DNA from: Rhodoligotrophos appendicifer
GTDB lineage: Bacteria > Pseudomonadota > Alphaproteobacteria > Rhizobiales > Im1
Length of the DNA stretch: 64,000 bases
Assembly: GCF_007474605.1 (NCBI RefSeq)
Contig: NZ_VHKL01000001.1
Location: 1-64,000 of the forward strand
Reading direction: 5' to 3'
Below, piece by piece: positions 1 to 64,000 of this stretch. Made by a program: the position numbers and the translations under genes. Below the pieces are notes generated by a model. It worked only from the letters and a program-made list of their open reading frames with translations. It had not been told where the DNA came from and searched no databases. How positions within the stretch are numbered: the stretch's first letter is position 1; each line of letters starts with the position of its first letter.

Positions 1-214
1 CGGCGGGCGCAGCGGGTGCCGCAGGGACGGGCGCAGCGGGCGCGGCGGGCGCAGGCTCGGCAGGGGCCGGCGCGGCGGGGGCGGGAGCCGTTGACGCGGG
101 TGCGGGCTTCGGAGGATCGAAATAGCCGCTCGGCCGCAATGCGACCCAGGAAAATCCTGCGATAGCCAGAATTGCGACCACGATCAGCAGGTAGCCCCAC
201 GATTTGGTGGACAT
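1..214 (-). CDS. N-terminus of an Ala/Pro-rich membrane-anchored protein (cut by window edge)
   Basis: Reading leftward from an ATG at 214, the visible 71 codons begin MSTKSWGYLLIVVAILAIAG, giving one hydrophobic segment at about residues 6-27. After RPSGYFDPPKP the chain becomes an almost pure Ala/Pro tract with occasional Glu, Val and Gly. The ATG is preceded by AAAGGA at a good distance. The architecture (short cytoplasmic tip, one membrane anchor, extended Pro/Ala stalk) suits an envelope protein whose functional domain lies beyond the window. The Ala/Pro stretch is also what makes the first 110 bases so repetitive. No function can be assigned from what is visible. Confidence 0.6.
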   Translation of the reverse strand, partial: MSTKSWGYLLIVVAILAIAGFSWVALRPSGYFDPPKPAPASTAPAPAAPAPAEPAPAAPAAPVPAAPAAPA

Positions 215-365
215 AGCGTTTCCTTTCTTCTTGGCTTTATGGGAGTCATCTTTGCATGGAAGTATCGATCACAGATTAACGTTCCGGGCACCTCCGCTCT
301 TGGCACGACCCTTTCACGGCCGGGCGCCCCGCGCCTTGCGCGACGTTGCTGTCGGGGAGCATTCG

Positions 366-1241
366 TCAGGAACCCTGGAAGGTCGCGAGCGCCGTCAAAG
401 TTCGGTCGCGCCCCTCCACGTCTCCGTCGGCATGGACCGGCTGAATGCAGACGTGATCGGCGCCTGCCTCCAGATGCGCTCTCAATCCCTGGGCGATCTG
501 CGCCGGCTCCCCCCAAAGCACCATCGCATCGAGGAACCTGTCGGAGCCGCCATCCGCGAGATCGGCTTCCGTAAAGCCGATCCGCAGCCAGTTGTTGCGA
601 TAGTTCGGCAGCGTCATGTAGCGCGCCAGCTCGTGCCGGGCGAGGCCCCGCGCGACTGTGGCATCCGTTTCCAGGCACACCTTCTGCTCCACGGCGAGCA
701 GCTTGCCGGGTCCCAGGATGGCCCGCGCGGTCCTCGTATGCTCTGGCGTCACATTGTACGGAACGGCGCCGGCTGAACGCTCCCCCGCCAGCTTCAGCAT
801 CATCGGCCCCAGCGCCGCGATCACCAGGGGCCATTCCGCCGTATCCCGTCGATCGTCATACACGCCGTCGAGATAGCGGCGCATCGCGGCGACCGGCTTT
901 TCATAGACATGACCGCGAACCCCCTCGACCAAGGGCACGTGACTGACGCCGAGGCCAAGGATGAAGCGGTCGTCATAGAGGCGCGACAAGGTCCGCAAGC
1001 CGCGCCGGGAGGTGAAAGGGTCGCGCGCATAGATGTTGGCGATGGAGCTGCCGATGATCAATTTCTTGGTATTCGCCAGCATGAAGCTGGCAATGGAGAG
1101 GGACTCGTATCCGAGCGCTTCCGGATACCAGAGGGCCGAATAGCCGAGGTCTTCAACCCGGCCCAGCAACTGTCTGATTTCGGCTTCGTCCAGCCGGTCG
1201 ATCGAATACCAGACCCCGACTCTTCCCAATGTCCTCATCAT
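366..1241 (-). CDS. LLM-class flavin-dependent oxidoreductase
   Basis: A 291-residue luciferase-like (TIM-barrel) oxidoreductase. It opens MMRTLGRVGVWYSIDRLDEA and has the early segment of the LLM family (LGYSALWYPEALGYESLSIA), then the middle motif with GSSIANIYARDPF and LGLGVSHVPLV and a C-terminal half typical of the F420/FMN-dependent subgroup. Such enzymes use reduced flavin or F420 on small organic substrates; the cofactor cannot be decided here. I start at the ATG at 1241 because GGAG lies six bases upstream; the open frame continues further upstream but looks non-coding. It stands alone, divergent from the flippase gene. Confidence 0.85.
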   Translation of the reverse strand: MMRTLGRVGVWYSIDRLDEAEIRQLLGRVEDLGYSALWYPEALGYESLSIASFMLANTKKLIIGSSIANIYARDPFTSRRGLRTLSRLYDDRFILGLGVSHVPLVEGVRGHVYEKPVAAMRRYLDGVYDDRRDTAEWPLVIAALGPMMLKLAGERSAGAVPYNVTPEHTRTARAILGPGKLLAVEQKVCLETDATVARGLARHELARYMTLPNYRNNWLRIGFTEADLADGGSDRFLDAMVLWGEPAQIAQGLRAHLEAGADHVCIQPVHADGDVEGRDRTLTALATFQGS

Positions 1242-1469
1242 GCGAACTCCTGAACCAGCTGCCTGGATGACGCGCCCTGACCGCGCACGGTCTGTTGACG
1301 CTGACTTATAGAGCCGAACGCGCAGCAAGCCAGCGCCGATCTGACCTCCCGTCTCCGTGTTGAACACCCCTCGCCTCCTGAGCCCCCACCGGCCTGGATT
1401 TTGCTTCGGCGAGGTGCCGGTCCCCTCCACCACGGGGCGGCATATCGTTGGCAGACACGATCAGGTGAC

Positions 1470-2903
1470 ATGCGGACCCTGTTGGACACCGCCTTGAAGC
1501 GACTGGCCCTGGGCCGCATCCTCGATCCGAGCGCAGTGCTCGGCGGCGCATTTCGCGTGCTTGTCATCCGGGTGATAGGCGCTGCCCTGGCCTATTTGGC
1601 GATGGTGATGCTGATCAGGTGGATGGGCGTCGCCGAATTCGGCATCTACAGCTACGTCCTCTCCTGGGCGACCATAGTGGCACTCCTCTTGCCCCTCGGC
1701 CTGAATGCGGGCGTTTTGCGGTTCATTCCGGAATACCAGGAGCGTCGCTTTATGGGACGCCTGAAGGGGGTGATCTCCCGATCGCGTCTGATCGTGACCC
1801 TGGTGAGCACTTTGGGCGCCGGGATCCTGTTGCTGGGGGTCATAGGCTTCAGGGACAGTCTTCCCTCCGCCTTCGTCATGCCGCTGATCGTGAGCCTCGC
1901 CTGCATCCCGGTCTTTGCTCTCATGGACCTCCACGAATCCTTTGCGCGCGCCTTCGGCTGGCCGGCGCTGGCTTACGGGCCACCTTACGTTCTCCAACCG
2001 CTGATCGTGCTGATGGCCGCGGGCGCCTTCGTCTTCCTGGGACACCGCCTCGACGCTGCCTTTGCGATGGCCATCATGATGGCCGCCTCCGCCCTCTGCC
2101 TGGCTTGGCAGATGGTCTCGGTGCAAGCCGGGATCAGGGAGCGGCTTCGCGGCGTGAAGATCCGCTTCCACACGCGCTATTGGATGGCCATCTCCGTTCC
2201 GATGCTGTTGATGGAGGCCTTTCGGGCGCTCCTGGAGCACACGGACATCATCATGCTCGGCTCCTTCGCCGAGCCTGAGACGGTCGCCGCCTATGTCGCA
2301 TCGGTCAGGACGGCGGGCCTGCTGGGCTTCGTTTTCTTCGCCATCGCCGCCATGGCCGTCCCGAAGATCCCCGAAGCGCATTTCGCTGGTGGTCGGAAGG
2401 CCTTGCAGAAGCTCGTCTCCACCATCGTCGCCATGATCTTCCTTCCCTCGCTTTTGCTCGGCGTCGCCCTCCTTGTCTTCGGCCCATGGATATTGACGGT
2501 CTTCTCCCCTGATTTCGCATCCGCCTATCCGGCCATGGCCATTGTCATCTGTGGCTACTTATTCCGCGCCGCCACCGGGCCGGTGGAATACATGCTCAAT
2601 CTCACGGGGCATCAGAGGGAGTGCATCTGGGCCTATGTCGCGGCGTGCGTCTTCAACATCGCCGCCAACCTCGCCCTCATTCCCAGCTTTGGCCTGATGG
2701 GAGCGGCCCTTGCAACAGCCTCTTCCACGATCCTGATCCAGGCTTGGTTGGGGTTCAAAGTCTGGCGGCACCTGGGCGTCATACCCTTCGTCATGCCGTT
2801 TCTCCTGCGGCGTGATCCGCGCAGTCCGATGTCGGACGCCTTAGCGTCTGACGCCGACGCGACCATCCAAACCGAATTGGCAAGATTATGCTCGAAGCAC
2901 TAA
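1470..2903 (+). CDS. Polysaccharide flippase (Wzx/MOP superfamily)
   Basis: A 477-residue polytopic protein with a dozen or more hydrophobic segments and the MATE-like repeat architecture of the MOP flippase superfamily. The N-terminal segment reads VIGAALAYLAMVMLIRWMGV followed by GIYSYVLSW, the usual first two helices of lipid-linked oligosaccharide translocases. It would flip undecaprenyl-linked sugar units across the inner membrane. The ATG at 1470 is the family-like start; an in-frame start at 1401 is possible, and the ribosome-binding site at 1470 is weak. Its 3' end overlaps the acyltransferase gene by 16 bases, so the two are probably translated together. No glycosyltransferase lies nearby. 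Confidence 0.85.
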   Translation: MRTLLDTALKRLALGRILDPSAVLGGAFRVLVIRVIGAALAYLAMVMLIRWMGVAEFGIYSYVLSWATIVALLLPLGLNAGVLRFIPEYQERRFMGRLKGVISRSRLIVTLVSTLGAGILLLGVIGFRDSLPSAFVMPLIVSLACIPVFALMDLHESFARAFGWPALAYGPPYVLQPLIVLMAAGAFVFLGHRLDAAFAMAIMMAASALCLAWQMVSVQAGIRERLRGVKIRFHTRYWMAISVPMLLMEAFRALLEHTDIIMLGSFAEPETVAAYVASVRTAGLLGFVFFAIAAMAVPKIPEAHFAGGRKALQKLVSTIVAMIFLPSLLLGVALLVFGPWILTVFSPDFASAYPAMAIVICGYLFRAATGPVEYMLNLTGHQRECIWAYVAACVFNIAANLALIPSFGLMGAALATASSTILIQAWLGFKVWRHLGVIPFVMPFLLRRDPRSPMSDALASDADATIQTELARLCSKH

Positions 2904-4138
2904 CCGCGCTGCAGGCTTTTGAGATTCTCGGGCCTCTTTTCCCCACGGTCAGGTGGTTCTGGCGACGCCGGCTATCGACTTCTGTCGCAGCTCGATGCTC
3001 AGCAGAGGCAAGCCGCAAGGAAGAGCGGCCCGCCGAGCGCCGACACCCTACGACCTCCGCGCCCAGCAACCCGTTCTTCGAACCCTGGGCTCTGGACCCC
3101 GCAATGGCCTGGCTCGGGCGGGGGGAGGCCGACATGGCCTTGATCGGTGGCGAGGAACAGCCCTTGGGCGTGTTGCCGTTGTCGCCTCTCATCACGGCTC
3201 CGGTCCCGGTCTACGCCTTGACTTCCGTTTGGCGGCATCGCCACTGCTTCGAGTCCACGCCAATTATTCGAGAGGGGGAGGAAGCGAAGTTCCTGGCGGC
3301 TCTGTTCCGCGATCTCCGCCGCAATGGGGTCAAGCTGTTCCACTGGCCCTCATTGGCGCTCGATACGGCCTTTGCAGAGGAACTTCTGCAACATGTGCGC
3401 CGCAACGGCTTCGCCTGCCAGGTCATCCAGCGCGTTGATCGACCTCTGCTGATTGCGGAGGATCAATGTCCCGACACCTTCATGTCCTCCGTGCTGTCAA
3501 AGAAGCGCCTGCGGGAGCTGCGCCGCTGCAGGCGCCGTCTGGATGAGTTGGGCCAAGTCCGTTTTCGTGTCTTTGAAGGCGTCCACGATGCTGGCGAATG
3601 GTGCCAGGATTTTCTGGCGCTGGAGGCCTCGGGCTGGAAGGGAGCGAGCGGCACCGGGACCGCCTTGTCCTGTCGGCCAGAGGATCGCGCCTACTTCGAG
3701 GCCCTCGCCTCCGGCAGTGCCGCGCGCGGCGCAGCATTGGTCCATAGCCTCGAACTGGATGGCCGACCGGTCGCGATGACGGTCAATTACCGTGACGGGG
3801 GTCGGGTTTGGGCCTTCAAGACGGCTTATGACGACCGCCTTGCGCATCTGTCGCCGGGAGTGCTGGTGGAGATCGAAGGAACGCGTGCAGCCCTTCGTGA
3901 TCCGAACATAGCCTGGATCGACGCCTGTACGGACGGCAATCCGGGCCTGATGAACGAGTTGTGGCCGGACCGTCGGCCCGTGGTGGATCTCTTGATCGCC
4001 ACGTCGTCCACATCCAACGCCCTGGTCCGCCCGGTGACGAAGATCATCCGGTCCATTCGCAGGCTGCGATCCGGCGCAGGCGAACTCCGCCGCAGGATGC
4101 GCAGGCGGGGTCACCGGTCGCGCGGCGGCCCGACCTGA
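2888..4138 (+). CDS. GNAT-fold acyltransferase, CelD/BcsL-like
   Basis: A 416-residue protein related to the BioF2-like/CelD acetyltransferases associated with exopolysaccharide or cellulose loci. Visible family traits are the N-terminal PFFEPWALDPAMAW segment, a Lys/Arg-rich block (LSKKRLRELRRCRRRLDELG), the central GWKGASGTGTAL segment and the C-terminal GNAT core with FKTAYDD, LSPGVLVEIE and ACTDGNPGLMNELW. The extreme C-terminus is Arg-rich. It begins inside the last codons of the flippase gene (16-base overlap). Together they suggest transfer of an acyl group to a lipid-linked sugar followed by export, but the acceptor is unknown. Confidence 0.8.
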   Translation: MLEALTALQAFEILGPLFPTVRWFWRRRLSTSVAARCSAEASRKEERPAERRHPTTSAPSNPFFEPWALDPAMAWLGRGEADMALIGGEEQPLGVLPLSPLITAPVPVYALTSVWRHRHCFESTPIIREGEEAKFLAALFRDLRRNGVKLFHWPSLALDTAFAEELLQHVRRNGFACQVIQRVDRPLLIAEDQCPDTFMSSVLSKKRLRELRRCRRRLDELGQVRFRVFEGVHDAGEWCQDFLALEASGWKGASGTGTALSCRPEDRAYFEALASGSAARGAALVHSLELDGRPVAMTVNYRDGGRVWAFKTAYDDRLAHLSPGVLVEIEGTRAALRDPNIAWIDACTDGNPGLMNELWPDRRPVVDLLIATSSTSNALVRPVTKIIRSIRRLRSGAGELRRRMRRRGHRSRGGPT

Positions 4139-4185
4139 CCGAGACAAGCGCAGGTCAGCCTCTCTCCCCGGTGATCCGGGCGAGA

Positions 4186-4845
4186 TTACAAACGTCGTTC
4201 CGCGATCATATGCCAGTGCCAGGACCCCGGCACGGAATGGACCCGATCCTCCAGGGAAAGCAGCTCGAAGCCGTCGAAGAACTCCACCAGCTCTTTCGCG
4301 TCGCAATAGAGATGCGGATGGACCTTGTCGTCGTCGTCGTCGGCCTTCACGAACGTGCTCGGCGCGATCTCTGTGCCCTGTCCGTAATTGGCGTTTCGCT
4401 TTGACAGCATCGTCCCCTGATAGACGCCTCCCGGCCGCAGGACGCGCTTGATCTCGGCGATCGTCTCGCGGACGACGGTCTCGTCCCCATGATAGATGAC
4501 GTTGAAGGCAAGGACGTAATCGAAGTGGGCATCCGGAAACGGCAGTTGTGTCATGGGAGCGTGATAGGTTTTGACGTCGAGAGTGGCATGTGTTGCCACG
4601 CGTCGAAGTTCGTCGAGTCCCGCACCGGCCATGTCCACGGCGGATACGTCCAGGCCCATTCTTGCGAACTCCAGGGAATGTCGGCCGACCCCGCATCCAA
4701 GGTAGAGAGCGCGCACGGAGCCCTGCGCCTGCAGGAGTCGCTGCGCGCAGGCCACCACATCCTGCTCCGGTGTGAGCCAGTCGTGCCGCCCTTCGGCATT
4801 GCTCCAGCGGTCGTTCCACGCGAGATGAGCGGTATCTGTCGTCAT
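4186..4845 (-). CDS. Class I SAM-dependent methyltransferase
   Basis: A 219-residue methyltransferase with a complete Rossmann signature: motif I VRALYLGCGVGRHSLEFA at about residues 40-57, an acidic motif II (DVSAVDMAGAGLDELR), and the motif IV-like DYVLAFNVIYHGDE followed by EIKRVLRPGGVYQGTML. The GCGVGRHS loop and RVLRPGG post-motif place it in the Methyltransf_11/25 group of small-molecule methyltransferases. A run of five aspartates (KADDDDDK) precedes the C-terminal strand. The substrate is unknown. I take the ATG at 4845 (MTTDTAHLAWNDRW). It lies 107 bases downstream of the acyl-CoA ligase gene on the same strand. Confidence 0.85.
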   Translation of the reverse strand: MTTDTAHLAWNDRWSNAEGRHDWLTPEQDVVACAQRLLQAQGSVRALYLGCGVGRHSLEFARMGLDVSAVDMAGAGLDELRRVATHATLDVKTYHAPMTQLPFPDAHFDYVLAFNVIYHGDETVVRETIAEIKRVLRPGGVYQGTMLSKRNANYGQGTEIAPSTFVKADDDDDKVHPHLYCDAKELVEFFDGFELLSLEDRVHSVPGSWHWHMIAERRL

Positions 4846-4952
4846 ATGCCCTGGACCTGATCGGTAAGCTGTGGACCCGTCGCCCGGACCGTGACCGAGG
4901 CGAGGCCGAAAGTCACGAACTGTCGTCGAGAAAAGGCCCACCCGAGGCGATC

Positions 4953-6581
4953 CTATTTCTTCAGCGTGATGCCTGCACTTTCCCGGTCCCACGTGGCAGA
5001 CGTTCGGCCCGCCTCCCTCAAAATGTGCTTCTTCACCTTTCCCGTGGGCGTCTTGGGCAGCTCTGCCGCGAATTCGAGAAACCGCGGGATCATGAAATGC
5101 GGCATCCTTGGCTCGGCGAAGCGGATGAGATCCTCAGGTGAAAGCGTCTCCTGCGGCTTGAGCACGATCGCCGCCATCACCTCATGTTCGGTATGGATGG
5201 AGGAGACGGGAAAGACGGCGCATTCGGCGATGGCAGGATGCTGGCACAGAAGTCCCTCGACCTCCATGGAGGAGATGTTCTCGCCGCGGCGTCGGATGGT
5301 GTCCTGGATCCGATCCACGAAATAGAAAGTGCCCGCCTCGTCATACCGGCCCGCATCCCCGCTGTGCAGCCACAAATTGCGCCACATCTTGACGGTCTGC
5401 GCCGGCTGGTTCCAGTAGCCGAGCATCGTGATCCAGGGCTGCTTCGGGCGCACCAGGATCTCTCCCAACGTCCCCGGCGGCACCGGCATGTCGTTCTCGT
5501 CCGCGACCATCACGTCGAACCGGTCATGTCTGATCTTGCCGACATTCTGACTGTCCGCGACGTGCCGTGCGAGGGGCATGGAGAGCGGCGCATTGACTTC
5601 CGTCGATCCATAGGCCGAAGCGATCCTCACGTCGAAGCGCTCGGCGAACTCCCCCACATCCGGCAGCAGCGGACACATCAGCACCTTGCCCAGGGGATTG
5701 TCCGCATCCTCCGGCAAGGGTGGTTGACGCTGCAGGAAATTGGCCATGGCGCCGAGCAGGTACGTCGCCGTGACCTTGAACCGGCGCACGTCGTCCCAGA
5801 ATTTCCGCGCGCTGAACTGGCGCGGCAGGGCGGCCGTGGCACCGAAAAGGGCGGCACCGAAGATCACCCCCCATTTGCCCGCCACATGGAACAGCGGCAG
5901 ACCCGCTGTATAATAGACGTCCTGGTCGTGGATCTCCAGGACCCCGGCACAGCCCGCCGCATATTCGAAGGCATGGGCATGAGACACCATCACTCCCTTG
6001 GAGCCTCCCGTCGTCCCCGACGTATACATGATCGACATCACCTGCGATTCCGGCGGCAGGCCGCCGGCCTCGGCCTCGTCCCCGGAAATCAGGCTCTCGA
6101 ACGCAGCCACCCTCAGGCCCTGCACGTCCCGGAAGGCTGACACCGCGTCCTCGCCCTCGACGGTGAACGCATAGACCTGCTGCAGGCTTTGCAACCGGTC
6201 GCGGATATCCACGAGCCGTTCCGCGAATCCCGCGCCGATAATCGCCGATTTTGCCCCGCAATCGTTCATGATGTGGGCCAGGAACTCGCCGCGATAGGCG
6301 GTATTCACCGGCACCTCTATGATGCCGAGCTTTGCGCAGGCGATCCAGATGGCGATCTGCTCGGCCGAATCCGGCATCATGACGAGCAGGGTATCGCCCG
6401 GCTGCACGCCGGCATTCACGAGACCATGGGCCAATCGGTTCGACAGGGTCTCCATCGCCGCATAGCTCATATCGCCGGCATCCGAACGGAGCCAGGCTTT
6501 ATCAGGATGCGCCCGGCAGGCCTCGCGCAACACATGTACGATCGTTCGCTCGCCCATAGCGAAGGACGTCATCGCCACCAC
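4953..6581 (-). CDS. Acyl-CoA synthetase (AMP-forming), CaiC-like
   Basis: A 542-residue ANL-superfamily ligase that adenylates a carboxylic acid and transfers it to CoA. The P-loop-like motif is YTSGTTGGSKGV at about residue 192; the adenylate motif region reads SAYGSTEVN; the hinge is DRIQDTIRRRGENISS; and the catalytic Lys is in TPTGKVKKH near the C-terminus. The likely start is GTG at 6581 (or 6578), preceded by a purine-rich GAGAGGGA; an ATG three codons on is the alternative. The gene is divergent from an enoyl-CoA hydratase gene and an adjacent TetR regulator, suggesting a small acyl-CoA pathway. Confidence 0.88.
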   Translation of the reverse strand: MVAMTSFAMGERTIVHVLREACRAHPDKAWLRSDAGDMSYAAMETLSNRLAHGLVNAGVQPGDTLLVMMPDSAEQIAIWIACAKLGIIEVPVNTAYRGEFLAHIMNDCGAKSAIIGAGFAERLVDIRDRLQSLQQVYAFTVEGEDAVSAFRDVQGLRVAAFESLISGDEAEAGGLPPESQVMSIMYTSGTTGGSKGVMVSHAHAFEYAAGCAGVLEIHDQDVYYTAGLPLFHVAGKWGVIFGAALFGATAALPRQFSARKFWDDVRRFKVTATYLLGAMANFLQRQPPLPEDADNPLGKVLMCPLLPDVGEFAERFDVRIASAYGSTEVNAPLSMPLARHVADSQNVGKIRHDRFDVMVADENDMPVPPGTLGEILVRPKQPWITMLGYWNQPAQTVKMWRNLWLHSGDAGRYDEAGTFYFVDRIQDTIRRRGENISSMEVEGLLCQHPAIAECAVFPVSSIHTEHEVMAAIVLKPQETLSPEDLIRFAEPRMPHFMIPRFLEFAAELPKTPTGKVKKHILREAGRTSATWDRESAGITLKK

Positions 6582-6703
6582 CAGTCCCTCTCCCCCATAA
6601 CGCCGGCTCGGACTGCCAAGCCCGCCTTGCTTTCTTTTCGACTGCTCAGTAGGTTATCCGACCATATGGACGGTTTCCACAAAAAGTGGCGCAGGGAGGC
6701 AAC

Positions 6704-7507
6704 ATGAAGTCACCGATCAGGGTCGAGAAATCAGGGCATATCGCGTGGATGTATCTGGATCGGCCTGAAAAGCTGAATGCCATGACCATCGACACCTGGG
6801 CCCTGATGGGTGACTTGCTCCGCGAGCTGAATGCGGATTTGGAAATCCGGGTCCTGGTCATCGCCGGAGAGGGACGCGCCTTCCTGGCGGGCCACGATGT
6901 CGGCGAGATTAAGGAGCATTCGGAGCATATCAGCTCCGGTCAGATCGGCGCCAGCCAGCTGCGGGAGTGGCAGAAGAAGCTGCAGGACACCACGCGCCTC
7001 ATCCGGCTGGTCCGTTTCCCCGTGATCGCCGCCGTGCAAGGTTATGCGGTCGGTGCGGGCTGTGAGCTGGTCTTCGCCTGCGATCTCGTCGTCGCCGAGC
7101 GTGCGGCGAAATTCGGCTTCCCCGAGGTGAATATCGGCGCCACCATCACCAACGGCGGGACCTTCTTTATGCCGCGGAAGGTGGGCTTGGCCAAGGCCCG
7201 CGAGCTCGCCTATACGGGTGAGTTCATCGACGGCGAGGAGGCTCACCGAATCGGTCTGGTGAATCGCCTGGCTGCGGAGGGCGAGGTTCGCGCCGAGGCC
7301 GCCAAGCTGGCCCAGCAGATCGCCAGCCGTGCCCCGATCGCAGTCCAGGCGCACAAGGTCATGCTCGACAGGGGCATGGAGGCCTCACTTGAGGTCATGC
7401 TGCATTTCGAAACCGAGTGCATGATCCAGTCCAACCTGTCGAAGGACAGCCTGGAGGGCACCTCCGCTTGGCTTGAGAAGCGGCAGCCGAATTTCACGGG
7501 CACATGA
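6704..7507 (+). CDS. Enoyl-CoA hydratase/isomerase family protein
   Basis: A 267-residue crotonase-fold protein. The oxyanion-hole segments are visible as GRAFLAGHDVGEI (first) and AAVQGYAVGAGCELVFACD (second), and FPEVNIGATITNGGTFFMPR follows. The second Glu position of hydratases, where FPEVNIG precedes the usual P/G-rich loop, retains E, but the following residues differ from classical hydratases, so isomerase or hydrolase activity is possible. The start at 6704 is fixed by GGGAGG five bases upstream. It is divergent from the acyl-CoA ligase gene and is followed 34 bases later by a TetR regulator. Confidence 0.88.
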   Translation: MKSPIRVEKSGHIAWMYLDRPEKLNAMTIDTWALMGDLLRELNADLEIRVLVIAGEGRAFLAGHDVGEIKEHSEHISSGQIGASQLREWQKKLQDTTRLIRLVRFPVIAAVQGYAVGAGCELVFACDLVVAERAAKFGFPEVNIGATITNGGTFFMPRKVGLAKARELAYTGEFIDGEEAHRIGLVNRLAAEGEVRAEAAKLAQQIASRAPIAVQAHKVMLDRGMEASLEVMLHFETECMIQSNLSKDSLEGTSAWLEKRQPNFTGT

Positions 7508-7541
7508 CGCGCGCGACACATGCGCCTGTGCTGGCCGGCTG

Positions 7542-8285
7542 ATGCCGGACCGCAAGGACAGCATCGCCCTCACCGAATCTCGCAACAAGGCGCTTCACGG
7601 AGAACGTGGACGCCAGCGCGGCAATGTCGATCGCGAGCGTCTCCTCGACGTCGCCTCCGTGTTGTTTGCGGAAAAGGGCTACCGGGCAACGTCCTTGGAC
7701 GATGTCGGCAGCGCCTTGGGCATGAGCAAATCGAGCCTCTACCACTACGTCGCGTCCAAGGACGAGATCCTGATCGGACTCTATGATCGGCTTTACGAGC
7801 TGGTCGAGGCCCGCATCCAGGAGATCACCGCGGAGGACCTGCCTCCCGACGAGAAGCTTCGCAAGATGGCCGCCGCCTACATCGATCTCATCACCACCCA
7901 TGTCGATATCTTCGCCATGGCGTGGCGCAACGAGCACGAGCTCTCCCCTCGCAACCGGCTGTCCATCCGGCGCCGGCATCGGCGCATGGAGCGGGTGTTC
8001 GAAGCGGTCATCGTCGACGGTCAGCGACAGGGCCTGCTGGCGGAGCTGAACCCCCGCCTCATGGAACTGGCCATGTTCGGCATGATCATGTTCATCCAAT
8101 ACTGGTACAGAAACGCGAAGATCCCGCGTGAGGAGATCGCCGCGGATTTTCTGTCCCTCCTCGAATCGGGCTGGAGGCTCGGTGCCCGCCGAGGCATCCC
8201 CGCTGCATCGAAGAAGCCCTTCGAAGGCGTGGACCGAGCGCTCACTCTGCTTCAGCAGGAGCTGAACAACCTGAAAATGGCGTGA
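7542..8285 (+). CDS. TetR/AcrR family transcriptional regulator
   Basis: A 247-residue regulator. After about 25 polar residues comes a typical TetR helix-turn-helix: RLLDVASVLFAEKGYRATSL, then DDVGSALGMSKSSLYHYVASKDEIL. The C-terminal ligand domain contains EHELSPRNRLSIRRRHRRME, like TetR_C regulators that sense acyl-CoAs (AcrR/FadR-like), an inference only. It follows the enoyl-CoA hydratase gene, so acyl-CoA control of 4.9-8.3 kb is plausible. The start at 7542 lacks a strong ribosome-binding site; upstream in-frame sequence exists. Confidence 0.85.
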   Translation: MPDRKDSIALTESRNKALHGERGRQRGNVDRERLLDVASVLFAEKGYRATSLDDVGSALGMSKSSLYHYVASKDEILIGLYDRLYELVEARIQEITAEDLPPDEKLRKMAAAYIDLITTHVDIFAMAWRNEHELSPRNRLSIRRRHRRMERVFEAVIVDGQRQGLLAELNPRLMELAMFGMIMFIQYWYRNAKIPREEIAADFLSLLESGWRLGARRGIPAASKKPFEGVDRALTLLQQELNNLKMA

Positions 8286-8298
8286 GCAGCTCACCCCA

Positions 8299-8340
8299 AT
8301 CCTCATCCTGAGGTGCCTGCGCAGCAGGCCTCGAAGGACC
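8299..8340. repeat. REP-like palindromic intergenic repeat
   Basis: Between the convergent TetR and yghU genes lies CCTCATCCTGAGGTGCC followed by TGCGCAGCAGGCCTCGAAGG. The core GCCTGC/GCAGGC forms a hairpin around GCA. The bordering CTCATCCTGAGG and TCGAAGGA words are those of a palindromic repeat that I know to be abundant between genes of Hyphomicrobiales. It may also help terminate both genes. Confidence 0.6.
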
Positions 8341-8345
8341 CTCGC

Positions 8346-9221
8346 CTAGCTGACCGCCTGCAGCTTGTCCTGCGTCTTCGTCTCGAAGTCGCTGGCATCA
8401 TGCCGCTCATGCAGCTGGCTTGCCGGGTCGCCGGTGATGCGATTCACCATCCGCCCGCGTTGCACCGCCGGCCTCTTGGCGATCTGGTCGGCCCAGCGAA
8501 TGACATGCGTGTATTCATGCACCTGCAGGAACTCGGCGGCGTCATATTGCAGCCCCTTGGCCAAGCCCCCATACCAGGGCCACACGGCCATGTCCGCGAT
8601 CGTATACGCATCGCCCGCGAGATATTCGCTCTCCGCCAGGCGCCGGTCCAGGACGTCCATCTGGCGCTTGACCTCCATGGCGAAGCGGTCGATGGCATAT
8701 TCGATCTTGAGGGGCGCATAGGCATAGAAGTGCCCGAACCCGCCGCCCAGATAGGGCGCCGCCCCCATTTGCCAGAACAGCCAGGACAGGCACTCCGCCC
8801 GCGCCGCTGCCTCGGTCGGCAGAAACGCCCCGAACTTTTCCGCGAGATAGACCAGGATCGCGCCGGACTCGAACACCCGGATGGGTTTCGGCCCGCTGCG
8901 ATCCATCAGCGCCGGGATCTTGGAATTCGGATTGATGGCCACGAAACCGCTGCCGAACTGTTCGCCATCGCCGATCTTGATCAGCCAGGCGTCGTACTCG
9001 GCCCCCTTATGTCCCCGGGCCAGCAGCTCCTCCAGCATGACCGTGACCTTGACGCCGTTGGGTGTCGCTAAGGAATAGAGTTGCAGGGGATGCTTCCCCA
9101 CCGGCAGCCCCTTGTCGTGGGTTGGGCCGGAGATGGGACGATTGATGCTGGCGAACCTGCCCCCGCTCTCCTTTGTCCAGCTCCAAACCTTCGGCGGCGT
9201 GTACTCGGTCGAGCTTGTCAT
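8346..9221 (-). CDS. yghU: Glutathione S-transferase-like disulfide-bond oxidoreductase (YghU family)
   Basis: A 291-residue protein that matches E. coli YghU closely along its length (YghU has 288 residues): N-terminal PPKVWSWTKESGGRFASINR, SGPTHDKGLPVGKHPLQLYS, TPNGVKVTVMLEELLARG, IGDGEQFGSGFVAINPNSKIPAL, and the family's C-terminal QLHERHDASDFETKTQDK. YghU proteins bind two glutathione molecules and reduce disulfides, with weak peroxidase activity. The ATG at 9221 has GGAG eight bases upstream. No partner gene is evident. Confidence 0.93.
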   Translation of the reverse strand: MTSSTEYTPPKVWSWTKESGGRFASINRPISGPTHDKGLPVGKHPLQLYSLATPNGVKVTVMLEELLARGHKGAEYDAWLIKIGDGEQFGSGFVAINPNSKIPALMDRSGPKPIRVFESGAILVYLAEKFGAFLPTEAAARAECLSWLFWQMGAAPYLGGGFGHFYAYAPLKIEYAIDRFAMEVKRQMDVLDRRLAESEYLAGDAYTIADMAVWPWYGGLAKGLQYDAAEFLQVHEYTHVIRWADQIAKRPAVQRGRMVNRITGDPASQLHERHDASDFETKTQDKLQAVS

Positions 9222-9308
9222 GATCTCAACTCCAGATGATCGGGCGGCAACGGTGTCGATGGTGCATCCATCCTGCCTCACGCTTACATAGTTGCGCCGC
9301 AGCAATGA

Positions 9309-10040
9309 TCAACGCCGCACGGCACCGATCGAGACGTCTTCTTGTTGAAAACGAGGCAGGCTTGGGGCGGTGCTCCCCTCCGCCTGGCCGGGTCCTTGCG
9401 GCCACCGCAGCAGTGCGTCTTCACCGGCCTGCGTCAGCCGGTATGAACCCCGCTCCACGCGCTCGAACCACCCATAGACATTCCGCAGCAGGATGGCTGC
9501 TGCATCGGCATAGTCTTGTTTCAGATCCCTCGGACGCCGTGCGCCATGCGCCAAGGCCGCCGCACAACCGAGGGCGCGCTGCCGGTAGGCCGTCATCAAT
9601 GGCATTCGCGACTGGCCCCCGACGGCCGGGTCGCCACGGCGCCGCCGATGCTCATGGATCAAGCGCGACCGGCGCTTCGGGTTTCGGCGCGGAGTCGCGG
9701 CCTCTGGGCTCACAAGCACCTGGACCTCCCCCGCCGGCGTAACACCGAGCAGGCCGAGTCCGAGGCGGCGGCAGAGATTTCGGAATCGCGCATCCCCCTC
9801 GCGTCCCTTCCCCAACTTGGAGAGCTTGGCTGCCAGCCACACCTCGTCGCTCGCAGCCAGCCGATCGACGCCCTGGAGGACCAGCTCGAGATTGAAAACC
9901 TGTTTCAGCTCCCCGATGACCACGACGGGCGGGTCTTCGCCGCTCAGTCCCACCAGATCGCAGCCGCCGATCTCGCCTTTGACCACATAGCCAAGGCGTT
10001 CGAGGAACGCTTTCACCGGCACGTAAAGCGCTGTTTCCAA
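9309..10040 (-). CDS. DUF2161 family putative PD-(D/E)XK-type phosphodiesterase
   Basis: A 243-residue protein starting METALYVPVKAFLERLGYVV, the typical N-terminus of DUF2161 (COG5482). The segment EIGGCDLVGL followed by PPVVVIGELKQVFNLELVLQGVDRL supplies the D...ExK pattern of a PD-(D/E)XK nuclease-like fold (GELKQ is the E-x-K). A winged-helix-like C-terminal part (ADAAAILLRNVYGWFERVERGSYRLT) follows. The start is TTG at 10040, supported by the family N-terminus and by GGAG seven bases upstream. Function is unknown; homologues are widespread single genes in alphaproteobacteria. Confidence 0.8.
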   Translation of the reverse strand: METALYVPVKAFLERLGYVVKGEIGGCDLVGLSGEDPPVVVIGELKQVFNLELVLQGVDRLAASDEVWLAAKLSKLGKGREGDARFRNLCRRLGLGLLGVTPAGEVQVLVSPEAATPRRNPKRRSRLIHEHRRRRGDPAVGGQSRMPLMTAYRQRALGCAAALAHGARRPRDLKQDYADAAAILLRNVYGWFERVERGSYRLTQAGEDALLRWPQGPGQAEGSTAPSLPRFQQEDVSIGAVRR

Positions 10041-10214
10041 GGGCGGCTCCGGGCTTGGGCGTGAAAGGATGCGGGGCAGCGCGAGCCGCCTCCATCCTCA
10101 ACCTATGCAGATCATCCTTACCAAAATCTTCCCGTCCGCCACTCTCTATGCGATCGGCCAGGGCGGCACGGTCTCGATTTAGAGGTTTGAGCCGGAAAAT
10201 TTTGGAGTATACCT

Positions 10215-10234
10215 GAATGGCAGCGCTGCCATTC
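10215..10234. promoter_or_regulatory. LacI-family operator upstream of the dehydratase gene
   Basis: GAATGGCAGCGCTGCCATTC is a perfect 20-base palindrome ending 28 bases before the dehydratase start. The central CG-containing palindrome is the usual LacI/GalR-family operator style, and its 14-base core TGGCAGCGCTGCCA recurs upstream of the LacI gene (13175-13188). A possible sigma-70 promoter lies just upstream (TTTGAG at 10186, TATACC at 10208, spacing 16), which would put the operator over the transcription start. Confidence 0.75.
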
Positions 10235-10262
10235 CATGCCGCCCGATCTGCCGGAGTTTGCC

Positions 10263-12080
10263 ATGAGCCATCCTGTCCAGCCCAGAACCCTTCGCTCTCG
10301 CGCATGGTTCGACAATCCCTCGAATGCCGACATGACGGCGCTCTATCTCGAGCGCTACCTGAATTACGGCCTGTCGCTGGAGGAGCTGCAATCGGGCAAG
10401 CCCATCATCGGCATCGCCCAGACCGGCTCTGACCTGTCCCCCTGCAACCGTCATCATCTGGAGCTCGCCAAGCGTGTCCGCGAGGGCATCCGCGAGTCGG
10501 GCGGCATTGCAATCGAGTTCCCCGTCCACCCGATCCAGGAGACCGGCAAGCGCCCGACCGCTGGCCTTGACCGCAATCTCGCTTATCTCGGCCTGGTGGA
10601 AGTCCTCTACGGTTATCCTATCGACGGGGTGGTCCTCACTATCGGCTGCGACAAGACCACGCCGGCCTGCCTCATGGCGGCCGCGACCGTGAACCTCCCC
10701 GCCATCGCCCTCTCCGTCGGCCCCATGCTGAACGGCTGGTTCCGGGGTGTGCGCACTGGCTCGGGCACGATCGTATGGAAGGCCCGTGAGCTGATGGCGG
10801 CGGGAGAGATCGACTATGCCGGCTTCATCAAGCTCGTAGCCTCGTCAGCCCCCTCCACGGGCTTCTGCAACTCCATGGGGACGGCGACGACGATGAATTC
10901 CTTGGCTGAAGTGCTGGGGATGCAGCTCCCCGGCTCCGCCGCCATTCCGGCCCCCTATCGCGACCGTCAGGAGATGGCCTATCGCACGGGCAAGCGCATC
11001 GTCGACATGGTTCATGAGGATCTGAAGCCCTCCGACATCATGACCCGCGACGCCTTCATCAATGCGATCAGGGTCAACTCCGCCATCGGCGGCTCGACCA
11101 ACGCGCCCGTGCACTTGAACGGATTGGCTCGGCACATCGGTGTCGAGCTTTCCGTCGACGACTGGCAGGCCTATGGCGAGGAAATCCCCCTGCTTGTGAA
11201 CCTGCAGCCCGCCGGCGAATATCTCGGCGAGGACTACTATCGCGCCGGCGGTGTTCCCGCCGTGGTGAACCAGTTGATGCTTCAGGGCCTGATTGTTGAA
11301 GACACCATGACCGTGAACGGTCGCACCCTCGGCGACAATTGCCGTGGTGCGGAGATCATCGATGAGGAGGTCATTCGCCCATTTGACCGCCCGCTCATGA
11401 CCCATGCGGGCTTCCGCGTGCTGAAGGGCAACCTCTTCGACAACGCCATCATGAAGCTCTCGGTGATCTCGGCCGAGTTCCGCGAGCGATACCTGTCGAA
11501 CCCCGACGATCCCATGGCGTACGAAGGCAAGGCGATCGTCTTCGACGGACCTGAGGACTATCACGCCCGAATCGATGACCCATCCTTGGAAATCGATGAG
11601 CATTCGGTCCTTTTCATGCGCGGCGCCGGCCCGATCGGCTATCCCGGTGCGGCCGAGGTCGTCAACATGCGCGCCCCCGATTACCTCCTCAAGCAGGGCA
11701 TCCATACCCTCGCCTGCATCGGCGACGGCCGCCAGTCCGGCACCTCCGGTTCGCCGTCCATCCTCAATGCATCGCCCGAGGCTGCGGCCGGTGGCGGATT
11801 GTCCCTGCTCCGAACCGGCGACCGCGTGCGCATCGACCTGGAGCGCGGCACCGCGAATATGCTGGTGCCGGAGGAAGAGCTCGAGGCACGTCGCGCAGCC
11901 ATGCAGGACGCGGGAGGCTATCCCTACCCCGCCCACCAGACCCCCTGGCAGGAGATCCAGCGCGGCATCGTCTCCCAACTCGATGTGGGCATGGTGCTCA
12001 AGCCGGCACTCGCCTATCAGCGCCTGGCTCAAGGCGGCATCAACGGCAAGGGCCCCCTTGTCCCTCGCGACAATCACTGA
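10263..12080 (+). CDS. IlvD/Edd family sugar-acid dehydratase
   Basis: A 605-residue IlvD/Edd dehydratase, long like the pentonate/aldonate dehydratases rather than dihydroxy-acid dehydratase. Iron-sulfur ligand cysteines are visible at C61 (SPCNRHH), C129 ([11 protein letters not shown]) and C202 ([13 protein letters not shown]). The Ser of the active-site segment near the C-terminus is in [20 protein letters not shown]. Such enzymes dehydrate aldonic acids to 2-keto-3-deoxy acids. The ATG at 10263 ([20 protein letters not shown]) has GGAG seven bases upstream. Context (LacI operator, divergent sugar importer) supports a carbohydrate role; the exact sugar acid is not determinable. Confidence 0.9.
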
Positions 12081-12084
12081 AAAC

Positions 12085-13098
12085 TCAGGTCGTCGTTCCC
12101 TCGATCAGCTGGAAGGCGACCTCCACCACCGTCGGTGGTCCATCCTCCAGGATCAGCCTTGCGCCGATCTCCCCGACCTGCGTCCGCGGGGTGAGCACCG
12201 TCGTCAACGGCTGCGGGGCGAACCGTCCGATGTCGAGCCCGTTATAGCCCATAATGGCGAGCTGCGAGGGGATGGCAAGTCCCGACGCGATGCAGTGGAA
12301 GACGCCCCCCATCGCGAAGTCGTCATTGGAAAAATAGACGGCATCGAAAATCTTGCCGCGGCCCAGCAATCGCTCCAGCGCCGCACGGCCAGCCTCCGTC
12401 GATGAAGTCCCGGTGATGATCTCCATGTCGACCAGATCCAAGCCGCACTCCAGCAGCACGCTGCGAAATCCCTCATACCGCTTGGCCGACCGTGAATCGC
12501 TGTCGAACGCCGGGCCGACATAGCCGATCGATCGATAGCCTTTCGCGATCAGATGCTTGGCGCTCGTGGCACCGGCCTCCCGCTGTGAGAAGCCCACGAC
12601 GATGTCCATCCCCTCCCCGTCCGTGTCGAGAAGCTCGCCGACGCGCACCCCGCTGCTGGCGAGCATCGCTCGGGTGCGCGGCGTATGCTCCAGGCCCACC
12701 AGCAGGAAGCCTGCGGGACGCCATGCCAGCATCGACTGCACCAGAGCTTCCTCTTGCGCGAAGTCGTACTCCGTCACCCCGATCACCGGCTGGTACCCGT
12801 GCGGCGTGAGCGATCGCGCAGCACCGCTGAGGAGATCCGGGAAGACGATGTTGTGGAGCGATGGGATGACGATGCCCACCAGGTTTGATCCCGCGGATGC
12901 CAACGCGCCTGCCACGCGGTTCGGCACATAGCTCAGCTGCTCCACCACCTCCATGACCCGCGCGCGGGTCTCGTCGGAGAACGAGCCATGGTTGCGCAGC
13001 ACCCGCGAAACCGTGGACATTCCCAGGCCGGCGGCCTCGCTGACCTCCCGCAGGGTGACCGCCTTGGTCGCCTTCGAGCCCCGTCCGTGTTGCGTCAT
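12085..13098 (-). CDS. LacI family transcriptional regulator (GntR-like sugar-acid repressor)
   Basis: A 337-residue LacI-family regulator. The DNA-binding region reads TLREVSEAAGLGMSTVSRVL with the hinge helix YVPNRVAGALAS, followed by the periplasmic-binding-like domain (NLVGIVIPSLHNIVFPDLLSG ... GFSQREAGATSAKHLIAKGY ... YFSNDDFAMGG). The layout resembles gluconate repressors (GntR of E. coli type). ATG at 13098 is preferred over an upstream GTG because GGGAG lies seven bases upstream. It converges on the dehydratase gene and is divergent from the ABC importer; the shared palindromes point to control of both and of itself. Confidence 0.9.
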   Translation of the reverse strand: MTQHGRGSKATKAVTLREVSEAAGLGMSTVSRVLRNHGSFSDETRARVMEVVEQLSYVPNRVAGALASAGSNLVGIVIPSLHNIVFPDLLSGAARSLTPHGYQPVIGVTEYDFAQEEALVQSMLAWRPAGFLLVGLEHTPRTRAMLASSGVRVGELLDTDGEGMDIVVGFSQREAGATSAKHLIAKGYRSIGYVGPAFDSDSRSAKRYEGFRSVLLECGLDLVDMEIITGTSSTEAGRAALERLLGRGKIFDAVYFSNDDFAMGGVFHCIASGLAIPSQLAIMGYNGLDIGRFAPQPLTTVLTPRTQVGEIGARLILEDGPPTVVEVAFQLIEGTTT

Positions 13099-13174
13099 GC
13101 TCCCGCTCCCGGCGGCCTCACTCGCCACTCGCAGCAGCGCAAAGCGGTCGATGATACACCCTTTTATGACACGA

Positions 13175-13188
13175 TGGCAGCGCTGCCA
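13175..13188. promoter_or_regulatory. Second LacI-family operator, between the regulator and ABC importer genes
   Basis: TGGCAGCGCTGCCA repeats exactly the core of the palindrome at 10215-10234. It lies 77 bases upstream of the LacI start and 123 bases upstream of the ABC ATPase start, so it can control both divergent units. Confidence 0.75.
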
Positions 13189-13311
13189 ATTGCTAGTTGC
13201 CAGCCCCTGAAGAATGAGTTACCGATTCAGGCGATGCTGTGAATGAGAGCGGCCTACCGCCAGATGCAGCGCCCGGTTCCGCAGAAATCGGACCGAGGGA
13301 GGAATGAATTT

Positions 13312-14376
13312 ATGGCGTCAGTCGACATCGACGACGTACGCAAGTCCTTTGGATCGCACTCGGTCATCAAGGGCGTGACCGTCAACATCGAAGATGGCGA
13401 GTTCGTCACTCTGGTCGGCCCTTCGGGCTGTGGCAAGTCCACCCTTCTGCGCATGCTGGCGGGGCTGGAGCACATCACCTCCGGACAGATCCGCATCGGC
13501 AACCGCGTTGTGAACGATCTTCCGCCGAAAGATCGCGACGTGGCGATGGTGTTCCAGAACTACGCCCTCTACCCCCACATGACGGTGGCCCAGAATATGG
13601 CCTTCTCTCTGTTGTTGAAGGGAGCTTCGAAGGCCGAAATCGAGGAGAAGGTGAAGCCCGCAGCGGCCATTCTCGGCCTGTCGGGTCTGCTCGACCGCTA
13701 TCCTCGCCAGCTCTCCGGAGGCCAGCGCCAGCGCGTCGCCATGGGACGCGCCATCGTTCGCGATCCACAGGTCTTCCTCTTCGACGAGCCCCTCTCGAAC
13801 CTCGATGCGAAACTCCGTGTCTCCATGCGCACGGAGATCAAGAACCTGCATCACCGCCTCACCACGACCACCGTTTACGTCACCCATGACCAGATCGAAG
13901 CCATGACCATGGCCGACAAGATCGTCGTCATGCAGGATGGAATCGTGGAGCAGATCGGCGCCCCGCTTGAGCTTTACGACTCGCCGAACAGCATCTTCGT
14001 GGCCGGCTTCATCGGTTCGCCCGCCATGAACATGCTGCGGGGCCGGCTGGACCCCGCCGATCCGACGCGATTCCTGGCGGGCGGCGATATCGTTCTGCCC
14101 ATCGCGCGCCCGGCAAACGGGGCCCAGGGGCGCGATCTCGTCTACGGCGTCCGGCCCGAGGCGATTGTGCTGGGCGGACCGATATCTCTGCGGGTCATCG
14201 TGGTCGAGCCCACCGGTTCGGAAAGCCAGGTCGTGGCGATGCTGGGCGACACGGAGATCACCTGCGTCTTCCGGGAGCGCGTCCAGGCGCGTCCTGGGGA
14301 GACTGTGAATGTGTCCATAGATCCTGCCGCCGTTCACCTCTTCGACGCGAAGTCGGGAGCCCGGTTGGCACACTGA
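13312..14376 (+). CDS. Sugar ABC transporter ATP-binding protein (MsmK/UgpC/MalK family)
   Basis: A 354-residue CUT1-type ATPase with Walker [10 protein letters not shown] at residues 36-44, signature [16 protein letters not shown], Walker [17 protein letters not shown], switch His in [14 protein letters not shown], and a C-terminal regulatory OB-like domain (about residues 235-354) that includes VYGVRPEAI. It energises the two permeases encoded downstream. The start at 13312 follows GGGAGG; a nearer ATG at 13304 is out of frame. First gene of the importer operon, with the LacI-type operator upstream. Confidence 0.93.
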
Positions 14377-14524
14377 GCACTGCCGGTCCTCGGCATCGTT
14401 GCCGGGTCCGCAGGAGAAGGATCGCCAAGGGTGCGACAGATGCCCAAGGCGCGAACAAGGGCGCCATGCCGTGCAGCGCAAACCCGCGTGAGACGGGAGT
14501 AGCCCCGACAAAGGAGGAGACGCG

Positions 14525-15844
14525 ATGCCCATGAATCGTAGACAGCTTCTTGCAGGAACCACCACCCTTGCTGCAGCCGCGGCCCTTGGCGGAACGCTCG
14601 GTGCGGGGCGATCTTCGGCCCAGGGCGCCATTCCCACCTTCACCCCCGAGCAGGGAGCCACGCTCCGGCTCCTTCGTTGGGTGCCCTTCGTGAAGGGCGA
14701 GGAAGAAGCCTGGAACGCCAACACCAAGGCCTTTACCGACGCGACCGGCGTTCAGGTCCGCATCGACCAGGAAAGCTGGGAGGACGTCCGGCCCAAGGCG
14801 GCCGTGGCGGCGAATATCGGCTCCGGCCCTGATATGGTCATGGGCTGGTTCGACGATGTCTTCCAATATCCCGACAAGCTGGTCCCCCTGACCGACCTCG
14901 GCACCGCTCTCGGCGCCGCCAATGGGGGCTGGTACGAGGGCGTCGAGGGCTATGCCCGTCGTGGCGACGAGTTCATCGCGCTGCCGCTCTGCGCCATCGG
15001 CAACGCCATCTGCTATCGCAATAGCCAGGTCGAGAAGGCCGGGTTCTCCAAATTTCCGACCGACACCGCCGGTTTCCTCGAACTGTGCAAGGCGCTGAAG
15101 GCCAACAACACCCCGGCGGGCTTCCCCCACGGCAAGGCGGTGGGTGACGGCAACAACTATGCCCATTGGCTGCTATGGAGTCATGGCGGTCGCATGGTCG
15201 ACGAGAACGGCAAGGTCGCCATCAACAGCCCTGAGACGATGAAGGCGATCGAATACGCCAAGAGCCTCTACGAAACCTTCATCCCGGGAACCGAGAGCTG
15301 GCTCGACATCAACAACAATCGCGCCTTCCTTGCCGGCAAGATCTCGGTCACGGCCAACGGAGTGTCGCTCTACTACGCAGCGACCAAGGATCCCGCCATG
15401 AAGGAGCTGGCCGATGACATCCGCACCGTCAACCTGCCCGTCGGTCCCGTCGGCAAGTCGGTTGAGCTGCACCAGACTTCGACCCTCGCCGTCTTCAAGC
15501 ATACGAAATACCCGGAAGCGGCGAAGGCCTATCTCGCCTTCATGTACCAGCCCGACAAGATGAACGCCTGGATCACCGGTGCCAGCGCCTATTGCTGTCA
15601 GCCGTTGAAGGCGTTCGAGAACAACCCCGTCTGGACCTCGACGCCCATTCACGAACCCTATTCGCGTGCGTCCGCCACGCTGCGGCCCAACGGCTATGCG
15701 GGTCCCCTGGGCTATGCCTCTGCCGGCGTCATGGCCGATTATGTTCTCGTCGACATGTTCGCCGAGGCCGTGACCGGCCAGCGCAAGCCCGAGGAGGCGA
15801 TCGCCAACGCCGAACGGCGCACCAACCGCTACTACCGCATCTGA
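14525..15844 (+). CDS. Sugar ABC transporter substrate-binding protein (family 1)
   Basis: A 439-residue extracellular binding protein. The N-terminus MPMNRRQLLAGTTTLAAAAA has a twin-arginine-type signal (RRQLLAG followed by an Ala-rich hydrophobic stretch) ending near SSAQG, so export is probably by the Tat route. The mature part has family 1 traits: TKAFTDATGVQVRIDQESWEDV, DMVMGWFDD, and a C-terminal AYCCQPLKAFENNPVW. A strong AAAGGAGGAGA precedes the ATG. It delivers substrate to the permeases encoded next; the ligand is presumably a sugar or sugar acid related to the dehydratase. Confidence 0.92.
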   Translation: MPMNRRQLLAGTTTLAAAAALGGTLGAGRSSAQGAIPTFTPEQGATLRLLRWVPFVKGEEEAWNANTKAFTDATGVQVRIDQESWEDVRPKAAVAANIGSGPDMVMGWFDDVFQYPDKLVPLTDLGTALGAANGGWYEGVEGYARRGDEFIALPLCAIGNAICYRNSQVEKAGFSKFPTDTAGFLELCKALKANNTPAGFPHGKAVGDGNNYAHWLLWSHGGRMVDENGKVAINSPETMKAIEYAKSLYETFIPGTESWLDINNNRAFLAGKISVTANGVSLYYAATKDPAMKELADDIRTVNLPVGPVGKSVELHQTSTLAVFKHTKYPEAAKAYLAFMYQPDKMNAWITGASAYCCQPLKAFENNPVWTSTPIHEPYSRASATLRPNGYAGPLGYASAGVMADYVLVDMFAEAVTGQRKPEEAIANAERRTNRYYRI

Positions 15845-15905
15845 CCTGTGCGGACACCGGGCGGAGGTCGTCGAGCCCTTCGCCCGGGCACCCCCGGAGA
15901 TGGCT

Positions 15906-16859
15906 ATGTCCAGTACCCCTGTTCTTGACCGAGCGTTGACACTCGAAAAGCGGCCGTCCAGGCTTGAGAACCTCTCTCAGAGCCGGAACGGGCTTGGCCT
16001 TCTCTTCATGCTGCCCGCCGTGGCGTTTCTCGTGTTCTTTCTCACCTATCCTCTGGGCCTCGGGGTCTGGCTCGGCTTCACCGATGCCTCGATCGGCCGT
16101 CCCGGCGTCTTCATCGGTTTGGAGAACTACATCTGGCTCTGGAACGATTCCGTCTTCTGGCTCTCGGTCTTCAACACCGTCCTCTACACCTCCGTCGCCT
16201 CCGTCCTGAAATTCGGCCTCGGCCTCTGGCTCGCCTTGCTCCTGAACGAGCACATGCCCTTCAAGAACCTGTTTCGCGCCATCATTCTCCTCCCCTGGGT
16301 GGTGCCGACGGTTCTCTCGGCCCTGGCCTTCTGGTGGCTGTTCGACTCGCAATTCTCGATCATTTCCTGGGTCCTGATGCAGGCTGGAATCATCACCGGG
16401 CCGATCAACTTCCTGGGCGATCCGAACCATGCCCGCGCCTCGGTCATTGCGGCGAATGTCTGGCGCGGCATTCCCTTCGTGGCGATTTCCCTGCTGGCGG
16501 GCCTTCAGACGATCCCGCAATCGCTCCACGAGGCCGCGGCCCTTGATGGCGCCACCTCCTGGCAGCGCTTCCGCCGCATCACGCTGCCGCTGCTCACCCC
16601 CATCATCGCGGTGGTCATGACCTTTTCGGTGCTGTTCACCTTCACCGATTTCCAGCTCATCTACGTGCTCACCCGGGGCGGCCCCGTCAACGCCACCCAT
16701 CTCATGGCGACGCTCTCCTTCCAACGCGCCATCCCGGGGGGCCAGCTCGGCGAAGGCGCCGCGATCGCCGTCGCAATGATCCCCTTCCTTCTTGCCGCGA
16801 TCCTGTTCAGCTATTTCGGCCTGCAACGCCGCAAGTGGCAGCAGGGTGGCATTGATTGA
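15906..16859 (+). CDS. Sugar ABC transporter permease (MalF/UgpA-like)
   Basis: A 317-residue inner-membrane permease with six predicted helices. It starts with a cytoplasmic tail, then GLLFMLPAVAFLVFFLTYPL, and carries the EAA loop that docks the ATPase as HEAAALDGATSWQRFRRITLPLLTP. ATG 15906 is preferred to the ATG at 15900, because GGAG overlaps the first ATG but is six bases from the second. The gene ends ten bases before the second permease gene. Confidence 0.92.
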   Translation: MSSTPVLDRALTLEKRPSRLENLSQSRNGLGLLFMLPAVAFLVFFLTYPLGLGVWLGFTDASIGRPGVFIGLENYIWLWNDSVFWLSVFNTVLYTSVASVLKFGLGLWLALLLNEHMPFKNLFRAIILLPWVVPTVLSALAFWWLFDSQFSIISWVLMQAGIITGPINFLGDPNHARASVIAANVWRGIPFVAISLLAGLQTIPQSLHEAAALDGATSWQRFRRITLPLLTPIIAVVMTFSVLFTFTDFQLIYVLTRGGPVNATHLMATLSFQRAIPGGQLGEGAAIAVAMIPFLLAAILFSYFGLQRRKWQQGGID

Positions 16860-16869
16860 GGCCGCAGCC

Positions 16870-17766
16870 ATGACAGACAAGGCGACCACACCCAGGATTG
16901 TTCAAGACGACGTCACCGGCTTGCAGCAGTTCAACTCCCTGCCGCGGCGCATTCTCATGCTCTATTTGCCGCTCGGCGTCTTCCTGTTCGTGCTGCTCTT
17001 CCCCTTCTACTGGATGGCCATCACCGCCATCAAACCAAACGCGCAGCTCACCAACTATTCGGTCTACAGCCCCTTCTGGGTGGTTGAGCCGACCCTTGAG
17101 CACATCCGCTATCTCCTCTTCGAGACCTCCTATCCCGGCTGGCTCTGGAACACGATGATCGTCGCCGTCTTCGCGACCATTCTCTCTCTCGCCGCCGCGG
17201 TCTTTGCCGCCTATGCGATCGAGCGGATCCGCTTCACCGGCGCCCGGGTGACGGGTCTCATGATCTTTCTGGCCTATCTCGTCCCGCCCTCCATCCTCTT
17301 CATCCCCCTCGCGGTGCTCGTCTTCCAGATCGGCATCTACGATTCGCGTCTGGCGCTGATCCTCACCTATCCGACTTTCCTCATCCCCTTCTGCACCTGG
17401 CTCCTCATGGGCTATTTCCGCTCCATTCCCTTCGAGCTGGAGGAGAGTGCTCTGGTCGATGGCGCGACGCGCTGGCAGATTCTGACGAAGATCATGCTGC
17501 CCCTCGCGGTACCGGGCCTCATTTCGGCGGGAATCTTCGCCTTCACCCTGTCCTGGAACGAGTTCATCTACGCCCTCACCTTCATCGCATCTTCCGAAAA
17601 CAAGACGGTTCCCGTCGGGGTCCTCACGGAACTCGTTCGCGGCGACGTCTACGAATGGGGATCCCTGATGGCGGGCGCTCTCATCGGCTCGCTGCCGGTG
17701 GTCATCCTCTATTCCTTCTTCGTCGACTACTACGTCTCCTCCATGACCGGTGCCGTGAAGGAATAG
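16870..17766 (+). CDS. Sugar ABC transporter permease (MalG/UgpE-like)
   Basis: A 298-residue second permease of the CUT1 importer. Hydrophobic segments begin ILMLYLPLGVFLFVLLFPFY; the EAA loop is ELEESALVDGATRWQILTKI. The sequence SWNEFIYALTFI is typical of MalG-type subunits. Translation starts at the ATG at 16870, just after the first permease's stop codon. Last gene of the four-gene importer. Confidence 0.92.
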   Translation: MTDKATTPRIVQDDVTGLQQFNSLPRRILMLYLPLGVFLFVLLFPFYWMAITAIKPNAQLTNYSVYSPFWVVEPTLEHIRYLLFETSYPGWLWNTMIVAVFATILSLAAAVFAAYAIERIRFTGARVTGLMIFLAYLVPPSILFIPLAVLVFQIGIYDSRLALILTYPTFLIPFCTWLLMGYFRSIPFELEESALVDGATRWQILTKIMLPLAVPGLISAGIFAFTLSWNEFIYALTFIASSENKTVPVGVLTELVRGDVYEWGSLMAGALIGSLPVVILYSFFVDYYVSSMTGAVKE

Positions 17767-17879
17767 CCGGGCTCTTCGGCGGAGCGGGCAATTTCGAACA
17801 TTTCTCGTCGGCGCGGAACATACTGCTCCATGGCGCATTCTCGGTGGGCAATGTTGGGCTGCGTCGAAGGGAGCGACAG

Positions 17880-18677
17880 ATGGTGGAAGAGGCGCGGAAG
17901 TGGTTCCGGCCCATGGCCCGCGTGGGCTACGCGGCCCGCGGCCTGATCTACCTCGTCATCGGCATCTTCGCTGCCCTCGCCGCCATCGGAGCGGGCGAAG
18001 CGATGGGCTCGGAGGATGCTCTCCAGGTTCTGCTGTCCAGTGGCGCCGGCGGCGTCGTCGCCTACCTCCTGGTCGCCGGCCTCTTGTTCTATGCGCTGTG
18101 GCGCCTGATCCAGTCTGGCTTCGACACGGATTCCCATGGCACCGATGCAAAGGGGCTCGCGGTCCGTGCCGGCCTCTTGGTGAGCGGCGTGACCTATGCG
18201 GCGCTCGCCCTCTATGCCTGGTCGTCCGTACGGGGCGACGGTGGTGGCGGGGGCAGTGACGGTGGTGGCGGCGTCGCCGAGTATTTGGCAGGCTTCGTCG
18301 GCGCGCGCTGGGTGTCCGGCGGCCTCGCCCTCATTCTGGCTGGTGTCGGCATCGCCCACATCGCCAAGGCTGTTCGCGAGCGCTACGCCAAATACATCGA
18401 GGCCGGTCCCGATGCGATGCGCTACATCCATCCCGTGGCGAAAACCGGCCTTGTCGCCCGCGGCATCGTCTTCCTGATTTTGTCCTTCATGCTGGCCACC
18501 CGTGCGATGCGCGGTGGCGGAGGCACGCCGGGCTCGAAGGAGGCCTTGGAGTTCATCCAGTCCTTGCCGTTCGGCTGGCTGTTGCTCGCCGGCATGGGTG
18601 TCGGCCTCCTCGCCTTTGCTCTTTACTCCTTCACCGAGGCCGCCTTCCGCCGCATCAACGTCGAGGATGCCAACTGA
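17880..18677 (+). CDS. DUF1206 domain-containing membrane protein
   Basis: A 265-residue protein built of three DUF1206 repeats, each a pair of membrane helices. Repeat starts are recognisable as ARVGYAARGLIYLVIGIFA, LAVRAGLLVSGVTYAALALY and VAKTGLVARGIVFLILSFML. Between repeats two and three is an unusual glycine-rich linker (about residues 120-132: mostly Gly with Asp and Ser). Function of the family is unknown. The start has GGGAG six bases upstream; 113 bases separate it from the importer operon, so it is probably a separate unit. Confidence 0.85.
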   Translation: MVEEARKWFRPMARVGYAARGLIYLVIGIFAALAAIGAGEAMGSEDALQVLLSSGAGGVVAYLLVAGLLFYALWRLIQSGFDTDSHGTDAKGLAVRAGLLVSGVTYAALALYAWSSVRGDGGGGGSDGGGGVAEYLAGFVGARWVSGGLALILAGVGIAHIAKAVRERYAKYIEAGPDAMRYIHPVAKTGLVARGIVFLILSFMLATRAMRGGGGTPGSKEALEFIQSLPFGWLLLAGMGVGLLAFALYSFTEAAFRRINVEDAN

Positions 18678-18736
18678 CGGCCGGAGTCCTCTTGCCGAAG
18701 AGCCCTGTCCTCGAAAGCGGCGCGGTGGACGTCTCG

Positions 18737-19507
18737 TCAGAAAGGGACGCTCTGCCAGAGAATGTAGAAGGCCGCTGTAAACACCACCCCAGCAAAGATG
18801 CGGGTGAGTGCAGTTCGGTGGCTGGACAGCCTCGCCGAAAGGAGCATCCCCGACAGTCCCCCGACGAGCCCGCCTCCGATGAATTCCGCAGCCAGCACCC
18901 AGTCGATCAGCCCCGAAGCTGCATAATTGAGCGCCGTGGCGAGGCCGAAGGCCGAGACCGCGAGCAGCGACGATCCCACGGCGCTGATCATCGGCATCCC
19001 CGTAGCGGCCATGAGCGCGGGAACGATCAGGAACCCCCCGCCGATTCCAAAGAACCCGGATGCCGCCCCGACGCCCAGCGCCGCCACCCCGGTCGTCACG
19101 CACATCTTCAGATCCACGGGGCGAGGCGCGGCGCGTGTCACCCTGCGAGGCCTGAGCATCAACCCTCCGACCACCAGCATGATGAGACCGAACAGGAAGA
19201 GCAGTCGCTCCCCGTCCATGGCTTTGCCGAGGCTCGAGCCGAAAACTGCACCGACCGTTCCCACGAGCGCGAAAACGAACGCACACCGCCACCAGACATG
19301 CCCCCTCACGCCGTGCCCGGCGAAGTTGGCGAGCGCGTTGATGGACACGGCAAGGGCGCTGGTGCCGATCGCCACATGCGGGTTGGCGACCCCCACGACA
19401 TAGAGCAGCAGCGGAGTGGCGAGAATCGAGCCGCCGCCCCCGAGCAGTCCAAGCATGAAGCCCACGACCGCCCCTGATCCGACCGCTGTGGCAAGATCTC
19501 CGATCAA
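18737..19507 (-). CDS. Sulfite exporter TauE/SafE family protein
   Basis: A 256-residue membrane protein with the two-fold TauE pattern: GSGAVVGFMLGLLGGGGSIL near the N-terminus and GVGAASGFFGIGGGFLIVPAL in the second half. These proteins export sulfite or sulfoacetate-like anions. I place the start at a TTG at 19507 that overlaps the stop codon of the upstream gene (TTGA), because no ATG precedes the first conserved helix; translational coupling is likely. Last gene of the persulfide operon, where it would remove the sulfite made by the dioxygenase. Confidence 0.85.
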   Translation of the reverse strand: MIGDLATAVGSGAVVGFMLGLLGGGGSILATPLLLYVVGVANPHVAIGTSALAVSINALANFAGHGVRGHVWWRCAFVFALVGTVGAVFGSSLGKAMDGERLLFLFGLIMLVVGGLMLRPRRVTRAAPRPVDLKMCVTTGVAALGVGAASGFFGIGGGFLIVPALMAATGMPMISAVGSSLLAVSAFGLATALNYAASGLIDWVLAAEFIGGGLVGGLSGMLLSARLSSHRTALTRIFAGVVFTAAFYILWQSVPF

Positions 19508-19944
19508 GCCGCTCTCTTCGCGATGAAAGTGTCGTGCAGCAGCATGCCGCTGATCATGGCGATCACGAAGACCACCGAGGGCCACAGGCCCAGTGAGAGC
19601 GAGGCGACGGCCGGGCCTGGGCAGAAGCCGCCGAGCCCCCATCCCAGTCCGAAGAGGATTGAGCCCAGGACCAAGGGGCGGTCGATTTTGGTGTTCGTCG
19701 GCACGTGGAAGGACTGATCGAGCACCGGATGCTGCAACCTGCCCATCAGCCGCACGCCGAGAAACGCGACGACCACGGCCCCACCCAGCACGAAGCCGAG
19801 GCTCGGGTCCCAGCGGCCGTCGGGAATGCTGCCGAGGTCGAGAAACCCTTGCACCCGGGTGGGGTCCATCATGCCCGAGAGAGCAAGCCCGAAGCCGAAG
19901 ATTAATCCCGCCAACAGCGCTACGATGATCCGGCCCGCCTTCAT
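19504..19944 (-). CDS. YeeE/YedE-type (DUF6691) membrane protein
   Basis: A 146-residue four-helix protein: [20 protein letters not shown], then the signature [14 protein letters not shown], and [21 protein letters not shown] with a conserved Cys. It is the second half of a split YeeE/YedE thiosulfate-transporter-like pair; the first half is encoded immediately upstream with a four-base ATGA overlap. Homologues in BigR operons are thought to move thiosulfate or related sulfur species. Transport direction is not known. Confidence 0.88.
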
Positions 19945-20351
19945 GCTCCGACTCCCCGGATCACGGCAACGGCCAGGATGGCTGCGGCCAGAAAGCTGGC
20001 GACGGCCACGAACGAGCGCGGCGACAGTCGTGCCAGGCCGAGCACCCCATGGCCGCTGGTGCAGCCCGACCCCATGCGTGTACCGAAACCGACAAGCAGG
20101 CCCGCCAGGATGAGCAGGGGCCATGAAGCGGTGATGGTCACGGCCGGCCATGCCCCGAAAGCCAGGAGATAAAGGACGGGACCCAGCACGAGACCGAGGA
20201 CGAAGGCGCCGTTGGAAGCGATGTCCGCCCCCTGCGCCAGCCGCCCCACGATACCGCTGATTCCAGCGATCCGCCCATTGATGAGCAGCAGCACCGCTGC
20301 CGACAGGCCGATCAGCATGCCGCCGATAAGGGAGGGCCAGTAAGCGGCCAT
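19941..20351 (-). CDS. YeeE/YedE family thiosulfate-transporter-like protein
   Basis: A 136-residue membrane protein with four hydrophobic segments and the signature [20 protein letters not shown], whose conserved Cys is proposed in this family to relay sulfur through the membrane. It begins two bases after the bigR stop codon and overlaps the next YeeE-like gene by four bases. Together the two small proteins equal one full-length YeeE. Confidence 0.88.
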
Positions 20352-20353
20352 GG

Positions 20354-20695
20354 CTAGTCTCCGTCCTTGCAGAAGATCTCGTAAAGGGCCTCGATCAGCG
20401 CCGCCGCCTTCTTTTCGCTCAGCCGGTAGAAGATCTGTTTGCCCTCCCGCCGCGTCTCCACGATGTCGGCGACGCGCAGCACGGTCAGTTGCGCCGACAG
20501 CGTTGGCTGATGAATCGAGAGCTTATCCTCCAAAGCGCCGACCGAATATTCGCCTTCTGCGAGAGTGCAGGCGAGCATCAGTCGCACCGGATGGGCCAGT
20601 GTCTTCAGCAAGACCGCCACGTCGCCCGCCCGCCGGGCCATCTCGCCACGTGTCAGCTCCGGTGTCGCGGCCACAGCGTGCATACCTTTCACCAT
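20354..20695 (-). CDS. bigR: ArsR-family persulfide-sensing repressor, BigR-like
   Basis: A 113-residue winged-helix regulator of the ArsR/SmtB family: [20 protein letters not shown], recognition helix [20 protein letters not shown], wing [13 protein letters not shown]. Cysteines occur only at C43 and C109, 66 residues apart, matching the C42/C108 pair that BigR oxidises to a disulfide or polysulfide bridge when hydrogen sulfide or persulfide accumulates. The start overlaps the end of blh by seven bases. It would repress its own operon through the AT-rich palindrome at 22008-22022. Confidence 0.9.
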
Positions 20696-21984
20696 GGCGA
20701 GCCCGAAAGAGCATTCAGCGGAAACTTCAGGTACCGCTGACCATTGTCCTCGGGCTCAGGCAGCCGGCCTCCCATGATGTTCACTTGGAGCGCGTGCAGA
20801 ATGAGCTTCGGCATCGCAAGCGTTTTGTCGCGCGCTTCACGGAGTGTGATGAAACCCGCTTCGTCGATCCCGGCGAGATGCGGATTGGTGCGCCGTTCTT
20901 CGCCGACGGTGCTCTCCCATCGCGGATGGCGTCCGCCGGGCTGATAGTCATGTCCCGTGAACACCCTCGTGGTGTCCGGCAGGCTGAGTATGCCTTGGAT
21001 GGAGTGCCAGAGCACGCGTGCGCTGCCGCCGGGAAAGTCTGCGCGCGCGCTTCCGCTGTCGGGCATGAAGATCGTGTCGTGCACGAAGGCGGCATCCCCG
21101 ATCACATAGGTGATGGACGCCAGCGTGTGGCCCGGCGAGAAGATGACCCGCGCATCGATGGAACCGACCTTGAACGGTTCGCCATGAGAGAACAGCCGGT
21201 CCCACTGGGATCCGTCCGTTCGCAGCGTTGGCCAGTTGTAGATGCCCTGCCAGAGCTTTTGCACCTCGACCACGTGGTCGCCGATCGCCATGGGCGCACC
21301 GGTTTTTTGCTTGAGGTAATGCGCCGCCGAAAAGTGATCCGCATGGGGATGTGTATCCAGGATCCACTCGACCTCGAGGCCCTCGCTCTTCACATAGCTG
21401 AGAATGGCATCCGCGCTCACTGTGCCCGTGGCGCCCGATTTCTCGTCGAAGTCGAGAACCGGATCGATGATCGCGCACTTCTGCGTCTCGGGATCGGACA
21501 CGACATACTGAATGCTCGACGTCCGCGGATCGAAGAAACCCTTCACGCGCGGGCGCTGGCTGTTCCACGTCCTGAGCCAGTCCGAGGCCGCGGCTAGGTC
21601 GATGCCGTGAGCGCGCCCGAAACCCTGCACCTCCTCGGCCCCCATCCGCCCATCCAGAACCTCGCCCAGGACGAAGAGCATCAGCGAGCGCTTGCCGGAC
21701 TGGCAATGGGCGATCACCGGCCCGCCCGCCTTGCGAAGGGCGGACTGGAAACCGCGAATGTCCGCTTCGGTGATGCTCGAGCCTGTGACGGGAACGAAGC
21801 TGTAGCTCAGCCCTGCCTTCTTGGCTGCGTCCATCTCGGCCTCGTTGCCGGGCTGTGAGGGATGCTCTCCATCAGGACGATTGTTGATGATTGCCGCGAA
21901 GCCGTCCTTCGCGAAACCGCCGAAATCGCCAAGCTGCGGCTGCCCGCTCACGACCAGTCTCTCGTCGACCCTCACTGCACTCAT
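20689..21984 (-). CDS. blh: Blh: sulfurtransferase-like (DUF442) / persulfide dioxygenase fusion
   Basis: A 431-residue two-domain protein. Residues about 1-140 are a DUF442/TIGR01244 domain with the phosphatase-like loop AHCQSGKRS (C94). Residues about 145-431 are a metallo-beta-lactamase-fold persulfide dioxygenase (ETHE1-like) with the iron ligands in THPHADH (H212, H214, D216, H217), FSPGHTLAS and the later FTGHDY. It oxidises glutathione persulfide to sulfite. This is the domain order of Blh of bigR operons in Agrobacterium and Xylella. GGAGG lies seven bases before the ATG at 21984. First gene of the operon, divergent from sitA. Confidence 0.92.
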   Translation of the reverse strand: MSAVRVDERLVVSGQPQLGDFGGFAKDGFAAIINNRPDGEHPSQPGNEAEMDAAKKAGLSYSFVPVTGSSITEADIRGFQSALRKAGGPVIAHCQSGKRSLMLFVLGEVLDGRMGAEEVQGFGRAHGIDLAAASDWLRTWNSQRPRVKGFFDPRTSSIQYVVSDPETQKCAIIDPVLDFDEKSGATGTVSADAILSYVKSEGLEVEWILDTHPHADHFSAAHYLKQKTGAPMAIGDHVVEVQKLWQGIYNWPTLRTDGSQWDRLFSHGEPFKVGSIDARVIFSPGHTLASITYVIGDAAFVHDTIFMPDSGSARADFPGGSARVLWHSIQGILSLPDTTRVFTGHDYQPGGRHPRWESTVGEERRTNPHLAGIDEAGFITLREARDKTLAMPKLILHALQVNIMGGRLPEPEDNGQRYLKFPLNALSGSPW

Positions 21985-22007
21985 CCGAAGCCCTCCCAAT
22001 CAATATA

Positions 22008-22022
22008 CATTATATTATAATG
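22008..22022. promoter_or_regulatory. AT-rich palindrome, probable BigR operator
   Basis: CATTATATTATAATG is a perfect palindrome of two seven-base arms around one T, 23 bases upstream of the blh start. BigR is known to bind an AT-rich palindrome overlapping the promoter of its operon, and the surrounding sequence is otherwise about 65% GC. Assignment to BigR is inferred from position. Confidence 0.65.
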
Positions 22023-22125
22023 AAAATTATTCCTCGCAAGGGACAGATTGCCTCGCTGACACGTTTCTTTTCCTGTGGTGGTTGACCTGGGTCCAAAGGC
22101 CACTAGATCAGTTTAAAATGAGAAC

Positions 22126-22156
22126 GATTTGCATTTGCAAGACGCCTATGCAAATC
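22126..22156. promoter_or_regulatory. Fur/Mur-type metal-responsive box upstream of sitA
   Basis: GATTTGCA (22126-22133) and TGCAAATC (22149-22156) form a perfect eight-base inverted repeat, and TTTGCATTTGCAA overlaps the left arm. TGCAAAT words are the core of Fur-family (Mur/Fur) boxes upstream of sit genes in rhizobia. It ends 31 bases before the sitA start. Manganese-dependent repression is inferred. Confidence 0.55.
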
Positions 22157-22187
22157 TGTGCCGGTGCTCAACGACAGGGACAAGGAA

Positions 22188-23093
22188 ATGTTGGATCGAC
22201 TCCTCCGCCCGCTTTTCGCCGCTACGCTGATCATCCTGTCTCTGGGTGTTCTGCCGTCCGGCGCAGAAGCTCAGGCCAAGTTCAAGGCGGTGACCACCTT
22301 CACCGTGATCGCCGACATGGCGAAGAACGTGGCGGGCGATGTGGCGATCGTGGAGTCGATCACTCGGCCGGGCGCCGAGATCCACAACTACCAGCCGACG
22401 CCGGGCGACATCCTCAAGGCGCAGGATGCCCAGCTCATCCTCTGGAACGGTCTCAACCTGGAGCTCTGGTTCGAGAAGTTTTTCCGCAATCTCAAGGACG
22501 TTCCCAGCGTTGTGATTTCCGACGGGATCGAACCCATGGGCATCGCCGAAGGCCCCTACACGGGCAAGCCCAATCCCCATGCCTGGATGTCGCCGAACGC
22601 CGCTCTGGTCTATGTCGACAATATCCGCGACGCGTTCGTGAAATACGATCCGCAGAACGCGAAGACCTACGAGGCCAACGCCGAGGCCTATAAGAAGCAG
22701 ATCACCGAGGCCATCCAGCCGATCCGCCAGGAGTTGGAGGCGATCCCCGAGGAACGCCGTTGGCTCGTCACCAGCGAAGGGGCCTTCAGCTACCTCGCCC
22801 GCGATTTCGGCCTCAAGGAGCTTTATCTCTGGCCGATCAACGCCGACCAGCAGGGCACCCCGAAACAGGTGCGCAAGGTCATCGAGAAGATCCGCGCCAA
22901 CAAGATCGGCGTGGTCTTCAGCGAGAGCACGATCTCCCCCAATCCCGCCAAGCAGGTGGCGCGCGAGACCGGCGCCCGCTACGGCGGCGTCCTCTATGTC
23001 GACAGTCTCAGCGAGGCCGACGGTCCGGTCCCGACCTATATCGATTTGCTCCGCGTCACGTCTGACACCATCGCGAAGGGGCTCGCGCAATGA
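22188..23093 (+). CDS. sitA: Manganese/iron ABC transporter substrate-binding protein SitA
   Basis: A 301-residue cluster A-I metal-binding protein with a signal peptide ending near SGAEAQA. Metal-ligand motifs follow the SitA pattern: [20 protein letters not shown] (first His), [17 protein letters not shown] (second His), then Glu in [15 protein letters not shown] and an Asp near [15 protein letters not shown]. SitA proteins bind Mn(II), less often Fe(II), in the periplasm. I start at ATG 22188 ([10 protein letters not shown]) after AAGGA; a GTG at 22158 is in frame. It overlaps sitB by four bases. Confidence 0.9.
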
Positions 23094-23992
23094 ATGCCCC
23101 CTTCTCCACCGCCGCGTTGCCCATCGATCGAGAAGCGGAGCAGGGTCTTTGTGTGAGGGACGTCACCGTCACCTATCGCAATGGTCACACGGCCCTGCGC
23201 AACGCCAGCTTTGAGATCCCCACCGGCACCATCACCGCCCTGGTCGGCGTCAATGGCAGCGGCAAGTCCACATTGTTCAAGGCGATCATGGGCTTTGTGA
23301 AGGCCTCCAAGGGCTCGATCTCGATCCTCGGCCGGCCGGTCCGCGAGGCCTTGCGGCAAAGCATCGTGGCCTATGTCCCGCAAAGCGAGGATGTCGACTG
23401 GAATTTTCCGGTCAGCGTCGAGGATGTCGTGATGATGGGTCGCTATGGCCGCATGAATTTCATGCGCATCGCCAAGGCCAGCGACCATGCGGCAGTCGCG
23501 GCCGCCCTGGCCCGCGTCGGCATGAGCGACTACCGCTCGCGCCAGATCGGCGAACTTTCGGGCGGCCAGAAAAAGCGGGTCTTCCTCGCCCGCGCCCTGG
23601 CCCAGGAAGGTCGGGTCATCCTCCTGGATGAGCCCTTCACCGGTGTCGATGTCAACACCGAGGAGGCCATCATCCGCTTGCTCGGATCCCTGCGGGACGA
23701 GGGCCGGGTGATGCTCGTCTCCACCCACAACCTCGGCAGCGTCCCGGATTTCTGCGACCGGACCGTCCTGCTGAAGGGCACCGTCATCGACTACGGCCTG
23801 ACCGCCGACGTCTTTACTCGTGAGAATTTGGAAAAGACTTTCGGCGGCGTCTTGCGTCACTTCACCCTGGATGAAGCGGTGGCGGGACAGCCCCGCGCTG
23901 TCGGTGTCATTACCGATGATGAGCGACCCTTCGTCGTCTTTGGCAATCACGCCGTGCCTGAGGCCGTCGACGAAGACGCGGACCGCCGCTGA
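23090..23992 (+). CDS. sitB: Manganese/iron ABC transporter ATP-binding protein SitB
   Basis: A 300-residue ATPase: Walker [11 protein letters not shown]-loop [19 protein letters not shown], signature [16 protein letters not shown], Walker [13 protein letters not shown], and switch His in STHNLGSV. The [13 protein letters not shown] stretch is characteristic of the metal (Mn/Zn/Fe) ABC subfamily. The last 40 residues form an acidic tail. ATGA overlap with sitA and a one-base overlap with sitC indicate one transcript. Confidence 0.93.
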
Positions 23993-24849
23993 TGGACTAT
24001 CTCCTCGAACCCTTCGGCTACGGCTACATGGTGAACGCCATGTGGGTCAGCGCGATGGTGGGCGGCGTCTGCGCCTTTCTCTCGGCCTATCTGATGCTGA
24101 AGGGCTGGTCCCTGATCGGCGACGCTCTCTCCCATGCCATCGTGCCCGGCGTCGCCGGTGCCTTTATGCTGGGTCTGCCATTCTCCCTGGGGGCCTTCTT
24201 CTCGGGCGCGCTCGCGGCTGGGGCCATGCTATTCCTCAATCAGCGCACCAAGCTCCGCGAGGATGCGATCATCGGCCTGATCTTCACCTCCTTCTTCGGT
24301 CTCGGCCTCTTCATGGTCTCCCTCTCGCCCACCTCCGTGAACATCCAGACCATCGTCCTGGGCAACATCCTCGCCATTACCCCTGAGGACACCCTGCAGC
24401 TTGCCATCATCGGCTGCGTCTCACTGGCCATATTGTTCGTCAAATGGAAGGACCTGATGGTCACCTTCTTTGATGAGAGCCACGCCCGCTCCATCGGGCT
24501 CAACACCACTCTCCTGAAGGTCCTGTTCTTCACCCTGCTCTCCGCCTGCACGGTGGCGGCCCTCCAGACCGTGGGCGCCTTCCTCGTCATCGCCATGGTG
24601 GTGACGCCCGGCGCCACCGCCTATCTGCTGACTGATCGCTTCCAGCGTCTCCTGGTCCTCAGCATCGCCATCGGCGCCCTCACCAGTTTCATCGGCGCCT
24701 ATATCAGCTATTTTCTCGACGGCGCCACCGGCGGCATCATCGTGACGCTGCAGACGCTGGTCTTCCTGACCGCGTTCGTTTTTGCGCCGAAGCATGGCAT
24801 GCTCGCCTCCCGGCTGAAGGCCGCCCGCGCCCTGGAGGCGGCACAGTGA
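23992..24849 (+). CDS. sitC: Manganese/iron ABC transporter permease SitC
   Basis: A 285-residue ABC-3 family permease with eight or so hydrophobic segments. Family traits include LEPFGYGYMVNAMWVSAMVG, KGWSLIGDALSHAIVPGVAG, the cytoplasmic ATPase-contact segment FFDESHARSIGLNTTLLK, and MVVTPGATAYLLTDRFQRLL. It pairs with SitD to form the channel. It overlaps sitD by four bases. Confidence 0.92.
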   Translation: MDYLLEPFGYGYMVNAMWVSAMVGGVCAFLSAYLMLKGWSLIGDALSHAIVPGVAGAFMLGLPFSLGAFFSGALAAGAMLFLNQRTKLREDAIIGLIFTSFFGLGLFMVSLSPTSVNIQTIVLGNILAITPEDTLQLAIIGCVSLAILFVKWKDLMVTFFDESHARSIGLNTTLLKVLFFTLLSACTVAALQTVGAFLVIAMVVTPGATAYLLTDRFQRLLVLSIAIGALTSFIGAYISYFLDGATGGIIVTLQTLVFLTAFVFAPKHGMLASRLKAARALEAAQ

Positions 24850-25691
24850 TGGATCTCTTTGCGGCACTTCTGCGCCCCTTCGAGTTCGAGTTCATGCGCA
24901 ATGCGCTGATGATCTCGGTTCTCGTGGCGCTCCCCACCGCCCTCCTCTCGTGCTTCCTCGTCTTGAAGGGCTGGTCCCTGATGGGCGATGCCATTTCCCA
25001 CGCGGTGCTCCCGGGAGTGGTCCTCGCCTACATCCTGGGCATCCCCCTCGCCATCGGCGCCTTTGCCGCCGGCATGACCTGCGCGCTCGCCACTGGCTTC
25101 TTGAAGGAGAACAGCCGCATCAAGCAGGACACCGTGATGGGCGTCGTCTTCTCCGGCATGTTCGGCATCGGCATCGTGCTCTACACCAAGATCGAAACCG
25201 AGGTGCATCTGGATCATATCCTGTTCGGCGATATGCTCGGCGTCGGCTGGCAGGATATTCTGGAGACCGCCGTCATCGCCGCCATAACCGCCGGCATCAT
25301 CCTCTTCAAATGGCGCGACCTCCTGCTTCATGCATTCGATCCGGTCCAGGCGAAGGCGGTGGGGCTGAGGGTCCGGCTCCTGCATTATAGCCTCTTGTGC
25401 CTCCTCTCGCTCACCATCGTCGGCGCCTTGAAGGCCGTCGGCATCATCCTCGTCATCGCCATGCTGATTTCGCCCGGCGCCATCGCCTTCCTGCTGACGC
25501 GCACCTTTGGGGGCATGCTGACGCTGGCGGTCGCCCTGGCCGTGGGATCGTCCTTCCTCGGCGTCTATCTCAGCTTCTTCATCGACAGTGCCCCCGCCCC
25601 CACCATCGTGCTCCTGATGGCCGTCTGCTTCATCGCGGCCTTCCTCTATTCCACCGGCAAGGCCGCCCGGGCGTCAGCCCAGGAGATCTGA
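24846..25691 (+). CDS. sitD: Manganese/iron ABC transporter permease SitD
   Basis: A 281-residue second ABC-3 permease, paralogous to SitC: LRPFEFEFMRNALMISVLVA, KGWSLMGDAISHAVLPGVVL, HAFDPVQAKAVGLRVRLLHY and MLISPGAIAFLLTRTFGGML. Presence of two different permeases (C and D) is typical of Sit rather than Znu systems, which supports a manganese/iron assignment. It ends 16 bases from the stop codon of the convergent EamA gene, with no obvious terminator. Confidence 0.92.
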   Translation: MMDLFAALLRPFEFEFMRNALMISVLVALPTALLSCFLVLKGWSLMGDAISHAVLPGVVLAYILGIPLAIGAFAAGMTCALATGFLKENSRIKQDTVMGVVFSGMFGIGIVLYTKIETEVHLDHILFGDMLGVGWQDILETAVIAAITAGIILFKWRDLLLHAFDPVQAKAVGLRVRLLHYSLLCLLSLTIVGALKAVGIILVIAMLISPGAIAFLLTRTFGGMLTLAVALAVGSSFLGVYLSFFIDSAPAPTIVLLMAVCFIAAFLYSTGKAARASAQEI

Positions 25692-25707
25692 GACGATCCG
25701 CGGGCCT

Positions 25708-26598
25708 TCACCGCTTTAGCAGAAAGGCCATCGCCCCGCTGGCGATGATCAGCCCCGAGCCGACCACGGTCCACAGATCGGGAACCGAACTGAAGAAGAC
25801 ATATCCGAGGATCCCGTTGCTCACGATCTGCAAATAGAAGAACGGCGCCAGCAGCGAGGCATCCGCCAGCCGTGCCGCCTGGATCACCAGATAATGCCCG
25901 ATGGTGCTGGAGAGCCCCACCCCGAACCCGAGCAGCGCCTGGTCCCACGACAGCGGCACCCACAGAAACGGCAGGGGCGCGGACAGGATGACCAGTCCCA
26001 CCAGCGCCGTGCACAGCAGGGTGATCACCGGGCCATCCTGCTTGGCGATGCTCCAGGTGGCGATGGCGCCGAAGGCAAAGCTCAAGGCGGCGGCCAGGGG
26101 GAAGACGATCGCCGGGTCGAACGCCGCCGTTCCCGGCCGGATGACCACCAGCACTCCCGCCAATCCCAGGAGGACCACCCCCCATCGCGGCAGGCTGATC
26201 GTCTCTCTCAGGATCAGCCCGGCCAGCAGGGTGATGAACACCGGTGACACGAAATTCGTCGCCGCCGCTACGGCGATCGGCAGATGCGCGAGACCCGCCG
26301 CATAAAGGAAGGTCGAGGCCGACATCATCACGCCGCGCCCGATCTGCAGCGGCAGCGCCCGCGGCCGCACGACGCTGCCGCGGCGCTGGGCGAGGGCCAG
26401 GACGATCAGCAATGCGGAGAAACTGGCATAGCGGAGCCAGGCGACCTCCAGCACCGGAAGGCTGCCGGTAAGCTGCTTGGTCAGGATATCCGAACCGGTG
26501 AACGTCACGGCGGCGACGCAGACGAGGGCAATCGCCGCGCCGGATGATCCGAGCAGGCGCGACAGGGCCCCTTCGCCCGGAACCTTGCCGCTTGTCAC
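25708..26598 (-). CDS. EamA/DMT family transporter
   Basis: A 296-residue drug/metabolite transporter with ten hydrophobic segments in two EamA repeats: AAIALVCVAAVTFTGSDILT at the start and, in the second half, VFPLAAALSFAFGAIATWSI. GTG at 26598 is the start, with GGAGG nine bases upstream. It is the last of 13 minus-strand genes that begin at 38198, only 30 bases after the CoA-transferase stop. It may export an intermediate or end product; RhaT/EamA relatives handle amino acids and metabolites. Confidence 0.87.
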   Translation of the reverse strand: MTSGKVPGEGALSRLLGSSGAAIALVCVAAVTFTGSDILTKQLTGSLPVLEVAWLRYASFSALLIVLALAQRRGSVVRPRALPLQIGRGVMMSASTFLYAAGLAHLPIAVAAATNFVSPVFITLLAGLILRETISLPRWGVVLLGLAGVLVVIRPGTAAFDPAIVFPLAAALSFAFGAIATWSIAKQDGPVITLLCTALVGLVILSAPLPFLWVPLSWDQALLGFGVGLSSTIGHYLVIQAARLADASLLAPFFYLQIVSNGILGYVFFSSVPDLWTVVGSGLIIASGAMAFLLKR

Positions 26599-26628
26599 GG
26601 TGGCTATCCTCCAGGGCCGGGCCCGGTG

Positions 26629-27807
26629 TTAGATTACGCCGGCCGCGCGAAAGGAGGCGATCTCGGTTTCCGAATAACCATACTCGGCCAGCACCGAGGG
26701 ACCATCCGCCCCCTTCTCCGGTGCAGGTCGCTCCTCATGCGCCTCAAGCGACGCCATGCGGATGGGCGCCGCCGTGAAGCGGGCGCTGCCCACCTCCACG
26801 AACATCTTGCGCGCCGCCAGCTGCGCATCCTCCGCACTGTCCGCGATGGAGTTCAGCGGTCCCGCCGGGACGTCCGCCTCTTCGAACAGGGCGAGCCACT
26901 CGGCCCGCGGCCGCTTCCCCAGCGCCTCCGCCAGGATCTGCTCCAGCGCCGGATGGTTGGCGGTCCGCGCCGTCCCATCGGCGAAGCGTGGATCCTCCGG
27001 CAGGTCGTGCAGCGCCAGCACTCGGCACAGCGCCCGCCATTGCTGGTCGGTGTCGCAGCAGATCACCAGCGGGGCATCCTCGGCCATGAAGGCTTGGAAC
27101 GGCGTCACCAGCGGGTGCCGTGAGCCGATCCGTTGCGGCACCTGCCCTGTGTTGAGGAAGCGCGAAAAGGCATTCTCCAGGATGGCAACCTGGGCATCGA
27201 GCATGGAAACGTCCACCAATGTGCCGCGTCCCGTCCGGCTGCGCTCCTGCAGGGCCGCGAGGATGCCGACCGCGCCGAACAGGCTCGCGGTGATGTCCCC
27301 GATCGAGGCGCCCACCCGAACGGGCCCGCCTCCTGGCTCCCCGGTGATGCTCATCATGCCGGACATGGCCTGGATCACGGCATCGAAGGCGGGCCGGGTT
27401 CGATACGGACCGGTCTGGCCGAACCCTGAGATCGAGGCGAAGATCAGCCGCTCGTTCAGCGCCCTCAGGTCTTCGAAGCCGAGGCCGAGGCGATCCATGA
27501 CGCCCGGCCTGTTGTTCTCAACCAGGATATCGGCGCTGCTCGCCATGTGCCGGAAGATGTCCTTGCCCTGACCTGTCTTGAGATCGAGGCCAACGCTGCG
27601 CTTGTTGCGGTTGACGCTGCCGAAATAGAGGCTCTGCCCCTCATGGAAGGGAGCGATGCTCCGGGTCATGTCGCCCCGCTGCGGATGCTCGATCTTGATG
27701 ACGTTGGCTCCCAGCGCGCCCAGCAGCCATGTGCAATACGGACCCGACAGCATGTGGGTGACGTCGATCACCGTGAGCCCCGCCAGGGGTCCATTCGCCT
27801 CAGCCAT
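26629..27807 (-). CDS. CaiB/BaiF family CoA-transferase (first copy)
   Basis: A 392-residue class III CoA-transferase. Typical elements are the N-terminal LAGLTVIDVTHMLSGPYCTW, GANVIKIEHPQRGDMTR, NRNKRSVGLDLKTGQGK, ENNRPGVMDRLGLGFEDL, GFGQTGPYRTRPAFDAVIQA, and the catalytic Asp (D171) in ASIGDITASLFGA. These enzymes move CoA from a donor thioester to an acid. ATG 27807 has GGAG eight bases upstream. It is 51 bases downstream of the ornithine-cyclodeaminase-like gene, the second-largest gap in this operon. Confidence 0.9.
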   Translation of the reverse strand: MAEANGPLAGLTVIDVTHMLSGPYCTWLLGALGANVIKIEHPQRGDMTRSIAPFHEGQSLYFGSVNRNKRSVGLDLKTGQGKDIFRHMASSADILVENNRPGVMDRLGLGFEDLRALNERLIFASISGFGQTGPYRTRPAFDAVIQAMSGMMSITGEPGGGPVRVGASIGDITASLFGAVGILAALQERSRTGRGTLVDVSMLDAQVAILENAFSRFLNTGQVPQRIGSRHPLVTPFQAFMAEDAPLVICCDTDQQWRALCRVLALHDLPEDPRFADGTARTANHPALEQILAEALGKRPRAEWLALFEEADVPAGPLNSIADSAEDAQLAARKMFVEVGSARFTAAPIRMASLEAHEERPAPEKGADGPSVLAEYGYSETEIASFRAAGVI

Positions 27808-27858
27808 CAAGCGACTCCGATCGAGAATGTGATGCCACCGTTCACGCGGAATTCTCCT

Positions 27859-28842
27859 CTAGATGGGCAGCTCCAGCCCGACGCCCTTCGCTTTGGCCGC
27901 TCTGTAGACACACAGCGCGGTTGCGGCGTCCTCGAGGGCGATCCCCAGATTGAGTGCTGCGATCCGCTCCTCGCGTCCGCGCCGGCCCGGCTCCGTCCCG
28001 GCCACCACGGCCGCCAACTCGCGCGCCGTCGCGGGGACGCCTGAGAAATAACCAAACTCCCGCGTATGATCGAGCTGGTCGAGATCGTCCGAAAAGACCT
28101 GCGCGAAGGCACCGAATGCCGCGGGCTCCCAATAGCAGTCATAATCGAGCGTCACGACCGTTGCACCGGGATCCACCCACGCGATCTTCGCGCTCCTCGG
28201 GGCATCCGGAACGATCGGCCCGCAGGTGACGATGAGCTGTGCCCCGGCCATCGCCTCCTGAGCACCGCCGCAGCAGATGACGTCGAGCCCCTCATGCCGT
28301 GCCGTCATTTCGCGACGATAGCGCTCCATGGCCGCCGCTTCGATGTCGAAGCATCGAACCGTGCGCAGCGACGGGAAGACCAGCCGAAAAGCCTCGAGAT
28401 TGCTGCGCCCCTGCACGCCGCAGCCCATGATCCCCAGAACTGCAGGCGAGGGATTGGCGAGAGCGCGGGCCGCAACGGCCGTCGCTGCAGCGGTCCGCTG
28501 TCCCGTGGTCCAGGTGGAATCCATGATGGCCATGGGCAGCCCGGTCGCCATGTCGTTGAGAATGAGCTGTCCGGTAATATAGGGCTGCCCGTTCAGGTGA
28601 TTGTCTGGCGAACCGCTCTGCCACTTGCAGACCGTGGTCCCGAGACCCGCCAATTGTCCGCTCATCGCCGAGAAGAACCGCCGCGGCCCCGCGGGAATCC
28701 AGTGCTTGGGCGGAAGCAGTGTCTGACCCTTCGCCTTCTCCAGGAAGGCCTCCGTCACCGCGTCGATGATCTCGGACATGGGCAGGTTGAGCTGCTCCAG
28801 ATCGGCCCGCGAGAGATAGAGCAGATGGTGAGGCCGGCTCAT
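27859..28842 (-). CDS. Ornithine cyclodeaminase / mu-crystallin family protein
   Basis: A 327-residue NAD(P)-binding protein with YLSRADLEQLNLPMSEIIDA at the N-terminus, a substrate-domain Lys in CKWQSGSPDN, and the Rossmann motif LGIMGCGVQGRSNLEAF. It has PKHWIPAGPRRFFSAM where ornithine cyclodeaminases have the P-x-R-x-hydrophobic segment. The family includes ornithine and alanine dehydrogenases and ketimine (delta-1-pyrroline-2-carboxylate) reductases. A reductase acting on a cyclic imine would fit the proline-racemase-like enzyme in this operon, but that is inference. It overlaps the DUF35 gene by four bases. Confidence 0.85.
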   Translation of the reverse strand: MSRPHHLLYLSRADLEQLNLPMSEIIDAVTEAFLEKAKGQTLLPPKHWIPAGPRRFFSAMSGQLAGLGTTVCKWQSGSPDNHLNGQPYITGQLILNDMATGLPMAIMDSTWTTGQRTAAATAVAARALANPSPAVLGIMGCGVQGRSNLEAFRLVFPSLRTVRCFDIEAAAMERYRREMTARHEGLDVICCGGAQEAMAGAQLIVTCGPIVPDAPRSAKIAWVDPGATVVTLDYDCYWEPAAFGAFAQVFSDDLDQLDHTREFGYFSGVPATARELAAVVAGTEPGRRGREERIAALNLGIALEDAATALCVYRAAKAKGVGLELPI

Positions 28843-29267
28843 GCTGTGCTCTTTTCCGCGAGAACGAAGACTGGGAGCGGATAGCGCCGGGCAATCTCTG
28901 CGCTCGGCACCTCCACCGCGTCGCCGGAGGCAACCTGGTCGCGATTGTCGCCGACGATCCGAGCCAGCAGCGTAGCGCCCTCCACGAGCGCGATTTCTGC
29001 AAGCACGATCGGCGTCTCGTCGTTGAAGGCGGGATCGTTCGGCCGCGCGATCGAACTATATGACACGACGTGCCCGCGGCCCTCGGCGACCACCTCTTCC
29101 AGCTCGGTGGACCATGTCTCCGGATCCATCGGCCGCGGATAGAAGAACGGCTTTCCGCCCCGCGCCTTCTGCAGCAGGATTTTGCCGTCCTCCCGCCAAC
29201 GCCGCAGGAAGGCGGCATTGTCCTGGTCTTCCCGCGGCTGCGGATAAGGTGCTTTTTCCGAACTCAT
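28839..29267 (-). CDS. DUF35 OB-fold protein without a zinc ribbon
   Basis: A 142-residue OB-fold acyl-CoA-associated (DUF35) protein. The N-terminal helix FLRRWREDGKILLQKARGGK should lead into a rubredoxin-like ribbon with four Cys, but the protein has no cysteine at all (the expected CxxC is KARGG); the following FFYPRPMDPETWS and OB-fold EGRGHVVSYSSIARPNDPAF are intact. DUF35 proteins act as partners of thiolase-fold enzymes, and this gene overlaps one by four bases. The Cys-free ribbon is either a lost metal site or a naturally metal-free subgroup. Confidence 0.82.
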   Translation of the reverse strand: MSSEKAPYPQPREDQDNAAFLRRWREDGKILLQKARGGKPFFYPRPMDPETWSTELEEVVAEGRGHVVSYSSIARPNDPAFNDETPIVLAEIALVEGATLLARIVGDNRDQVASGDAVEVPSAEIARRYPLPVFVLAEKSTA

Positions 29268-30430
29268 TCTGCGGTCTCCAGCACGACGGCGGATGTGGAA
29301 AGGCCATGGCCGTAGCCGACCATTCCATAGCCGGACACCACGCCCCGGCACGCGCCCGGGGTCTGGAACGCCCCGGCTTCTCCGCGCAATTGGCGCACCG
29401 CCTCCACCAGTCCGATCATCCCGCCGGCAGCGCCGGCCTGTCCGCAGGACAGCTGGCCGCCATTGGTATTCACCGGGAACGACCCGTCGAACTGCATGGT
29501 CCGTTCCGCCAGGAAGCGGCTGACCTCGCCCTTGGCGCAGAAGCCCAGGTCTTCGAGCTGGATGGCCACCATGATCGGGTAGTCGTCATAGGCCTGCACG
29601 AACTGCATGTCTGCCGGCCCAAACCCGGCATCACCCCACAGCCGGTCCCGGAACAGCTCCCATCCTCCGCGCAGCGGAGCGATCTCCCCCGCCGGATGAT
29701 TGTGCCGCTCATAGCCCGACAACACCTTCACCGCCTTGCCCCGGGGCGCCCGGTCCAGGGCGCCGACCACGACCGCTTCCGCACCCGGGCACGGCAGAAC
29801 GCAGTCGTAAAGCCGGATCGGATCGGCGATGATCCGCGCATTCATGTAGTCTTCGATGCTCAGCGGCCCGCGCAGCAGCGCGTTCTCGTTCAGCCGGGCG
29901 CTCGCCCGCTGCCCCACGGCGATGCGCCCGAGATCCTCCCGCCGCGTCCCATAGGTCTCCATGTGCTTGCGCTGGATGATGCCGAACAGGCCGTTCGCGC
30001 CGCCGAAGCCGTTCGGGGTGCCGTAATTGATCAGCGCCTTGTTGAAATAGTCCATCAGCTTGAAATGGCCGCCGACGTCGTAATTGTCCGCCGCCAGGCA
30101 CAGGACGGTCTTCGCGTCGCCCGCTTCCACCGCCCGGATCGCATTGATCACCGAGGCCACGGGTCCCGCCCCGCCGGCGGTCCCGAGATAGGCCCAGGAC
30201 ACGCTGATCCCGAATTGCTCGGCGAGTGTCACGGCATTGTCCGGCGGCAGCTCGAACGAGCACACGGCGATCCCGTCGATGTCGTTCTTCGTAAGGCCCG
30301 CCGAGGCCAATGCCCGCCGCGCCGCATCCGCCAGCAGCGCGATCAGGGTGCTGTCGCTCTTCTTCTTGTACACGGTCTCGCCGTAACCCAGGATCCCGAT
30401 CGACTGCGCGGCGATTGAGGAGACGGCCAT
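29264..30430 (-). CDS. Thiolase-fold protein lacking the thiolase catalytic residues
   Basis: A 388-residue SCPx/lipid-transfer-type thiolase. The nucleophilic Cys of thiolases is absent: the loop at about residues 82-90 reads LGTAGGAGP instead of a C-A-S-G pattern. The GHP motif is replaced by NTNGGQLSCGQAGAAGG (320-336), and the C-terminal CxG loop reads VVSGYGMVGYGHG (364-376). A conserved YDDYPIMVAIQLEDLGFC segment (281-298) is present. Thiolase-like proteins of this kind paired with DUF35 partners include the steroid side-chain retro-aldolase Ltp2, so carbon-carbon lyase activity is more likely than thiolysis. Confidence 0.82.
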   Translation of the reverse strand: MAVSSIAAQSIGILGYGETVYKKKSDSTLIALLADAARRALASAGLTKNDIDGIAVCSFELPPDNAVTLAEQFGISVSWAYLGTAGGAGPVASVINAIRAVEAGDAKTVLCLAADNYDVGGHFKLMDYFNKALINYGTPNGFGGANGLFGIIQRKHMETYGTRREDLGRIAVGQRASARLNENALLRGPLSIEDYMNARIIADPIRLYDCVLPCPGAEAVVVGALDRAPRGKAVKVLSGYERHNHPAGEIAPLRGGWELFRDRLWGDAGFGPADMQFVQAYDDYPIMVAIQLEDLGFCAKGEVSRFLAERTMQFDGSFPVNTNGGQLSCGQAGAAGGMIGLVEAVRQLRGEAGAFQTPGACRGVVSGYGMVGYGHGLSTSAVVLETAE

Positions 30431-31659
30431 CAGATGATCCCCGCTTTGACCAGCGACTGGCGCTCGGCCGCGTTGAGCCCGAGCATTTCGCCGAACACCT
30501 CGTCATTGTGGAAGCCGGAATCTCGGCCGGTCCATCGGATCTGTCCCGGCGTGTCGCTGAGCCGTGGAACGGGTGCGGGCATCCGCATCGCCCCCAGCGT
30601 CTCGTCGAACAGCGTCGCGACCGCTTCCCGCGCCACCACATGGGGATGCGTCAGCACCTGTGAAATGTCGTGGATGACGCCGGCCACCACCTGATGCGAC
30701 TCGAGAATGTCGACCGCGACATCCGTCGGCTGGAGGCGCATCCAATCCGCGACGATCCCGTCGATCGCATCCCGGTGCACCACCCGCTGCGCCATGGAGG
30801 TGAATCGCGCATCCGTCTTCAGCTCCGGTCGCCCCATCGCATCCGCCAGATTGTCGAAGATCCGCTGCGACCCGCAGCTGATCGCGATATGCCCGCCATC
30901 CGCCGTTGCATAGATATTGCGCGGCACGTCCTCTTCCATCTGGTTGCCGATGCGCGGCTTTCCGGCCCCGGTCTGGTCGTATCGGACCACCACCGACTCG
31001 ATGATCCGCAACAGCGGCTCATAGAGGCTCACATCCACCACCTGCCCCAGGCCCGTGTGGCTTCGGTTGTGCAGCGCCACCATGGCTCCATAGGCTCCGA
31101 ACAGCCCCGCCAGGTAATCTCCGAGCGGGAACGCTGAAACCATCGGCCCGCGGTCCGGAAAGCCAGTGAAGGATGCCAGGCCGCTGAAGCCTTCCGCCAC
31201 CGTGGCGTAGCCGCCGCGCTCGCGATAGGGTCCGCTTTGGCCGAAGCCCGAGACCCGGACCCAAACCGTGCGGGGCATGCTCTCCCGCAGCACGGCAGGA
31301 TCGAAGCCCCAGCGCTCCAGCGTGCCCGGCTTGAAGTTTTCAATGACGATGTCGCTGCGGGCGATCAGCTGCATTGCCACCTCGCGACCCTCGGGCTTCG
31401 AGATGTCCAATGTCACGAGCCTTTTGCCGCGGGATGTCGTCTTCCACCATAGCGGCTGGCCGTCCTTGTGGGGTGGCCACTCCCGCAAGGCATCCGGCTT
31501 CCCCGGCTTTTCGACCTTGATCACGTCGGCCCCGAAATCGGCCAGCATGCTGCCGACGAAGGGCCCGGCCAGCATGGAACCCAGTTCCAGGACCTTGATA
31601 TCCGCCAGGGCTCCTGGCACCGGGGCCTTCGGTCTGACGTCTTCCGCAGCGTCGGTCAT
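30430..31659 (-). CDS. CaiB/BaiF family CoA-transferase (second copy)
   Basis: A 409-residue class III CoA-transferase, only distantly similar to the first copy. Motifs: LADIKVLELGSMLAGPFVGS, GADVIKVEKPGKPDALREW, TTSRGKRLVTLDISKPEGRE, IENFKPGTLERWGFDP, VSGFGQSGPYRERGGYATVA and the catalytic Asp (D181) in PLGDYLAGLFGAYG. The start at 31659 sits six bases after a GAGG and just past the upstream stop codon. It overlaps the thiolase-fold gene by one base (TGATG). Having two different CoA-transferases in one operon suggests two acid intermediates or a donor/acceptor pair. Confidence 0.9.
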   Translation of the reverse strand: MTDAAEDVRPKAPVPGALADIKVLELGSMLAGPFVGSMLADFGADVIKVEKPGKPDALREWPPHKDGQPLWWKTTSRGKRLVTLDISKPEGREVAMQLIARSDIVIENFKPGTLERWGFDPAVLRESMPRTVWVRVSGFGQSGPYRERGGYATVAEGFSGLASFTGFPDRGPMVSAFPLGDYLAGLFGAYGAMVALHNRSHTGLGQVVDVSLYEPLLRIIESVVVRYDQTGAGKPRIGNQMEEDVPRNIYATADGGHIAISCGSQRIFDNLADAMGRPELKTDARFTSMAQRVVHRDAIDGIVADWMRLQPTDVAVDILESHQVVAGVIHDISQVLTHPHVVAREAVATLFDETLGAMRMPAPVPRLSDTPGQIRWTGRDSGFHNDEVFGEMLGLNAAERQSLVKAGII

Positions 31660-31667
31660 CGCTGGCC

Positions 31668-32675
31668 TCAACCGATCCGGAAGCCGCTTCCCAGCGGATC
31701 TTCGGGGTCGATGATGAACTGGTGCAGGCCCGTCATCCAGGCTGAACCGCTGATTTCCGGCACCCAGGCGTCATACTCGCCGACCTTCGTCTTCGACAGC
31801 ATGCGGCCTCCGAACAATGAGCCGGTAATGCCCTCCGACACGATCGCCTCATCCTCTTTCATGAGGCCGTGGCTGATCATGATCGTCATCATGTGCGAAG
31901 TTCCGGTACCGCCCGGCGAACGGTCGAACGAGCCGTCCGAGAACACGTGGATGTTCTTGTAGAGCGCACCCGGTGCCCGCCCCGGTCCCCAGATGGTCAC
32001 CAGGTCGACGGATTTGATATGGTCGAGCGTCGGGTGCTGCACTTTCATTTGCGCATTCACCGCGTGTCGGATGGCGAGCCCCGCCTTCACCAGCTTCTCG
32101 GTGTTCTCCGGCCCCACCTCGATCCCCAGGTTTTTGCCCTGGACGCCGGCGAAGAAGCTGCCGCCGAAGGCGATGTCGACCGGGACCGTGCCATAGCCCG
32201 GAACGTCGATCTGATTGTCGCGGCTATGCAGGAAGGCCGGAACATTGACCATGGCGGTCCTGACCGCGCGGCCGTTCTCGATGGTCACATGGGCTTCCAC
32301 CAGGCCCGCCGGCATGTCGATTTTGATCTTCGTCACCGGCTCCGTCACCGGCACGAGGCCCGCTTCCACGCAGACGATGCCGATGCCGATCGTCCCATGG
32401 CCGCACATGTTGAGATAGCTGCCGTCGTGATCCACCCAGATGATGCCGAAATCGACTTCGGGCCGCGTCGCAGGCGCCATGACGGCCCCGAACATGCCCC
32501 GATGGCCGCGCGGCTCGCACATCAACGCGGAGCGCAGATGATCGAGATTGTTGCGCATGTAGTCGCGCTGCTCCAGCAGCGTCCGGCCCTTCAGCGGAAT
32601 GCCGCTGACGATCAGCCGCGTAGGCTCGCCGCCCGTATGGGAATCGATGGTGGAAATGACGTGCTTGCTTCTCAT
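31668..32675 (-). CDS. Proline racemase family enzyme with one catalytic Cys missing
   Basis: A 335-residue protein with the PrpF/proline-racemase fold and the family starts HVISTIDSHTGGEPTRLIVS and EPRGHRGMFGAV. The first catalytic Cys is present (C91 in NMCGHGTIG). The second site, DRSPCGTGT in racemases and epimerases, reads DRSPGGTGTS, so residue 256 is Gly. Racemisation needs both cysteines; trans-3-hydroxyproline dehydratases carry Thr at the second site. A dehydratase or isomerase activity is therefore more likely. ATG at 32675 is nine bases after GAGG. It lies 14 bases downstream of the permease gene. Confidence 0.88.
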   Translation of the reverse strand: MRSKHVISTIDSHTGGEPTRLIVSGIPLKGRTLLEQRDYMRNNLDHLRSALMCEPRGHRGMFGAVMAPATRPEVDFGIIWVDHDGSYLNMCGHGTIGIGIVCVEAGLVPVTEPVTKIKIDMPAGLVEAHVTIENGRAVRTAMVNVPAFLHSRDNQIDVPGYGTVPVDIAFGGSFFAGVQGKNLGIEVGPENTEKLVKAGLAIRHAVNAQMKVQHPTLDHIKSVDLVTIWGPGRAPGALYKNIHVFSDGSFDRSPGGTGTSHMMTIMISHGLMKEDEAIVSEGITGSLFGGRMLSKTKVGEYDAWVPEISGSAWMTGLHQFIIDPEDPLGSGFRIG

Positions 32676-32689
32676 GGGGTCAATCCTCG

Positions 32690-33493
32690 CTAGTTGGTTG
32701 CGGCCCGATCGATGCCGATGACGCGGTCGAGCGCGACGACGACGATGATGGCGACATAGATGGTAGTGGCGGATACGGCGGCGATCATTGGATCGACGTT
32801 GTATTGGATGTAGTTGAACAGCTTCACCGGGATGGGCATGAGGCTGGCGGTCGTGTTGAACATGCTGAGCTCGACATTGATCCAGGAGATGATGATCGCG
32901 AACAGCGAGCCCGCGATGATCCCCGGCTTGATCAGCGGCAGGGTGATCAGGAAGAAGGTGCTCACCGCCGACGCACCCAGGTCCTGCGCCGCTTCTTCGA
33001 GCGAATTGTTGAAGCCGGCGAGCGACGCCAGCGTCGTCCTCACGATATACGGGATGACCAGCACCACATGGCCCACATAGAGGACCCAGAAGGTGCGGGC
33101 GATCCCCGTCGACGTTCCGAACTGCAGCAGGGCCGCCCCGATCACGATCGGCGGCAGGATCAGAGGCGAGAGGAACAGGGCGGCAAGCGCTCTCGATCCC
33201 TTGAACTGTGCCCGGGTGAGCACCAGCGCCACTGGGACCCCCAGCACCACGGCCGTAGCCGTCGCCGAGACGGCGAGCCACCCGCTCAGCGCGAGCGAGT
33301 CGAGATAGGACCGATCCCCCAGGAACTGCGCATACCACTTGAGTGAGAAGCCCGCCGGCGGAAACTGCAGGAAGGCGCTGGCGGTGAATGATGTGCTGAC
33401 GATGATCACCAGCGGCAGCGCCAGGAACAGGATGGTGATCCAGGCTGAAGCCGACAGGAGCATTTGGCCGAGGCTGGGCGCTCTCCGTTCCAT
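32690..33493 (-). CDS. ABC transporter permease, PotC-like
   Basis: A 267-residue inner-membrane permease of the spermidine/putrescine-type (MOI) family with six hydrophobic segments starting SAWITILFLALPLVIIVSTSF, a periplasmic SAFLQFPPAGFSLKWY typical of PotC/PotI, and the EAA loop LEEAAQDLGASAVSTFFLIT. The family imports polyamines, but related systems carry amino acids, opines or thiamine, so the ligand is open. GAGAGG precedes the ATG. It starts three bases after the PotB-like gene. Confidence 0.9.
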   Translation of the reverse strand: MERRAPSLGQMLLSASAWITILFLALPLVIIVSTSFTASAFLQFPPAGFSLKWYAQFLGDRSYLDSLALSGWLAVSATATAVVLGVPVALVLTRAQFKGSRALAALFLSPLILPPIVIGAALLQFGTSTGIARTFWVLYVGHVVLVIPYIVRTTLASLAGFNNSLEEAAQDLGASAVSTFFLITLPLIKPGIIAGSLFAIIISWINVELSMFNTTASLMPIPVKLFNYIQYNVDPMIAAVSATTIYVAIIVVVALDRVIGIDRAATN

Positions 33494-33496
33494 GGT

Positions 33497-34348
33497 CTAA
33501 CCTCTCGCCGCGCTGGGCTTTGAGCCCCGGTCGAGCACCAGCATGTAGAACACGACCAGGATGAGCGTGGTGACGAGCAGCACCACCGAGAGCGCGGCCC
33601 CGAGTTCGAAATTGAGGATCGCTCCATATTGCTGGAAGATCAGCATCGACATGACCAGCTCACGCCCGCCGCTCAGGATGCTCGGCGTCACATAGGCGCT
33701 CACCGTGAGGGTGAAGATGATCAGCGATCCAGCCACGACACCCGGCAGGCTCAGGGGAAAAGTCACCTTGAGAAAGGCGGTCCAGGCGTTGCAGCCCAGG
33801 TCGCGCGCGGCGTCTTCGAGGCTCTTGTCGATGTTCTGCAGCACGCTGGCGATGGTCAGCACCATGAACGGCAGCATGATGTAGACGAGGCCGAGGATGA
33901 TGCTGAACTGTCCATAGAGCAGCGCGATGGGCCGGTCGATGATCCCCGCGCCCACCAGCGTGTCGTTGATCAGCCCTTTCCGTCCGAGGAGCACGATCCA
34001 TCCGAACGCGCGCACGATGTTGCTGGTGAACAGCGGCGTGATGATCACGATATACATCAGCCGCCTGACCCAGCGGCTCTCGATCCGCCGCACGATGTAA
34101 TAGGCCAGGGGATAGCCGATGATGAAGCAGCACACCGTCACCCAGAGGGACAGCCGAAAGGTGTCGAACAACGTCGCCCAGTAATAGCCCTCGCCGAAGA
34201 TCTTGGCGTAATTGTCGGCCGCCCAGGCGCCGTCCTGTGTCTGGAAGCTCTGGATGACGATGAGGATGAACGGCACGATGAAGAAGGCGAGCAGAAAGGT
34301 CACCGGCGCGCAAAGCAGTGCAAGGACCCATTTGCGCGACAGCTGCAT
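33497..34348 (-). CDS. ABC transporter permease, PotB-like
   Basis: A 283-residue permease with six hydrophobic segments (WVLALLCAPVTFLLAFFIVP first), the periplasmic segment TQDGAWAADNYAKIFGEGYY, and the EAA loop LEDAARDLGCNAWTAFLKVT that contacts the ATPase. It shares one base with the DUF4387 stop codon (TAATG), so it is translated from the same mRNA as the AtuA/DUF4387 pair, which is unusual placement for a permease. Confidence 0.9.
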   Translation of the reverse strand: MQLSRKWVLALLCAPVTFLLAFFIVPFILIVIQSFQTQDGAWAADNYAKIFGEGYYWATLFDTFRLSLWVTVCCFIIGYPLAYYIVRRIESRWVRRLMYIVIITPLFTSNIVRAFGWIVLLGRKGLINDTLVGAGIIDRPIALLYGQFSIILGLVYIMLPFMVLTIASVLQNIDKSLEDAARDLGCNAWTAFLKVTFPLSLPGVVAGSLIIFTLTVSAYVTPSILSGGRELVMSMLIFQQYGAILNFELGAALSVVLLVTTLILVVFYMLVLDRGSKPSAARG

Positions 34349-34680
34349 TATTTGTCCTCGAGCGTGATGGCCAGCCCCATCAGCGGCACATGCTGCTGGC
34401 AGCCATACATGTCGCTTTCACCGAAGGCCCCTTGCGCCTTTCGCTTGAGCGTCACTTTGATGGCATTCGCCATGTCGACGGCGAACAGCGAGGAGATCCT
34501 CTCCTCCGGTATGCCATAGGCCCCGGCGACCGAGGCCTCGGTCACCGACTTGCTGTCCCGAACGCGGCGATAGGTCTCCGCGTCGTCGAACAGGATGTCG
34601 AGAGTGATCCTGTACGGGCCGGCATTCTTGCTGCGGATAATGGCCGCGAGATCCTGAAGGGGAACGGTACGGGTCGGCAT
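34348..34680 (-). CDS. DUF4387 domain-containing protein
   Basis: A 110-residue protein opening MPTRTVPLQDLAAIIRSKNA and containing GPYRITLDILFDDAETYRRV and the family-typical KSVTEASVAGAYGIPEERIS. DUF4387 proteins are almost always encoded next to DUF1446/AtuA proteins and are thought to be their small subunit; biochemical function is unknown. Its start codon overlaps the AtuA stop codon by one base, and its stop codon overlaps the permease start by one base. Confidence 0.88.
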   Translation of the reverse strand: MPTRTVPLQDLAAIIRSKNAGPYRITLDILFDDAETYRRVRDSKSVTEASVAGAYGIPEERISSLFAVDMANAIKVTLKRKAQGAFGESDMYGCQQHVPLMGLAITLEDK

Positions 34681-36029
34681 CAGAGGTCCTCGATCTCGAC
34701 GGGGAACAGCTCCATGGGCGAAGCTGTCTTCATCAGATGATAGGCGGAGAACTCGTAGACGGCGCCGCCGTCGAGCTCCGATGGCGAATACGGAAACGCG
34801 AGATTGCCCGAGGTGTTGAACTGCCCGGGATGGTGCCGGTGCAGCAGCTTGCCGCTGAGATGGTGGCAGGCGCCATGGGCGGTGGCCTGGTCTGCTGCGA
34901 GCACGTCCATGACCAGGCCGATCTCCGTCGACTGCATGTTCCGCTTTGGCTCCAGCTCCTGCATGACGCCGTCCCGGCCATAGACATGGAAGGTGATCTT
35001 CAGGTCCGGCCGGCCGAAATAATCCAGCGTCTCCTGCCGTGATCCCGTCAGCAGATGGTCCAGATGCGCGATCGTGGTCGGACACCGGATGCCGGCCACC
35101 GAGATGCTGCGGAACCCGAGGCGACGTGCCCCTTCGAGCTTCACCCAATACTCGGGTGTCATCGTCGCCCGGGCGCCCGAGACCTTTACGCGGCGATCGC
35201 CGTCGGCGACGAATTTGCAGGCGGAAAGATCGAGTTCATGGCCGGGGCCGCCTTGCTGGAACGGGTTCTCGCGCTCATAGAGCGAATGCGCCGCGACCGA
35301 CTTCACCGACGCCCGACGCTCCAGGGAGCCGGGCTCCAGGACGAAGTGGTCGTCATGCACCTCGCCCATCATCACGTCCATGGCGAACGGCTCGGCGGAA
35401 AAGGCGCCGCATTCCAGGATTTTTCCCATATGGATGGAAAGCGCCAGGTCGGCCCCGCGCCACACGGGGAAAGCGGCGATCGTCGAGTCGTCGCAGGCCC
35501 GTCCCGCGATGATGACGTCCGCGCCCTCGTCGAGCGCCTTGCAGATCGGCTCGTGACCCATCTGCGCCACGAGCGCGTTCGTGTCCTGGAGGTCGGCCTC
35601 CGTCAGCGGCGTCTCCGCTTCGAAGTCTTGGACTTCGCCGTTCCGGACGGCCCGTTTCGCCCGCTCGATGGGAATGTCCGAATAGATGGCGCCAAGCCGG
35701 AATTTCAGCCCTGTCTCCCGGGCGATCTCCCTGACGATGTCCAGCGTCCAGTCCACATGGGCGCCGGTCCCGGCACCGCCCGCGCTCCCGACGATCAGCG
35801 GAATCTTTGCCCGCCGGCTCGCCTCGATCAGATCCGTCAATTCCCGCTTCATGGCGAAACGGGACACCAGCGGCTCGCCGGCTCCCAGATAATGCGGGCC
35901 GGGATCGGTCGAGCCCGCATCCACCGCGATGACGTGAGGGGACAGCGACATGCCTCGCTTCAAGGCTTCGGCGCCAAAGCCATAGCCGAGAGTGCCGGTG
36001 GGCGTGAGGACGGTGATGGGTGCGGTCAT
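34680..36029 (-). CDS. AtuA family (DUF1446) protein
   Basis: A 449-residue DUF1446 protein, the family of AtuA from the acyclic terpene utilisation operon of Pseudomonas. Visible elements: TPTGTLGYGFGAEALKRGMS, VIAVDAGSTDPGPHYLGAGE, IVGSAGGAGTGAHVDWTLDI, DVIIAGRACDDSTIAAFPVW and CHHLSGKLLHRHHPGQF. Glycine-rich loops suggest a nucleotide or CoA-binding fold, but no reaction has been assigned to the family to my knowledge. It lies between the ABC ATPase and permease genes, with DUF4387 as its partner, so its substrate is probably what the transporter imports or an immediate derivative. Confidence 0.88.
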   Translation of the reverse strand: MTAPITVLTPTGTLGYGFGAEALKRGMSLSPHVIAVDAGSTDPGPHYLGAGEPLVSRFAMKRELTDLIEASRRAKIPLIVGSAGGAGTGAHVDWTLDIVREIARETGLKFRLGAIYSDIPIERAKRAVRNGEVQDFEAETPLTEADLQDTNALVAQMGHEPICKALDEGADVIIAGRACDDSTIAAFPVWRGADLALSIHMGKILECGAFSAEPFAMDVMMGEVHDDHFVLEPGSLERRASVKSVAAHSLYERENPFQQGGPGHELDLSACKFVADGDRRVKVSGARATMTPEYWVKLEGARRLGFRSISVAGIRCPTTIAHLDHLLTGSRQETLDYFGRPDLKITFHVYGRDGVMQELEPKRNMQSTEIGLVMDVLAADQATAHGACHHLSGKLLHRHHPGQFNTSGNLAFPYSPSELDGGAVYEFSAYHLMKTASPMELFPVEIEDL

Positions 36030-36056
36030 AGGGGTGTCCGTTGCTTCAGTCTCAAA

Positions 36057-37121
36057 TTAGGCATCGAGGACTCGGCCGCGATCGCGCTGCCAATGGATGG
36101 TCAGCCGATGGCCGGGCTCCAGGGACGCTCGCTCTTCGAACTTTGAAGGCTGGAAGACCAGCGGCTGGTCACCCCCGAAATCCGCATGGATCCGAGTTGC
36201 TCCGCCGAGAAACACCCGCTCGAGGACCGTGACGTCCAGTCCGACATGGTTCTCGTCTGGTGCGGGCCCCACCTCGATATCCTCGGGCCGGATCATCACG
36301 ACCTTCTTCGCACTTCCGTTCGCCGTGTAGGGCAGCACGTCTGTTGTACCGTCGAGCCGCAATCCGTCTGTCGCGTTTGTGGCGTTGAGCAGGTTGGCCT
36401 CCCCGATGAAGGACGCGACGAAACGGCTGTTCGGAGCGCGATAGATGTCTTCTCCCGAGCCGGTCTGGATGATCAGCCCTTCATTCATGACCGCGATCCG
36501 GTTGGCCATGACCAGCGCTTCCTCTTGGTCATGCGTGACGAAGATGAACGTGATGCCCAGTCGTGCCTGTAAATGCTTCAACTCGAGCTGCATTCGCTTC
36601 CGCAGCTGCAGGTCGAGGGCCCCGAAGGGCTCGTCCAGCAACAGCACCCGCGGCTTGTTGATCACCGCCCTGGCGAGGGCGACCCGCTGCTGCTGGCCGC
36701 CGGAAAGTTCGTTGGGGAAGCGCTCCTCGAACCCGCTCAGTCCCACGAGTTCGAGCGTTGCTTTGACCTCCCGCTCGATCTCGGCCGCGTCCTGGCCGCG
36801 ACGCTTCGGCCCGAAAGCCACGTTCCGCCCCACATTCAGATGCGGGAACAGCGCGTAGTTCTGGAAGACCGTGTTCACCGGCCGCTTGTTCGGCGGCAAG
36901 CCCATCATCGGCGTGCCGTCGATGGTGATGCTTCCCTCGCTGGGGTCGATGAAACCCGCGATGAGCCGAAGCAGCGTTGTCTTTCCGCAGCCGCTGGGAC
37001 CGAGCAAGGCGACGAACTCGCCTTGCCCGATTTCCATGGAGATGCCCTTGAGCGCGGCAAAGGTTCCGTAGCGCTTGACCACGTTGTCCACGCGGATCAA
37101 GCAGTCGGAGGAGGCGGACAC
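36057..37121 (-). CDS. ABC transporter ATP-binding protein, PotA-like
   Basis: A 354-residue ATPase with Walker A GPSGCGKTT, Q-loop VNTVFQNYALFPHLNVGRNV, signature NELSGGQQQRVALARAV, Walker B VLLLDEPFGALDLQLRK, switch His in FVTHDQEEALVMAN and a C-terminal TOBE domain (VVMIRPEDIEVG onward). The start is GTG at 37121, with GGAG about nine bases upstream. It is 24 bases downstream of the binding-protein gene and 27 bases upstream of AtuA. Confidence 0.92.
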   Translation of the reverse strand: MSASSDCLIRVDNVVKRYGTFAALKGISMEIGQGEFVALLGPSGCGKTTLLRLIAGFIDPSEGSITIDGTPMMGLPPNKRPVNTVFQNYALFPHLNVGRNVAFGPKRRGQDAAEIEREVKATLELVGLSGFEERFPNELSGGQQQRVALARAVINKPRVLLLDEPFGALDLQLRKRMQLELKHLQARLGITFIFVTHDQEEALVMANRIAVMNEGLIIQTGSGEDIYRAPNSRFVASFIGEANLLNATNATDGLRLDGTTDVLPYTANGSAKKVVMIRPEDIEVGPAPDENHVGLDVTVLERVFLGGATRIHADFGGDQPLVFQPSKFEERASLEPGHRLTIHWQRDRGRVLDA

Positions 37122-37145
37122 GATGGGGCGCTCCTTAATCCGCGA

Positions 37146-38198
37146 TCACTTGCGCGCGATTTCCTTGTTCCAGATATCGGTAATCGCCTGGCGCTTGGCG
37201 TTGATGGCTGGCCAGTCGATCCGGGCAAGATCGGCAATGGTCCCATCGCCCCAGGGCATCCGGGACTTCGCCTTTTCCGAAAGCTCGACTCCCTTGGTGG
37301 CCGGGCCGACATAGAGCTTTTCCGACAGGCATTTGGCCTGCTCTTTGCCGATGGCGAAATCGACCAGCTTCTCTGCAGCCTCTGTCTTCTTCGTCCCCTC
37401 GACGATGTGCACGCGGATATCGCCGCTGGGCGCACCCTCCTTGGGCGGAGAATAGGAGATCGGCAGTCCCTTGTCGGCCAGCGACCAGGCGGCACTGGCA
37501 TAATGCCCGCCGACGATCACTTCGCCGCTCTGAAAGCTGTTCGTCGCAGCACCCGAGCTATCGAAATAGGAGGAAACCTTCCACTCTTTGTACTTGTCGA
37601 TGGCCGGTTTGAAATTGTCGAGGTCGCCCCCCGCCAGCTTGTTGATATGCACGAAGAGCGGCACGCCCATGGCGTTGGCCGGGCTCGGCACCGTGGAAGC
37701 GCCGTCGAATTCGGGCTTCGAGAGATCCCACCAGGAGGTCGGTGCCGGCTTGACGTCTTCGGTGTTGTAGACCAGGCCGAGCGAATAGAAGCCGGTCGAC
37801 AGACCGTAGACCTTGCCGTCCTTGGACTTGTAGACGCCTTCCGTCTCCATGTTTGCCATGTTGGGGATCTTCGCAGGATCCAAGGTCGCGACGACCCCTT
37901 CCTCTCCGGCGAGCTCTGAGACACCGCCGTCGATCCATGCGACGTCGATCGCTGGATTACCCTTTTGTTGGCGCAGCTTGGCGAGCGTCACCGTGGATGT
38001 CCCTGGGTCCGGCGTCACGGTGATCCCGGTGGCCGCCGTGAAGGGCTGCAGGATGCACTGGGTAATGCCTTCGCCCCATTCGCCGCCATAGACGGCAACG
38101 GTCAGTGCTTCTTGAGCGGTACTCGGCTGTAGGAAAGTAACGGCGCTGGCGAGCAGCGTAGCAGCAAACACAGTTCTTTTTTGTAGGACTCTCATCAT
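37146..38198 (-). CDS. ABC transporter substrate-binding protein, PotD-like
   Basis: A 350-residue periplasmic binding protein. The signal peptide MMRVLQKRTVFAATLLASAV ends near PSTAQE. Mature features of the PotD/PotF-type family: ALTVAVYGGEWGEGITQCIL, TVTLAKLRQQKGNPAIDVAW, YGLSTGFYSLGLVYNTEDVK and WWDLSKPEFDG. GGGAG is five bases upstream of the ATG at 38198. It heads a run of 13 same-strand genes and faces the LysR gene across 130 bases. The ligand is probably small and charged, but polyamine binding should not be assumed. Confidence 0.9.
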   Translation of the reverse strand: MMRVLQKRTVFAATLLASAVTFLQPSTAQEALTVAVYGGEWGEGITQCILQPFTAATGITVTPDPGTSTVTLAKLRQQKGNPAIDVAWIDGGVSELAGEEGVVATLDPAKIPNMANMETEGVYKSKDGKVYGLSTGFYSLGLVYNTEDVKPAPTSWWDLSKPEFDGASTVPSPANAMGVPLFVHINKLAGGDLDNFKPAIDKYKEWKVSSYFDSSGAATNSFQSGEVIVGGHYASAAWSLADKGLPISYSPPKEGAPSGDIRVHIVEGTKKTEAAEKLVDFAIGKEQAKCLSEKLYVGPATKGVELSEKAKSRMPWGDGTIADLARIDWPAINAKRQAITDIWNKEIARK

Positions 38199-38265
38199 TA
38201 AGTCTCCCTGTCCCCGGCTCAACGGAAAGTTCCAATCCGACCAGTCTGTTGTTGACCTCTATTCC

Positions 38266-38277
38266 TGTCAAATGACA
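38266..38277. promoter_or_regulatory. Palindrome in the LysR/binding-protein intergenic region, candidate LysR site
   Basis: TGTCAAATGACA consists of perfect five-base arms around AA, lying 68 bases upstream of the binding-protein start and 52 bases before the LysR start. LysR proteins bind such dyads between divergent genes. It is short, so chance occurrence is possible. Confidence 0.35.
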
Positions 38278-38328
38278 AGTTTTCGGTTTACTATTCCCTG
38301 GGGTTATTCCGCTTGGGGAGGCGGCATC

Positions 38329-39240
38329 GTGAATATGCGCCAGTTGGAGGCCTTCAGAGCGGTGATGGAGACGGGTTCGGTGACCCGTGCCGCGACGACC
38401 CTGCACGTCTCTCAGCCTGCGGTGAGCAAGCTGCTTGCAGCTCTGGCGCGGGAATGTGGCTTCGATCTGTTTCGTCGCCGGAGTAACCGCCTCTTTCCGA
38501 CGTCGGAGGCGATGGCCCTGTTTGGTGAGGTCGAACGTGTCTTCGTCGGGGTGGAAAAGGTCTCCCGCTTCGCCGGGGATATCCGCGACATGCGGTTTGG
38601 TCAATTGTCCATTGCGTCCTTCCCGGCCATCACCACCCGTTTTCTGCCCAAGATCATTGTCCGCTTTCGCGAGACCTATCCTGGCACGGCTGTCTCGCTG
38701 GTCAGTCGCAGTTCCCGGGCACTCGTTGACTGGATCGCAGCCCAGCGTGCCGATATCGGCATCGGTCTGATGACCGTTGAAGTGGCCGACATTGAGTTCC
38801 AGCCACTGGGATCCTTTGACGGTGTCTGCGTGCTTCCTCCCGGCCATCCCCTGACCGCGAAGGATGTCGTACATGTTCACGACCTGGACGGTGTCCCCTT
38901 CATCGAAATCGGCGCTGATGATCGCTCACGCGCCCGCGTCGATCGCGCCTTCGAAGGCGTGCGAATCCACCGCAACAACATCATAGAGGCCCAACAATCG
39001 GAAGCCGCCTGCGCTTTCGTCGCTGCGGGAGCGGGGGTCTCGGTGGTAGAGCCCTTCAGTGCCTCGGGATTCAGGGATGATGAAATCGTCGTGCGCCCCT
39101 TCCGCCCCCGCGTCACCTTCGATCTGTGGCTGATGCTGCCGACACTCCGCCCCCGCGCTCAGATGACGGATGTGTTTGTGAGCACGCTGCGCGAGAGTTT
39201 GGCGAGCTTCTCGGCCAGTTTCCCTCCGGGGAGAGGCTAG
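38329..39240 (+). CDS. LysR family transcriptional regulator
   Basis: A 303-residue LysR regulator: helix-turn-helix MRQLEAFRAVMETGSVTRAA with TLHVSQPAVSKLLAALAREC, then the co-inducer domain (LSIASFPAITTRFLPKIIVR ... AQRADIGIGLMTVE). NocR/OccR-like LysR proteins of opine and amino-acid catabolism share this layout. I choose GTG at 38329 because GGAGG is seven bases upstream; ATG 38335 is nearly equivalent. Divergent from the 13-gene unit and likely its activator. Its stop codon overlaps that of the following convergent hydrolase by four bases. Confidence 0.9.
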   Translation: MNMRQLEAFRAVMETGSVTRAATTLHVSQPAVSKLLAALARECGFDLFRRRSNRLFPTSEAMALFGEVERVFVGVEKVSRFAGDIRDMRFGQLSIASFPAITTRFLPKIIVRFRETYPGTAVSLVSRSSRALVDWIAAQRADIGIGLMTVEVADIEFQPLGSFDGVCVLPPGHPLTAKDVVHVHDLDGVPFIEIGADDRSRARVDRAFEGVRIHRNNIIEAQQSEAACAFVAAGAGVSVVEPFSASGFRDDEIVVRPFRPRVTFDLWLMLPTLRPRAQMTDVFVSTLRESLASFSASFPPGRG

Positions 39241-40082
39241 GCGTCCGGCTTGAGGAAGGCTGCAAGATGCGCCGCCACCGCCTCCGGTGCGTCCTCCATC
39301 AGGAAGTGGCCACCCCCCTCGATCAGTTTCAGCTCGACGCCACCGAGAATGCCCTGAAGGCGCCGCGCCTGGTCCACCGGGATCCACGTGTCATCGGTTC
39401 CCCAGATGATCAGCGCCGGCACATCCAGCGGTCCCAACTGGCTCTCGAGCCTATCCGTGTAGCGGGGATCGATCTGCGCGACCCTGTTATACCAGATGGC
39501 TTGTCCGTCGGCGCCGCTGAAGGGCTGGGTATAGGCCTGGAAGGCTTCGTCCGAGATCGGCTTGAACGTCGTTGAGCGCACCCGCGTCGCCAGGATCTGC
39601 TCGTAGATCCAGGTCGGCATCGTGCGATAGGCCTCGATATATTTCTGTGCATGCAGCGTGGCCGCCGTCACGCAGGGATTGAGCATGGCGGCGCTGACGA
39701 AGGCGATCCGCTCGTAACGGCATCCCTCGTCGTAATAGGCGATCATGCCGTAGCTGTTGGCGATGTCGTGCAGCACGATGGCCGGCCGTTCGAGCCGCCA
39801 TTCCTCCAGCAGCAGTTTCAGGATGCGCGCCTGGCGGGGATCGCTCACATCCAGGCCGTCCCGCTTCTCGGAGGCCCCCTGCCCCGGAAGGTCGTAGAGA
39901 TAGACGGTCCGCGTCTCCGCCAGCTTCGGCGCCACGTCGCGCCAGATGAAGGAATGGCTGGGAAATCCGTGAACCAGGACGACGGGAGGTCCGGACCCCA
40001 TCACCTCATAGGCCACCTCGACCCCGTGGACCCGCGCGCGCTTCGTCATCTCCCAACGGCCAGGCATCACCAGCTCCGACAT
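39237..40082 (-). CDS. Alpha/beta hydrolase with an Asp nucleophile (haloalkane dehalogenase-like)
   Basis: A 281-residue alpha/beta hydrolase. The oxyanion segment is VVLVHGFPSHSFIW (residues 35-48). The nucleophile elbow reads VLHDIANSYGM, so the nucleophile is Asp106 preceded by His, as in dehalogenases and epoxide hydrolases rather than esterases; however the usual D-W/R-G-G is D-I-A-N. The acid is in IIWGTDDTWIP and the base in IEGGGHFLMEDAP. Reaction unknown: dehalogenation, epoxide or ester hydrolysis are all possible. Starts at 40082 or 40049 cannot be separated; neither has a strong ribosome-binding site. Confidence 0.82.
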   Translation of the reverse strand: MSELVMPGRWEMTKRARVHGVEVAYEVMGSGPPVVLVHGFPSHSFIWRDVAPKLAETRTVYLYDLPGQGASEKRDGLDVSDPRQARILKLLLEEWRLERPAIVLHDIANSYGMIAYYDEGCRYERIAFVSAAMLNPCVTAATLHAQKYIEAYRTMPTWIYEQILATRVRSTTFKPISDEAFQAYTQPFSGADGQAIWYNRVAQIDPRYTDRLESQLGPLDVPALIIWGTDDTWIPVDQARRLQGILGGVELKLIEGGGHFLMEDAPEAVAAHLAAFLKPDA

Positions 40083-40100
40083 TGTTCAAGACTGAGGTCG

Positions 40101-40140
40101 CCAAGGTGTCGCCTTGGAGGGGTCTTTGCAAGCCCCTCCA
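40101..40140 (-). promoter_or_regulatory. Two mutually exclusive hairpins in the leader of the Asp-nucleophile hydrolase gene
   Basis: Read on the minus strand, TGGAGGGG (40140-40133) pairs with CCCCTCCA (40122-40115) around a ten-base loop, and CCAAGG (40117-40112) pairs with CCTTGG (40106-40101). The two stems share 40115-40117, so they cannot form together. The second ends 18 bases before the ATG at 40082. This resembles a switching leader, but a repeat or an intergenic terminator for the upstream hydrolase gene could look the same. Confidence 0.35.
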
Positions 40141-40213
40141 TGCAGGCATCAGCGCTTTTGATCAATCGCGTTCGGCAGGTGTCTCGGGGCCTGCTCCGCG
40201 ACGACGAGGGGCG

Positions 40214-41014
40214 TCAGGACTCGTCGAGACTGTCGAGAAAGGCGAGCAGATGACGGGCCTCTTCCACCCCATGCGAGAAAGGGAGGCCGTGGCGCACACC
40301 GGGAACAACGCGCAATCGCGTGTTCTTCGCCAGTTCCTTCAGCTCCACTCCATGGGCCACCGGGACGAACGGGCTGGAGTCCGGAAGAGTGACGGAGACT
40401 GGCATTTCGAGGCTTTTGAGCGCCTCGGTCAGATCCGATTGCGCCAGTACCCCGCCGAGTCCCATCGCCACATGCGGCCTCGTCCTTGCCTGCTCCTCCT
40501 GGAACCATGTGAGCGCCCTTGCCTCCCCCGCACCGTCCGCGAAACGGTTCTCCATCATCCGGCGGCTCCAGCCTTCTGCACCGCCCTCCGCGAACTGCGT
40601 CCGCCAATAGGCCAGCTCTCCCAGGCCTTTCCCCTTGAAGGATGCATTGGAGATCGACACCGAGGCGACCCGCTCGGGCCGCGCCACGGCCGCCGCCAGC
40701 ACGATGGTGCCGCCCATGGACTCGCCCATGAGATGCACTCTCTCGACGCCCGCGCCGTCCGCCACCTCCCAGAGGTCTGCCACCATCTCGTCCATGGACC
40801 AGACATGGTCCTCCGCGGGCACGGCCGACTGGCCGAAGCCTCGCATATCGAAGCGAACGACACGGTGGCGGGCGGCGACGATCGGCACCCACTCCGCCCA
40901 GATGTCCATGTTTGTGCCGATGCCGTGGTTGAACAGCACGGGAAGAGTGTCTCTGGCCCATGGGGCGCGGCAATCGCTGACGGAAAAGTGCAGTCCGCCT
41001 TTGGTCCTAGGCAT
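40214..41014 (-). CDS. Alpha/beta fold hydrolase (Ser nucleophile)
   Basis: A 266-residue hydrolase with oxyanion segment LFNHGIGTNMDIW, the strand RVVRFDMRGFGQS, and the nucleophile elbow HLMGESMGGTIVL (Ser99). The base His is in VPGVRHGLPFSHGVEE. It is similar to enol-lactone/ester hydrolases (PcaD-like) of aromatic or fatty-acid pathways. The ATG at 41014 overlaps the end of the acyl-CoA ligase gene by eight bases; the longer upstream frame is not used. Last gene of the TRAP/acyl-CoA operon. Confidence 0.85.
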   Translation of the reverse strand: MPRTKGGLHFSVSDCRAPWARDTLPVLFNHGIGTNMDIWAEWVPIVAARHRVVRFDMRGFGQSAVPAEDHVWSMDEMVADLWEVADGAGVERVHLMGESMGGTIVLAAAVARPERVASVSISNASFKGKGLGELAYWRTQFAEGGAEGWSRRMMENRFADGAGEARALTWFQEEQARTRPHVAMGLGGVLAQSDLTEALKSLEMPVSVTLPDSSPFVPVAHGVELKELAKNTRLRVVPGVRHGLPFSHGVEEARHLLAFLDSLDES

Positions 41015-42530
41015 TTTCGCGTGTCCTTTCCAGGTCGACCATTCCGTCATTGTTTTCTTGCAGCTGCCGCCGCTGGATTTTTTGTGTCTCGGTCCTGGGA
41101 ATGCTGGCCACGAACTGGACATAGCGGGGCAGCATGAAGTCGGCGATGCGTCCTTTGAGGAAGCTGCGGATGCTGTCCGGCGGAAACGCCCGCTTCGCCA
41201 CGACCACGGCCTTGATCTCCTCGCCGAAGATGGGATCCGGCACCGCGACGACCGCAGCGTCCTCGATGTCCGGATGGTCCAGCAGCGCGGTCTCGAGTTC
41301 GAACGGGGAAATGTTCTCCCCGCCGCGCCGTATGATCTCCTTCAGCCGCCCGAGAAAATAAAGGTAGCCATCGTCGTCGAGCTGCCCGGCATCACCGGTA
41401 TGGAACCAGAAATTTCGCGAGGCCTCCCAATTGGCTTTGGGATTGTCCCAATATCCCAGCAGCAGGGTGAAGGGCGCCTTCGGCCGCACCACGATCTCCC
41501 CCGGCGTCCCCGCTGCCACGGGCTTGTCCTCTTGGTCGAACACCTGCACGTCCATGTCGGGGCGGATCGTCCCGCAGGAGCCGAAGCGGTAGTTTTCCGA
41601 GCTGTTTCCGGTGACCCAGCCCCCGACCTCTGTCATGCCGTAAAGTTCGTGCGGAGTGATGCCGAACCGCTCCTGCATCGCCCGCCACACATCCGGCGGA
41701 CAGCCGCCGCCCACGCAGCGCGTGATCGAGTGGTCGCTGTCCCCCTCCCGGAGGCGGCTGGTGAGCATGGCCAGCACCGTGCCCACATAGGTGAACATCG
41801 TGCACTCGAAGCGCCGCGCGTCCTCGAAGAAAGTGCTGACCGAGAACTTCGGCCGGATCACCAATGTGCAGCCGACTTCCAGCGCCGACATGACGGCATA
41901 CATCTGCGGATTGGTATGGAACAGCGGCAGGAACACCATGATCCTGTCGCTCTCGACGATGTTGAGGAAGCGCGACATCCACAGCCCGCTCGCGATAAAC
42001 GCCTCGTGGCAATTCAGGACGCCCTTGGGCAGCCCCGTCGTCCCCGATGTATAGATGATGCTGAGCGGGTTGGACCCCTGCCCCTCGTAAGGAGCGGCGG
42101 GCGCAAACGCCGTTGCACGGGCGAACAGATCGGCCTCGTCCTCGAAAACGATGACCGTCCGCCCCTCCAGGACCGGTTCCAGGTCCGCCCGCTTGGCCTC
42201 GAGCAGGGCGCGCTCGACGATCACCGCCTTTGCACTGCATTGCGTGACCGAATACCGCAATCCCTCTCCGACGAGCCCCGTATTGAGCGAAACCGTCACG
42301 GCCCCGAGATTGGCGAGACCGAACCAGGCCACCAGGAACGCAGGGCGGTTTCCGCAGAGCAGGGCGACATTGTCGCCCTTCCCGATCCCCTGAGCCTGCA
42401 GCAGCGAAGAGGTCCGCAGCGAGAGATCGCAGAGTTCGGCCCAGGTCAGTTCCATCTCGTCGAAGACGACGGCGACCTTCGAGCCGCGCGTTTCCGCCTG
42501 CTGCACCAGCTTCCGCGACAGCGTCGTCAT
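41007..42530 (-). CDS. Acyl-CoA synthetase (AMP-forming)
   Basis: A 507-residue ANL ligase. The P-loop is IIYTSGTTGLPKGVLNCHEA, followed by the LYGMTEVGGWV adenylate motif, GYLYFLGRLKEIIRRGGENI hinge, and catalytic Lys in PRTETQKIQRRQL. It resembles crotonobetaine/carnitine-CoA ligases (CaiC). It would activate an acid imported by the TRAP transporter for oxidation by the acyl-CoA dehydrogenase. Its start shares one base with the dehydrogenase stop codon. Confidence 0.9.
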   Translation of the reverse strand: MTTLSRKLVQQAETRGSKVAVVFDEMELTWAELCDLSLRTSSLLQAQGIGKGDNVALLCGNRPAFLVAWFGLANLGAVTVSLNTGLVGEGLRYSVTQCSAKAVIVERALLEAKRADLEPVLEGRTVIVFEDEADLFARATAFAPAAPYEGQGSNPLSIIYTSGTTGLPKGVLNCHEAFIASGLWMSRFLNIVESDRIMVFLPLFHTNPQMYAVMSALEVGCTLVIRPKFSVSTFFEDARRFECTMFTYVGTVLAMLTSRLREGDSDHSITRCVGGGCPPDVWRAMQERFGITPHELYGMTEVGGWVTGNSSENYRFGSCGTIRPDMDVQVFDQEDKPVAAGTPGEIVVRPKAPFTLLLGYWDNPKANWEASRNFWFHTGDAGQLDDDGYLYFLGRLKEIIRRGGENISPFELETALLDHPDIEDAAVVAVPDPIFGEEIKAVVVAKRAFPPDSIRSFLKGRIADFMLPRYVQFVASIPRTETQKIQRRQLQENNDGMVDLERTRENA

Positions 42531-43717
42531 TAGGTCGGCTTCTTTGCTGGTGTCAGGCCGGACAGCGGCAGGAGCATCTTGGCGATGGTGTTTTTCAGGA
42601 TCTCGTTTGATCCGCCTGCAACTTCATAGGCCTTGGCATCCCGGAGATAGCGCCCGAACGGAGCATTTTCCATGATCCCGTAGGCCCCGCAGATCTGCGC
42701 GGCCTGGGTCGCGACGGCTGTGGCCACCACGGAGGCCTTCAACTTCGCTTCGCTGCTCCACCGCGACACCTGCTGCTTGGTCCCCAGCGCCTCGGTGGCG
42801 CGATAGATCAACAGCCGTGCGGCGTCGATCTCCGTCAGCATGTCGGCGAAATACCATTGGATGCCCTGGAATTCGAGGACCCGCTGGTCGAACGCCACGC
42901 GATCTCGCGCAAAGATCAGTGCTCCTTCGAACGCGGCGCGCGCGATCCCCAGGCTGATGGCCCCCGCCAAGGTGCGCGAATGGTTCAGCACCGTCGCGGC
43001 TTGCCGCACCCCCTTGCCCTCTTCGCCGATGAGATGGTCAGCCGGCAGCCTCACCTCATCGAAGACGACATTCATGTGCGGACCGTTCCGCAGCCCGAAC
43101 GTTGCGGAATTCTCGCCCTCATAGATGGAGACGCCCTTGGCGTCCCGCGGCACGGCGAAGACCGAAACGCCGACATCCGTCTGGGCGAGAATGATGAAGA
43201 ACTCGGCCGCCGACCCCGAGGTGATGAAATGCTTCTCACCCTGGATGACCCATTCCTCGCCATCCTTGCGCGCTTTTGTATCCAGCTTGCGGATGTCGCT
43301 GCCATGGCTCGCCTCGGTCAGCGCATAGGAGGACAGCAGCCCCTCGGCGAAGGCGGGCAGATAGCGCCGTTTGACGCTGTCGCAGCCGAAGGTCCGGAGC
43401 ATCGTCTGCGCCTGGAAGATGGTGATGAGCGAAACGCCCACGGCGGCACTCGCCACCGCCACCTCCTCGCACACCGCCGCTGCATGCAGATAGGTCAATC
43501 CCTCCCCGCCGAATTCTGGCTCCAGCACCACGGTGCTGTAGCCCTGCTTCGCTAGGTCCTTCATGATCTCGACGGGATAGATGTCCTCGCGGTCGATCCG
43601 GTCGCCCTCTGGCGCGATCACGCGCGCAACATAGCTGCGGATCTTCTCCACATAGGCCTCGTCCACCAGCGCGGGCCACAGGGACGCGCTGTCGACGGGA
43701 AGGGTGCCTTGCATCAT
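42530..43717 (-). CDS. Acyl-CoA dehydrogenase
   Basis: A 395-residue FAD enzyme of the acyl-CoA dehydrogenase family: EFGGEGLTYLHAAAVCEEVA, the flavin-binding SSYALTEASHGSDIRKLDTK and WVIQGEKHFITSGSAAEFF, and C-terminal AYEVAGGSNEILKNTIAKML, where Glu of YEVAGGSNE sits in the catalytic-base region of short-chain enzymes. It introduces a double bond into an acyl-CoA. The ATG at 43717 overlaps the DctM stop codon (ATGATG), so it is coupled to the transporter. Confidence 0.9.
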   Translation of the reverse strand: MMQGTLPVDSASLWPALVDEAYVEKIRSYVARVIAPEGDRIDREDIYPVEIMKDLAKQGYSTVVLEPEFGGEGLTYLHAAAVCEEVAVASAAVGVSLITIFQAQTMLRTFGCDSVKRRYLPAFAEGLLSSYALTEASHGSDIRKLDTKARKDGEEWVIQGEKHFITSGSAAEFFIILAQTDVGVSVFAVPRDAKGVSIYEGENSATFGLRNGPHMNVVFDEVRLPADHLIGEEGKGVRQAATVLNHSRTLAGAISLGIARAAFEGALIFARDRVAFDQRVLEFQGIQWYFADMLTEIDAARLLIYRATEALGTKQQVSRWSSEAKLKASVVATAVATQAAQICGAYGIMENAPFGRYLRDAKAYEVAGGSNEILKNTIAKMLLPLSGLTPAKKPT

Positions 43718-44997
43718 CGTCCGTAATCCATTGTTTGGGGAAGCCATGTGGCGAGATCCTGCCAATAGGCGACGGCGTACATCATCAGGATCATCATCAC
43801 GACATAGGGGATGATCGCCTTGGCCATGCTCTCGAACGGGATCTTGCCGATCTGCGAGACGGTGAACAGGTTGATGCCCACCGGCGGCGTGATCTGTGCG
43901 ACTTCGATTGCCAGCACCACGAAGATGCCGAAGGCCAGCGGGTGGATCCCCGCCGCCATGGCGACCGGATAAAGGATCGGGATCGTGATCAGCATCATTG
44001 AAAGCGCTTCGAGGAACATGCCGAGGATGAGGTAGAAGACCACCATCACCGTCAGCACCCCGAAGAAGCCGAGGCCCGACCCGGCGATCACCTCCGTCAG
44101 CGCCTGCGGCACCCGGGTGACCGTTAGGAAATGTGTCATCAGGGCCCCGAAGGCGACCAGCATCAGGATCATCACCGACGCATGTGTGGCCGCAAGCCCG
44201 GCCTTCACGAACTGCTGCCATCCGAGCGTCCGCGTCACGAGCCCGACCATCACCGTATAGACCACGGCGAGGGCGGCGACTTCGGTGGCCGTGGCGACGC
44301 CCGTATAGATGCCCGCGAAGATCAGGATCGGCAGCAGCAGGATCGCGCCTGCATCCAGGGTCGCCTTCAGGATGTCCTTGACGCTGGCCTGCTTGGCGTC
44401 TGGATCGCGCGGATTCATGAAGATCGTATAGACCGCCATGATCAGGGCGAGCATGACCCCCGGAATGACCCCGGCGACGAACAGCGCGCCGATCGACTGG
44501 TCGGTGAGCACCCCATAGAGCAGCAGCGCGATCGACGGTGGAATGAGGATGCCGAGCGTGCCGCCGCCGGCGATGAGCCCGCCGGATCGCGCCAGCGGGT
44601 AGCCGTTGCGCGTCAGCACCGGTATGGCCACGAGCCCGATGGTCGCCGCCGTGGCGACGCTGGAGCCGGAAATGGCCGCAAAGATCGCACAGGCGATGAC
44701 CGTCGCAACGCCCAATCCGCCGCGGATTCCAGAGACGAGGGATGCCGCGAAGGCGAACAGCCTGTCGGACAGCCCCGTCTGTTGCAGCAGCGTCCCTGCG
44801 AGAATGTAGAGTGGCACGGCCAGCAGCACGAAGCTGTTGAGGGCGTTATAGGCCCCGAGCGCCGCATCCTGCAGCAGGTTCGATCCGCCGAGCAGGTAGT
44901 TGCCGAGGAGGGCGCTCACCCCCATGGCCACGAACACCGGCACGCTGCAGGCAAGACAGATGAGGAAGAAGACGATGACGCCTATGGCAATGGTCAT
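43714..44997 (-). CDS. dctM: TRAP transporter large permease DctM
   Basis: A 427-residue 12-helix TRAP large subunit: IAIGVIVFFLICLACSVPVF at the N-terminus, then SVATAATIGLVAIPVLTRNG, GTLGILIPPSIALLLYGVLT and TPPVGINLFTVSQIGKIPFE. These are the conserved DctM motifs. It translocates the substrate delivered by DctP using the sodium gradient. It follows DctQ directly and overlaps the acyl-CoA dehydrogenase gene. Confidence 0.92.
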   Translation of the reverse strand: MTIAIGVIVFFLICLACSVPVFVAMGVSALLGNYLLGGSNLLQDAALGAYNALNSFVLLAVPLYILAGTLLQQTGLSDRLFAFAASLVSGIRGGLGVATVIACAIFAAISGSSVATAATIGLVAIPVLTRNGYPLARSGGLIAGGGTLGILIPPSIALLLYGVLTDQSIGALFVAGVIPGVMLALIMAVYTIFMNPRDPDAKQASVKDILKATLDAGAILLLPILIFAGIYTGVATATEVAALAVVYTVMVGLVTRTLGWQQFVKAGLAATHASVMILMLVAFGALMTHFLTVTRVPQALTEVIAGSGLGFFGVLTVMVVFYLILGMFLEALSMMLITIPILYPVAMAAGIHPLAFGIFVVLAIEVAQITPPVGINLFTVSQIGKIPFESMAKAIIPYVVMMILMMYAVAYWQDLATWLPQTMDYGR

Positions 44998-44998
44998 C

Positions 44999-45538
44999 TT
45001 AGATCACTTCTCCCGATCCCGCTGTGTCGCGGAAGGCGCTGCCATGCATGAAGACCATGAGCAGATCACGCAAGGTTGCGAGGCAGAGAAGCACCCCGCC
45101 CACCACCAGCATCCCTTGCAGCAGCCACATCGGGACCTGCAGGATCGTGGAACTCTTGAAGTTCAGCATCCAGGAGAACGAGACCAGCGTCCACGCCCCA
45201 TAGGTGAAGCCGATGGCGAAGGCGAAGCTCAGCGTAAGGGCGAACACATCCAGGACCACGCGGACCCTTGGTGGGCAGAGGTCTCGCAGGAACGTCACCC
45301 GGAAATGCCCGTCGACTCCCTGCGTCGCGCCGATCCCGATGAACGCCATGGCGATCATCAGATAGATGCTGACCTCGGCGGCCCAGAGCGTGGGAATGCC
45401 GAGGCCGCGAAGGATCACGTCATAGGTCACCGTGAAGGCCAGCAGCCAGGTGATCAGGGTGGCCAGATGGCCTCCCCAATCGCCGAGACGCTCCAAGACC
45501 CTCACCACCGGTGAGGGGGGCCTTTCCGGATCGACCAT
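44999..45538 (-). CDS. dctQ: TRAP transporter small permease DctQ
   Basis: A 179-residue membrane protein with four hydrophobic segments; features of DctQ are DVILRGLGIPTLWAAEVSIY and GATQGVDGHFRVTFLRDLCP. It forms the membrane complex with DctM. One base separates it from dctM and two from dctP. Confidence 0.88.
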   Translation of the reverse strand: MVDPERPPSPVVRVLERLGDWGGHLATLITWLLAFTVTYDVILRGLGIPTLWAAEVSIYLMIAMAFIGIGATQGVDGHFRVTFLRDLCPPRVRVVLDVFALTLSFAFAIGFTYGAWTLVSFSWMLNFKSSTILQVPMWLLQGMLVVGGVLLCLATLRDLLMVFMHGSAFRDTAGSGEVI

Positions 45539-45540
45539 CG

Positions 45541-46548
45541 TTATTCCTTGGCTTCAATCAGGGCCGAGACATCCGAGCTGAGCCCGGCCAGGGTGCTCTT
45601 CAGGAGCGGGGCTGTGGCCTCCTTCCAGGCTGCGAACTCCGGCATGTCAGGCGTCAGGATGGTCACCTCCAACCCGCGATCCCGATAGGCCTTCGTGAGC
45701 TGGTCGATCTCTGCGATGATCGCCTTCCGGTTGGAGTGGCTGGCCTCGTCGACGGCCTTTTCCAGCGCCACCCGGTCTTGCTCGGGCAAGCCTTCGATCC
45801 ATTGCTTGTTCGCAGCCCAGCCCATCATCGTGGTGCCGAGGAAGGATGCCGGCACGAGCACATGCTTCGACACCTCATACATGCGCTGGCTGTCGACGCC
45901 CTGGAAGCCCAGAATAGCGGCATCGACCGTCCCATATTGCATCGCTGAATAGACGTCGGCGAAGGGGATCGTCACGGGGGAACCGCCGAACGAGCGCACC
46001 GCTTCCGCCTGCCCTTCGGAGAACACGCGCACTTTCTTGCCGGCGAAGTCCTGCGGCGTCTTCAGCGGCACCTTCGACACCACTGCGGGAGGTCCGAGAT
46101 CCGCCAGGCCGAGAAGTTCGCTGTTCTTCTCCTCGAACTTCGTCTTCAGCACGTCCATGAGGCCGTTCGGCTTCTCGATGATTTCATCGAGCTGCGCCAT
46201 GGTGAGGCCCGTCGGCGCGTCCATGATCTTCGTGTCCGGCACGGTGCCCGACCAGCCATTGACGGTGATCCAGCCGAACTTCACCTGGCCCATGGGAATG
46301 CCCACCGGCATGTCCTTGTCCTGTGCCAGCTGGCCGCCCGGAAAATGTTGCAGCACGATCGTATTGGGCTGTTCCTTCTTCAGCGCCTCCTCCAGCGCCG
46401 GCACGAATTGACGGACGCCGATATGGTTGGCGCCGCCCCATGTCGCGAGCGGGACCGTCGTCTCTTGCGCCTGCGCCGAAAAGCTCGCCGTGACCAGCAG
46501 CATCGTCGCGGAAATGCCGGCCGCAGCCAGCCCCTTGAAGCGTCTCAT
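45541..46548 (-). CDS. dctP: TRAP transporter substrate-binding protein DctP
   Basis: A 335-residue periplasmic protein with a signal peptide (FKGLAAAGISATMLLVTASF, cleavage near SAQAQE). Mature motifs of the DctP family include FPGGQLAQDKDMPVGIPMGQ, the arginine/aspartate-containing VRVFSEGQAEAVRSFGGSPV, and PFADVYSAMQYGTVDAAILG. TRAP binding proteins of this type take up carboxylates, which fits the acyl-CoA ligase and dehydrogenase genes after it. It follows the MaoC-like gene by 30 bases. Confidence 0.92.
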   Translation of the reverse strand: MRRFKGLAAAGISATMLLVTASFSAQAQETTVPLATWGGANHIGVRQFVPALEEALKKEQPNTIVLQHFPGGQLAQDKDMPVGIPMGQVKFGWITVNGWSGTVPDTKIMDAPTGLTMAQLDEIIEKPNGLMDVLKTKFEEKNSELLGLADLGPPAVVSKVPLKTPQDFAGKKVRVFSEGQAEAVRSFGGSPVTIPFADVYSAMQYGTVDAAILGFQGVDSQRMYEVSKHVLVPASFLGTTMMGWAANKQWIEGLPEQDRVALEKAVDEASHSNRKAIIAEIDQLTKAYRDRGLEVTILTPDMPEFAAWKEATAPLLKSTLAGLSSDVSALIEAKE

Positions 46549-46578
46549 TCCTTCTCCTCCAAATTTTCTGTCTTGGGA

Positions 46579-47067
46579 TTATTTGCCGTCGAAGCGCTTG
46601 ACCATGCGGGTCGCGGTATAGACGAGGACCGCCTCGCTCTTCTGGTTCACCACGGTGTTGATCGCCGTGACGATGCCGCGCCCTGGCTTCGAGGTGGGGC
46701 GGGCTTCGGTGACTTCGCACTCCACATGGATGGTGTCGCCGGCAAAGACCGGTTTGTTGACCTTCAGCTCCATGCCGAGAAATGCGAGCCCCGTATGCTG
46801 CATGACGGATTGCATGAGCAGCCCTTCGGCGAAGGAATAGACCAGCGCGCCGGGGGCAAGCCGCCCTTTGATCAGCGACTCCTTCTCGAGATAGTCGAGA
46901 TTGGTGAACAGCACCTCGAGCATGCCGGTGATGCAGACGAAATTCGTGATGTCCGCTTCGGTGACGGTCCGGCCGACGGTCTTGAACCGGCGTCCGAGCG
47001 TCCATTCCTCGAAGGGAATGCCGAGCCCGACCGTCGGCAGATCTGCCGACCCCTGTGTAACCTGCAT
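46579..47067 (-). CDS. MaoC-like hot-dog-fold dehydratase
   Basis: A 162-residue hot-dog protein: WTLGRRFKTVGRTVTEADIT, then LIKGRLAPGALVYSFAEGLL and the C-terminal FAGDTIHVECEVTEARPTSK with GRGIVTAINTVVNQ. MaoC hydratases add water to enoyl-CoAs. The catalytic Asp/His segment (D-x-N-P-x-H) is not recognisable: the region reads ITNFVCITGMLEVLFTNLDY, so catalysis is doubtful or uses other residues. AGGAG precedes the ATG at 47067. First gene of the TRAP/acyl-CoA operon, with promoter and operator upstream. Confidence 0.85.
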   Translation of the reverse strand: MQVTQGSADLPTVGLGIPFEEWTLGRRFKTVGRTVTEADITNFVCITGMLEVLFTNLDYLEKESLIKGRLAPGALVYSFAEGLLMQSVMQHTGLAFLGMELKVNKPVFAGDTIHVECEVTEARPTSKPGRGIVTAINTVVNQKSEAVLVYTATRMVKRFDGK

Positions 47068-47111
47068 ACGCTCTCCTGGACTGAATCCGGGCCGCTTTCT
47101 GCAGCCTTCTT

Positions 47112-47127
47112 GTTCACAATGATGAAC
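47112..47127. promoter_or_regulatory. Candidate IclR operator
   Basis: GTTCACAATGATGAAC has perfect five-base arms (GTTCA/TGAAC) around six bases. It lies two bases downstream of a good -10 box, where a repressor would block transcription of the MaoC/TRAP operon. The adjacent IclR gene makes IclR the obvious candidate binder. Confidence 0.55.
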
Positions 47128-47129
47128 CC

Positions 47130-47159
47130 AGGATACAAGCTGGTGAATTACTCCGTCAA
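47130..47159 (-). promoter_or_regulatory. Sigma-70-type promoter of the MaoC/TRAP operon
   Basis: On the minus strand TTGACG (47159-47154) and TATCCT (47135-47130) are separated by 18 bases, about 63 bases upstream of the MaoC-like start. It overlaps no gene and is followed by the palindrome at 47112-47127. Confidence 0.55.
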
Positions 47160-47182
47160 GCCACACTTGCGGAGGGGCTCGG

Positions 47183-47923
47183 CTACTCCTCCTCGCCAGC
47201 CATGAATCGCTCGATCTCCGCCTGCAGCGAGGCGACGAGATCTGCAACGCGATCCTCCGTGCGATAGGCTGGACCGGCCACCATCAGACAATATTGGCGG
47301 TCCTTGAGTGGCACCGGGACGGCGATGCCGAGCAGATCTGGAGAATAGCCGTTATTGTTCAGAAACCAGCCGCGTTCCATGGAGGCGGCGATGTCCGCTT
47401 CGACGTCTTCCGCCGTCATCAAGGCCCGTGGTGCAAAACGGATGTAGTCTGATTTTCTCAAGACGGCGGCGCGCTCTTTTGCCGAGACCATCGACAGCAG
47501 GGCTCTTCCGGCCGAGGTCGCATGCAGGGGGACTCTCTGCCCGACCTGGGCGAAATAACGAATGGGTGAGCTTGACTCCACCACCTCGACGAAGACGGCG
47601 CTCATATGCGAAAGCGCCGCAAGCACGGCCGTTTCCCCGGTCTGTGCCGCAATGTTTGAGACCATGATGCGCATGTCCTCTGACAGCGGTCCATCGGCCA
47701 CGATTTCGTGTGCGAGCTTGAGCAGGCGGCGTGTCGGATAATATCCGGCGCGGAATTTTGGCTCGTACAGCAGCCCGCTTTTGCTCAGCGTCTCGATGAG
47801 GTTGAAGGTGCTCGATCGCGGCCAGCCGAAATGATCCGCAATTTCAGAAAGAGTAGCGGGCCGCCGGTGCTCCGAGAAATATTCGAGGATTTGAATGGCG
47901 AATTGAACCTGTTTGACGATCAT
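47183..47923 (-). CDS. IclR family transcriptional regulator
   Basis: A 246-residue IclR regulator. Winged helix: VKQVQFAIQILEYFSEHRRP, TLSEIADHFGWPRSSTFNLI, ETLSKSGLLYEP; the C-terminal ligand domain has YFAQVGQRVPLHATSAGRAL, the usual IclR signature, and GYSPDLLGIAVPVPLKDRQ. It sits immediately upstream of the MaoC/TRAP operon on the same strand and probably controls it. I take ATG 47923; a GTG at 47977 is in frame and neither has a strong ribosome-binding site. Confidence 0.88.
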   Translation of the reverse strand: MIVKQVQFAIQILEYFSEHRRPATLSEIADHFGWPRSSTFNLIETLSKSGLLYEPKFRAGYYPTRRLLKLAHEIVADGPLSEDMRIMVSNIAAQTGETAVLAALSHMSAVFVEVVESSSPIRYFAQVGQRVPLHATSAGRALLSMVSAKERAAVLRKSDYIRFAPRALMTAEDVEADIAASMERGWFLNNNGYSPDLLGIAVPVPLKDRQYCLMVAGPAYRTEDRVADLVASLQAEIERFMAGEEE

Positions 47924-48137
47924 GAAGCAGGCTGGTCTCCGAAGACGGTCCGAAAGCTGTACCTTGCCCTCAGGCACCGGCGAAAGCTTTTTGGCGATGG
48001 CGGGTCACTGCGAAAGATGTTTTCGCACTGTCTCCTGAACACAGGATGGGAACCCGTTTGAGGAAATCACGTTTACTCGGCAAGCCGCGCCATGCCGGGC
48101 AGTCATGGCATCAGCTGTAATCGTCAAACACAGCTCG

Positions 48138-48159
48138 GAACCCCGCTTCGGCGGGGTTC
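48138..48159. terminator. Intrinsic terminator hairpin
   Basis: GAACCCCGC and GCGGGGTTC form a nine-pair stem closed by a TTCG tetraloop. On the plus strand it is followed by TTTGATTT. It lies 11 bases past the stop codon of the secreted protein encoded on the minus strand, so it most simply ends that transcript, although the T-tail favours plus-strand transcription. The rest of 47924-48170 shows no gene. Confidence 0.7.
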
Positions 48160-48170
48160 TTTGATTTCGC

Positions 48171-48626
48171 CTATCCGGGCGACGCGCTCCAGGTGCATTT
48201 GTTCTCGCCCTGGTGTCTCCAATCCTCCCAGAAATGCTCGTCGAGATGCGGGACGATTGTGTAATACGCAGTGTGTTGGCCGGGATGCAGCACGAGAGGG
48301 ACATTTGCGACTTTGAAGTCCCACGGCAGCAGCTGCATCGTATACGGAGTGAGGGGAATCGAGATGGCGCAGGTGGCGGAGACAATTACCGGCCCATCCC
48401 ACTGCGTCCGCTCCACCATGATCACGAGATCACCCTTCTGCGACCGTGGCACGCGCCCGTCGAGCAGGCACACCTGAAGCTTCGCATATTGCGACGTGAA
48501 GACCGTGAACTCTGGTGTCCGGCAGGTCATCGCCGGACTTCTCGTCGTTACGCTTTTCGAGAACGCGAAGGCGCCGCCGCTCAGGCAGGAAACCGCGAGG
48601 ACCACCAGTCCGAAAACTCTCCACAT
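48171..48626 (-). CDS. Secreted protein of unknown function
   Basis: A 151-residue protein starting MWRVFGLVVLAVSCLSGGAF, a Sec-type signal peptide with probable cleavage after AFA. The mature part contains three or four cysteines (MTCRTPEF, LQVCLLDG, SATCAISI, NKCTWS), which could form two disulfides in the periplasm, and a beta-rich pattern ending PGQHTAYYTIVPHLDEHFW. I do not recognise the family. ATG 48626 has GGAG nine bases upstream; an ATG at 48641 is possible. A terminator follows. Confidence 0.6.
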   Translation of the reverse strand: MWRVFGLVVLAVSCLSGGAFAFSKSVTTRSPAMTCRTPEFTVFTSQYAKLQVCLLDGRVPRSQKGDLVIMVERTQWDGPVIVSATCAISIPLTPYTMQLLPWDFKVANVPLVLHPGQHTAYYTIVPHLDEHFWEDWRHQGENKCTWSASPG

Positions 48627-48735
48627 CGCCCATTGCTCCATACGGTGGCCCACCCTGTCCGATTCGATCGAGCAGGAAGTCGATCTTGCCATCATAGGCA
48701 ATGGAAGGAAAAGCTTCCATTGGTTTGCTCGCTCC

Positions 48736-50757
48736 CTAGACCTCCACCGGCTGGAGCAGGGAATCATCGGACGCCGACGCGACGAGGTTTCGTCCCGCCT
48801 TCTTGGCGCGATAGAGCGCATTGTCCGCACGCTTCACCACAGCATCGATATCCGCATCCCCCGACGCGCATTCGGCGACGCCGATGCTGACAGTGACGGC
48901 GATCTGCGCCCTGTCCACGGCAATGGCGAGATCGGCGATCACTTCGCGCAGCTGTTCAGCCAGGACGCAGGCTTGCGCCAGTCCCATCGCCGGCAGCAGC
49001 AGGGCAAACTCTTCGCCGCCGAATCGCGCCATCAGGTCGCCCTGACGGATGCCCGCGCCGATCGCCTTCGCGACGGCCCTCAGCACTTCGTCTCCGGCGG
49101 GATGTCCGTAACTGTCGTTGATCGCCTTGAAGTGGTCGATGTCCAGGAGCAGGAGCGACAGCGGTTGTCGGGTCCGCCGTGCATTGCTGATTTTCTGCGC
49201 TGCCACCTGATAGAACTGCAGCCGGTTCGGGGCGCCTGTTAACATGTCGTGATGGGCGATGTGGTCGAGCGAGGCATTGGCTGCCGTGAGTGCGCGGGTC
49301 TTCTCGGCATTCACCAAGGCCAGCGAGACCGAGGTTGCGAGCGACCCGAGCAGCGCCCGTTCGAGCCGCCCGTCGCTCCTGGCTGTCCCGATGACGATTG
49401 ACAGCACCCCGAGCAGCCGCTCGTTTGCCGTGAGTGGCAGGTGGATCGCTTCACCTTCCGCCCGTTGCTCGATGAACTCGCGGCCATTGCTGATGACGAA
49501 ATTCACCGGATGATCCCGGTCCCGACTGAAATCCGGCATGGCATGGCCATCCGATCCGACGCGTCGGATGTCCCCCTCCTGGGATTCGAGAAGATGGATC
49601 GCGACCTCGATCGCCCCGATGATCTCCGGCAGTCTTTGCGCCAGGATCTGGTTGACCTTGGCGACATCCAGGCTGGCGCTGAGCTCCTGCCCCACGGCAC
49701 CGAAGAGCTTGAGCGCCTCGTCTGACCGCTTGCGATCGGAAATGTCGTAGAAGAAGAAGGCGACGCAGGGATTGTTGTCGAATTCGATGGGGCTCGTGGA
49801 CATGAGCACCCACACGACGCCGCCATCCACCCGCAGCAGCCGCGTCTCCACGTCGCGCAGTCTGTTGCCCGCCCGCGCCTCAGCCAGGGCAAGCCGAAAA
49901 TGCTCGTGATCGAGGAACACGTCAGTGGGCGTGACGCCGCCCATATTGATCTCGGTCGAACGCCGTAATGCCGCCATTGGCGCATTCGCGAAGTAGCATT
50001 TCTCCGTCCGGTCGGCGACGATCATGATGGCCATCGGCGAATAGGTCAGGAGGTCGCGGACATTCCGCTCCATCCGCGCCAGAGCCCCTTCGGCCACGGC
50101 CATTTCCCTGGAGATCTGCGCGATTTCCTTCGACTCGCTGCTCGGCGCTCTGCCGACGGCGGGCCAGCTCGCGAGTCCGGGAAACGGGATGTTCCCGCAG
50201 GCGAAGCCCATGACCCGGTCATTGTCGTCGACATAGGGCAGCAGATAGCGGCACCATGTCGTCGAAACCAGCTTGGGCGCCGAGACCACCTCGCTATAAT
50301 GCGGCTTGCGGTAGACGGCTGCCGCATAATAGCTGGCGGCAAAGAAGATCGAATAGGGCGCATGCTGTGCCAGGGTGCCCACCGTCGATCCCGCTTGGCT
50401 CCCGCCGGCATGGAAGGCGAGCTCCTCACCATAATGCCGGTAGTCCAGATCCGTTTGGTCCGCCCAGAAATCCAGCACCATCATGACCGCGGCTGCGTCG
50501 CCGAAATCCTCGATCCTGCACCGCGAGATATGCGGCAGCTCAGCCCCGTCGCGGTGCTCGTTCCAGACCCGGTTCATGGTGGCGAACCGCGGGTCCGGCA
50601 GGTCCAGGACCACGGGGTTCCAGCACGTCAGAGGGCGCCGGGTTGCAAAATTGCTCAGGATGTCTTCGACAGGCGTGAAATCCTCCGAAATCCACGCGGC
50701 CACGAGCCGACGCATGATCAGCCGCTGTGCCTCGGTGAACTGAGACTTGCGCGTCAA
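48736..50757 (-). CDS. Diguanylate cyclase with PAS and GAF sensor domains
   Basis: A 673-residue multidomain protein. Residues about 30-200 resemble a PAS-like module (LTCWNPVVLDLPDPRFATMN), 230-345 a PAS domain (LLTYSPMAIMIVADRTEKCY ... FFFYDISDRKRSDE), 350-490 a GAF domain, and 510-665 a GGDEF domain with active site GGEEF at 580-584 and an intact inhibitory site RQGD at 571-574. It should make cyclic di-GMP with product inhibition. No transmembrane segment is evident, so it is cytoplasmic. The start shown is TTG at 50757; ATG 50715 is an alternative. Confidence 0.88.
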   Translation of the reverse strand: MTRKSQFTEAQRLIMRRLVAAWISEDFTPVEDILSNFATRRPLTCWNPVVLDLPDPRFATMNRVWNEHRDGAELPHISRCRIEDFGDAAAVMMVLDFWADQTDLDYRHYGEELAFHAGGSQAGSTVGTLAQHAPYSIFFAASYYAAAVYRKPHYSEVVSAPKLVSTTWCRYLLPYVDDNDRVMGFACGNIPFPGLASWPAVGRAPSSESKEIAQISREMAVAEGALARMERNVRDLLTYSPMAIMIVADRTEKCYFANAPMAALRRSTEINMGGVTPTDVFLDHEHFRLALAEARAGNRLRDVETRLLRVDGGVVWVLMSTSPIEFDNNPCVAFFFYDISDRKRSDEALKLFGAVGQELSASLDVAKVNQILAQRLPEIIGAIEVAIHLLESQEGDIRRVGSDGHAMPDFSRDRDHPVNFVISNGREFIEQRAEGEAIHLPLTANERLLGVLSIVIGTARSDGRLERALLGSLATSVSLALVNAEKTRALTAANASLDHIAHHDMLTGAPNRLQFYQVAAQKISNARRTRQPLSLLLLDIDHFKAINDSYGHPAGDEVLRAVAKAIGAGIRQGDLMARFGGEEFALLLPAMGLAQACVLAEQLREVIADLAIAVDRAQIAVTVSIGVAECASGDADIDAVVKRADNALYRAKKAGRNLVASASDDSLLQPVEV

Positions 50758-51053
50758 TGTGAATTTTCCCAGCCTTGCCCCACTCGGACGGCTGGTGCAT
50801 GCCGGCAGGCAAGTCCTGCTCTGGCCTTGTAAGCGATGAGACCTGCCCCGGTGTCGCTAGCCGCCCGAGCAACAGAATAGTTCCATTTTGGTCATGCGTG
50901 AATAGTTTTTCCTGAAAGGCATGAAAATCGATGAATATCGGGCTTCGGGCGTCTCGATATCTATTGATGAGCTGTACACTGATCATTCAGGTTGGCCGCG
51001 CGAGAGTTTCAACGCTGCTTACTTTTTAATCATTCCAATGTTGGAGCGAAGAC

Positions 51054-51316
51054 ATGAATATCACCGGCAAGCGTGTTCTTATAACCGGCGGCTCCGCGCC
51101 GGTGCGCAGCAGGGCATCCTCCGCGAGCCCGTCGCCGATGTCGCGGACGCCACCATTGCCGCCATCGAGAAGGAAGACATGCAGGTCGTCCGCGGCGGCG
51201 AGGCGCGCGCCGCGATGATCGCCTTGAATCGTGGCGATCCTTCGGCCGTCGACCGACGCTTCGCAGAACTCAAGCCATCTTTGGAAGAGGCCGTGCGCGA
51301 TCACACCGCTCTCTGA
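51054..51316 (+). pseudogene. Remnant of a short-chain dehydrogenase gene (internal deletion, frameshift)
   Basis: From ATG 51054 the sequence reads MNITGKRVLITGGS, the N-terminal strand and start of the glycine loop of an SDR oxidoreductase. The frame then runs into nonsense and stops near 51220. From about 51100, a different frame reads VADVADATIAAIEKEDMQVV and on to a stop at 51316, resembling the C-terminal end of SDRs of the DltE-like type. The two pieces are in different frames and the central roughly 150-200 residues, including the catalytic YxxxK, are missing. I infer a deletion of the middle of the gene. Confidence 0.6.
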
Positions 51317-51344
51317 CCAGTCTGCCGGCCGCAATCGGCCGAAC

Positions 51345-52277
51345 TCAGTATCCCGCCGCGATGTTCACCCGTCCGCTCGGCTCCTCGCCCCGCTCGAACC
51401 GGTTGAAATTATCGAGCACCACGCTGGTCGCAGCATCGCTCACCGGCTGTGCTGCCACATGCGGGGTAACGAAGACGCGCGGGTGCGCCCAAAGCGGGCT
51501 GTCTGCGGGAAGCGGCTCGGTCGGGAACACGTCCAGCATCGCCCAGTCCAGCTGCTTGCCCTCCAGTGCGGCCAACAGGTCCGCTTCGACGAGATGCCCG
51601 CCGCGCCCGAGATGGATCAGCGCTCCGCCCCCCGGCAGCGACGCGAAAAGTCTCCCGCTCAAAATCCCTCTGGTTTCATCCGTCAGCGGCAGCACGTTGA
51701 TCAGGATCTCGCTGCGACCGAGAAACGCCTCGAGCCCGTCGGGCCCAGCAAAACCCTCGACCCCGTCCAATGTCTTTGGCGTTCGGCTCCATCCGGCCAC
51801 GTCATATCCCATGGCGGCGAGCGTGCGGGCGATGTCCATGCCGAACACCCCGAGCCCCATCACGCCGATCCGCCGGTGCGAGGGATGCACCGCCTCCAGC
51901 ATCCGCCATTCTCCCGCGGCCTGCTGGCGGGCATACTGCCCCATCTGCCGGTGCCAGTGCAGCACGCCGTAAAGGGCATATTCGGTCATCTGCTCGCGCA
52001 GGCCCGCATCGACGAGCCGGAACAGCGGAACATCTCGAGGAAAAGTCGCATCGCGGATGATCTGGTCGATTCCCGCACCCAAGGCGAAGATGGCCTTCAC
52101 GTTGGGCAGCTTTCTCAGCGCCCCCTCCTCGATCCGCCAGATCAGCGCATGGGTGATCTCCTCCGGGTCCCCCACATCGGGCCACACCCGAAACCGCACA
52201 TCCGGCCGATGCTTCGCAAAGGCCGCCTGCCAAGGGGCCGGATCGTCAATTCCGCTGGCGAACAGAAGGGTGGGCAC
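51345..52277 (-). CDS. 2-hydroxyacid dehydrogenase (glyoxylate/hydroxypyruvate reductase A type)
   Basis: A 310-residue D-2-hydroxyacid dehydrogenase of the GhrA group. N-terminal TLLFASGIDDPAPWQAAF, the substrate loop FALGAGIDQI, the Rossmann motif RIGVMGLGVFGMDIARTLAA, catalytic Arg in IHLGRGGHLVE, Glu in DVFPTEPLPADSPLW and His in VFVTPHVAAQP. It reduces glyoxylate or hydroxypyruvate with NAD(P)H. I start at the GTG at 52277, with AGGAG seven bases upstream. Stand-alone gene, convergent with the SDR remnant. Confidence 0.9.
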   Translation of the reverse strand: MPTLLFASGIDDPAPWQAAFAKHRPDVRFRVWPDVGDPEEITHALIWRIEEGALRKLPNVKAIFALGAGIDQIIRDATFPRDVPLFRLVDAGLREQMTEYALYGVLHWHRQMGQYARQQAAGEWRMLEAVHPSHRRIGVMGLGVFGMDIARTLAAMGYDVAGWSRTPKTLDGVEGFAGPDGLEAFLGRSEILINVLPLTDETRGILSGRLFASLPGGGALIHLGRGGHLVEADLLAALEGKQLDWAMLDVFPTEPLPADSPLWAHPRVFVTPHVAAQPVSDAATSVVLDNFNRFERGEEPSGRVNIAAGY

Positions 52278-52356
52278 GCGCGTTCTCCTCTCGACGCGCT
52301 CGGACAAAAGGCGCGCACGTCATCTTCTATCCAATGCTGCCACCCGATGCCAACGG

Positions 52357-52737
52357 CTATCGCGTCTCGATCGAATCCACTCGGTCGGGATAGAAAGCCA
52401 TGTAATCCTTGATCTTCGCCACCGCCTCGTAAGGCTGCTCGTAGCTCCAGATCGCATTGACGGCCCGCGCGCCCGCCGATGGGATGCTGTAATAGGAGCA
52501 GTCCCCCTTATACGGGCAATAGGTGGAGAGCTCTGTCCGCTCCAGCAGCGAGAGATCCACATCGCCGCGCGGCACGTAGGTCACCGGTTTGTAGCCTCCC
52601 TCGCGAAGGATGAGGGCAGCCGTCGTGTCGGCGATGACCGCACCACCCGCCGAGACGGTGATCCGTTGCGGGCTCGGCTCGATGGTGATCGGGTGTTCGG
52701 GTCCCGGTGTCTTGATGGCTCGACCACTCATGCTCAT
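52357..52737 (-). CDS. DUF427 domain-containing protein
   Basis: A 126-residue protein with the DUF427 core: HPITIEPSPQRITVSAGGAV, REGGYKPVTYVPRGDVDLSL and the conserved CPYKGDCSYYSIP, followed by AIWSYEQPYEAVAKIKDYMA and FYPDRVD. DUF427 proteins are small beta-rich proteins of unknown activity. ATG at 52737 follows GGAGATCTTCGCC. It starts 80 bases from a ten-G tract that separates it from the divergent GGDEF gene. Confidence 0.88.
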   Translation of the reverse strand: MSMSGRAIKTPGPEHPITIEPSPQRITVSAGGAVIADTTAALILREGGYKPVTYVPRGDVDLSLLERTELSTYCPYKGDCSYYSIPSAGARAVNAIWSYEQPYEAVAKIKDYMAFYPDRVDSIETR

Positions 52738-52816
52738 GGCGAAGATCTCCTCTCCTTGCCCCTGTGCAAATGTGGCCCCTCCCCACTGGAATACCAGTGC
52801 AGACGCCCTCACTTGA

Positions 52817-52826
52817 GGGGGGGGGG
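52817..52826. repeat. Ten-base poly-G tract
   Basis: A run of ten G lies between the divergent DUF427 and GGDEF genes, 106 bases upstream of the GGDEF start. Such tracts slip during replication, and also during sequencing. The GGDEF reading frame stays open through it from 52764, so if translation began there, the tract would be in the coding frame. Confidence 0.8.
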
Positions 52827-52931
52827 TACCACCACTGCAACGCCCCGCTTCGTTGCGGCGGTGCCAAAAAGTGCCGACTATCCGTCTTGAGTTGCGTCTG
52901 CGTGTGTGAGGACTGGTTGACCGAAGATCTC

Positions 52932-53897
52932 ATGTCGAGCATGGGCACCGCTCTGGCTCATGACCCCGAGCTGACATCCATGCTGCTGCAAAGTCTCGAC
53001 ACGGGGCATGTGGGCCTGTGCCTGTGCGACGAACTCGACCTGATCCGCTATGCCAACCCCGCGTTTTGCGGCGCCTTCTTCCCTCATTACGCCGGCGATC
53101 GCATCCCCTTCATTGACGCTATCGCGGCGGCCATCGATGGCAAGACGGGCATCAGGCTGGAGAATTTCACGCTTCCCGAGTTCGTGGCGCGGGTCGCCCG
53201 CAGGCGGAAGGGAAGCGGCCGCAGGTTCGATTTTGCCGTCGACATGATCGATGGCAGCTGGTGGTGGGTGAATGATTTCAAGCTGTCCAATGGCTGGCTT
53301 CTGGCCGTCGCCTCGGAGATCTCCACCATCAAGAACGAGGAGTTCCTCCTCAGGAGCGCCCATGACACGGCGGTCCAGGCCTCCCGCACCGACTATCTCA
53401 CCGGCCTCGCCAACCGGCGCTATGGCTTCGAGCGCGCCGAACTGGCTCTGATCGAATTTCGCGAGAACCGGCTTCCTTTGTCCATTGCTCTCGTCGACAT
53501 CGACCACTTCAAGCAGGTGAATGATACCTACGGCCATGACATCGGCGACAAGGTTCTGGTGCACTGCGCCGAGATCTTCCGCAGTTGGCTCGGACCGCAG
53601 GATCAGGTCAGCCGCATCGGCGGCGAGGAGTTTCTCCTCGTGATGCCGGGAATATCGGCCTCGCGAGCCGAGCGCGGCATCGGCGATTTTCTTCGCAGCA
53701 CACCCCCTTTGCCGCTGGGACCGGGCAAGGAGCCCCTCCCCTTCACCCTCAGCGCCGGCGTGGCGACGGCCCACGACAGCGACACCTTGAGCGATCTTCT
53801 GCACCGGGCCGACGTTGCTCTCTATGCCGCAAAGGCAAAGGGCCGCCACCGCGTCGAGCTCGTACGCCGGAAGCAGGATTCCGTGCCCGTCGTTTGA
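52932..53897 (+). CDS. Diguanylate cyclase with N-terminal PAS domain
   Basis: A 321-residue protein. Residues about 15-135 form a PAS-like domain (LDTGHVGLCLCDELDLIRYA ... GWLLAVASEISTIK), followed by a GGDEF domain: SRTDYLTGLANRRYGFERAE, ALVDIDHFKQVNDTYGHDIG and the active site GGEEF at 230-234. The inhibitory RxxD site is absent (GPQD, Gly in place of Arg), unlike the other cyclase in this window. It should make cyclic di-GMP without that feedback. I start at ATG 52932; the open frame extends back to 52764. Confidence 0.87.
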   Translation: MSSMGTALAHDPELTSMLLQSLDTGHVGLCLCDELDLIRYANPAFCGAFFPHYAGDRIPFIDAIAAAIDGKTGIRLENFTLPEFVARVARRRKGSGRRFDFAVDMIDGSWWWVNDFKLSNGWLLAVASEISTIKNEEFLLRSAHDTAVQASRTDYLTGLANRRYGFERAELALIEFRENRLPLSIALVDIDHFKQVNDTYGHDIGDKVLVHCAEIFRSWLGPQDQVSRIGGEEFLLVMPGISASRAERGIGDFLRSTPPLPLGPGKEPLPFTLSAGVATAHDSDTLSDLLHRADVALYAAKAKGRHRVELVRRKQDSVPVV

Positions 53898-53975
53898 GCA
53901 TGGCGAATTGCTTTTTTTGCTCGTCCTGTCGGCTGCGGGCATACTGCCGCGTCTTCAAGATGACGAGGTGCTTCG

Positions 53976-54347
53976 ATGTTCTACGCGATACTCTGTTACC
54001 ACGCCGAAGATGTGGTGGGCTGCTGGTCCAAGGAAGACGACGACGCCGTCATGGCCAAGCTCGCTGTCGTGCAGGAAAAGCTTGCCAAGCAGGGGCGCCT
54101 GGGCCCGGTTGCGCGGCTCTTGCCAACCACGGCGGCAGCGACGGTCCGCGGCCATGGCGAGGCGCCTCTCGTCATTGATGGTCCCTTCGCCGAAACCAAG
54201 GAGCAGCTCCTTGGCTTCTATCTGGTCGATTGTGAATCTCTCGACGAAGCCGTCAGCGTGGCCAATGAGCTCTCGATCGCGAACCCTGGGGGTGCTCACG
54301 AGGTCCGGCCCGTGGGCCTCTTCCGGCCGGGAACGGGTCCCACGTGA
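53976..54347 (+). CDS. YCII-related (DGPF) domain protein, ECF-sigma partner
   Basis: A 123-residue ferredoxin-like YCII protein: MFYAILCYHAEDVVGCWSKE, VVQEKLAKQGRLGPVARLLP, and the eponymous DGPFAETKEQLLGFYLVDCE. DGPF proteins are encoded with ECF42-type sigma factors, but what they do for the sigma factor is not settled. GAGG precedes the ATG. Its stop codon overlaps the sigma gene's GTG (GTGA), so the two are coupled. Confidence 0.9.
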   Translation: MFYAILCYHAEDVVGCWSKEDDDAVMAKLAVVQEKLAKQGRLGPVARLLPTTAAATVRGHGEAPLVIDGPFAETKEQLLGFYLVDCESLDEAVSVANELSIANPGGAHEVRPVGLFRPGTGPT

Positions 54348-55612
54348 CGGATCTGGCCTGGATCAATTCAGCGATCACCTCGTCCCGGCCCCAGGCGCTG
54401 GGAGCACTTCTCCGGTATTTCCGCAACCTGGAGACCGCCGAGGAAGCCTTCCAGGAAGCCTGTCTGAAGGCCCTGAAGAACTGGCCCGAGAACGGCCCCC
54501 CGCGTGACCCGGCGGCCTGGCTGATCTTCGTCGGCCGCAATGCCGCCATCGATGGCGTACGCCGGCGCGCGCGGGAGCAGCCGCTGCCGGAGGAAGATGT
54601 CCTCTCCGACCTGGACGATGCGGAATCGACCCTGGCGGAGCGCCTCGACGACTCCCACTACCGCGACGACATCCTGCGCCTGCTCTTCGTCTGCTGCCAT
54701 CCTGATCTCCCCTCCACGCAGCAGATCGCGCTCGCCCTGCGCATCGTCTCCGGCCTCACGGTAAAGCAGATCGCCCGCGCCTTCCTCGTCGGCGAGAGCG
54801 CCATGGAGCAGCGCATCACCCGTGCCAAGGCGAAGGTCGCTGCCGCCGGCCTGCCCTTCGAGACCCCCGGCCCCATCGAGCGCGCCGAACGTCTGACTAC
54901 CGTTGCAGCCATGATCTACCTCGTCTTCAACGAGGGTTATTCGGCCAGCGGCAGCGAAGTCCCGGTGCGGGCGCCCCTCTGCGACGAGGCGATCCGCCTC
55001 GTCCGCCTGCTCCTGCGTCTCTTTCCGTCCGAACCCGAGATCATGGGCCTCGCAGCTTTGATGCTTCTGCAGCACGCCAGAATTGCCGCTCGCTTCGATG
55101 CGGAAGGCGAGATCATCCTCCTTGAGGATCAGGACCGCTCCCTCTGGAACCAGAAGAGCATCGCCGAGGGCCTCGCCTTGATCGACAAGGCCATCCGTCA
55201 CCGCAATCCTGGCCCCTATCAGGCGCAGGCGGCGATAGCCGCCCTGCACGCCCGCGCCCGGCGCCACGAAGACACCGATTGGGTCCAAATCGATCTGCTC
55301 TATGGCGCCTTGGAGCTCATGCAGCCCTCGCCGGTCATCACCCTCAACCGGGCCGTCGCCGTCGCCAAGACGCGGGGCCCCGAAGCGGCACTCGCCCTCA
55401 TAGAACCCCTCGCCGACCGCCTGTCCGGCTATTTCCACTTCTTCGGCGTGAAGGGCGCCTTCCTCCTGCAGCTGGGCCGCACCGCCGAAGCGCGCACCGC
55501 CTTCGACCGCGCGATCGCCCTGGCCAACACCCCGGCCGAAGCCTCCCACATCCGCATGCATCTTGACCGGCTGCTCAAGGAAAACAGCCATTCGCAATCC
55601 GCATCGCTCTAG
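54344..55612 (+). CDS. ECF42-type RNA polymerase sigma factor with C-terminal TPR-like extension
   Basis: A 422-residue sigma factor. Region 2 covers about residues 10-75 (YFRNLETAEEAFQEACLKAL ... WLIFVGRNAAIDGVRRRARE); region 4 about 105-160 (LRLLFVCCHPDLPSTQQIAL, then LTVKQIARAFLVGESAMEQR). A long DUF6596/TPR-like C-terminal region follows (residues 170-420, including YLVFNEGYSASG and PVITLNRAVAVAKTRGPEAA), which in ECF42 proteins is needed for activity and replaces an anti-sigma factor. GTG at 54344 overlaps the DGPF gene. Its likely targets include the downstream NTF2-like and VOC genes. Confidence 0.92.
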   Translation: MTDLAWINSAITSSRPQALGALLRYFRNLETAEEAFQEACLKALKNWPENGPPRDPAAWLIFVGRNAAIDGVRRRAREQPLPEEDVLSDLDDAESTLAERLDDSHYRDDILRLLFVCCHPDLPSTQQIALALRIVSGLTVKQIARAFLVGESAMEQRITRAKAKVAAAGLPFETPGPIERAERLTTVAAMIYLVFNEGYSASGSEVPVRAPLCDEAIRLVRLLLRLFPSEPEIMGLAALMLLQHARIAARFDAEGEIILLEDQDRSLWNQKSIAEGLALIDKAIRHRNPGPYQAQAAIAALHARARRHEDTDWVQIDLLYGALELMQPSPVITLNRAVAVAKTRGPEAALALIEPLADRLSGYFHFFGVKGAFLLQLGRTAEARTAFDRAIALANTPAEASHIRMHLDRLLKENSHSQSASL

Positions 55613-55682
55613 CAGTTTTTTTGCAACTACGCTGTCGGATCAGACCTTCTCGCTGCGTCCTTGGACCAAATTGGAGGACGAC

Positions 55683-56120
55683 ATGACGACAAGCTCGGAC
55701 AGGACAGCCATCACCGCTCTGCTGAACGATCAGGCGGCCGCCATACGCGCCAAGGACACCGCATCGGCCATCGCGCCCTATTCCGCGGACTTCGTTCGCT
55801 TCGACCTCGCGCCGCCGCTCGCCACCTCCGGCCCTGATCTCGACCCCCAGGACTTGGAAGCCTGGTTCGCCACCTGGCGCGGACCGATCGGCTATCAGTT
55901 CCGGGACCTGGACGTCTCCGCCGCCGGTGACCTCGCCTTCGCCCACGGCTATCTCCACATCAGCGGCACGAAGGTCGACGGAGAGCAGCCCGCCCTCTGG
56001 GCCCGCATCACCTTCTGTCTTCGTCGTAGGGACGGCGCCTGGAAGATCGTCCACGAGCACAGCTCCGTCCCCTTCTACATGGATGGCAGCTACAGGGCGG
56101 CCACCGACCTTCACCCCTGA
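55683..56120 (+). CDS. SnoaL/DUF4440-like (NTF2-fold) protein
   Basis: A 145-residue NTF2-fold protein: AITALLNDQAAAIRAKDTAS, then APYSADFVRFDLAPPLATSG, FRDLDVSAAGDLAFAHGYLH and a C-terminal DGAWKIVHEHSSVPFYMDGS. The fold forms small-molecule pockets and has ketosteroid-isomerase-like members; activity unknown. GGAGG lies before the ATG. It follows the sigma factor by 70 bases, and similar proteins are common next to ECF42 genes. Confidence 0.87.
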   Translation: MTTSSDRTAITALLNDQAAAIRAKDTASAIAPYSADFVRFDLAPPLATSGPDLDPQDLEAWFATWRGPIGYQFRDLDVSAAGDLAFAHGYLHISGTKVDGEQPALWARITFCLRRRDGAWKIVHEHSSVPFYMDGSYRAATDLHP

Positions 56121-56145
56121 CCACTCGATATTGAAGGAGCATCAG

Positions 56146-56568
56146 ATGACTGAACCAGCCAACCCGTCGGCCCCGGAAGTCCTCGGCGGCGTAATCGCCT
56201 ATCTGAACGTCGACGGCGCCGTCAAAGCCGCCGAGTTCTACCAGCGCGCCTTCGGTGCCAAGGAGGTCTTCCGCCACGATGTGGATGACAAGGGCCGCAC
56301 CATGCATATCCATCTCCACATCAACGGCAGCTCCGTCATGCTCAGCGATTTCTACCCCGAGCATGGCTTCGGGAAGGTCCCGTCTTCAGGCTTCTCTCTG
56401 CTGATTCCGGTGACGGATATCGACGCTTGGTTCAAGCGGGCCGTCGATGCCGGTGCCGAGGTCGTCATGCCGCCGGAAATCATGTTCTGGGGAGACAAAT
56501 ACGGCCAGGTCAAGGATCCCTTCGGCGTCGCCTGGGCCTTCAACCAGTCCATGTGCGGCAGTTCATGA
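56146..56568 (+). CDS. VOC family protein, PhnB/glyoxalase-like
   Basis: A 140-residue vicinal-oxygen-chelate protein: VIAYLNVDGAVKAAEFYQRA, FGAKEVFRHDVDDKGRTMHI, SSVMLSDFYPEHG, and GDKYGQVKDPFGVAWAFNQS. This is the PhnB-like (DUF1428-adjacent) subgroup with unknown substrate. AAGGAG precedes the ATG at 56146. Probably co-transcribed with the NTF2-like gene, 25 bases upstream. Confidence 0.9.
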   Translation: MTEPANPSAPEVLGGVIAYLNVDGAVKAAEFYQRAFGAKEVFRHDVDDKGRTMHIHLHINGSSVMLSDFYPEHGFGKVPSSGFSLLIPVTDIDAWFKRAVDAGAEVVMPPEIMFWGDKYGQVKDPFGVAWAFNQSMCGSS

Positions 56569-56701
56569 CGCGGCGGGTCGCGATTGCTGCCGGACCCGAA
56601 GCATCGGACGGGGCAATGGTCTGGCCCGCCGCTCGGCTTGACCAGCCCCCTCCTGTCACCCTAACCTTTCACCCAGAGAACCTGCGCAGCGGAGGTGTCG
56701 G

Positions 56702-57726
56702 ATGAAGGGAGAGGACCGCGGCAATTCATTGGCATCCGCGCTCGTGCCCCTGGAGTCCCTGACGGTCGACGTCATCACCGACAATGTCAGCGACACCTAT
56801 GTGACGAAGACCCTCTCTGCGGTCTCTGAATTCGCCAACGTCATCCGCGCCGGCGCCGAGATCATTTCAGGCGCCAGCCTTCTCTCGGCCAATCTCGGCT
56901 ACGGACTGCGATTGACCTCCAGGGCGGACGGCGTGGAGCATCGCCTCCTCTTCGACACCGGTCCCGACGGCCCGACCTATTTGCGCAACTGCACGAATCT
57001 CGGGATCGACCTCGGCCGGATTGAGGAGATTGCCATCACCCACGGCCACTGGGATCATATGGGCGCCCTGCCCGACGCTCTGCAGGCCATTCGACTCGGC
57101 GGCGGGCGCAGCCCCACCGTCCACGTCAATCCCGGCATGTTCAACGAGCGCGCGGTGCAGCTCGGCGACGGATCGATCATCCAGGTCGCCAACGTACCCT
57201 CGCCGTCGGAAATGCAGGGCCATGGCGCAAAAGTGGTGAACGATCCCGCCCCGCGCCTGCTCCTCGATGGCCATTTCTACTATAGCGGTGAGATCCCGCG
57301 CCTCACCCCCTTCGAGAAGGGCCGCACGGACCACCTCTGCCGGCCCGGCGCGAACGATCCCTGGCAGCCGGATCCGCTGCTGATGGACGAGCGCATGGTG
57401 CTTGCCCATGTGCGCGACCTCGGACTGATCCTCTTCAGCGCCTGCTCCCATGCCGGCATCGTCAATGTCTGCACCGAGGTTCGCGCCCTCTTCCCCGATC
57501 TCCCGATCTTCGCGCTGATGGGCGGCCTTCACCTCGGCGGCGTCATGGAACGCATCATCCCGGACACCGTCGCCGGCCTTGCCCCCTTCTCCATCAGCCA
57601 CATCATTTCCGGCCACTGCACCGGCTGGCGCGCCCTGCATGCCATGGCGGATGCCTTTGGTGATGCAGTCAGCGAGTCTGCCGTGGGCACGACCTACACG
57701 TTCGATCAACATCTCCGTCTGGCCGG

Positions 57727-57730
<4 letters not shown>
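56702..57730 (+). CDS. Metallo-beta-lactamase-fold hydrolase (COG1237-like)
   Basis: A 342-residue MBL-fold protein. The metal motif is THGHWDH (H114, H116, D118, H119), a variant with Trp between the second His and Asp; further ligands are in SACSHAGIVNV and ISGHCTGW. It resembles the COG1237 group, which includes the aminobenzene-ribofuranosyl phosphate synthase annotation. GGAGG lies six bases before the ATG. It overlaps the CobW-family gene by four bases (ATGA), which suggests that the GTPase supplies its metal. Confidence 0.88.
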
Positions 57731-58653
<923 letters not shown>

Positions 58654-58679
58654 GCGACCGGAAGCGACCAGGGACGCCA

Positions 58680-60332
58680 ATGTCCGCCTACGCCCCTCGG
58701 ACCCATCTCGAAACGCACGAGGTTTCGAACGTCCCGACCGATTTCGCCGGACGCAATCTCTTTGCGGTCGATCGTCCCTTCCGGGAAGCGGCCCTGCGCG
58801 AGGGGGGCGAATGGCTGCGCGAGCCGTTGATGGCCCTGGGTGAAGCCGCCGGATCGGAGCATGTTCTCGCTCTCGGCGAGGCTGCCAATCGCTATCAGCC
58901 GGAGCTCGTGAGCTTTGATCGCTACGGCCGCCGCTTGGATGAGGTCCGCTTCCACCCGGCCTATCATGAGCTGATGGAACTCGCGATGGACCATCGCATC
59001 CATGACATTGCCTGGACCTCAGGCCGCCCCGGTGGCCATGTGGCCCATCTTTCCCTTCTCGCCCTGTTCACCCAGGCGGAAGCGGGCACCATGTGCCCCG
59101 TCAACATGACCTATGCCAGCCTGCCCGCGCTGCGCATCCAGCCTGAGATCACGCAGCCATGGATCGACCGCATTCTGGGCGGCCGTTACGATTCACCCCT
59201 GGGCCCTATCGCCACCAAATCCGGCATCACTCTCGGCATGGCCATGACCGAGAAGCAGGGCGGCAGCGACGTCCGCGCCAACACGACCCGCGCCTATCCG
59301 CTCGAGTCAGCGGCTCGGTCCTTCCGCCTTGTCGGCCACAAATGGTTCTGCTCCGCGCCCATGAGCGACGGCTTTCTCACTTTGGCCTACACGGATGCCG
59401 GCTTGAGCTGCTTCCTGGTCCCCCGCATTCGGCCGGACGGCGAGCGCAATGCCATCCATGTGATGCGCCTCAAGGACAAGCTCGGCAATCGCTCCAATGC
59501 CTCCGCCGAGATCGAGTATCACGACGCCTATGCCCAACTTCTCGGCGAGGAGGGCCAGGGCGTGAGGGTGATCATCGACATGGTGCATCACACCCGCCTC
59601 GGCACCATCGGCAGCACACTCGGTTTGATGCGGGCAGCCCTCGCCCAGGCGGTCCACCACGTCTCCGGCCGCCGCGCCTTCCAGAAGACGCTGATTGATC
59701 AGCCCGCCATGCGCAACGTCATCGCCGATCTGGCTCTCGACTACGAGGCCGCCATTTGCCTTGCCATGCGGATTGCCGCTGCCTTCGATGCCCCGGATCC
59801 CGACGGCCGGGCCTTCGCACGCCTTGTCGTGGCCCTCGGCAAATACTGGCTGACCAAGCGCACCCCCAACTTCATCTACGAATGCATGGAGTGCCATGGT
59901 GGCATAGGCTACGTCGAAGAAACGCCCATGCCGCGCCTGTTTCGGGAATCCCCCGTCAATGCGATTTGGGAAGGCTCGGGCAACGTCATCGCCCTCGACA
60001 TCCTCAGGACCTTGGCCCGTGAGCCCTCGGCCCTGGAGGCTTTCCGCGCAGAACTCTCCGCGACACAGGGCGCCAATCCGCATTTGGACCGATATGCCGA
60101 TGATGTTTTGAGCCGCCTGTCAAAGGGAGCTCTCACTGAAGCCGACGCTCGCATCATGGCCGAGAGGATGGCTCTCCTGCTTCAGGCATCGCTCCTCGTC
60201 CGCCACACCCCTGCAGCCGTCTCCGACACTTTTTGCGCCACTCGGCTGGGCGCCAATGGCGGCCTTTGCTATGGCACACTGCCGGCCACCGCCGATATCA
60301 CCGGCATCCTGGCGCGTCAGCTCCCGGGCTGA
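58680..60332 (+). CDS. aidB: AidB-like acyl-CoA dehydrogenase
   Basis: A 550-residue protein with the AidB architecture: THEVSNVPTDFAGRNLFAVD, LSFDRYGRRLDEVRFHPAYH-like segment (VSFDRYGRRLDEV), SGRPGGHVAHLSLLALFTQA, TEKQGGSDVRANTTRAYPL, and IYECMECHGGIGYVEETPMP with RLFRESPVNAIWEGSGNV. AidB is induced by alkylation stress in E. coli and binds FAD and DNA, though a physiological acyl-CoA substrate is unknown. It follows the CobW gene by 26 bases. Confidence 0.92.
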   Translation: MSAYAPRTHLETHEVSNVPTDFAGRNLFAVDRPFREAALREGGEWLREPLMALGEAAGSEHVLALGEAANRYQPELVSFDRYGRRLDEVRFHPAYHELMELAMDHRIHDIAWTSGRPGGHVAHLSLLALFTQAEAGTMCPVNMTYASLPALRIQPEITQPWIDRILGGRYDSPLGPIATKSGITLGMAMTEKQGGSDVRANTTRAYPLESAARSFRLVGHKWFCSAPMSDGFLTLAYTDAGLSCFLVPRIRPDGERNAIHVMRLKDKLGNRSNASAEIEYHDAYAQLLGEEGQGVRVIIDMVHHTRLGTIGSTLGLMRAALAQAVHHVSGRRAFQKTLIDQPAMRNVIADLALDYEAAICLAMRIAAAFDAPDPDGRAFARLVVALGKYWLTKRTPNFIYECMECHGGIGYVEETPMPRLFRESPVNAIWEGSGNVIALDILRTLAREPSALEAFRAELSATQGANPHLDRYADDVLSRLSKGALTEADARIMAERMALLLQASLLVRHTPAAVSDTFCATRLGANGGLCYGTLPATADITGILARQLPG

Positions 60333-60341
60333 CGGGCTCGA

Positions 60342-60510
60342 AGCCTAGAGCAAGTCCAGGATAAGTGGACACCGGTTATCCGTCCGGACTTGCGCGAAAA
60401 CAAAGAGCAAGTCCAGGATAAGTGGACACCGGTTATCCGTCCGGACTTGCGCGAAAACAAAGGCCTCGAGCCAAGATCCGATTCCGTCGGGAACGGATCT
60501 GCTCTAGGCT
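60342..60510. repeat. Rhizobiales-type intergenic palindromic element with internal tandem duplication
   Basis: The element is bounded by an 11-base perfect inverted repeat, AGCCTAGAGCA (60342-60352) and TGCTCTAGGCT (60500-60510). Inside, a 57-base unit occurs twice in exact tandem (60347-60403 and 60404-60460); each contains CAAGTCC/GGACTTG and GGATAA/TTATCC complementary arms, so it folds as nested stems. A further hairpin AGATCCG/CGGATCT follows. It lies between convergent aidB and opgG/D genes and includes the latter's stop codon. I recognise the CAAGTCC...GGACTTGCGCGAAAA unit from many Hyphomicrobiales intergenic regions. Confidence 0.85.
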
Positions 60511-62099
60511 CCCCGCACCCTCGGGAAGGGTCGATATTGATACAGCCACGTCTCCGACATCACCCTGTCGCCGACCTTGAGGTAAAGCCGCATCTCCACC
60601 GGTTCCGAACCGGACGCCGCCAAATCGAACTGCGCCCTCCAATGTCCTGCCTCGCCATTCGGGACGGCTTCCGTGAACACATAGGAGAAGGTTCCCCGCG
60701 ACGCCCACAGGACCGGCTCCGGCAGCACCCCGAAAGGCAGGTCCTTCAACGGGCCGCCGCTGAATTCGACCATGAACTTCCGCACCCCGTCCGGTCGCAC
60801 CGTCCCCGGCTGTCCGCCATTGCCCAGCCGCGTCGCGACGCAGCGTGCGAGCTCCGTCGGGAACGGCTCGTCGGCCTGCCAATAGAGCTTATATTTGAGC
60901 CGGAACTGCGCTCCCGCCTTCACCGGCTCAGCCGGAACCCACATGGCCACGATATTGTCGTGGATCTCGTCATCCGTTGGAATTTCCACGAGTTGAACGC
61001 TGCCGGCGCCCCACTCCTCCAGCGGCTCCACCCACAAGCTCGGCCTCAAATCGTAGCGGACCCCGTCCAGATAATGGTCGAAATTATGATCGCGCTGCAG
61101 AAGGCCGAAGCCGCGCGGATTTGTGTCGCTGAAGGCCGATGCCGTGATCTCGCGGGGATTGTTGAGGGGGCGCCAGATCCGCTCCCCCGATCCTGTCCAC
61201 ATCGATAGACCATCGGAATCGTGGATCTCCGGCCGCCAGTCGATGCCCTCGGCCTTGCGCGTCTCTGAATACCAGTACATCGAGGTCGCGGGCGCGATTC
61301 CGAACCGCTCGACGTCTTTCCGCAGGAACAGGGCCTGCTCCACATCCATGATCACGGCCTTGTTGCGCGTCATGGCGAACTTGTAGGCGCCCGCCAGGCT
61401 GGGCCCTTCGAGCAGGGCATAGAGCAGCACGGTGTCGCTGTCGTTCTCGGGCGTGGCGAAATAGAAATTCGTGAAGCTCGGGAATTCCTCGGCCTTGCCG
61501 GGCGCCGCCACGTCGATGGCGATCCCGCGCGCCGATAGCCCATATTGATACATGTCCCCGATGGCGCGGAAATAGCAGGCCCCCAGAAAGGCCACCCAGT
61601 CATTCTGCTTCCAATTGAGTTTCGCCTGGTCTCCCAGCCGGCTCTCCTGGTATCGGAAGCCCGCAAAGCCGCTGTTCTGCGGCAGTTTCCGCGCTGGGCT
61701 GTCCTCCGGCATGGTGAAATAGGAGGGATCGTACTCGATCTCTCGCGAGCTCTGCCCGGCCACCACATGCATGCGCACGGGGTTTTGGAAATACCGTCCC
61801 AGATGGAAGAAGGTCACCGGAAACTGTCCCGGACCATCGGCGAACAGGGCGTCATCCGCTTTGAATTTGATCTGGCCATGCGCCGCATAGTCGATCGCAT
61901 TGAGGATGTCTTGCGGCAGCGGCGGCGGAGCGGCATAGGGCGCCTTCGCGATCGCCTCGGCCTGCCGCACCAAATCATCGAAGGAGAAGGCCTGCGTCTC
62001 GCCCATGCGCAGTGCTTCTCGCGCTTCCGCAGGGATGCCGATGAGGGCCAGAATGGACGCAAATGCGCCAGCCTCAAGAATTTCGCGTCGATTGATCAT
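60504..62099 (-). CDS. Periplasmic glucan biosynthesis protein (OpgG/OpgD, MdoG family)
   Basis: A 531-residue MdoG-family protein. The signal sequence begins MINRREILEAGAFASILALI, a twin-arginine-like N-terminus as in OpgD. Core family features are FSFDDLVRQAEAIAKAPYAA at the N-terminus, then IKFKADDALF and MYQYGLSARGIAIDVAAPGK with EEFPSFTNFYF. It would act in osmoregulated periplasmic glucan synthesis or branching. The usual partner glycosyltransferase OpgH is not adjacent. Start at 62099. Confidence 0.9.
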   Translation of the reverse strand: MINRREILEAGAFASILALIGIPAEAREALRMGETQAFSFDDLVRQAEAIAKAPYAAPPPLPQDILNAIDYAAHGQIKFKADDALFADGPGQFPVTFFHLGRYFQNPVRMHVVAGQSSREIEYDPSYFTMPEDSPARKLPQNSGFAGFRYQESRLGDQAKLNWKQNDWVAFLGACYFRAIGDMYQYGLSARGIAIDVAAPGKAEEFPSFTNFYFATPENDSDTVLLYALLEGPSLAGAYKFAMTRNKAVIMDVEQALFLRKDVERFGIAPATSMYWYSETRKAEGIDWRPEIHDSDGLSMWTGSGERIWRPLNNPREITASAFSDTNPRGFGLLQRDHNFDHYLDGVRYDLRPSLWVEPLEEWGAGSVQLVEIPTDDEIHDNIVAMWVPAEPVKAGAQFRLKYKLYWQADEPFPTELARCVATRLGNGGQPGTVRPDGVRKFMVEFSGGPLKDLPFGVLPEPVLWASRGTFSYVFTEAVPNGEAGHWRAQFDLAASGSEPVEMRLYLKVGDRVMSETWLYQYRPFPRVRGA

Positions 62100-62250
62100 G
62101 GCTTTACTTTGGCTCTGTCGATTGCAACCGTTGCCTACGACCACACTTGGCCGACAATAGGGCATCTTCTCTTTTAATATTGAAAGAATGCTCAGCAAGG
62201 CAATGCGGGATAAGCGGCCAGCCTAAAGAACACGAAGCTCCTAGACCTCG

Positions 62251-62667
62251 TCAGACGCCGTCTTTTCTCTTGGCCTTGGCCAGGGTCTCGCGCAGCCGCT
62301 CCAGCAGCTTCTGCGGATGGAACGGCTTTCCCTCGATGGGGCCGATCTCGCACAGCTCGTTCGCCGTATTGACGCTCCGCACGATCCCGGAGGTGAGGAT
62401 GACCGGCAGCTCGGGCCTGTTCCGTCTGATCCAGGTCGCGAGCCCGAAACCGTCAACGTCTCCCGGCATCTGGACATCGGAGAACACCAGGTCGATGTCT
62501 GCATCGGCTTCGATCACGGCGATGGCCTCTGCCGCACTCGCCGCCTCGATCACCTGGAACCCGCACTCCCTGAGGAAGTCCGACAGGTCCATGCGGATCA
62601 GCACCTCATCCTCTACGAGAAGGATCGTCTCGACCTTCTTCAGGTCCTCGGCCTTCACACTGAGCAT
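62251..62667 (-). CDS. Single-domain response regulator (receiver)
   Basis: A 138-residue CheY-like receiver without output domain: acidic pocket ILLVEDEVLIRMDL (E19, D20, E21), phosphoacceptor D64 in DLVFSDVQMPGDVDG, Thr/Ser in PVILTSGI and the Lys in IEGKPFHPQKLLERL. Free-standing receivers of this kind in Hyphomicrobiales act in phosphorelays. The open frame extends upstream, but ATG 62667 starts the recognised domain. No histidine kinase is adjacent. Confidence 0.85.
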   Translation of the reverse strand: MLSVKAEDLKKVETILLVEDEVLIRMDLSDFLRECGFQVIEAASAAEAIAVIEADADIDLVFSDVQMPGDVDGFGLATWIRRNRPELPVILTSGIVRSVNTANELCEIGPIEGKPFHPQKLLERLRETLAKAKRKDGV

Positions 62668-62915
62668 ATTATGATTGTGGTCCCAATGAATTGTAATCTT
62701 CCCGTCATATGCAGGAATTCGGCCACCTTTGAATCGTTCCCGATAATCGTGACTGCGGCTCATCCAGGACGCCGCAACGGCGAGCCCTGTCAGCGCGATC
62801 ATGCCCCAATTCGGTAAAGAGATTGACTTCGCAGCCCTCGGTCTTGGCCCCCCACAGGCGCGCGAAGCCCGTCAAGCACCCGTTCCTGACCAATTGATTG
62901 GCGATGGGAGCCTCC

Positions 62916-63035
62916 ATGTCCTATCTCATGCATGTGAGCGACGTCGGCGATGGCTCTCCATTGTCGATGCGTGGCCGAAAAACCAGAGGCCCGCGAACTG
63001 GGCTCGTAACCAGCACTGGAAGGGGTGGTGAATGA
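62916..63035 (+). CDS. Small ORF with strong ribosome-binding site, 39 residues
   Basis: ATG 62916 has GGGAG five bases upstream and the 39-codon frame ends in a TGA that overlaps the next gene's ATG (ATGA), the arrangement expected for a translated leader or coupled gene. The peptide MSYLMHVSDVGDGSPLSMRG is followed by a basic, Gly/Arg-rich tail. I do not recognise it. Nothing else is evident in the 250 bases before it (62668-62915). Confidence 0.35.
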   Translation: MSYLMHVSDVGDGSPLSMRGRKTRGPRTGLVTSTGRGGE

Positions 63036-63247
63036 ACAGGAATCCGATCGAAGAACTGAAGATGGGCGCCTTCGAGCCATCGGCCTTTCGCGCCATGGTC
63101 ACTGCCTATGAGCAGGCCTGCAAGAGGGCGTATCCCGGTGATGATGAAACCACCCGGCTTCGCCTGGCCCATGCCATCATCGCTTTTGCCCATCAGGGAG
63201 TGACTGATTCATCCCAGCTTCGGGATCAGGCATTGGCGCAGATCTAG
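63032..63247 (+). CDS. Small conserved-type hypothetical protein, 71 residues
   Basis: A 71-residue protein, MNRNPIEELKMGAFEPSAFR followed by AMVTAYEQACKRAYPGDDET and LRLAHAIIAFAHQGVTDSSQ. It is mainly helical and acidic-basic mixed, with no cysteine and no signal peptide. Similar short proteins occur singly in Hyphomicrobiales genomes; no function is known to me. It overlaps a 39-residue ORF at its start. Confidence 0.6.
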   Translation: MNRNPIEELKMGAFEPSAFRAMVTAYEQACKRAYPGDDETTRLRLAHAIIAFAHQGVTDSSQLRDQALAQI

Positions 63248-63371
63248 ATCGGTGGGGCGACTGAAGCGAAACGAGTCGTCTCGGCACAACTTCGCCTCGT
63301 GATCGACTAAGTCTTGATCTGCCTGCATACTGTGGGTCACCATCTCTGCGGATAGCTTTGTCGGACTTGCC

Positions 63372-64000
63372 ATGACTCAAAACATGTTGAAGGCGCTTGA
63401 GACCAAGGCCCTGTGGTTGTCATCTTGGACGATTCACAACGCCAATCATCTGCGAGACAAGCCGGATGGGCTGAAGGTCGGGGGCCACCAGGCCTCCTGC
63501 GCCTCCATGGTGACGTTGATGACCGGCCTCTACTTCTCGGTCCTTCGCCCCGAGGATCGGGTCGCCGTGAAGCCGCACGCCTCCCCTGTCTTCCATGCCA
63601 TTCAGTATCTGCTCGGCAATCAGAGCCTGGAGAAACTGAAGTCGTTTCGCGCCCTCCATGGCGCCCAGTCCTATCCCAGCCGCACCAAGGACGTCGACGA
63701 TGTCGATTTCTCCACCGGATCCGTGGGGCTGGGCGTCGCCATCACGGCCTTTGCCTCCCTTGTTCAGGATTACGTTCGCGCCAAGTCCTGGGCCAAGCCG
63801 ACCGGACCCGAGGGCCGGATGATCGCCCTCGTCGGCGATGCCGAGCTTGACGAAGGCAATATCTACGAATGCCTGCAGGAAGGTTGGAAACACGGCCTTC
63901 GCAACACCTGGTGGATCATAGACTATAATCGACAGAGCCTCGACGGCGTCGTCCGCGAGGGCTTGTCCGGTCAGATCGGCGGCATTTTCGAAGCCTTTGG
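63372..64000 (+). CDS. Transketolase-family / AceE-like pyruvate dehydrogenase E1 (5' part, cut by window edge)
   Basis: The first 209 residues are visible. They show the thiamine-diphosphate N-terminal domain: WLSSWTIHNANHLRDKPDGL, KVGGHQASCASMVTLMTGLY, RVAVKPHASPVFHAIQYLLG and the cofactor motif GDAELDEGNIYECLQEGWKH (155-174) ending in IIDYNRQSLDG. The GDAELDEG/DYN pair matches homodimeric E1 (AceE) and related transketolase-like proteins. The catalytic C-terminal domains lie beyond the window. Confidence 0.85.
   Translation, partial: MTQNMLKALETKALWLSSWTIHNANHLRDKPDGLKVGGHQASCASMVTLMTGLYFSVLRPEDRVAVKPHASPVFHAIQYLLGNQSLEKLKSFRALHGAQSYPSRTKDVDDVDFSTGSVGLGVAITAFASLVQDYVRAKSWAKPTGPEGRMIALVGDAELDEGNIYECLQEGWKHGLRNTWWIIDYNRQSLDGVVREGLSGQIGGIFEAF

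What the first reader, a model, noticed from the sequence alone, without database searches (positions are those of the whole stretch)
25708..38198. Thirteen-gene unit that looks like an uncharacterised catabolic pathway
Seen: 13 minus-strand genes from the PotD-like gene to the EamA gene with one-base or four-base overlaps or gaps under about 52 bases, and a divergent LysR gene. Known: each family works on acids, CoA thioesters or cyclic amino acids. Inference: a polyamine-type ABC importer brings in a small substrate, the racemase-like and ornithine-cyclodeaminase-like enzymes process a hydroxylated or cyclic amino acid, two CoA-transferases make thioesters, and the thiolase-fold/DUF35 pair cleaves a C-C bond. 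I know of no described pathway with this gene set.
Basis: partly seen in the sequence, partly recalled or inferred. Interest (0 to 1): 0.75.

Follow-up and report, generated by a model that had tools for sequence, protein, structure and literature searches.

The report
Operon splitting branched hydroxy acids
This is a conserved but undescribed bacterial gene unit that probably imports a branched hydroxy acid and cuts it apart with two different kinds of C-C lyase, one related to a recently solved citramalate lyase and one related to steroid side-chain aldolases.

Summary
In detail: 13 same-strand genes (25708-38198, minus) with overlaps of 1-4 bases or gaps of 3-48, and a divergent LysR gene. 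Co-occurrence is not chance. A nine-gene core (AtuA, DUF4387, four Pot-type ABC genes, one family-III CoA-transferase, thiolase-fold protein, DUF35) recurs: of 27 loci with this AtuA type found in a scan of 84,980 genomes, 15 carry CoA-transferase, thiolase-fold and DUF35 genes (14 also the transporter); of 20 control loci with other AtuA, none. Racemase-like, OCD, second CoA-transferase and EamA genes vary.
AtuA/DUF4387 is homologous to the solved two-subunit citramalate lyase (PDB 9erq/9evf) but in a separate clade. The 'thiolase' lacks the nucleophilic Cys and has YDDY where the retro-aldolases Ltp2 and Sal have YDHF and YDCY: probably a CoA-dependent aldolase. The racemase-like protein has Cys/Gly instead of Cys/Cys or Cys/Thr. 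One relative keeps both lyases but has a CoA ligase, TRAP transporter and MmgE/PrpD protein instead of CoA-transferase and ABC importer.
Best reading: catabolism of a citramalate-like branched hydroxy acid by two retro-aldol cleavages; substrate unknown.

The parts
37146..38198 (-). potD: periplasmic binding protein (SBP_bac_8) of a Pot-type ABC importer
   Evidence: Pfam; homologues 47-65% identical in operon loci
36057..37121 (-). potA: ABC ATPase with TOBE_2
   Evidence: Pfam; best NCBIfam matches PhnT2/PotA-like, below cut-off
34680..36029 (-). atuA: homologue of citramalate lyase subunit A (short AtuA, PF07287)
34348..34680 (-). duf4387: homologue of citramalate lyase subunit B
   Evidence: Pfam; PDB 9erq_B E 1.6e-22
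33497..34348 (-). potB: ABC permease
   Evidence: Pfam
32690..33493 (-). potC: ABC permease
   Evidence: Pfam
31668..32675 (-). prac: proline-racemase-fold enzyme with Cys/Gly active-site pair (MCGHG / DRSPGGTGT); accessory
   Evidence: Pfam; Gly in 5 of 5 copies beside this operon (window included), 0 of 49 others
30430..31671 (-). coaT1: family-III CoA-transferase of the core
   Evidence: Pfam; present in 15 of 27 loci; PxGD motif in 15 of 16 copies
29264..30430 (-). thl: thiolase-fold, probable retro-aldolase (YDDY, no nucleophilic Cys)
   Evidence: Sal/Ltp2 residues from PMC12329534
28839..29267 (-). duf35: OB-fold partner of thl; zinc ribbon not recognised in the window
   Evidence: PF01796 only; relatives L082 and L093 also match zf-ChsH2
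27859..28842 (-). ocd: ornithine cyclodeaminase/mu-crystallin family dehydrogenase; accessory
   Evidence: Pfam; best PDB hits are alanine dehydrogenase entries
26629..27810 (-). coaT2: second family-III CoA-transferase; accessory
   Evidence: Pfam; 31% identical to coaT1
25708..26598 (-). eamA: EamA-family transporter; accessory (7 of 27 relatives have an MFS transporter near instead)
   Evidence: Pfam
38272..39240 (+). lysR: divergent LysR-type regulator
   Evidence: Pfam; a LysR gene is seen in 20 of 27 related loci

Best explanation
The unit encodes uptake and breakdown of a C-branched (tertiary) beta-hydroxy acid of the citramalate kind. SHOWN by homology: an importer; a CmlAB-like lyase (AtuA/DUF4387); a family-III CoA-transferase; a thiolase-fold/DUF35 pair lacking the thiolase nucleophile; and the fact that these are inherited together. 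INFERRED: PotABCD imports the acid. AtuA/DUF4387 cleaves a free 2-hydroxy-2-substituted succinate-like acid into a 2-oxo acid plus acetate (or a substituted acetate) without CoA; the ADP in the PDB title of 9evf suggests that ATP/ADP takes part. CoaT1 loads CoA onto a second hydroxy acid (another stereoisomer, homologue or later intermediate), and Thl/DUF35 cuts that beta-hydroxyacyl-CoA by retro-aldol reaction, with Tyr281 as base and Asp283 where Sal has Cys and Ltp2 has His, into acyl-CoA plus a carbonyl compound. Prac, OCD, CoaT2 and EamA are add-ons that bring in stereoisomers or amino derivatives or move side products. Which step comes first is not settled.
Against: No activity or substrate has been measured. 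The window AtuA lies outside the CmlA clade, and the stretch PFAMDVM of its clade reads PGSGSDC in CmlA and its nearest rows, so citramalate itself may not be the substrate. No hydratase is among the 13 genes, unlike the methylaspartate units. Twelve of 27 loci with this AtuA lack CoaT1/Thl, three of them also the second cassette, so the two lyases need not act in one route. Some AtuA/DUF4387 neighbourhoods do not point to branched di- or tricarboxylates: flavin-dependent oxidoreductase and alcohol dehydrogenase genes, aldehyde dehydrogenases, luciferase-like and short-chain dehydrogenase genes (L104). I found no precedent for Asp in place of the Sal Cys or Ltp2 His, and other thiolase-fold activities, such as decarboxylation, are open.
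Confidence: 0.55

Rival explanations
1. Hydroxyproline/cyclic amino-acid pathway: Prac dehydrates trans-3-hydroxy-L-proline, OCD reduces the resulting pyrroline-2-carboxylate, and the other genes handle carbon fragments.
For: A proline-racemase-fold gene and an OCD gene lie in one operon; that pair is known for trans-3-hydroxyproline (PMC4113996, Results section read; its Tables 1, 2 and 4-7 were not shown). Prac is 49% identical to an Acetoanaerobium copy that has the Cys/Cys pair.
Against: Prac is at that place in 2 of 27 related loci, and its second residue is Gly, not Cys or Thr. The OCD is not conserved as an orthologue (26-30% in three compared). The core has no role in such a route.
Confidence: 0.1
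2. The unit is a true thiolase pathway: CoaT1 activates a beta-keto acid released by AtuA/DUF4387 (from a 3-hydroxy-3-substituted glutarate) and Thl/DUF35 thiolyses it, as BbsAB does.
For: A benzoylsuccinyl-CoA thiolase subunit is among the PDB matches (7pxp_C, E 1.2e-26), and NCBIfam lists acetyl-CoA acetyltransferase-like models, all below cut-off.
Against: No Cys in the nucleophile stretch and the GHP His is Gln; PMC12329534 states that Sal, with Gly there, cannot do thiolysis.
Confidence: 0.15
3. AtuA/DUF4387 belongs functionally with the second conserved cassette (amino-acid-type ABC importer, FMN-dependent and D-2-hydroxyacid dehydrogenases, RraA aldolase), and CoaT1/Thl/DUF35 is a separate pathway parked beside it.
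For: The cassette adjoins this AtuA in 12 of 27 loci, in 9 of them without CoaT1/Thl. The window genome carries it, without the FMN enzyme, on another contig (L148).
Against: AtuA/DUF4387 lies inside the Pot/CoaT1/Thl transcription unit in the window with 1-base overlaps, and L172 keeps Thl/DUF35 with an AtuA of another type (40% identity).
Confidence: 0.2

Closest known systems
Citramalate lyase CmlAB (PDB 9erq, 9evf; AtuA family + DUF4387)
   Same: Two-gene pair, 40-41% identity and the same fold for subunit A, homologous subunit B.
   Different: Separate clade; no methylaspartate-pathway genes; sits inside an importer/CoA-transferase/aldolase operon.
Steroid side-chain aldolases Sal-Shy(DUF35) and Ltp2-ChsH2(DUF35)
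   Same: Thiolase fold with DUF35 partner, conserved catalytic Tyr, no nucleophilic Cys, Gln in the stretch where Sal has Gln352.
   Different: YDDY instead of YDCY/YDHF; non-steroid context; zinc ribbon of DUF35 not recognised in the window.
Itaconate/citramalate operon Ict-Ich-Ccl (PMC9875883, passages)
   Same: CoA-transferase followed by cleavage of a branched beta-hydroxyacyl-CoA to acetyl-CoA plus a 2-oxo acid; an MmgE/PrpD gene recurs in relative L172.
   Different: No itaconyl-CoA hydratase among the 13 genes; a thiolase-fold candidate in place of citramalyl-CoA lyase.
Acyclic terpene utilisation AtuA (long form)
   Same: Homologous over 301 columns, hhalign probability 99.5%; described as an acetate-releasing lyase.
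   Different: Long forms are one chain (frames of 598-643 residues); the window has 449 residues plus a separate DUF4387.
Proline racemase superfamily (ProR, 4HypE, T3LHypD)
   Same: Family match and first Cys motif.
   Different: Second catalytic residue is Gly; PMC4364671 lists Cys-Cys, Cys-Thr and Ser-Cys/Ser-Thr types (passages).

Membership tests
CmlAB citramalate lyase | Homology of both subunits to the solved enzyme, genes adjacent | tested here: met
CmlAB citramalate lyase | Same fold over the whole chain (subunit A) | tested here: met
CmlAB citramalate lyase | Falls in the clade of the solved enzyme | tested here: not met
   Window in a clade of 28 rows (SH-aLRT 100, quick tree) apart from the 9erq row
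CmlAB citramalate lyase | Methylaspartate mutase / ammonia-lyase / mesaconase neighbours | tested here: not met
   None among the window genes scanned by Pfam
CmlAB citramalate lyase | Cleaves citramalate to acetate and pyruvate | not testable with these tools
   Needs an assay
Ltp2/Sal acyl-CoA retro-aldolase | Catalytic Tyr of the YDxx motif | tested here: met
   YDDY in the window and in all 15 unsplit copies looked at; Tyr role from PMC12329534
Ltp2/Sal acyl-CoA retro-aldolase | Thiolase nucleophilic Cys absent | tested here: met
   GTAG[GS]AGPVA in the window and in the 13 copies where the pattern was found; L101 and L102 not matched by the pattern and not judged, L093 split
Ltp2/Sal acyl-CoA retro-aldolase | Second catalytic residue Cys (Sal) or the second Tyr (Ltp2) | tested here: not met
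   Asp283 in place of the Sal Cys; the Ltp2 Tyr344 position aligns with Gly in the pairwise alignment
Ltp2/Sal acyl-CoA retro-aldolase | DUF35 partner | tested here: met
   PF01796
Thiolase (BbsAB/SCP2 type) | Nucleophilic Cys and GHP His | tested here: not met
Proline racemase / 4HypE | Cys/Cys (or Ser/Cys) acid-base pair | tested here: not met
   Cys/Gly in the window and the four copies beside related operons
trans-3-hydroxy-L-proline dehydratase | Cys/Thr or Ser/Thr pair | tested here: not met
trans-3-hydroxy-L-proline dehydratase | OCD-family pyrroline-2-carboxylate reductase partner | tested here: inconclusive
   An OCD gene is present but scores below all 13 NCBIfam cut-offs listed
Atu terpene pathway | Long single-chain AtuA | tested here: not met
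   449 residues plus separate DUF4387
Itaconate operon Ict-Ich-Ccl | Itaconyl-CoA hydratase and citramalyl-CoA lyase genes | tested here: not met
   No hydratase or CitE-type lyase family found by Pfam among the 13 genes; a MaoC-like gene lies outside, at 46579-47247
Family-III CoA-transferase | Homology and the conserved Asp (role recalled) | tested here: met
   Pfam 379.5 and 418.8 bits; GD motif in both

The most novel reading that the evidence does not exclude
A previously undescribed, horizontally moving pathway for a C-branched hydroxy acid that uses two unrelated retro-aldol chemistries in one operon: a CoA-free, possibly ATP/ADP-activated AtuA/DUF4387 lyase with a non-citramalate substrate, and a new YDDY subgroup of thiolase-fold acyl-CoA aldolases. 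In some lineages it is extended by a one-base (Cys/Gly) member of the proline-racemase fold with a new activity.
Probability: 0.35. Interest if true: 0.75.

Novelty: new variant of a known kind. Interest (0 to 1): 0.5.

Why it matters
AtuA-family and DUF4387 proteins are annotated as 'terpene utilisation' or unknown. This operon ties one clade of them to a solved citramalate lyase and to a thiolase-fold aldolase, and gives a compact set of genes with testable chemistry. It would place three poorly understood groups in one pathway: short AtuA/DUF4387 outside the CmlA clade, YDDY thiolase-fold proteins with DUF35, and Cys/Gly proline-racemase homologues. It would also correct names copied into other genomes.

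Tried and rejected

Caveats on counts. The 27 loci come from two short peptide patterns of one AtuA clade, so other clades are undersampled. The control was not exhaustive: L172, found by Thl and not part of the 20, is an AtuA locus of another type (40%) that does carry Thl and DUF35. In the neighbourhood script only the best-scoring query is kept at each place; two control loci (L024, L077) carry a generic CoA-transferase III labelled coaT2 at 33-36%. In the wide genome searches only the first 4 or 5 candidates per genome were scored, so those tallies are lower bounds. Ten of the 27 loci have less than 6.1 kb on one side of AtuA, among them four without CoaT1/Thl (L089, L096, L104, L107), so absences there are lower bounds. 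Rows dropped: L099 is not in the tree (the script leaves out identical rows); L133-L135 gave no racemase match over 800 bases and were left out. L100 OCD, L093 thl and L069 atuA appear in two pieces and were left so.
Full report
WHAT IS THERE. Thirteen minus-strand genes run from potD (start 38198) to eamA (end 25708), with junctions of -4 to +48 bases, and a LysR gene diverges from potD. Pfam assigns every gene. Among the NCBIfam matches listed for the 13 genes (best 25 per protein) none reaches its cut-off; PotA comes closest (TIGR01187, 354 of 355.6 bits), and AtuA, DUF4387 and DUF35 have no match. So that library names no exact function.

IT IS A CONSERVED UNIT. A plasmid of Ochrobactrum sp. 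MT180101, typed as conjugative, carries AtuA (67%), DUF4387, PotABC, CoaT1 (65%), Thl (71%), DUF35 and an OCD gene in one run, with PotD and LysR beside it and without prac or coaT2. A scan of 84,980 bacterial and archaeal genomes with an AtuA alignment of the two gave 27 loci at 63-71% identity, by record title 25 from Alphaproteobacteria and one MAG each of Beta- and Gammaproteobacteria. Of these, 15 of 27 carry CoaT1, Thl and DUF35 near AtuA/DUF4387, and 14 of 27 also the Pot permeases. As a control, none of 20 loci of 11-25 kb around other AtuA genes (18 short forms at 32-49%, two long forms) holds CoaT1, Thl or DUF35 homologues at E <= 1e-20 (two have a generic CoA-transferase III). In the AtuA tree the window type is one clade of 28 rows (SH-aLRT 100, quick tree without bootstrap). 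Operon-bearing loci fill or share two of the three branches at its base, and the operon label needs 6 changes on the tree, so gains and losses have been frequent. The unit is patchy: a Thl search at E <= 1e-120 hit 2 of 397 genomes of the window's order, its own and G889.

AN INDEPENDENT SEED AGREES. G889 was found by Thl alone. Its locus L172 has AtuA (40%), DUF4387, DctP, DctQ, DctM, MmgE/PrpD, Thl (65%), DUF35 and an AMP-forming CoA ligase in one same-strand run. The AtuA type, the importer and the CoA-activating enzyme have all changed, but CoA activation, Thl/DUF35 and AtuA/DUF4387 remain. I take this as the best evidence that the two C-C lyases belong to one pathway; it is one locus.

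Thl IS PROBABLY NOT A THIOLASE. Its nearest PDB sequences are 9myr, 4u4e and 6ok1. PMC12329534 (passages; it names 9MYR) shows Tyr302 and Cys304 of YDCY as catalytic in Sal, Tyr294 of YDHF and Tyr344 in Ltp2, and Gly in place of the thiolase nucleophile. The window and the 15 unsplit operon copies looked at have YDDY, and the GHP His is Gln. YDDY also occurs in four more distant copies (L073, L079-L081), three of them beside Rieske dioxygenase and CoA ligase genes on Paracoccus, Roseibium and Sulfitobacter plasmids; in L079 the DUF35 part is fused to a short-chain dehydrogenase. So Tyr281 is the likely base and Asp283 holds the place of Cys or His. DUF35 keeps a recognisable zinc ribbon in L082 and L093 but not in the window.

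THE ACCESSORY GENES. Prac homologues at 73-75% sit at the same place only in L082 and L084; 43% copies lie beside the operon in L101 and L102. All five, the window's included, have Cys/Gly and form one clade (SH-aLRT 98), while 0 of 49 other copies in that tree have Gly (those 49 come from three searches, not a full sample of the family). PMC4364671 lists Cys-Cys, Cys-Thr and Ser-Cys/Ser-Thr types (passages); PMC4113996 says some clusters lack one or both Cys, so Cys/Gly may have been seen before without an assigned activity. The OCD family is present near AtuA in 8 of 27 loci (6 of the 15 operon loci plus L085 and L096) but is only 26-30% identical to the window's in the three compared, one of them over 84 residues only. 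Seven of 27 relatives have an MFS transporter near the end of the unit where the window has EamA. CoaT2 has no counterpart at this place.

A SECOND CASSETTE. In 12 of 27 loci this AtuA adjoins another conserved set: SBP_bac_3 importer (binding protein, two permeases, ATPase), D-2-hydroxyacid dehydrogenase, RraA-like aldolase, LysR and, in 9, an FMN-dependent dehydrogenase; some of the 12 are cut by the locus end. Three loci (L091, L094, L108) have both sets, three (L096, L103, L104) neither. The window genome has the cassette, without the FMN enzyme, on contig C4 (RraA 71% to L105). This points again to hydroxy and oxo acids.

INTERPRETATION. The simplest model is a citramalate-like pathway with two cleavages, one CoA-free (AtuA/DUF4387) and one CoA-dependent (CoaT1, Thl/DUF35), comparable in logic to the itaconate/citramalate operon of Pseudomonas (PMC9875883, passages), where an MmgE/PrpD protein is inferred to interconvert stereoisomers. 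Whether the two act in sequence on one molecule or in parallel on stereoisomers or homologues cannot be told from sequence. Not shown: substrate, direction, order of steps, and the role of ADP.

LIMITS. The organism's name was not given; kinship codes only. Counts depend on one AtuA clade and on flanks of 10 kb or less (12 kb for L062). The structure model had a shallow alignment (15 rows, 62-71% identical to the window).

Noticed in passing
window 39237-47977 (minus): Beyond LysR lies another minus-strand block: two alpha/beta hydrolases, an AMP-forming acyl-CoA ligase, acyl-CoA dehydrogenase, TRAP transporter parts (DctM, DctP), MaoC-like gene and IclR regulator. Ligase, dehydrogenase and hydratase could make beta-hydroxyacyl-CoA, the kind of substrate expected for Thl. 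The hydrolase 39237-40082 has relatives beside prac in L101 and L102.
   Followed up: partly
window 23090-25691 (plus): A manganese/iron-type ABC importer (ATPase and two ABC-3 permeases) converges on the operon end; the ATPase passes the NCBIfam cut-off of PRK15056 (438 bits, cut-off 393). Not part of the conserved unit.
   Followed up: no
L148 (own genome, contig C4), 6008-11861: Cassette of LysR, SBP_bac_3 importer, D-2-hydroxyacid dehydrogenase (seen as two overlapping matches) and RraA-like aldolase, homologous to the set that adjoins AtuA in 12 of 27 relatives.
   Followed up: partly
L079-L081 (Paracoccus, Roseibium, Sulfitobacter plasmids): A YDDY thiolase-fold gene beside Rieske dioxygenase subunits, AMP ligase and cyclase-family genes; in L079 DUF35 is fused to a short-chain dehydrogenase. 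Possibly a second pathway with the same aldolase type.
   Followed up: partly
own genome: The genome has 15 matches to thiolase-fold proteins of this family (E <= 0.001), the most of the 61 genomes searched (next 12 and 11, same genus).
   Followed up: no
L062, L084, L091, L094, L095, L098, L099, L106, near the lysR start: A TAAC-N5-GTTA palindrome, a possible LysR-type site, in 8 of 10 relatives looked at; not found in the window.
   Followed up: no
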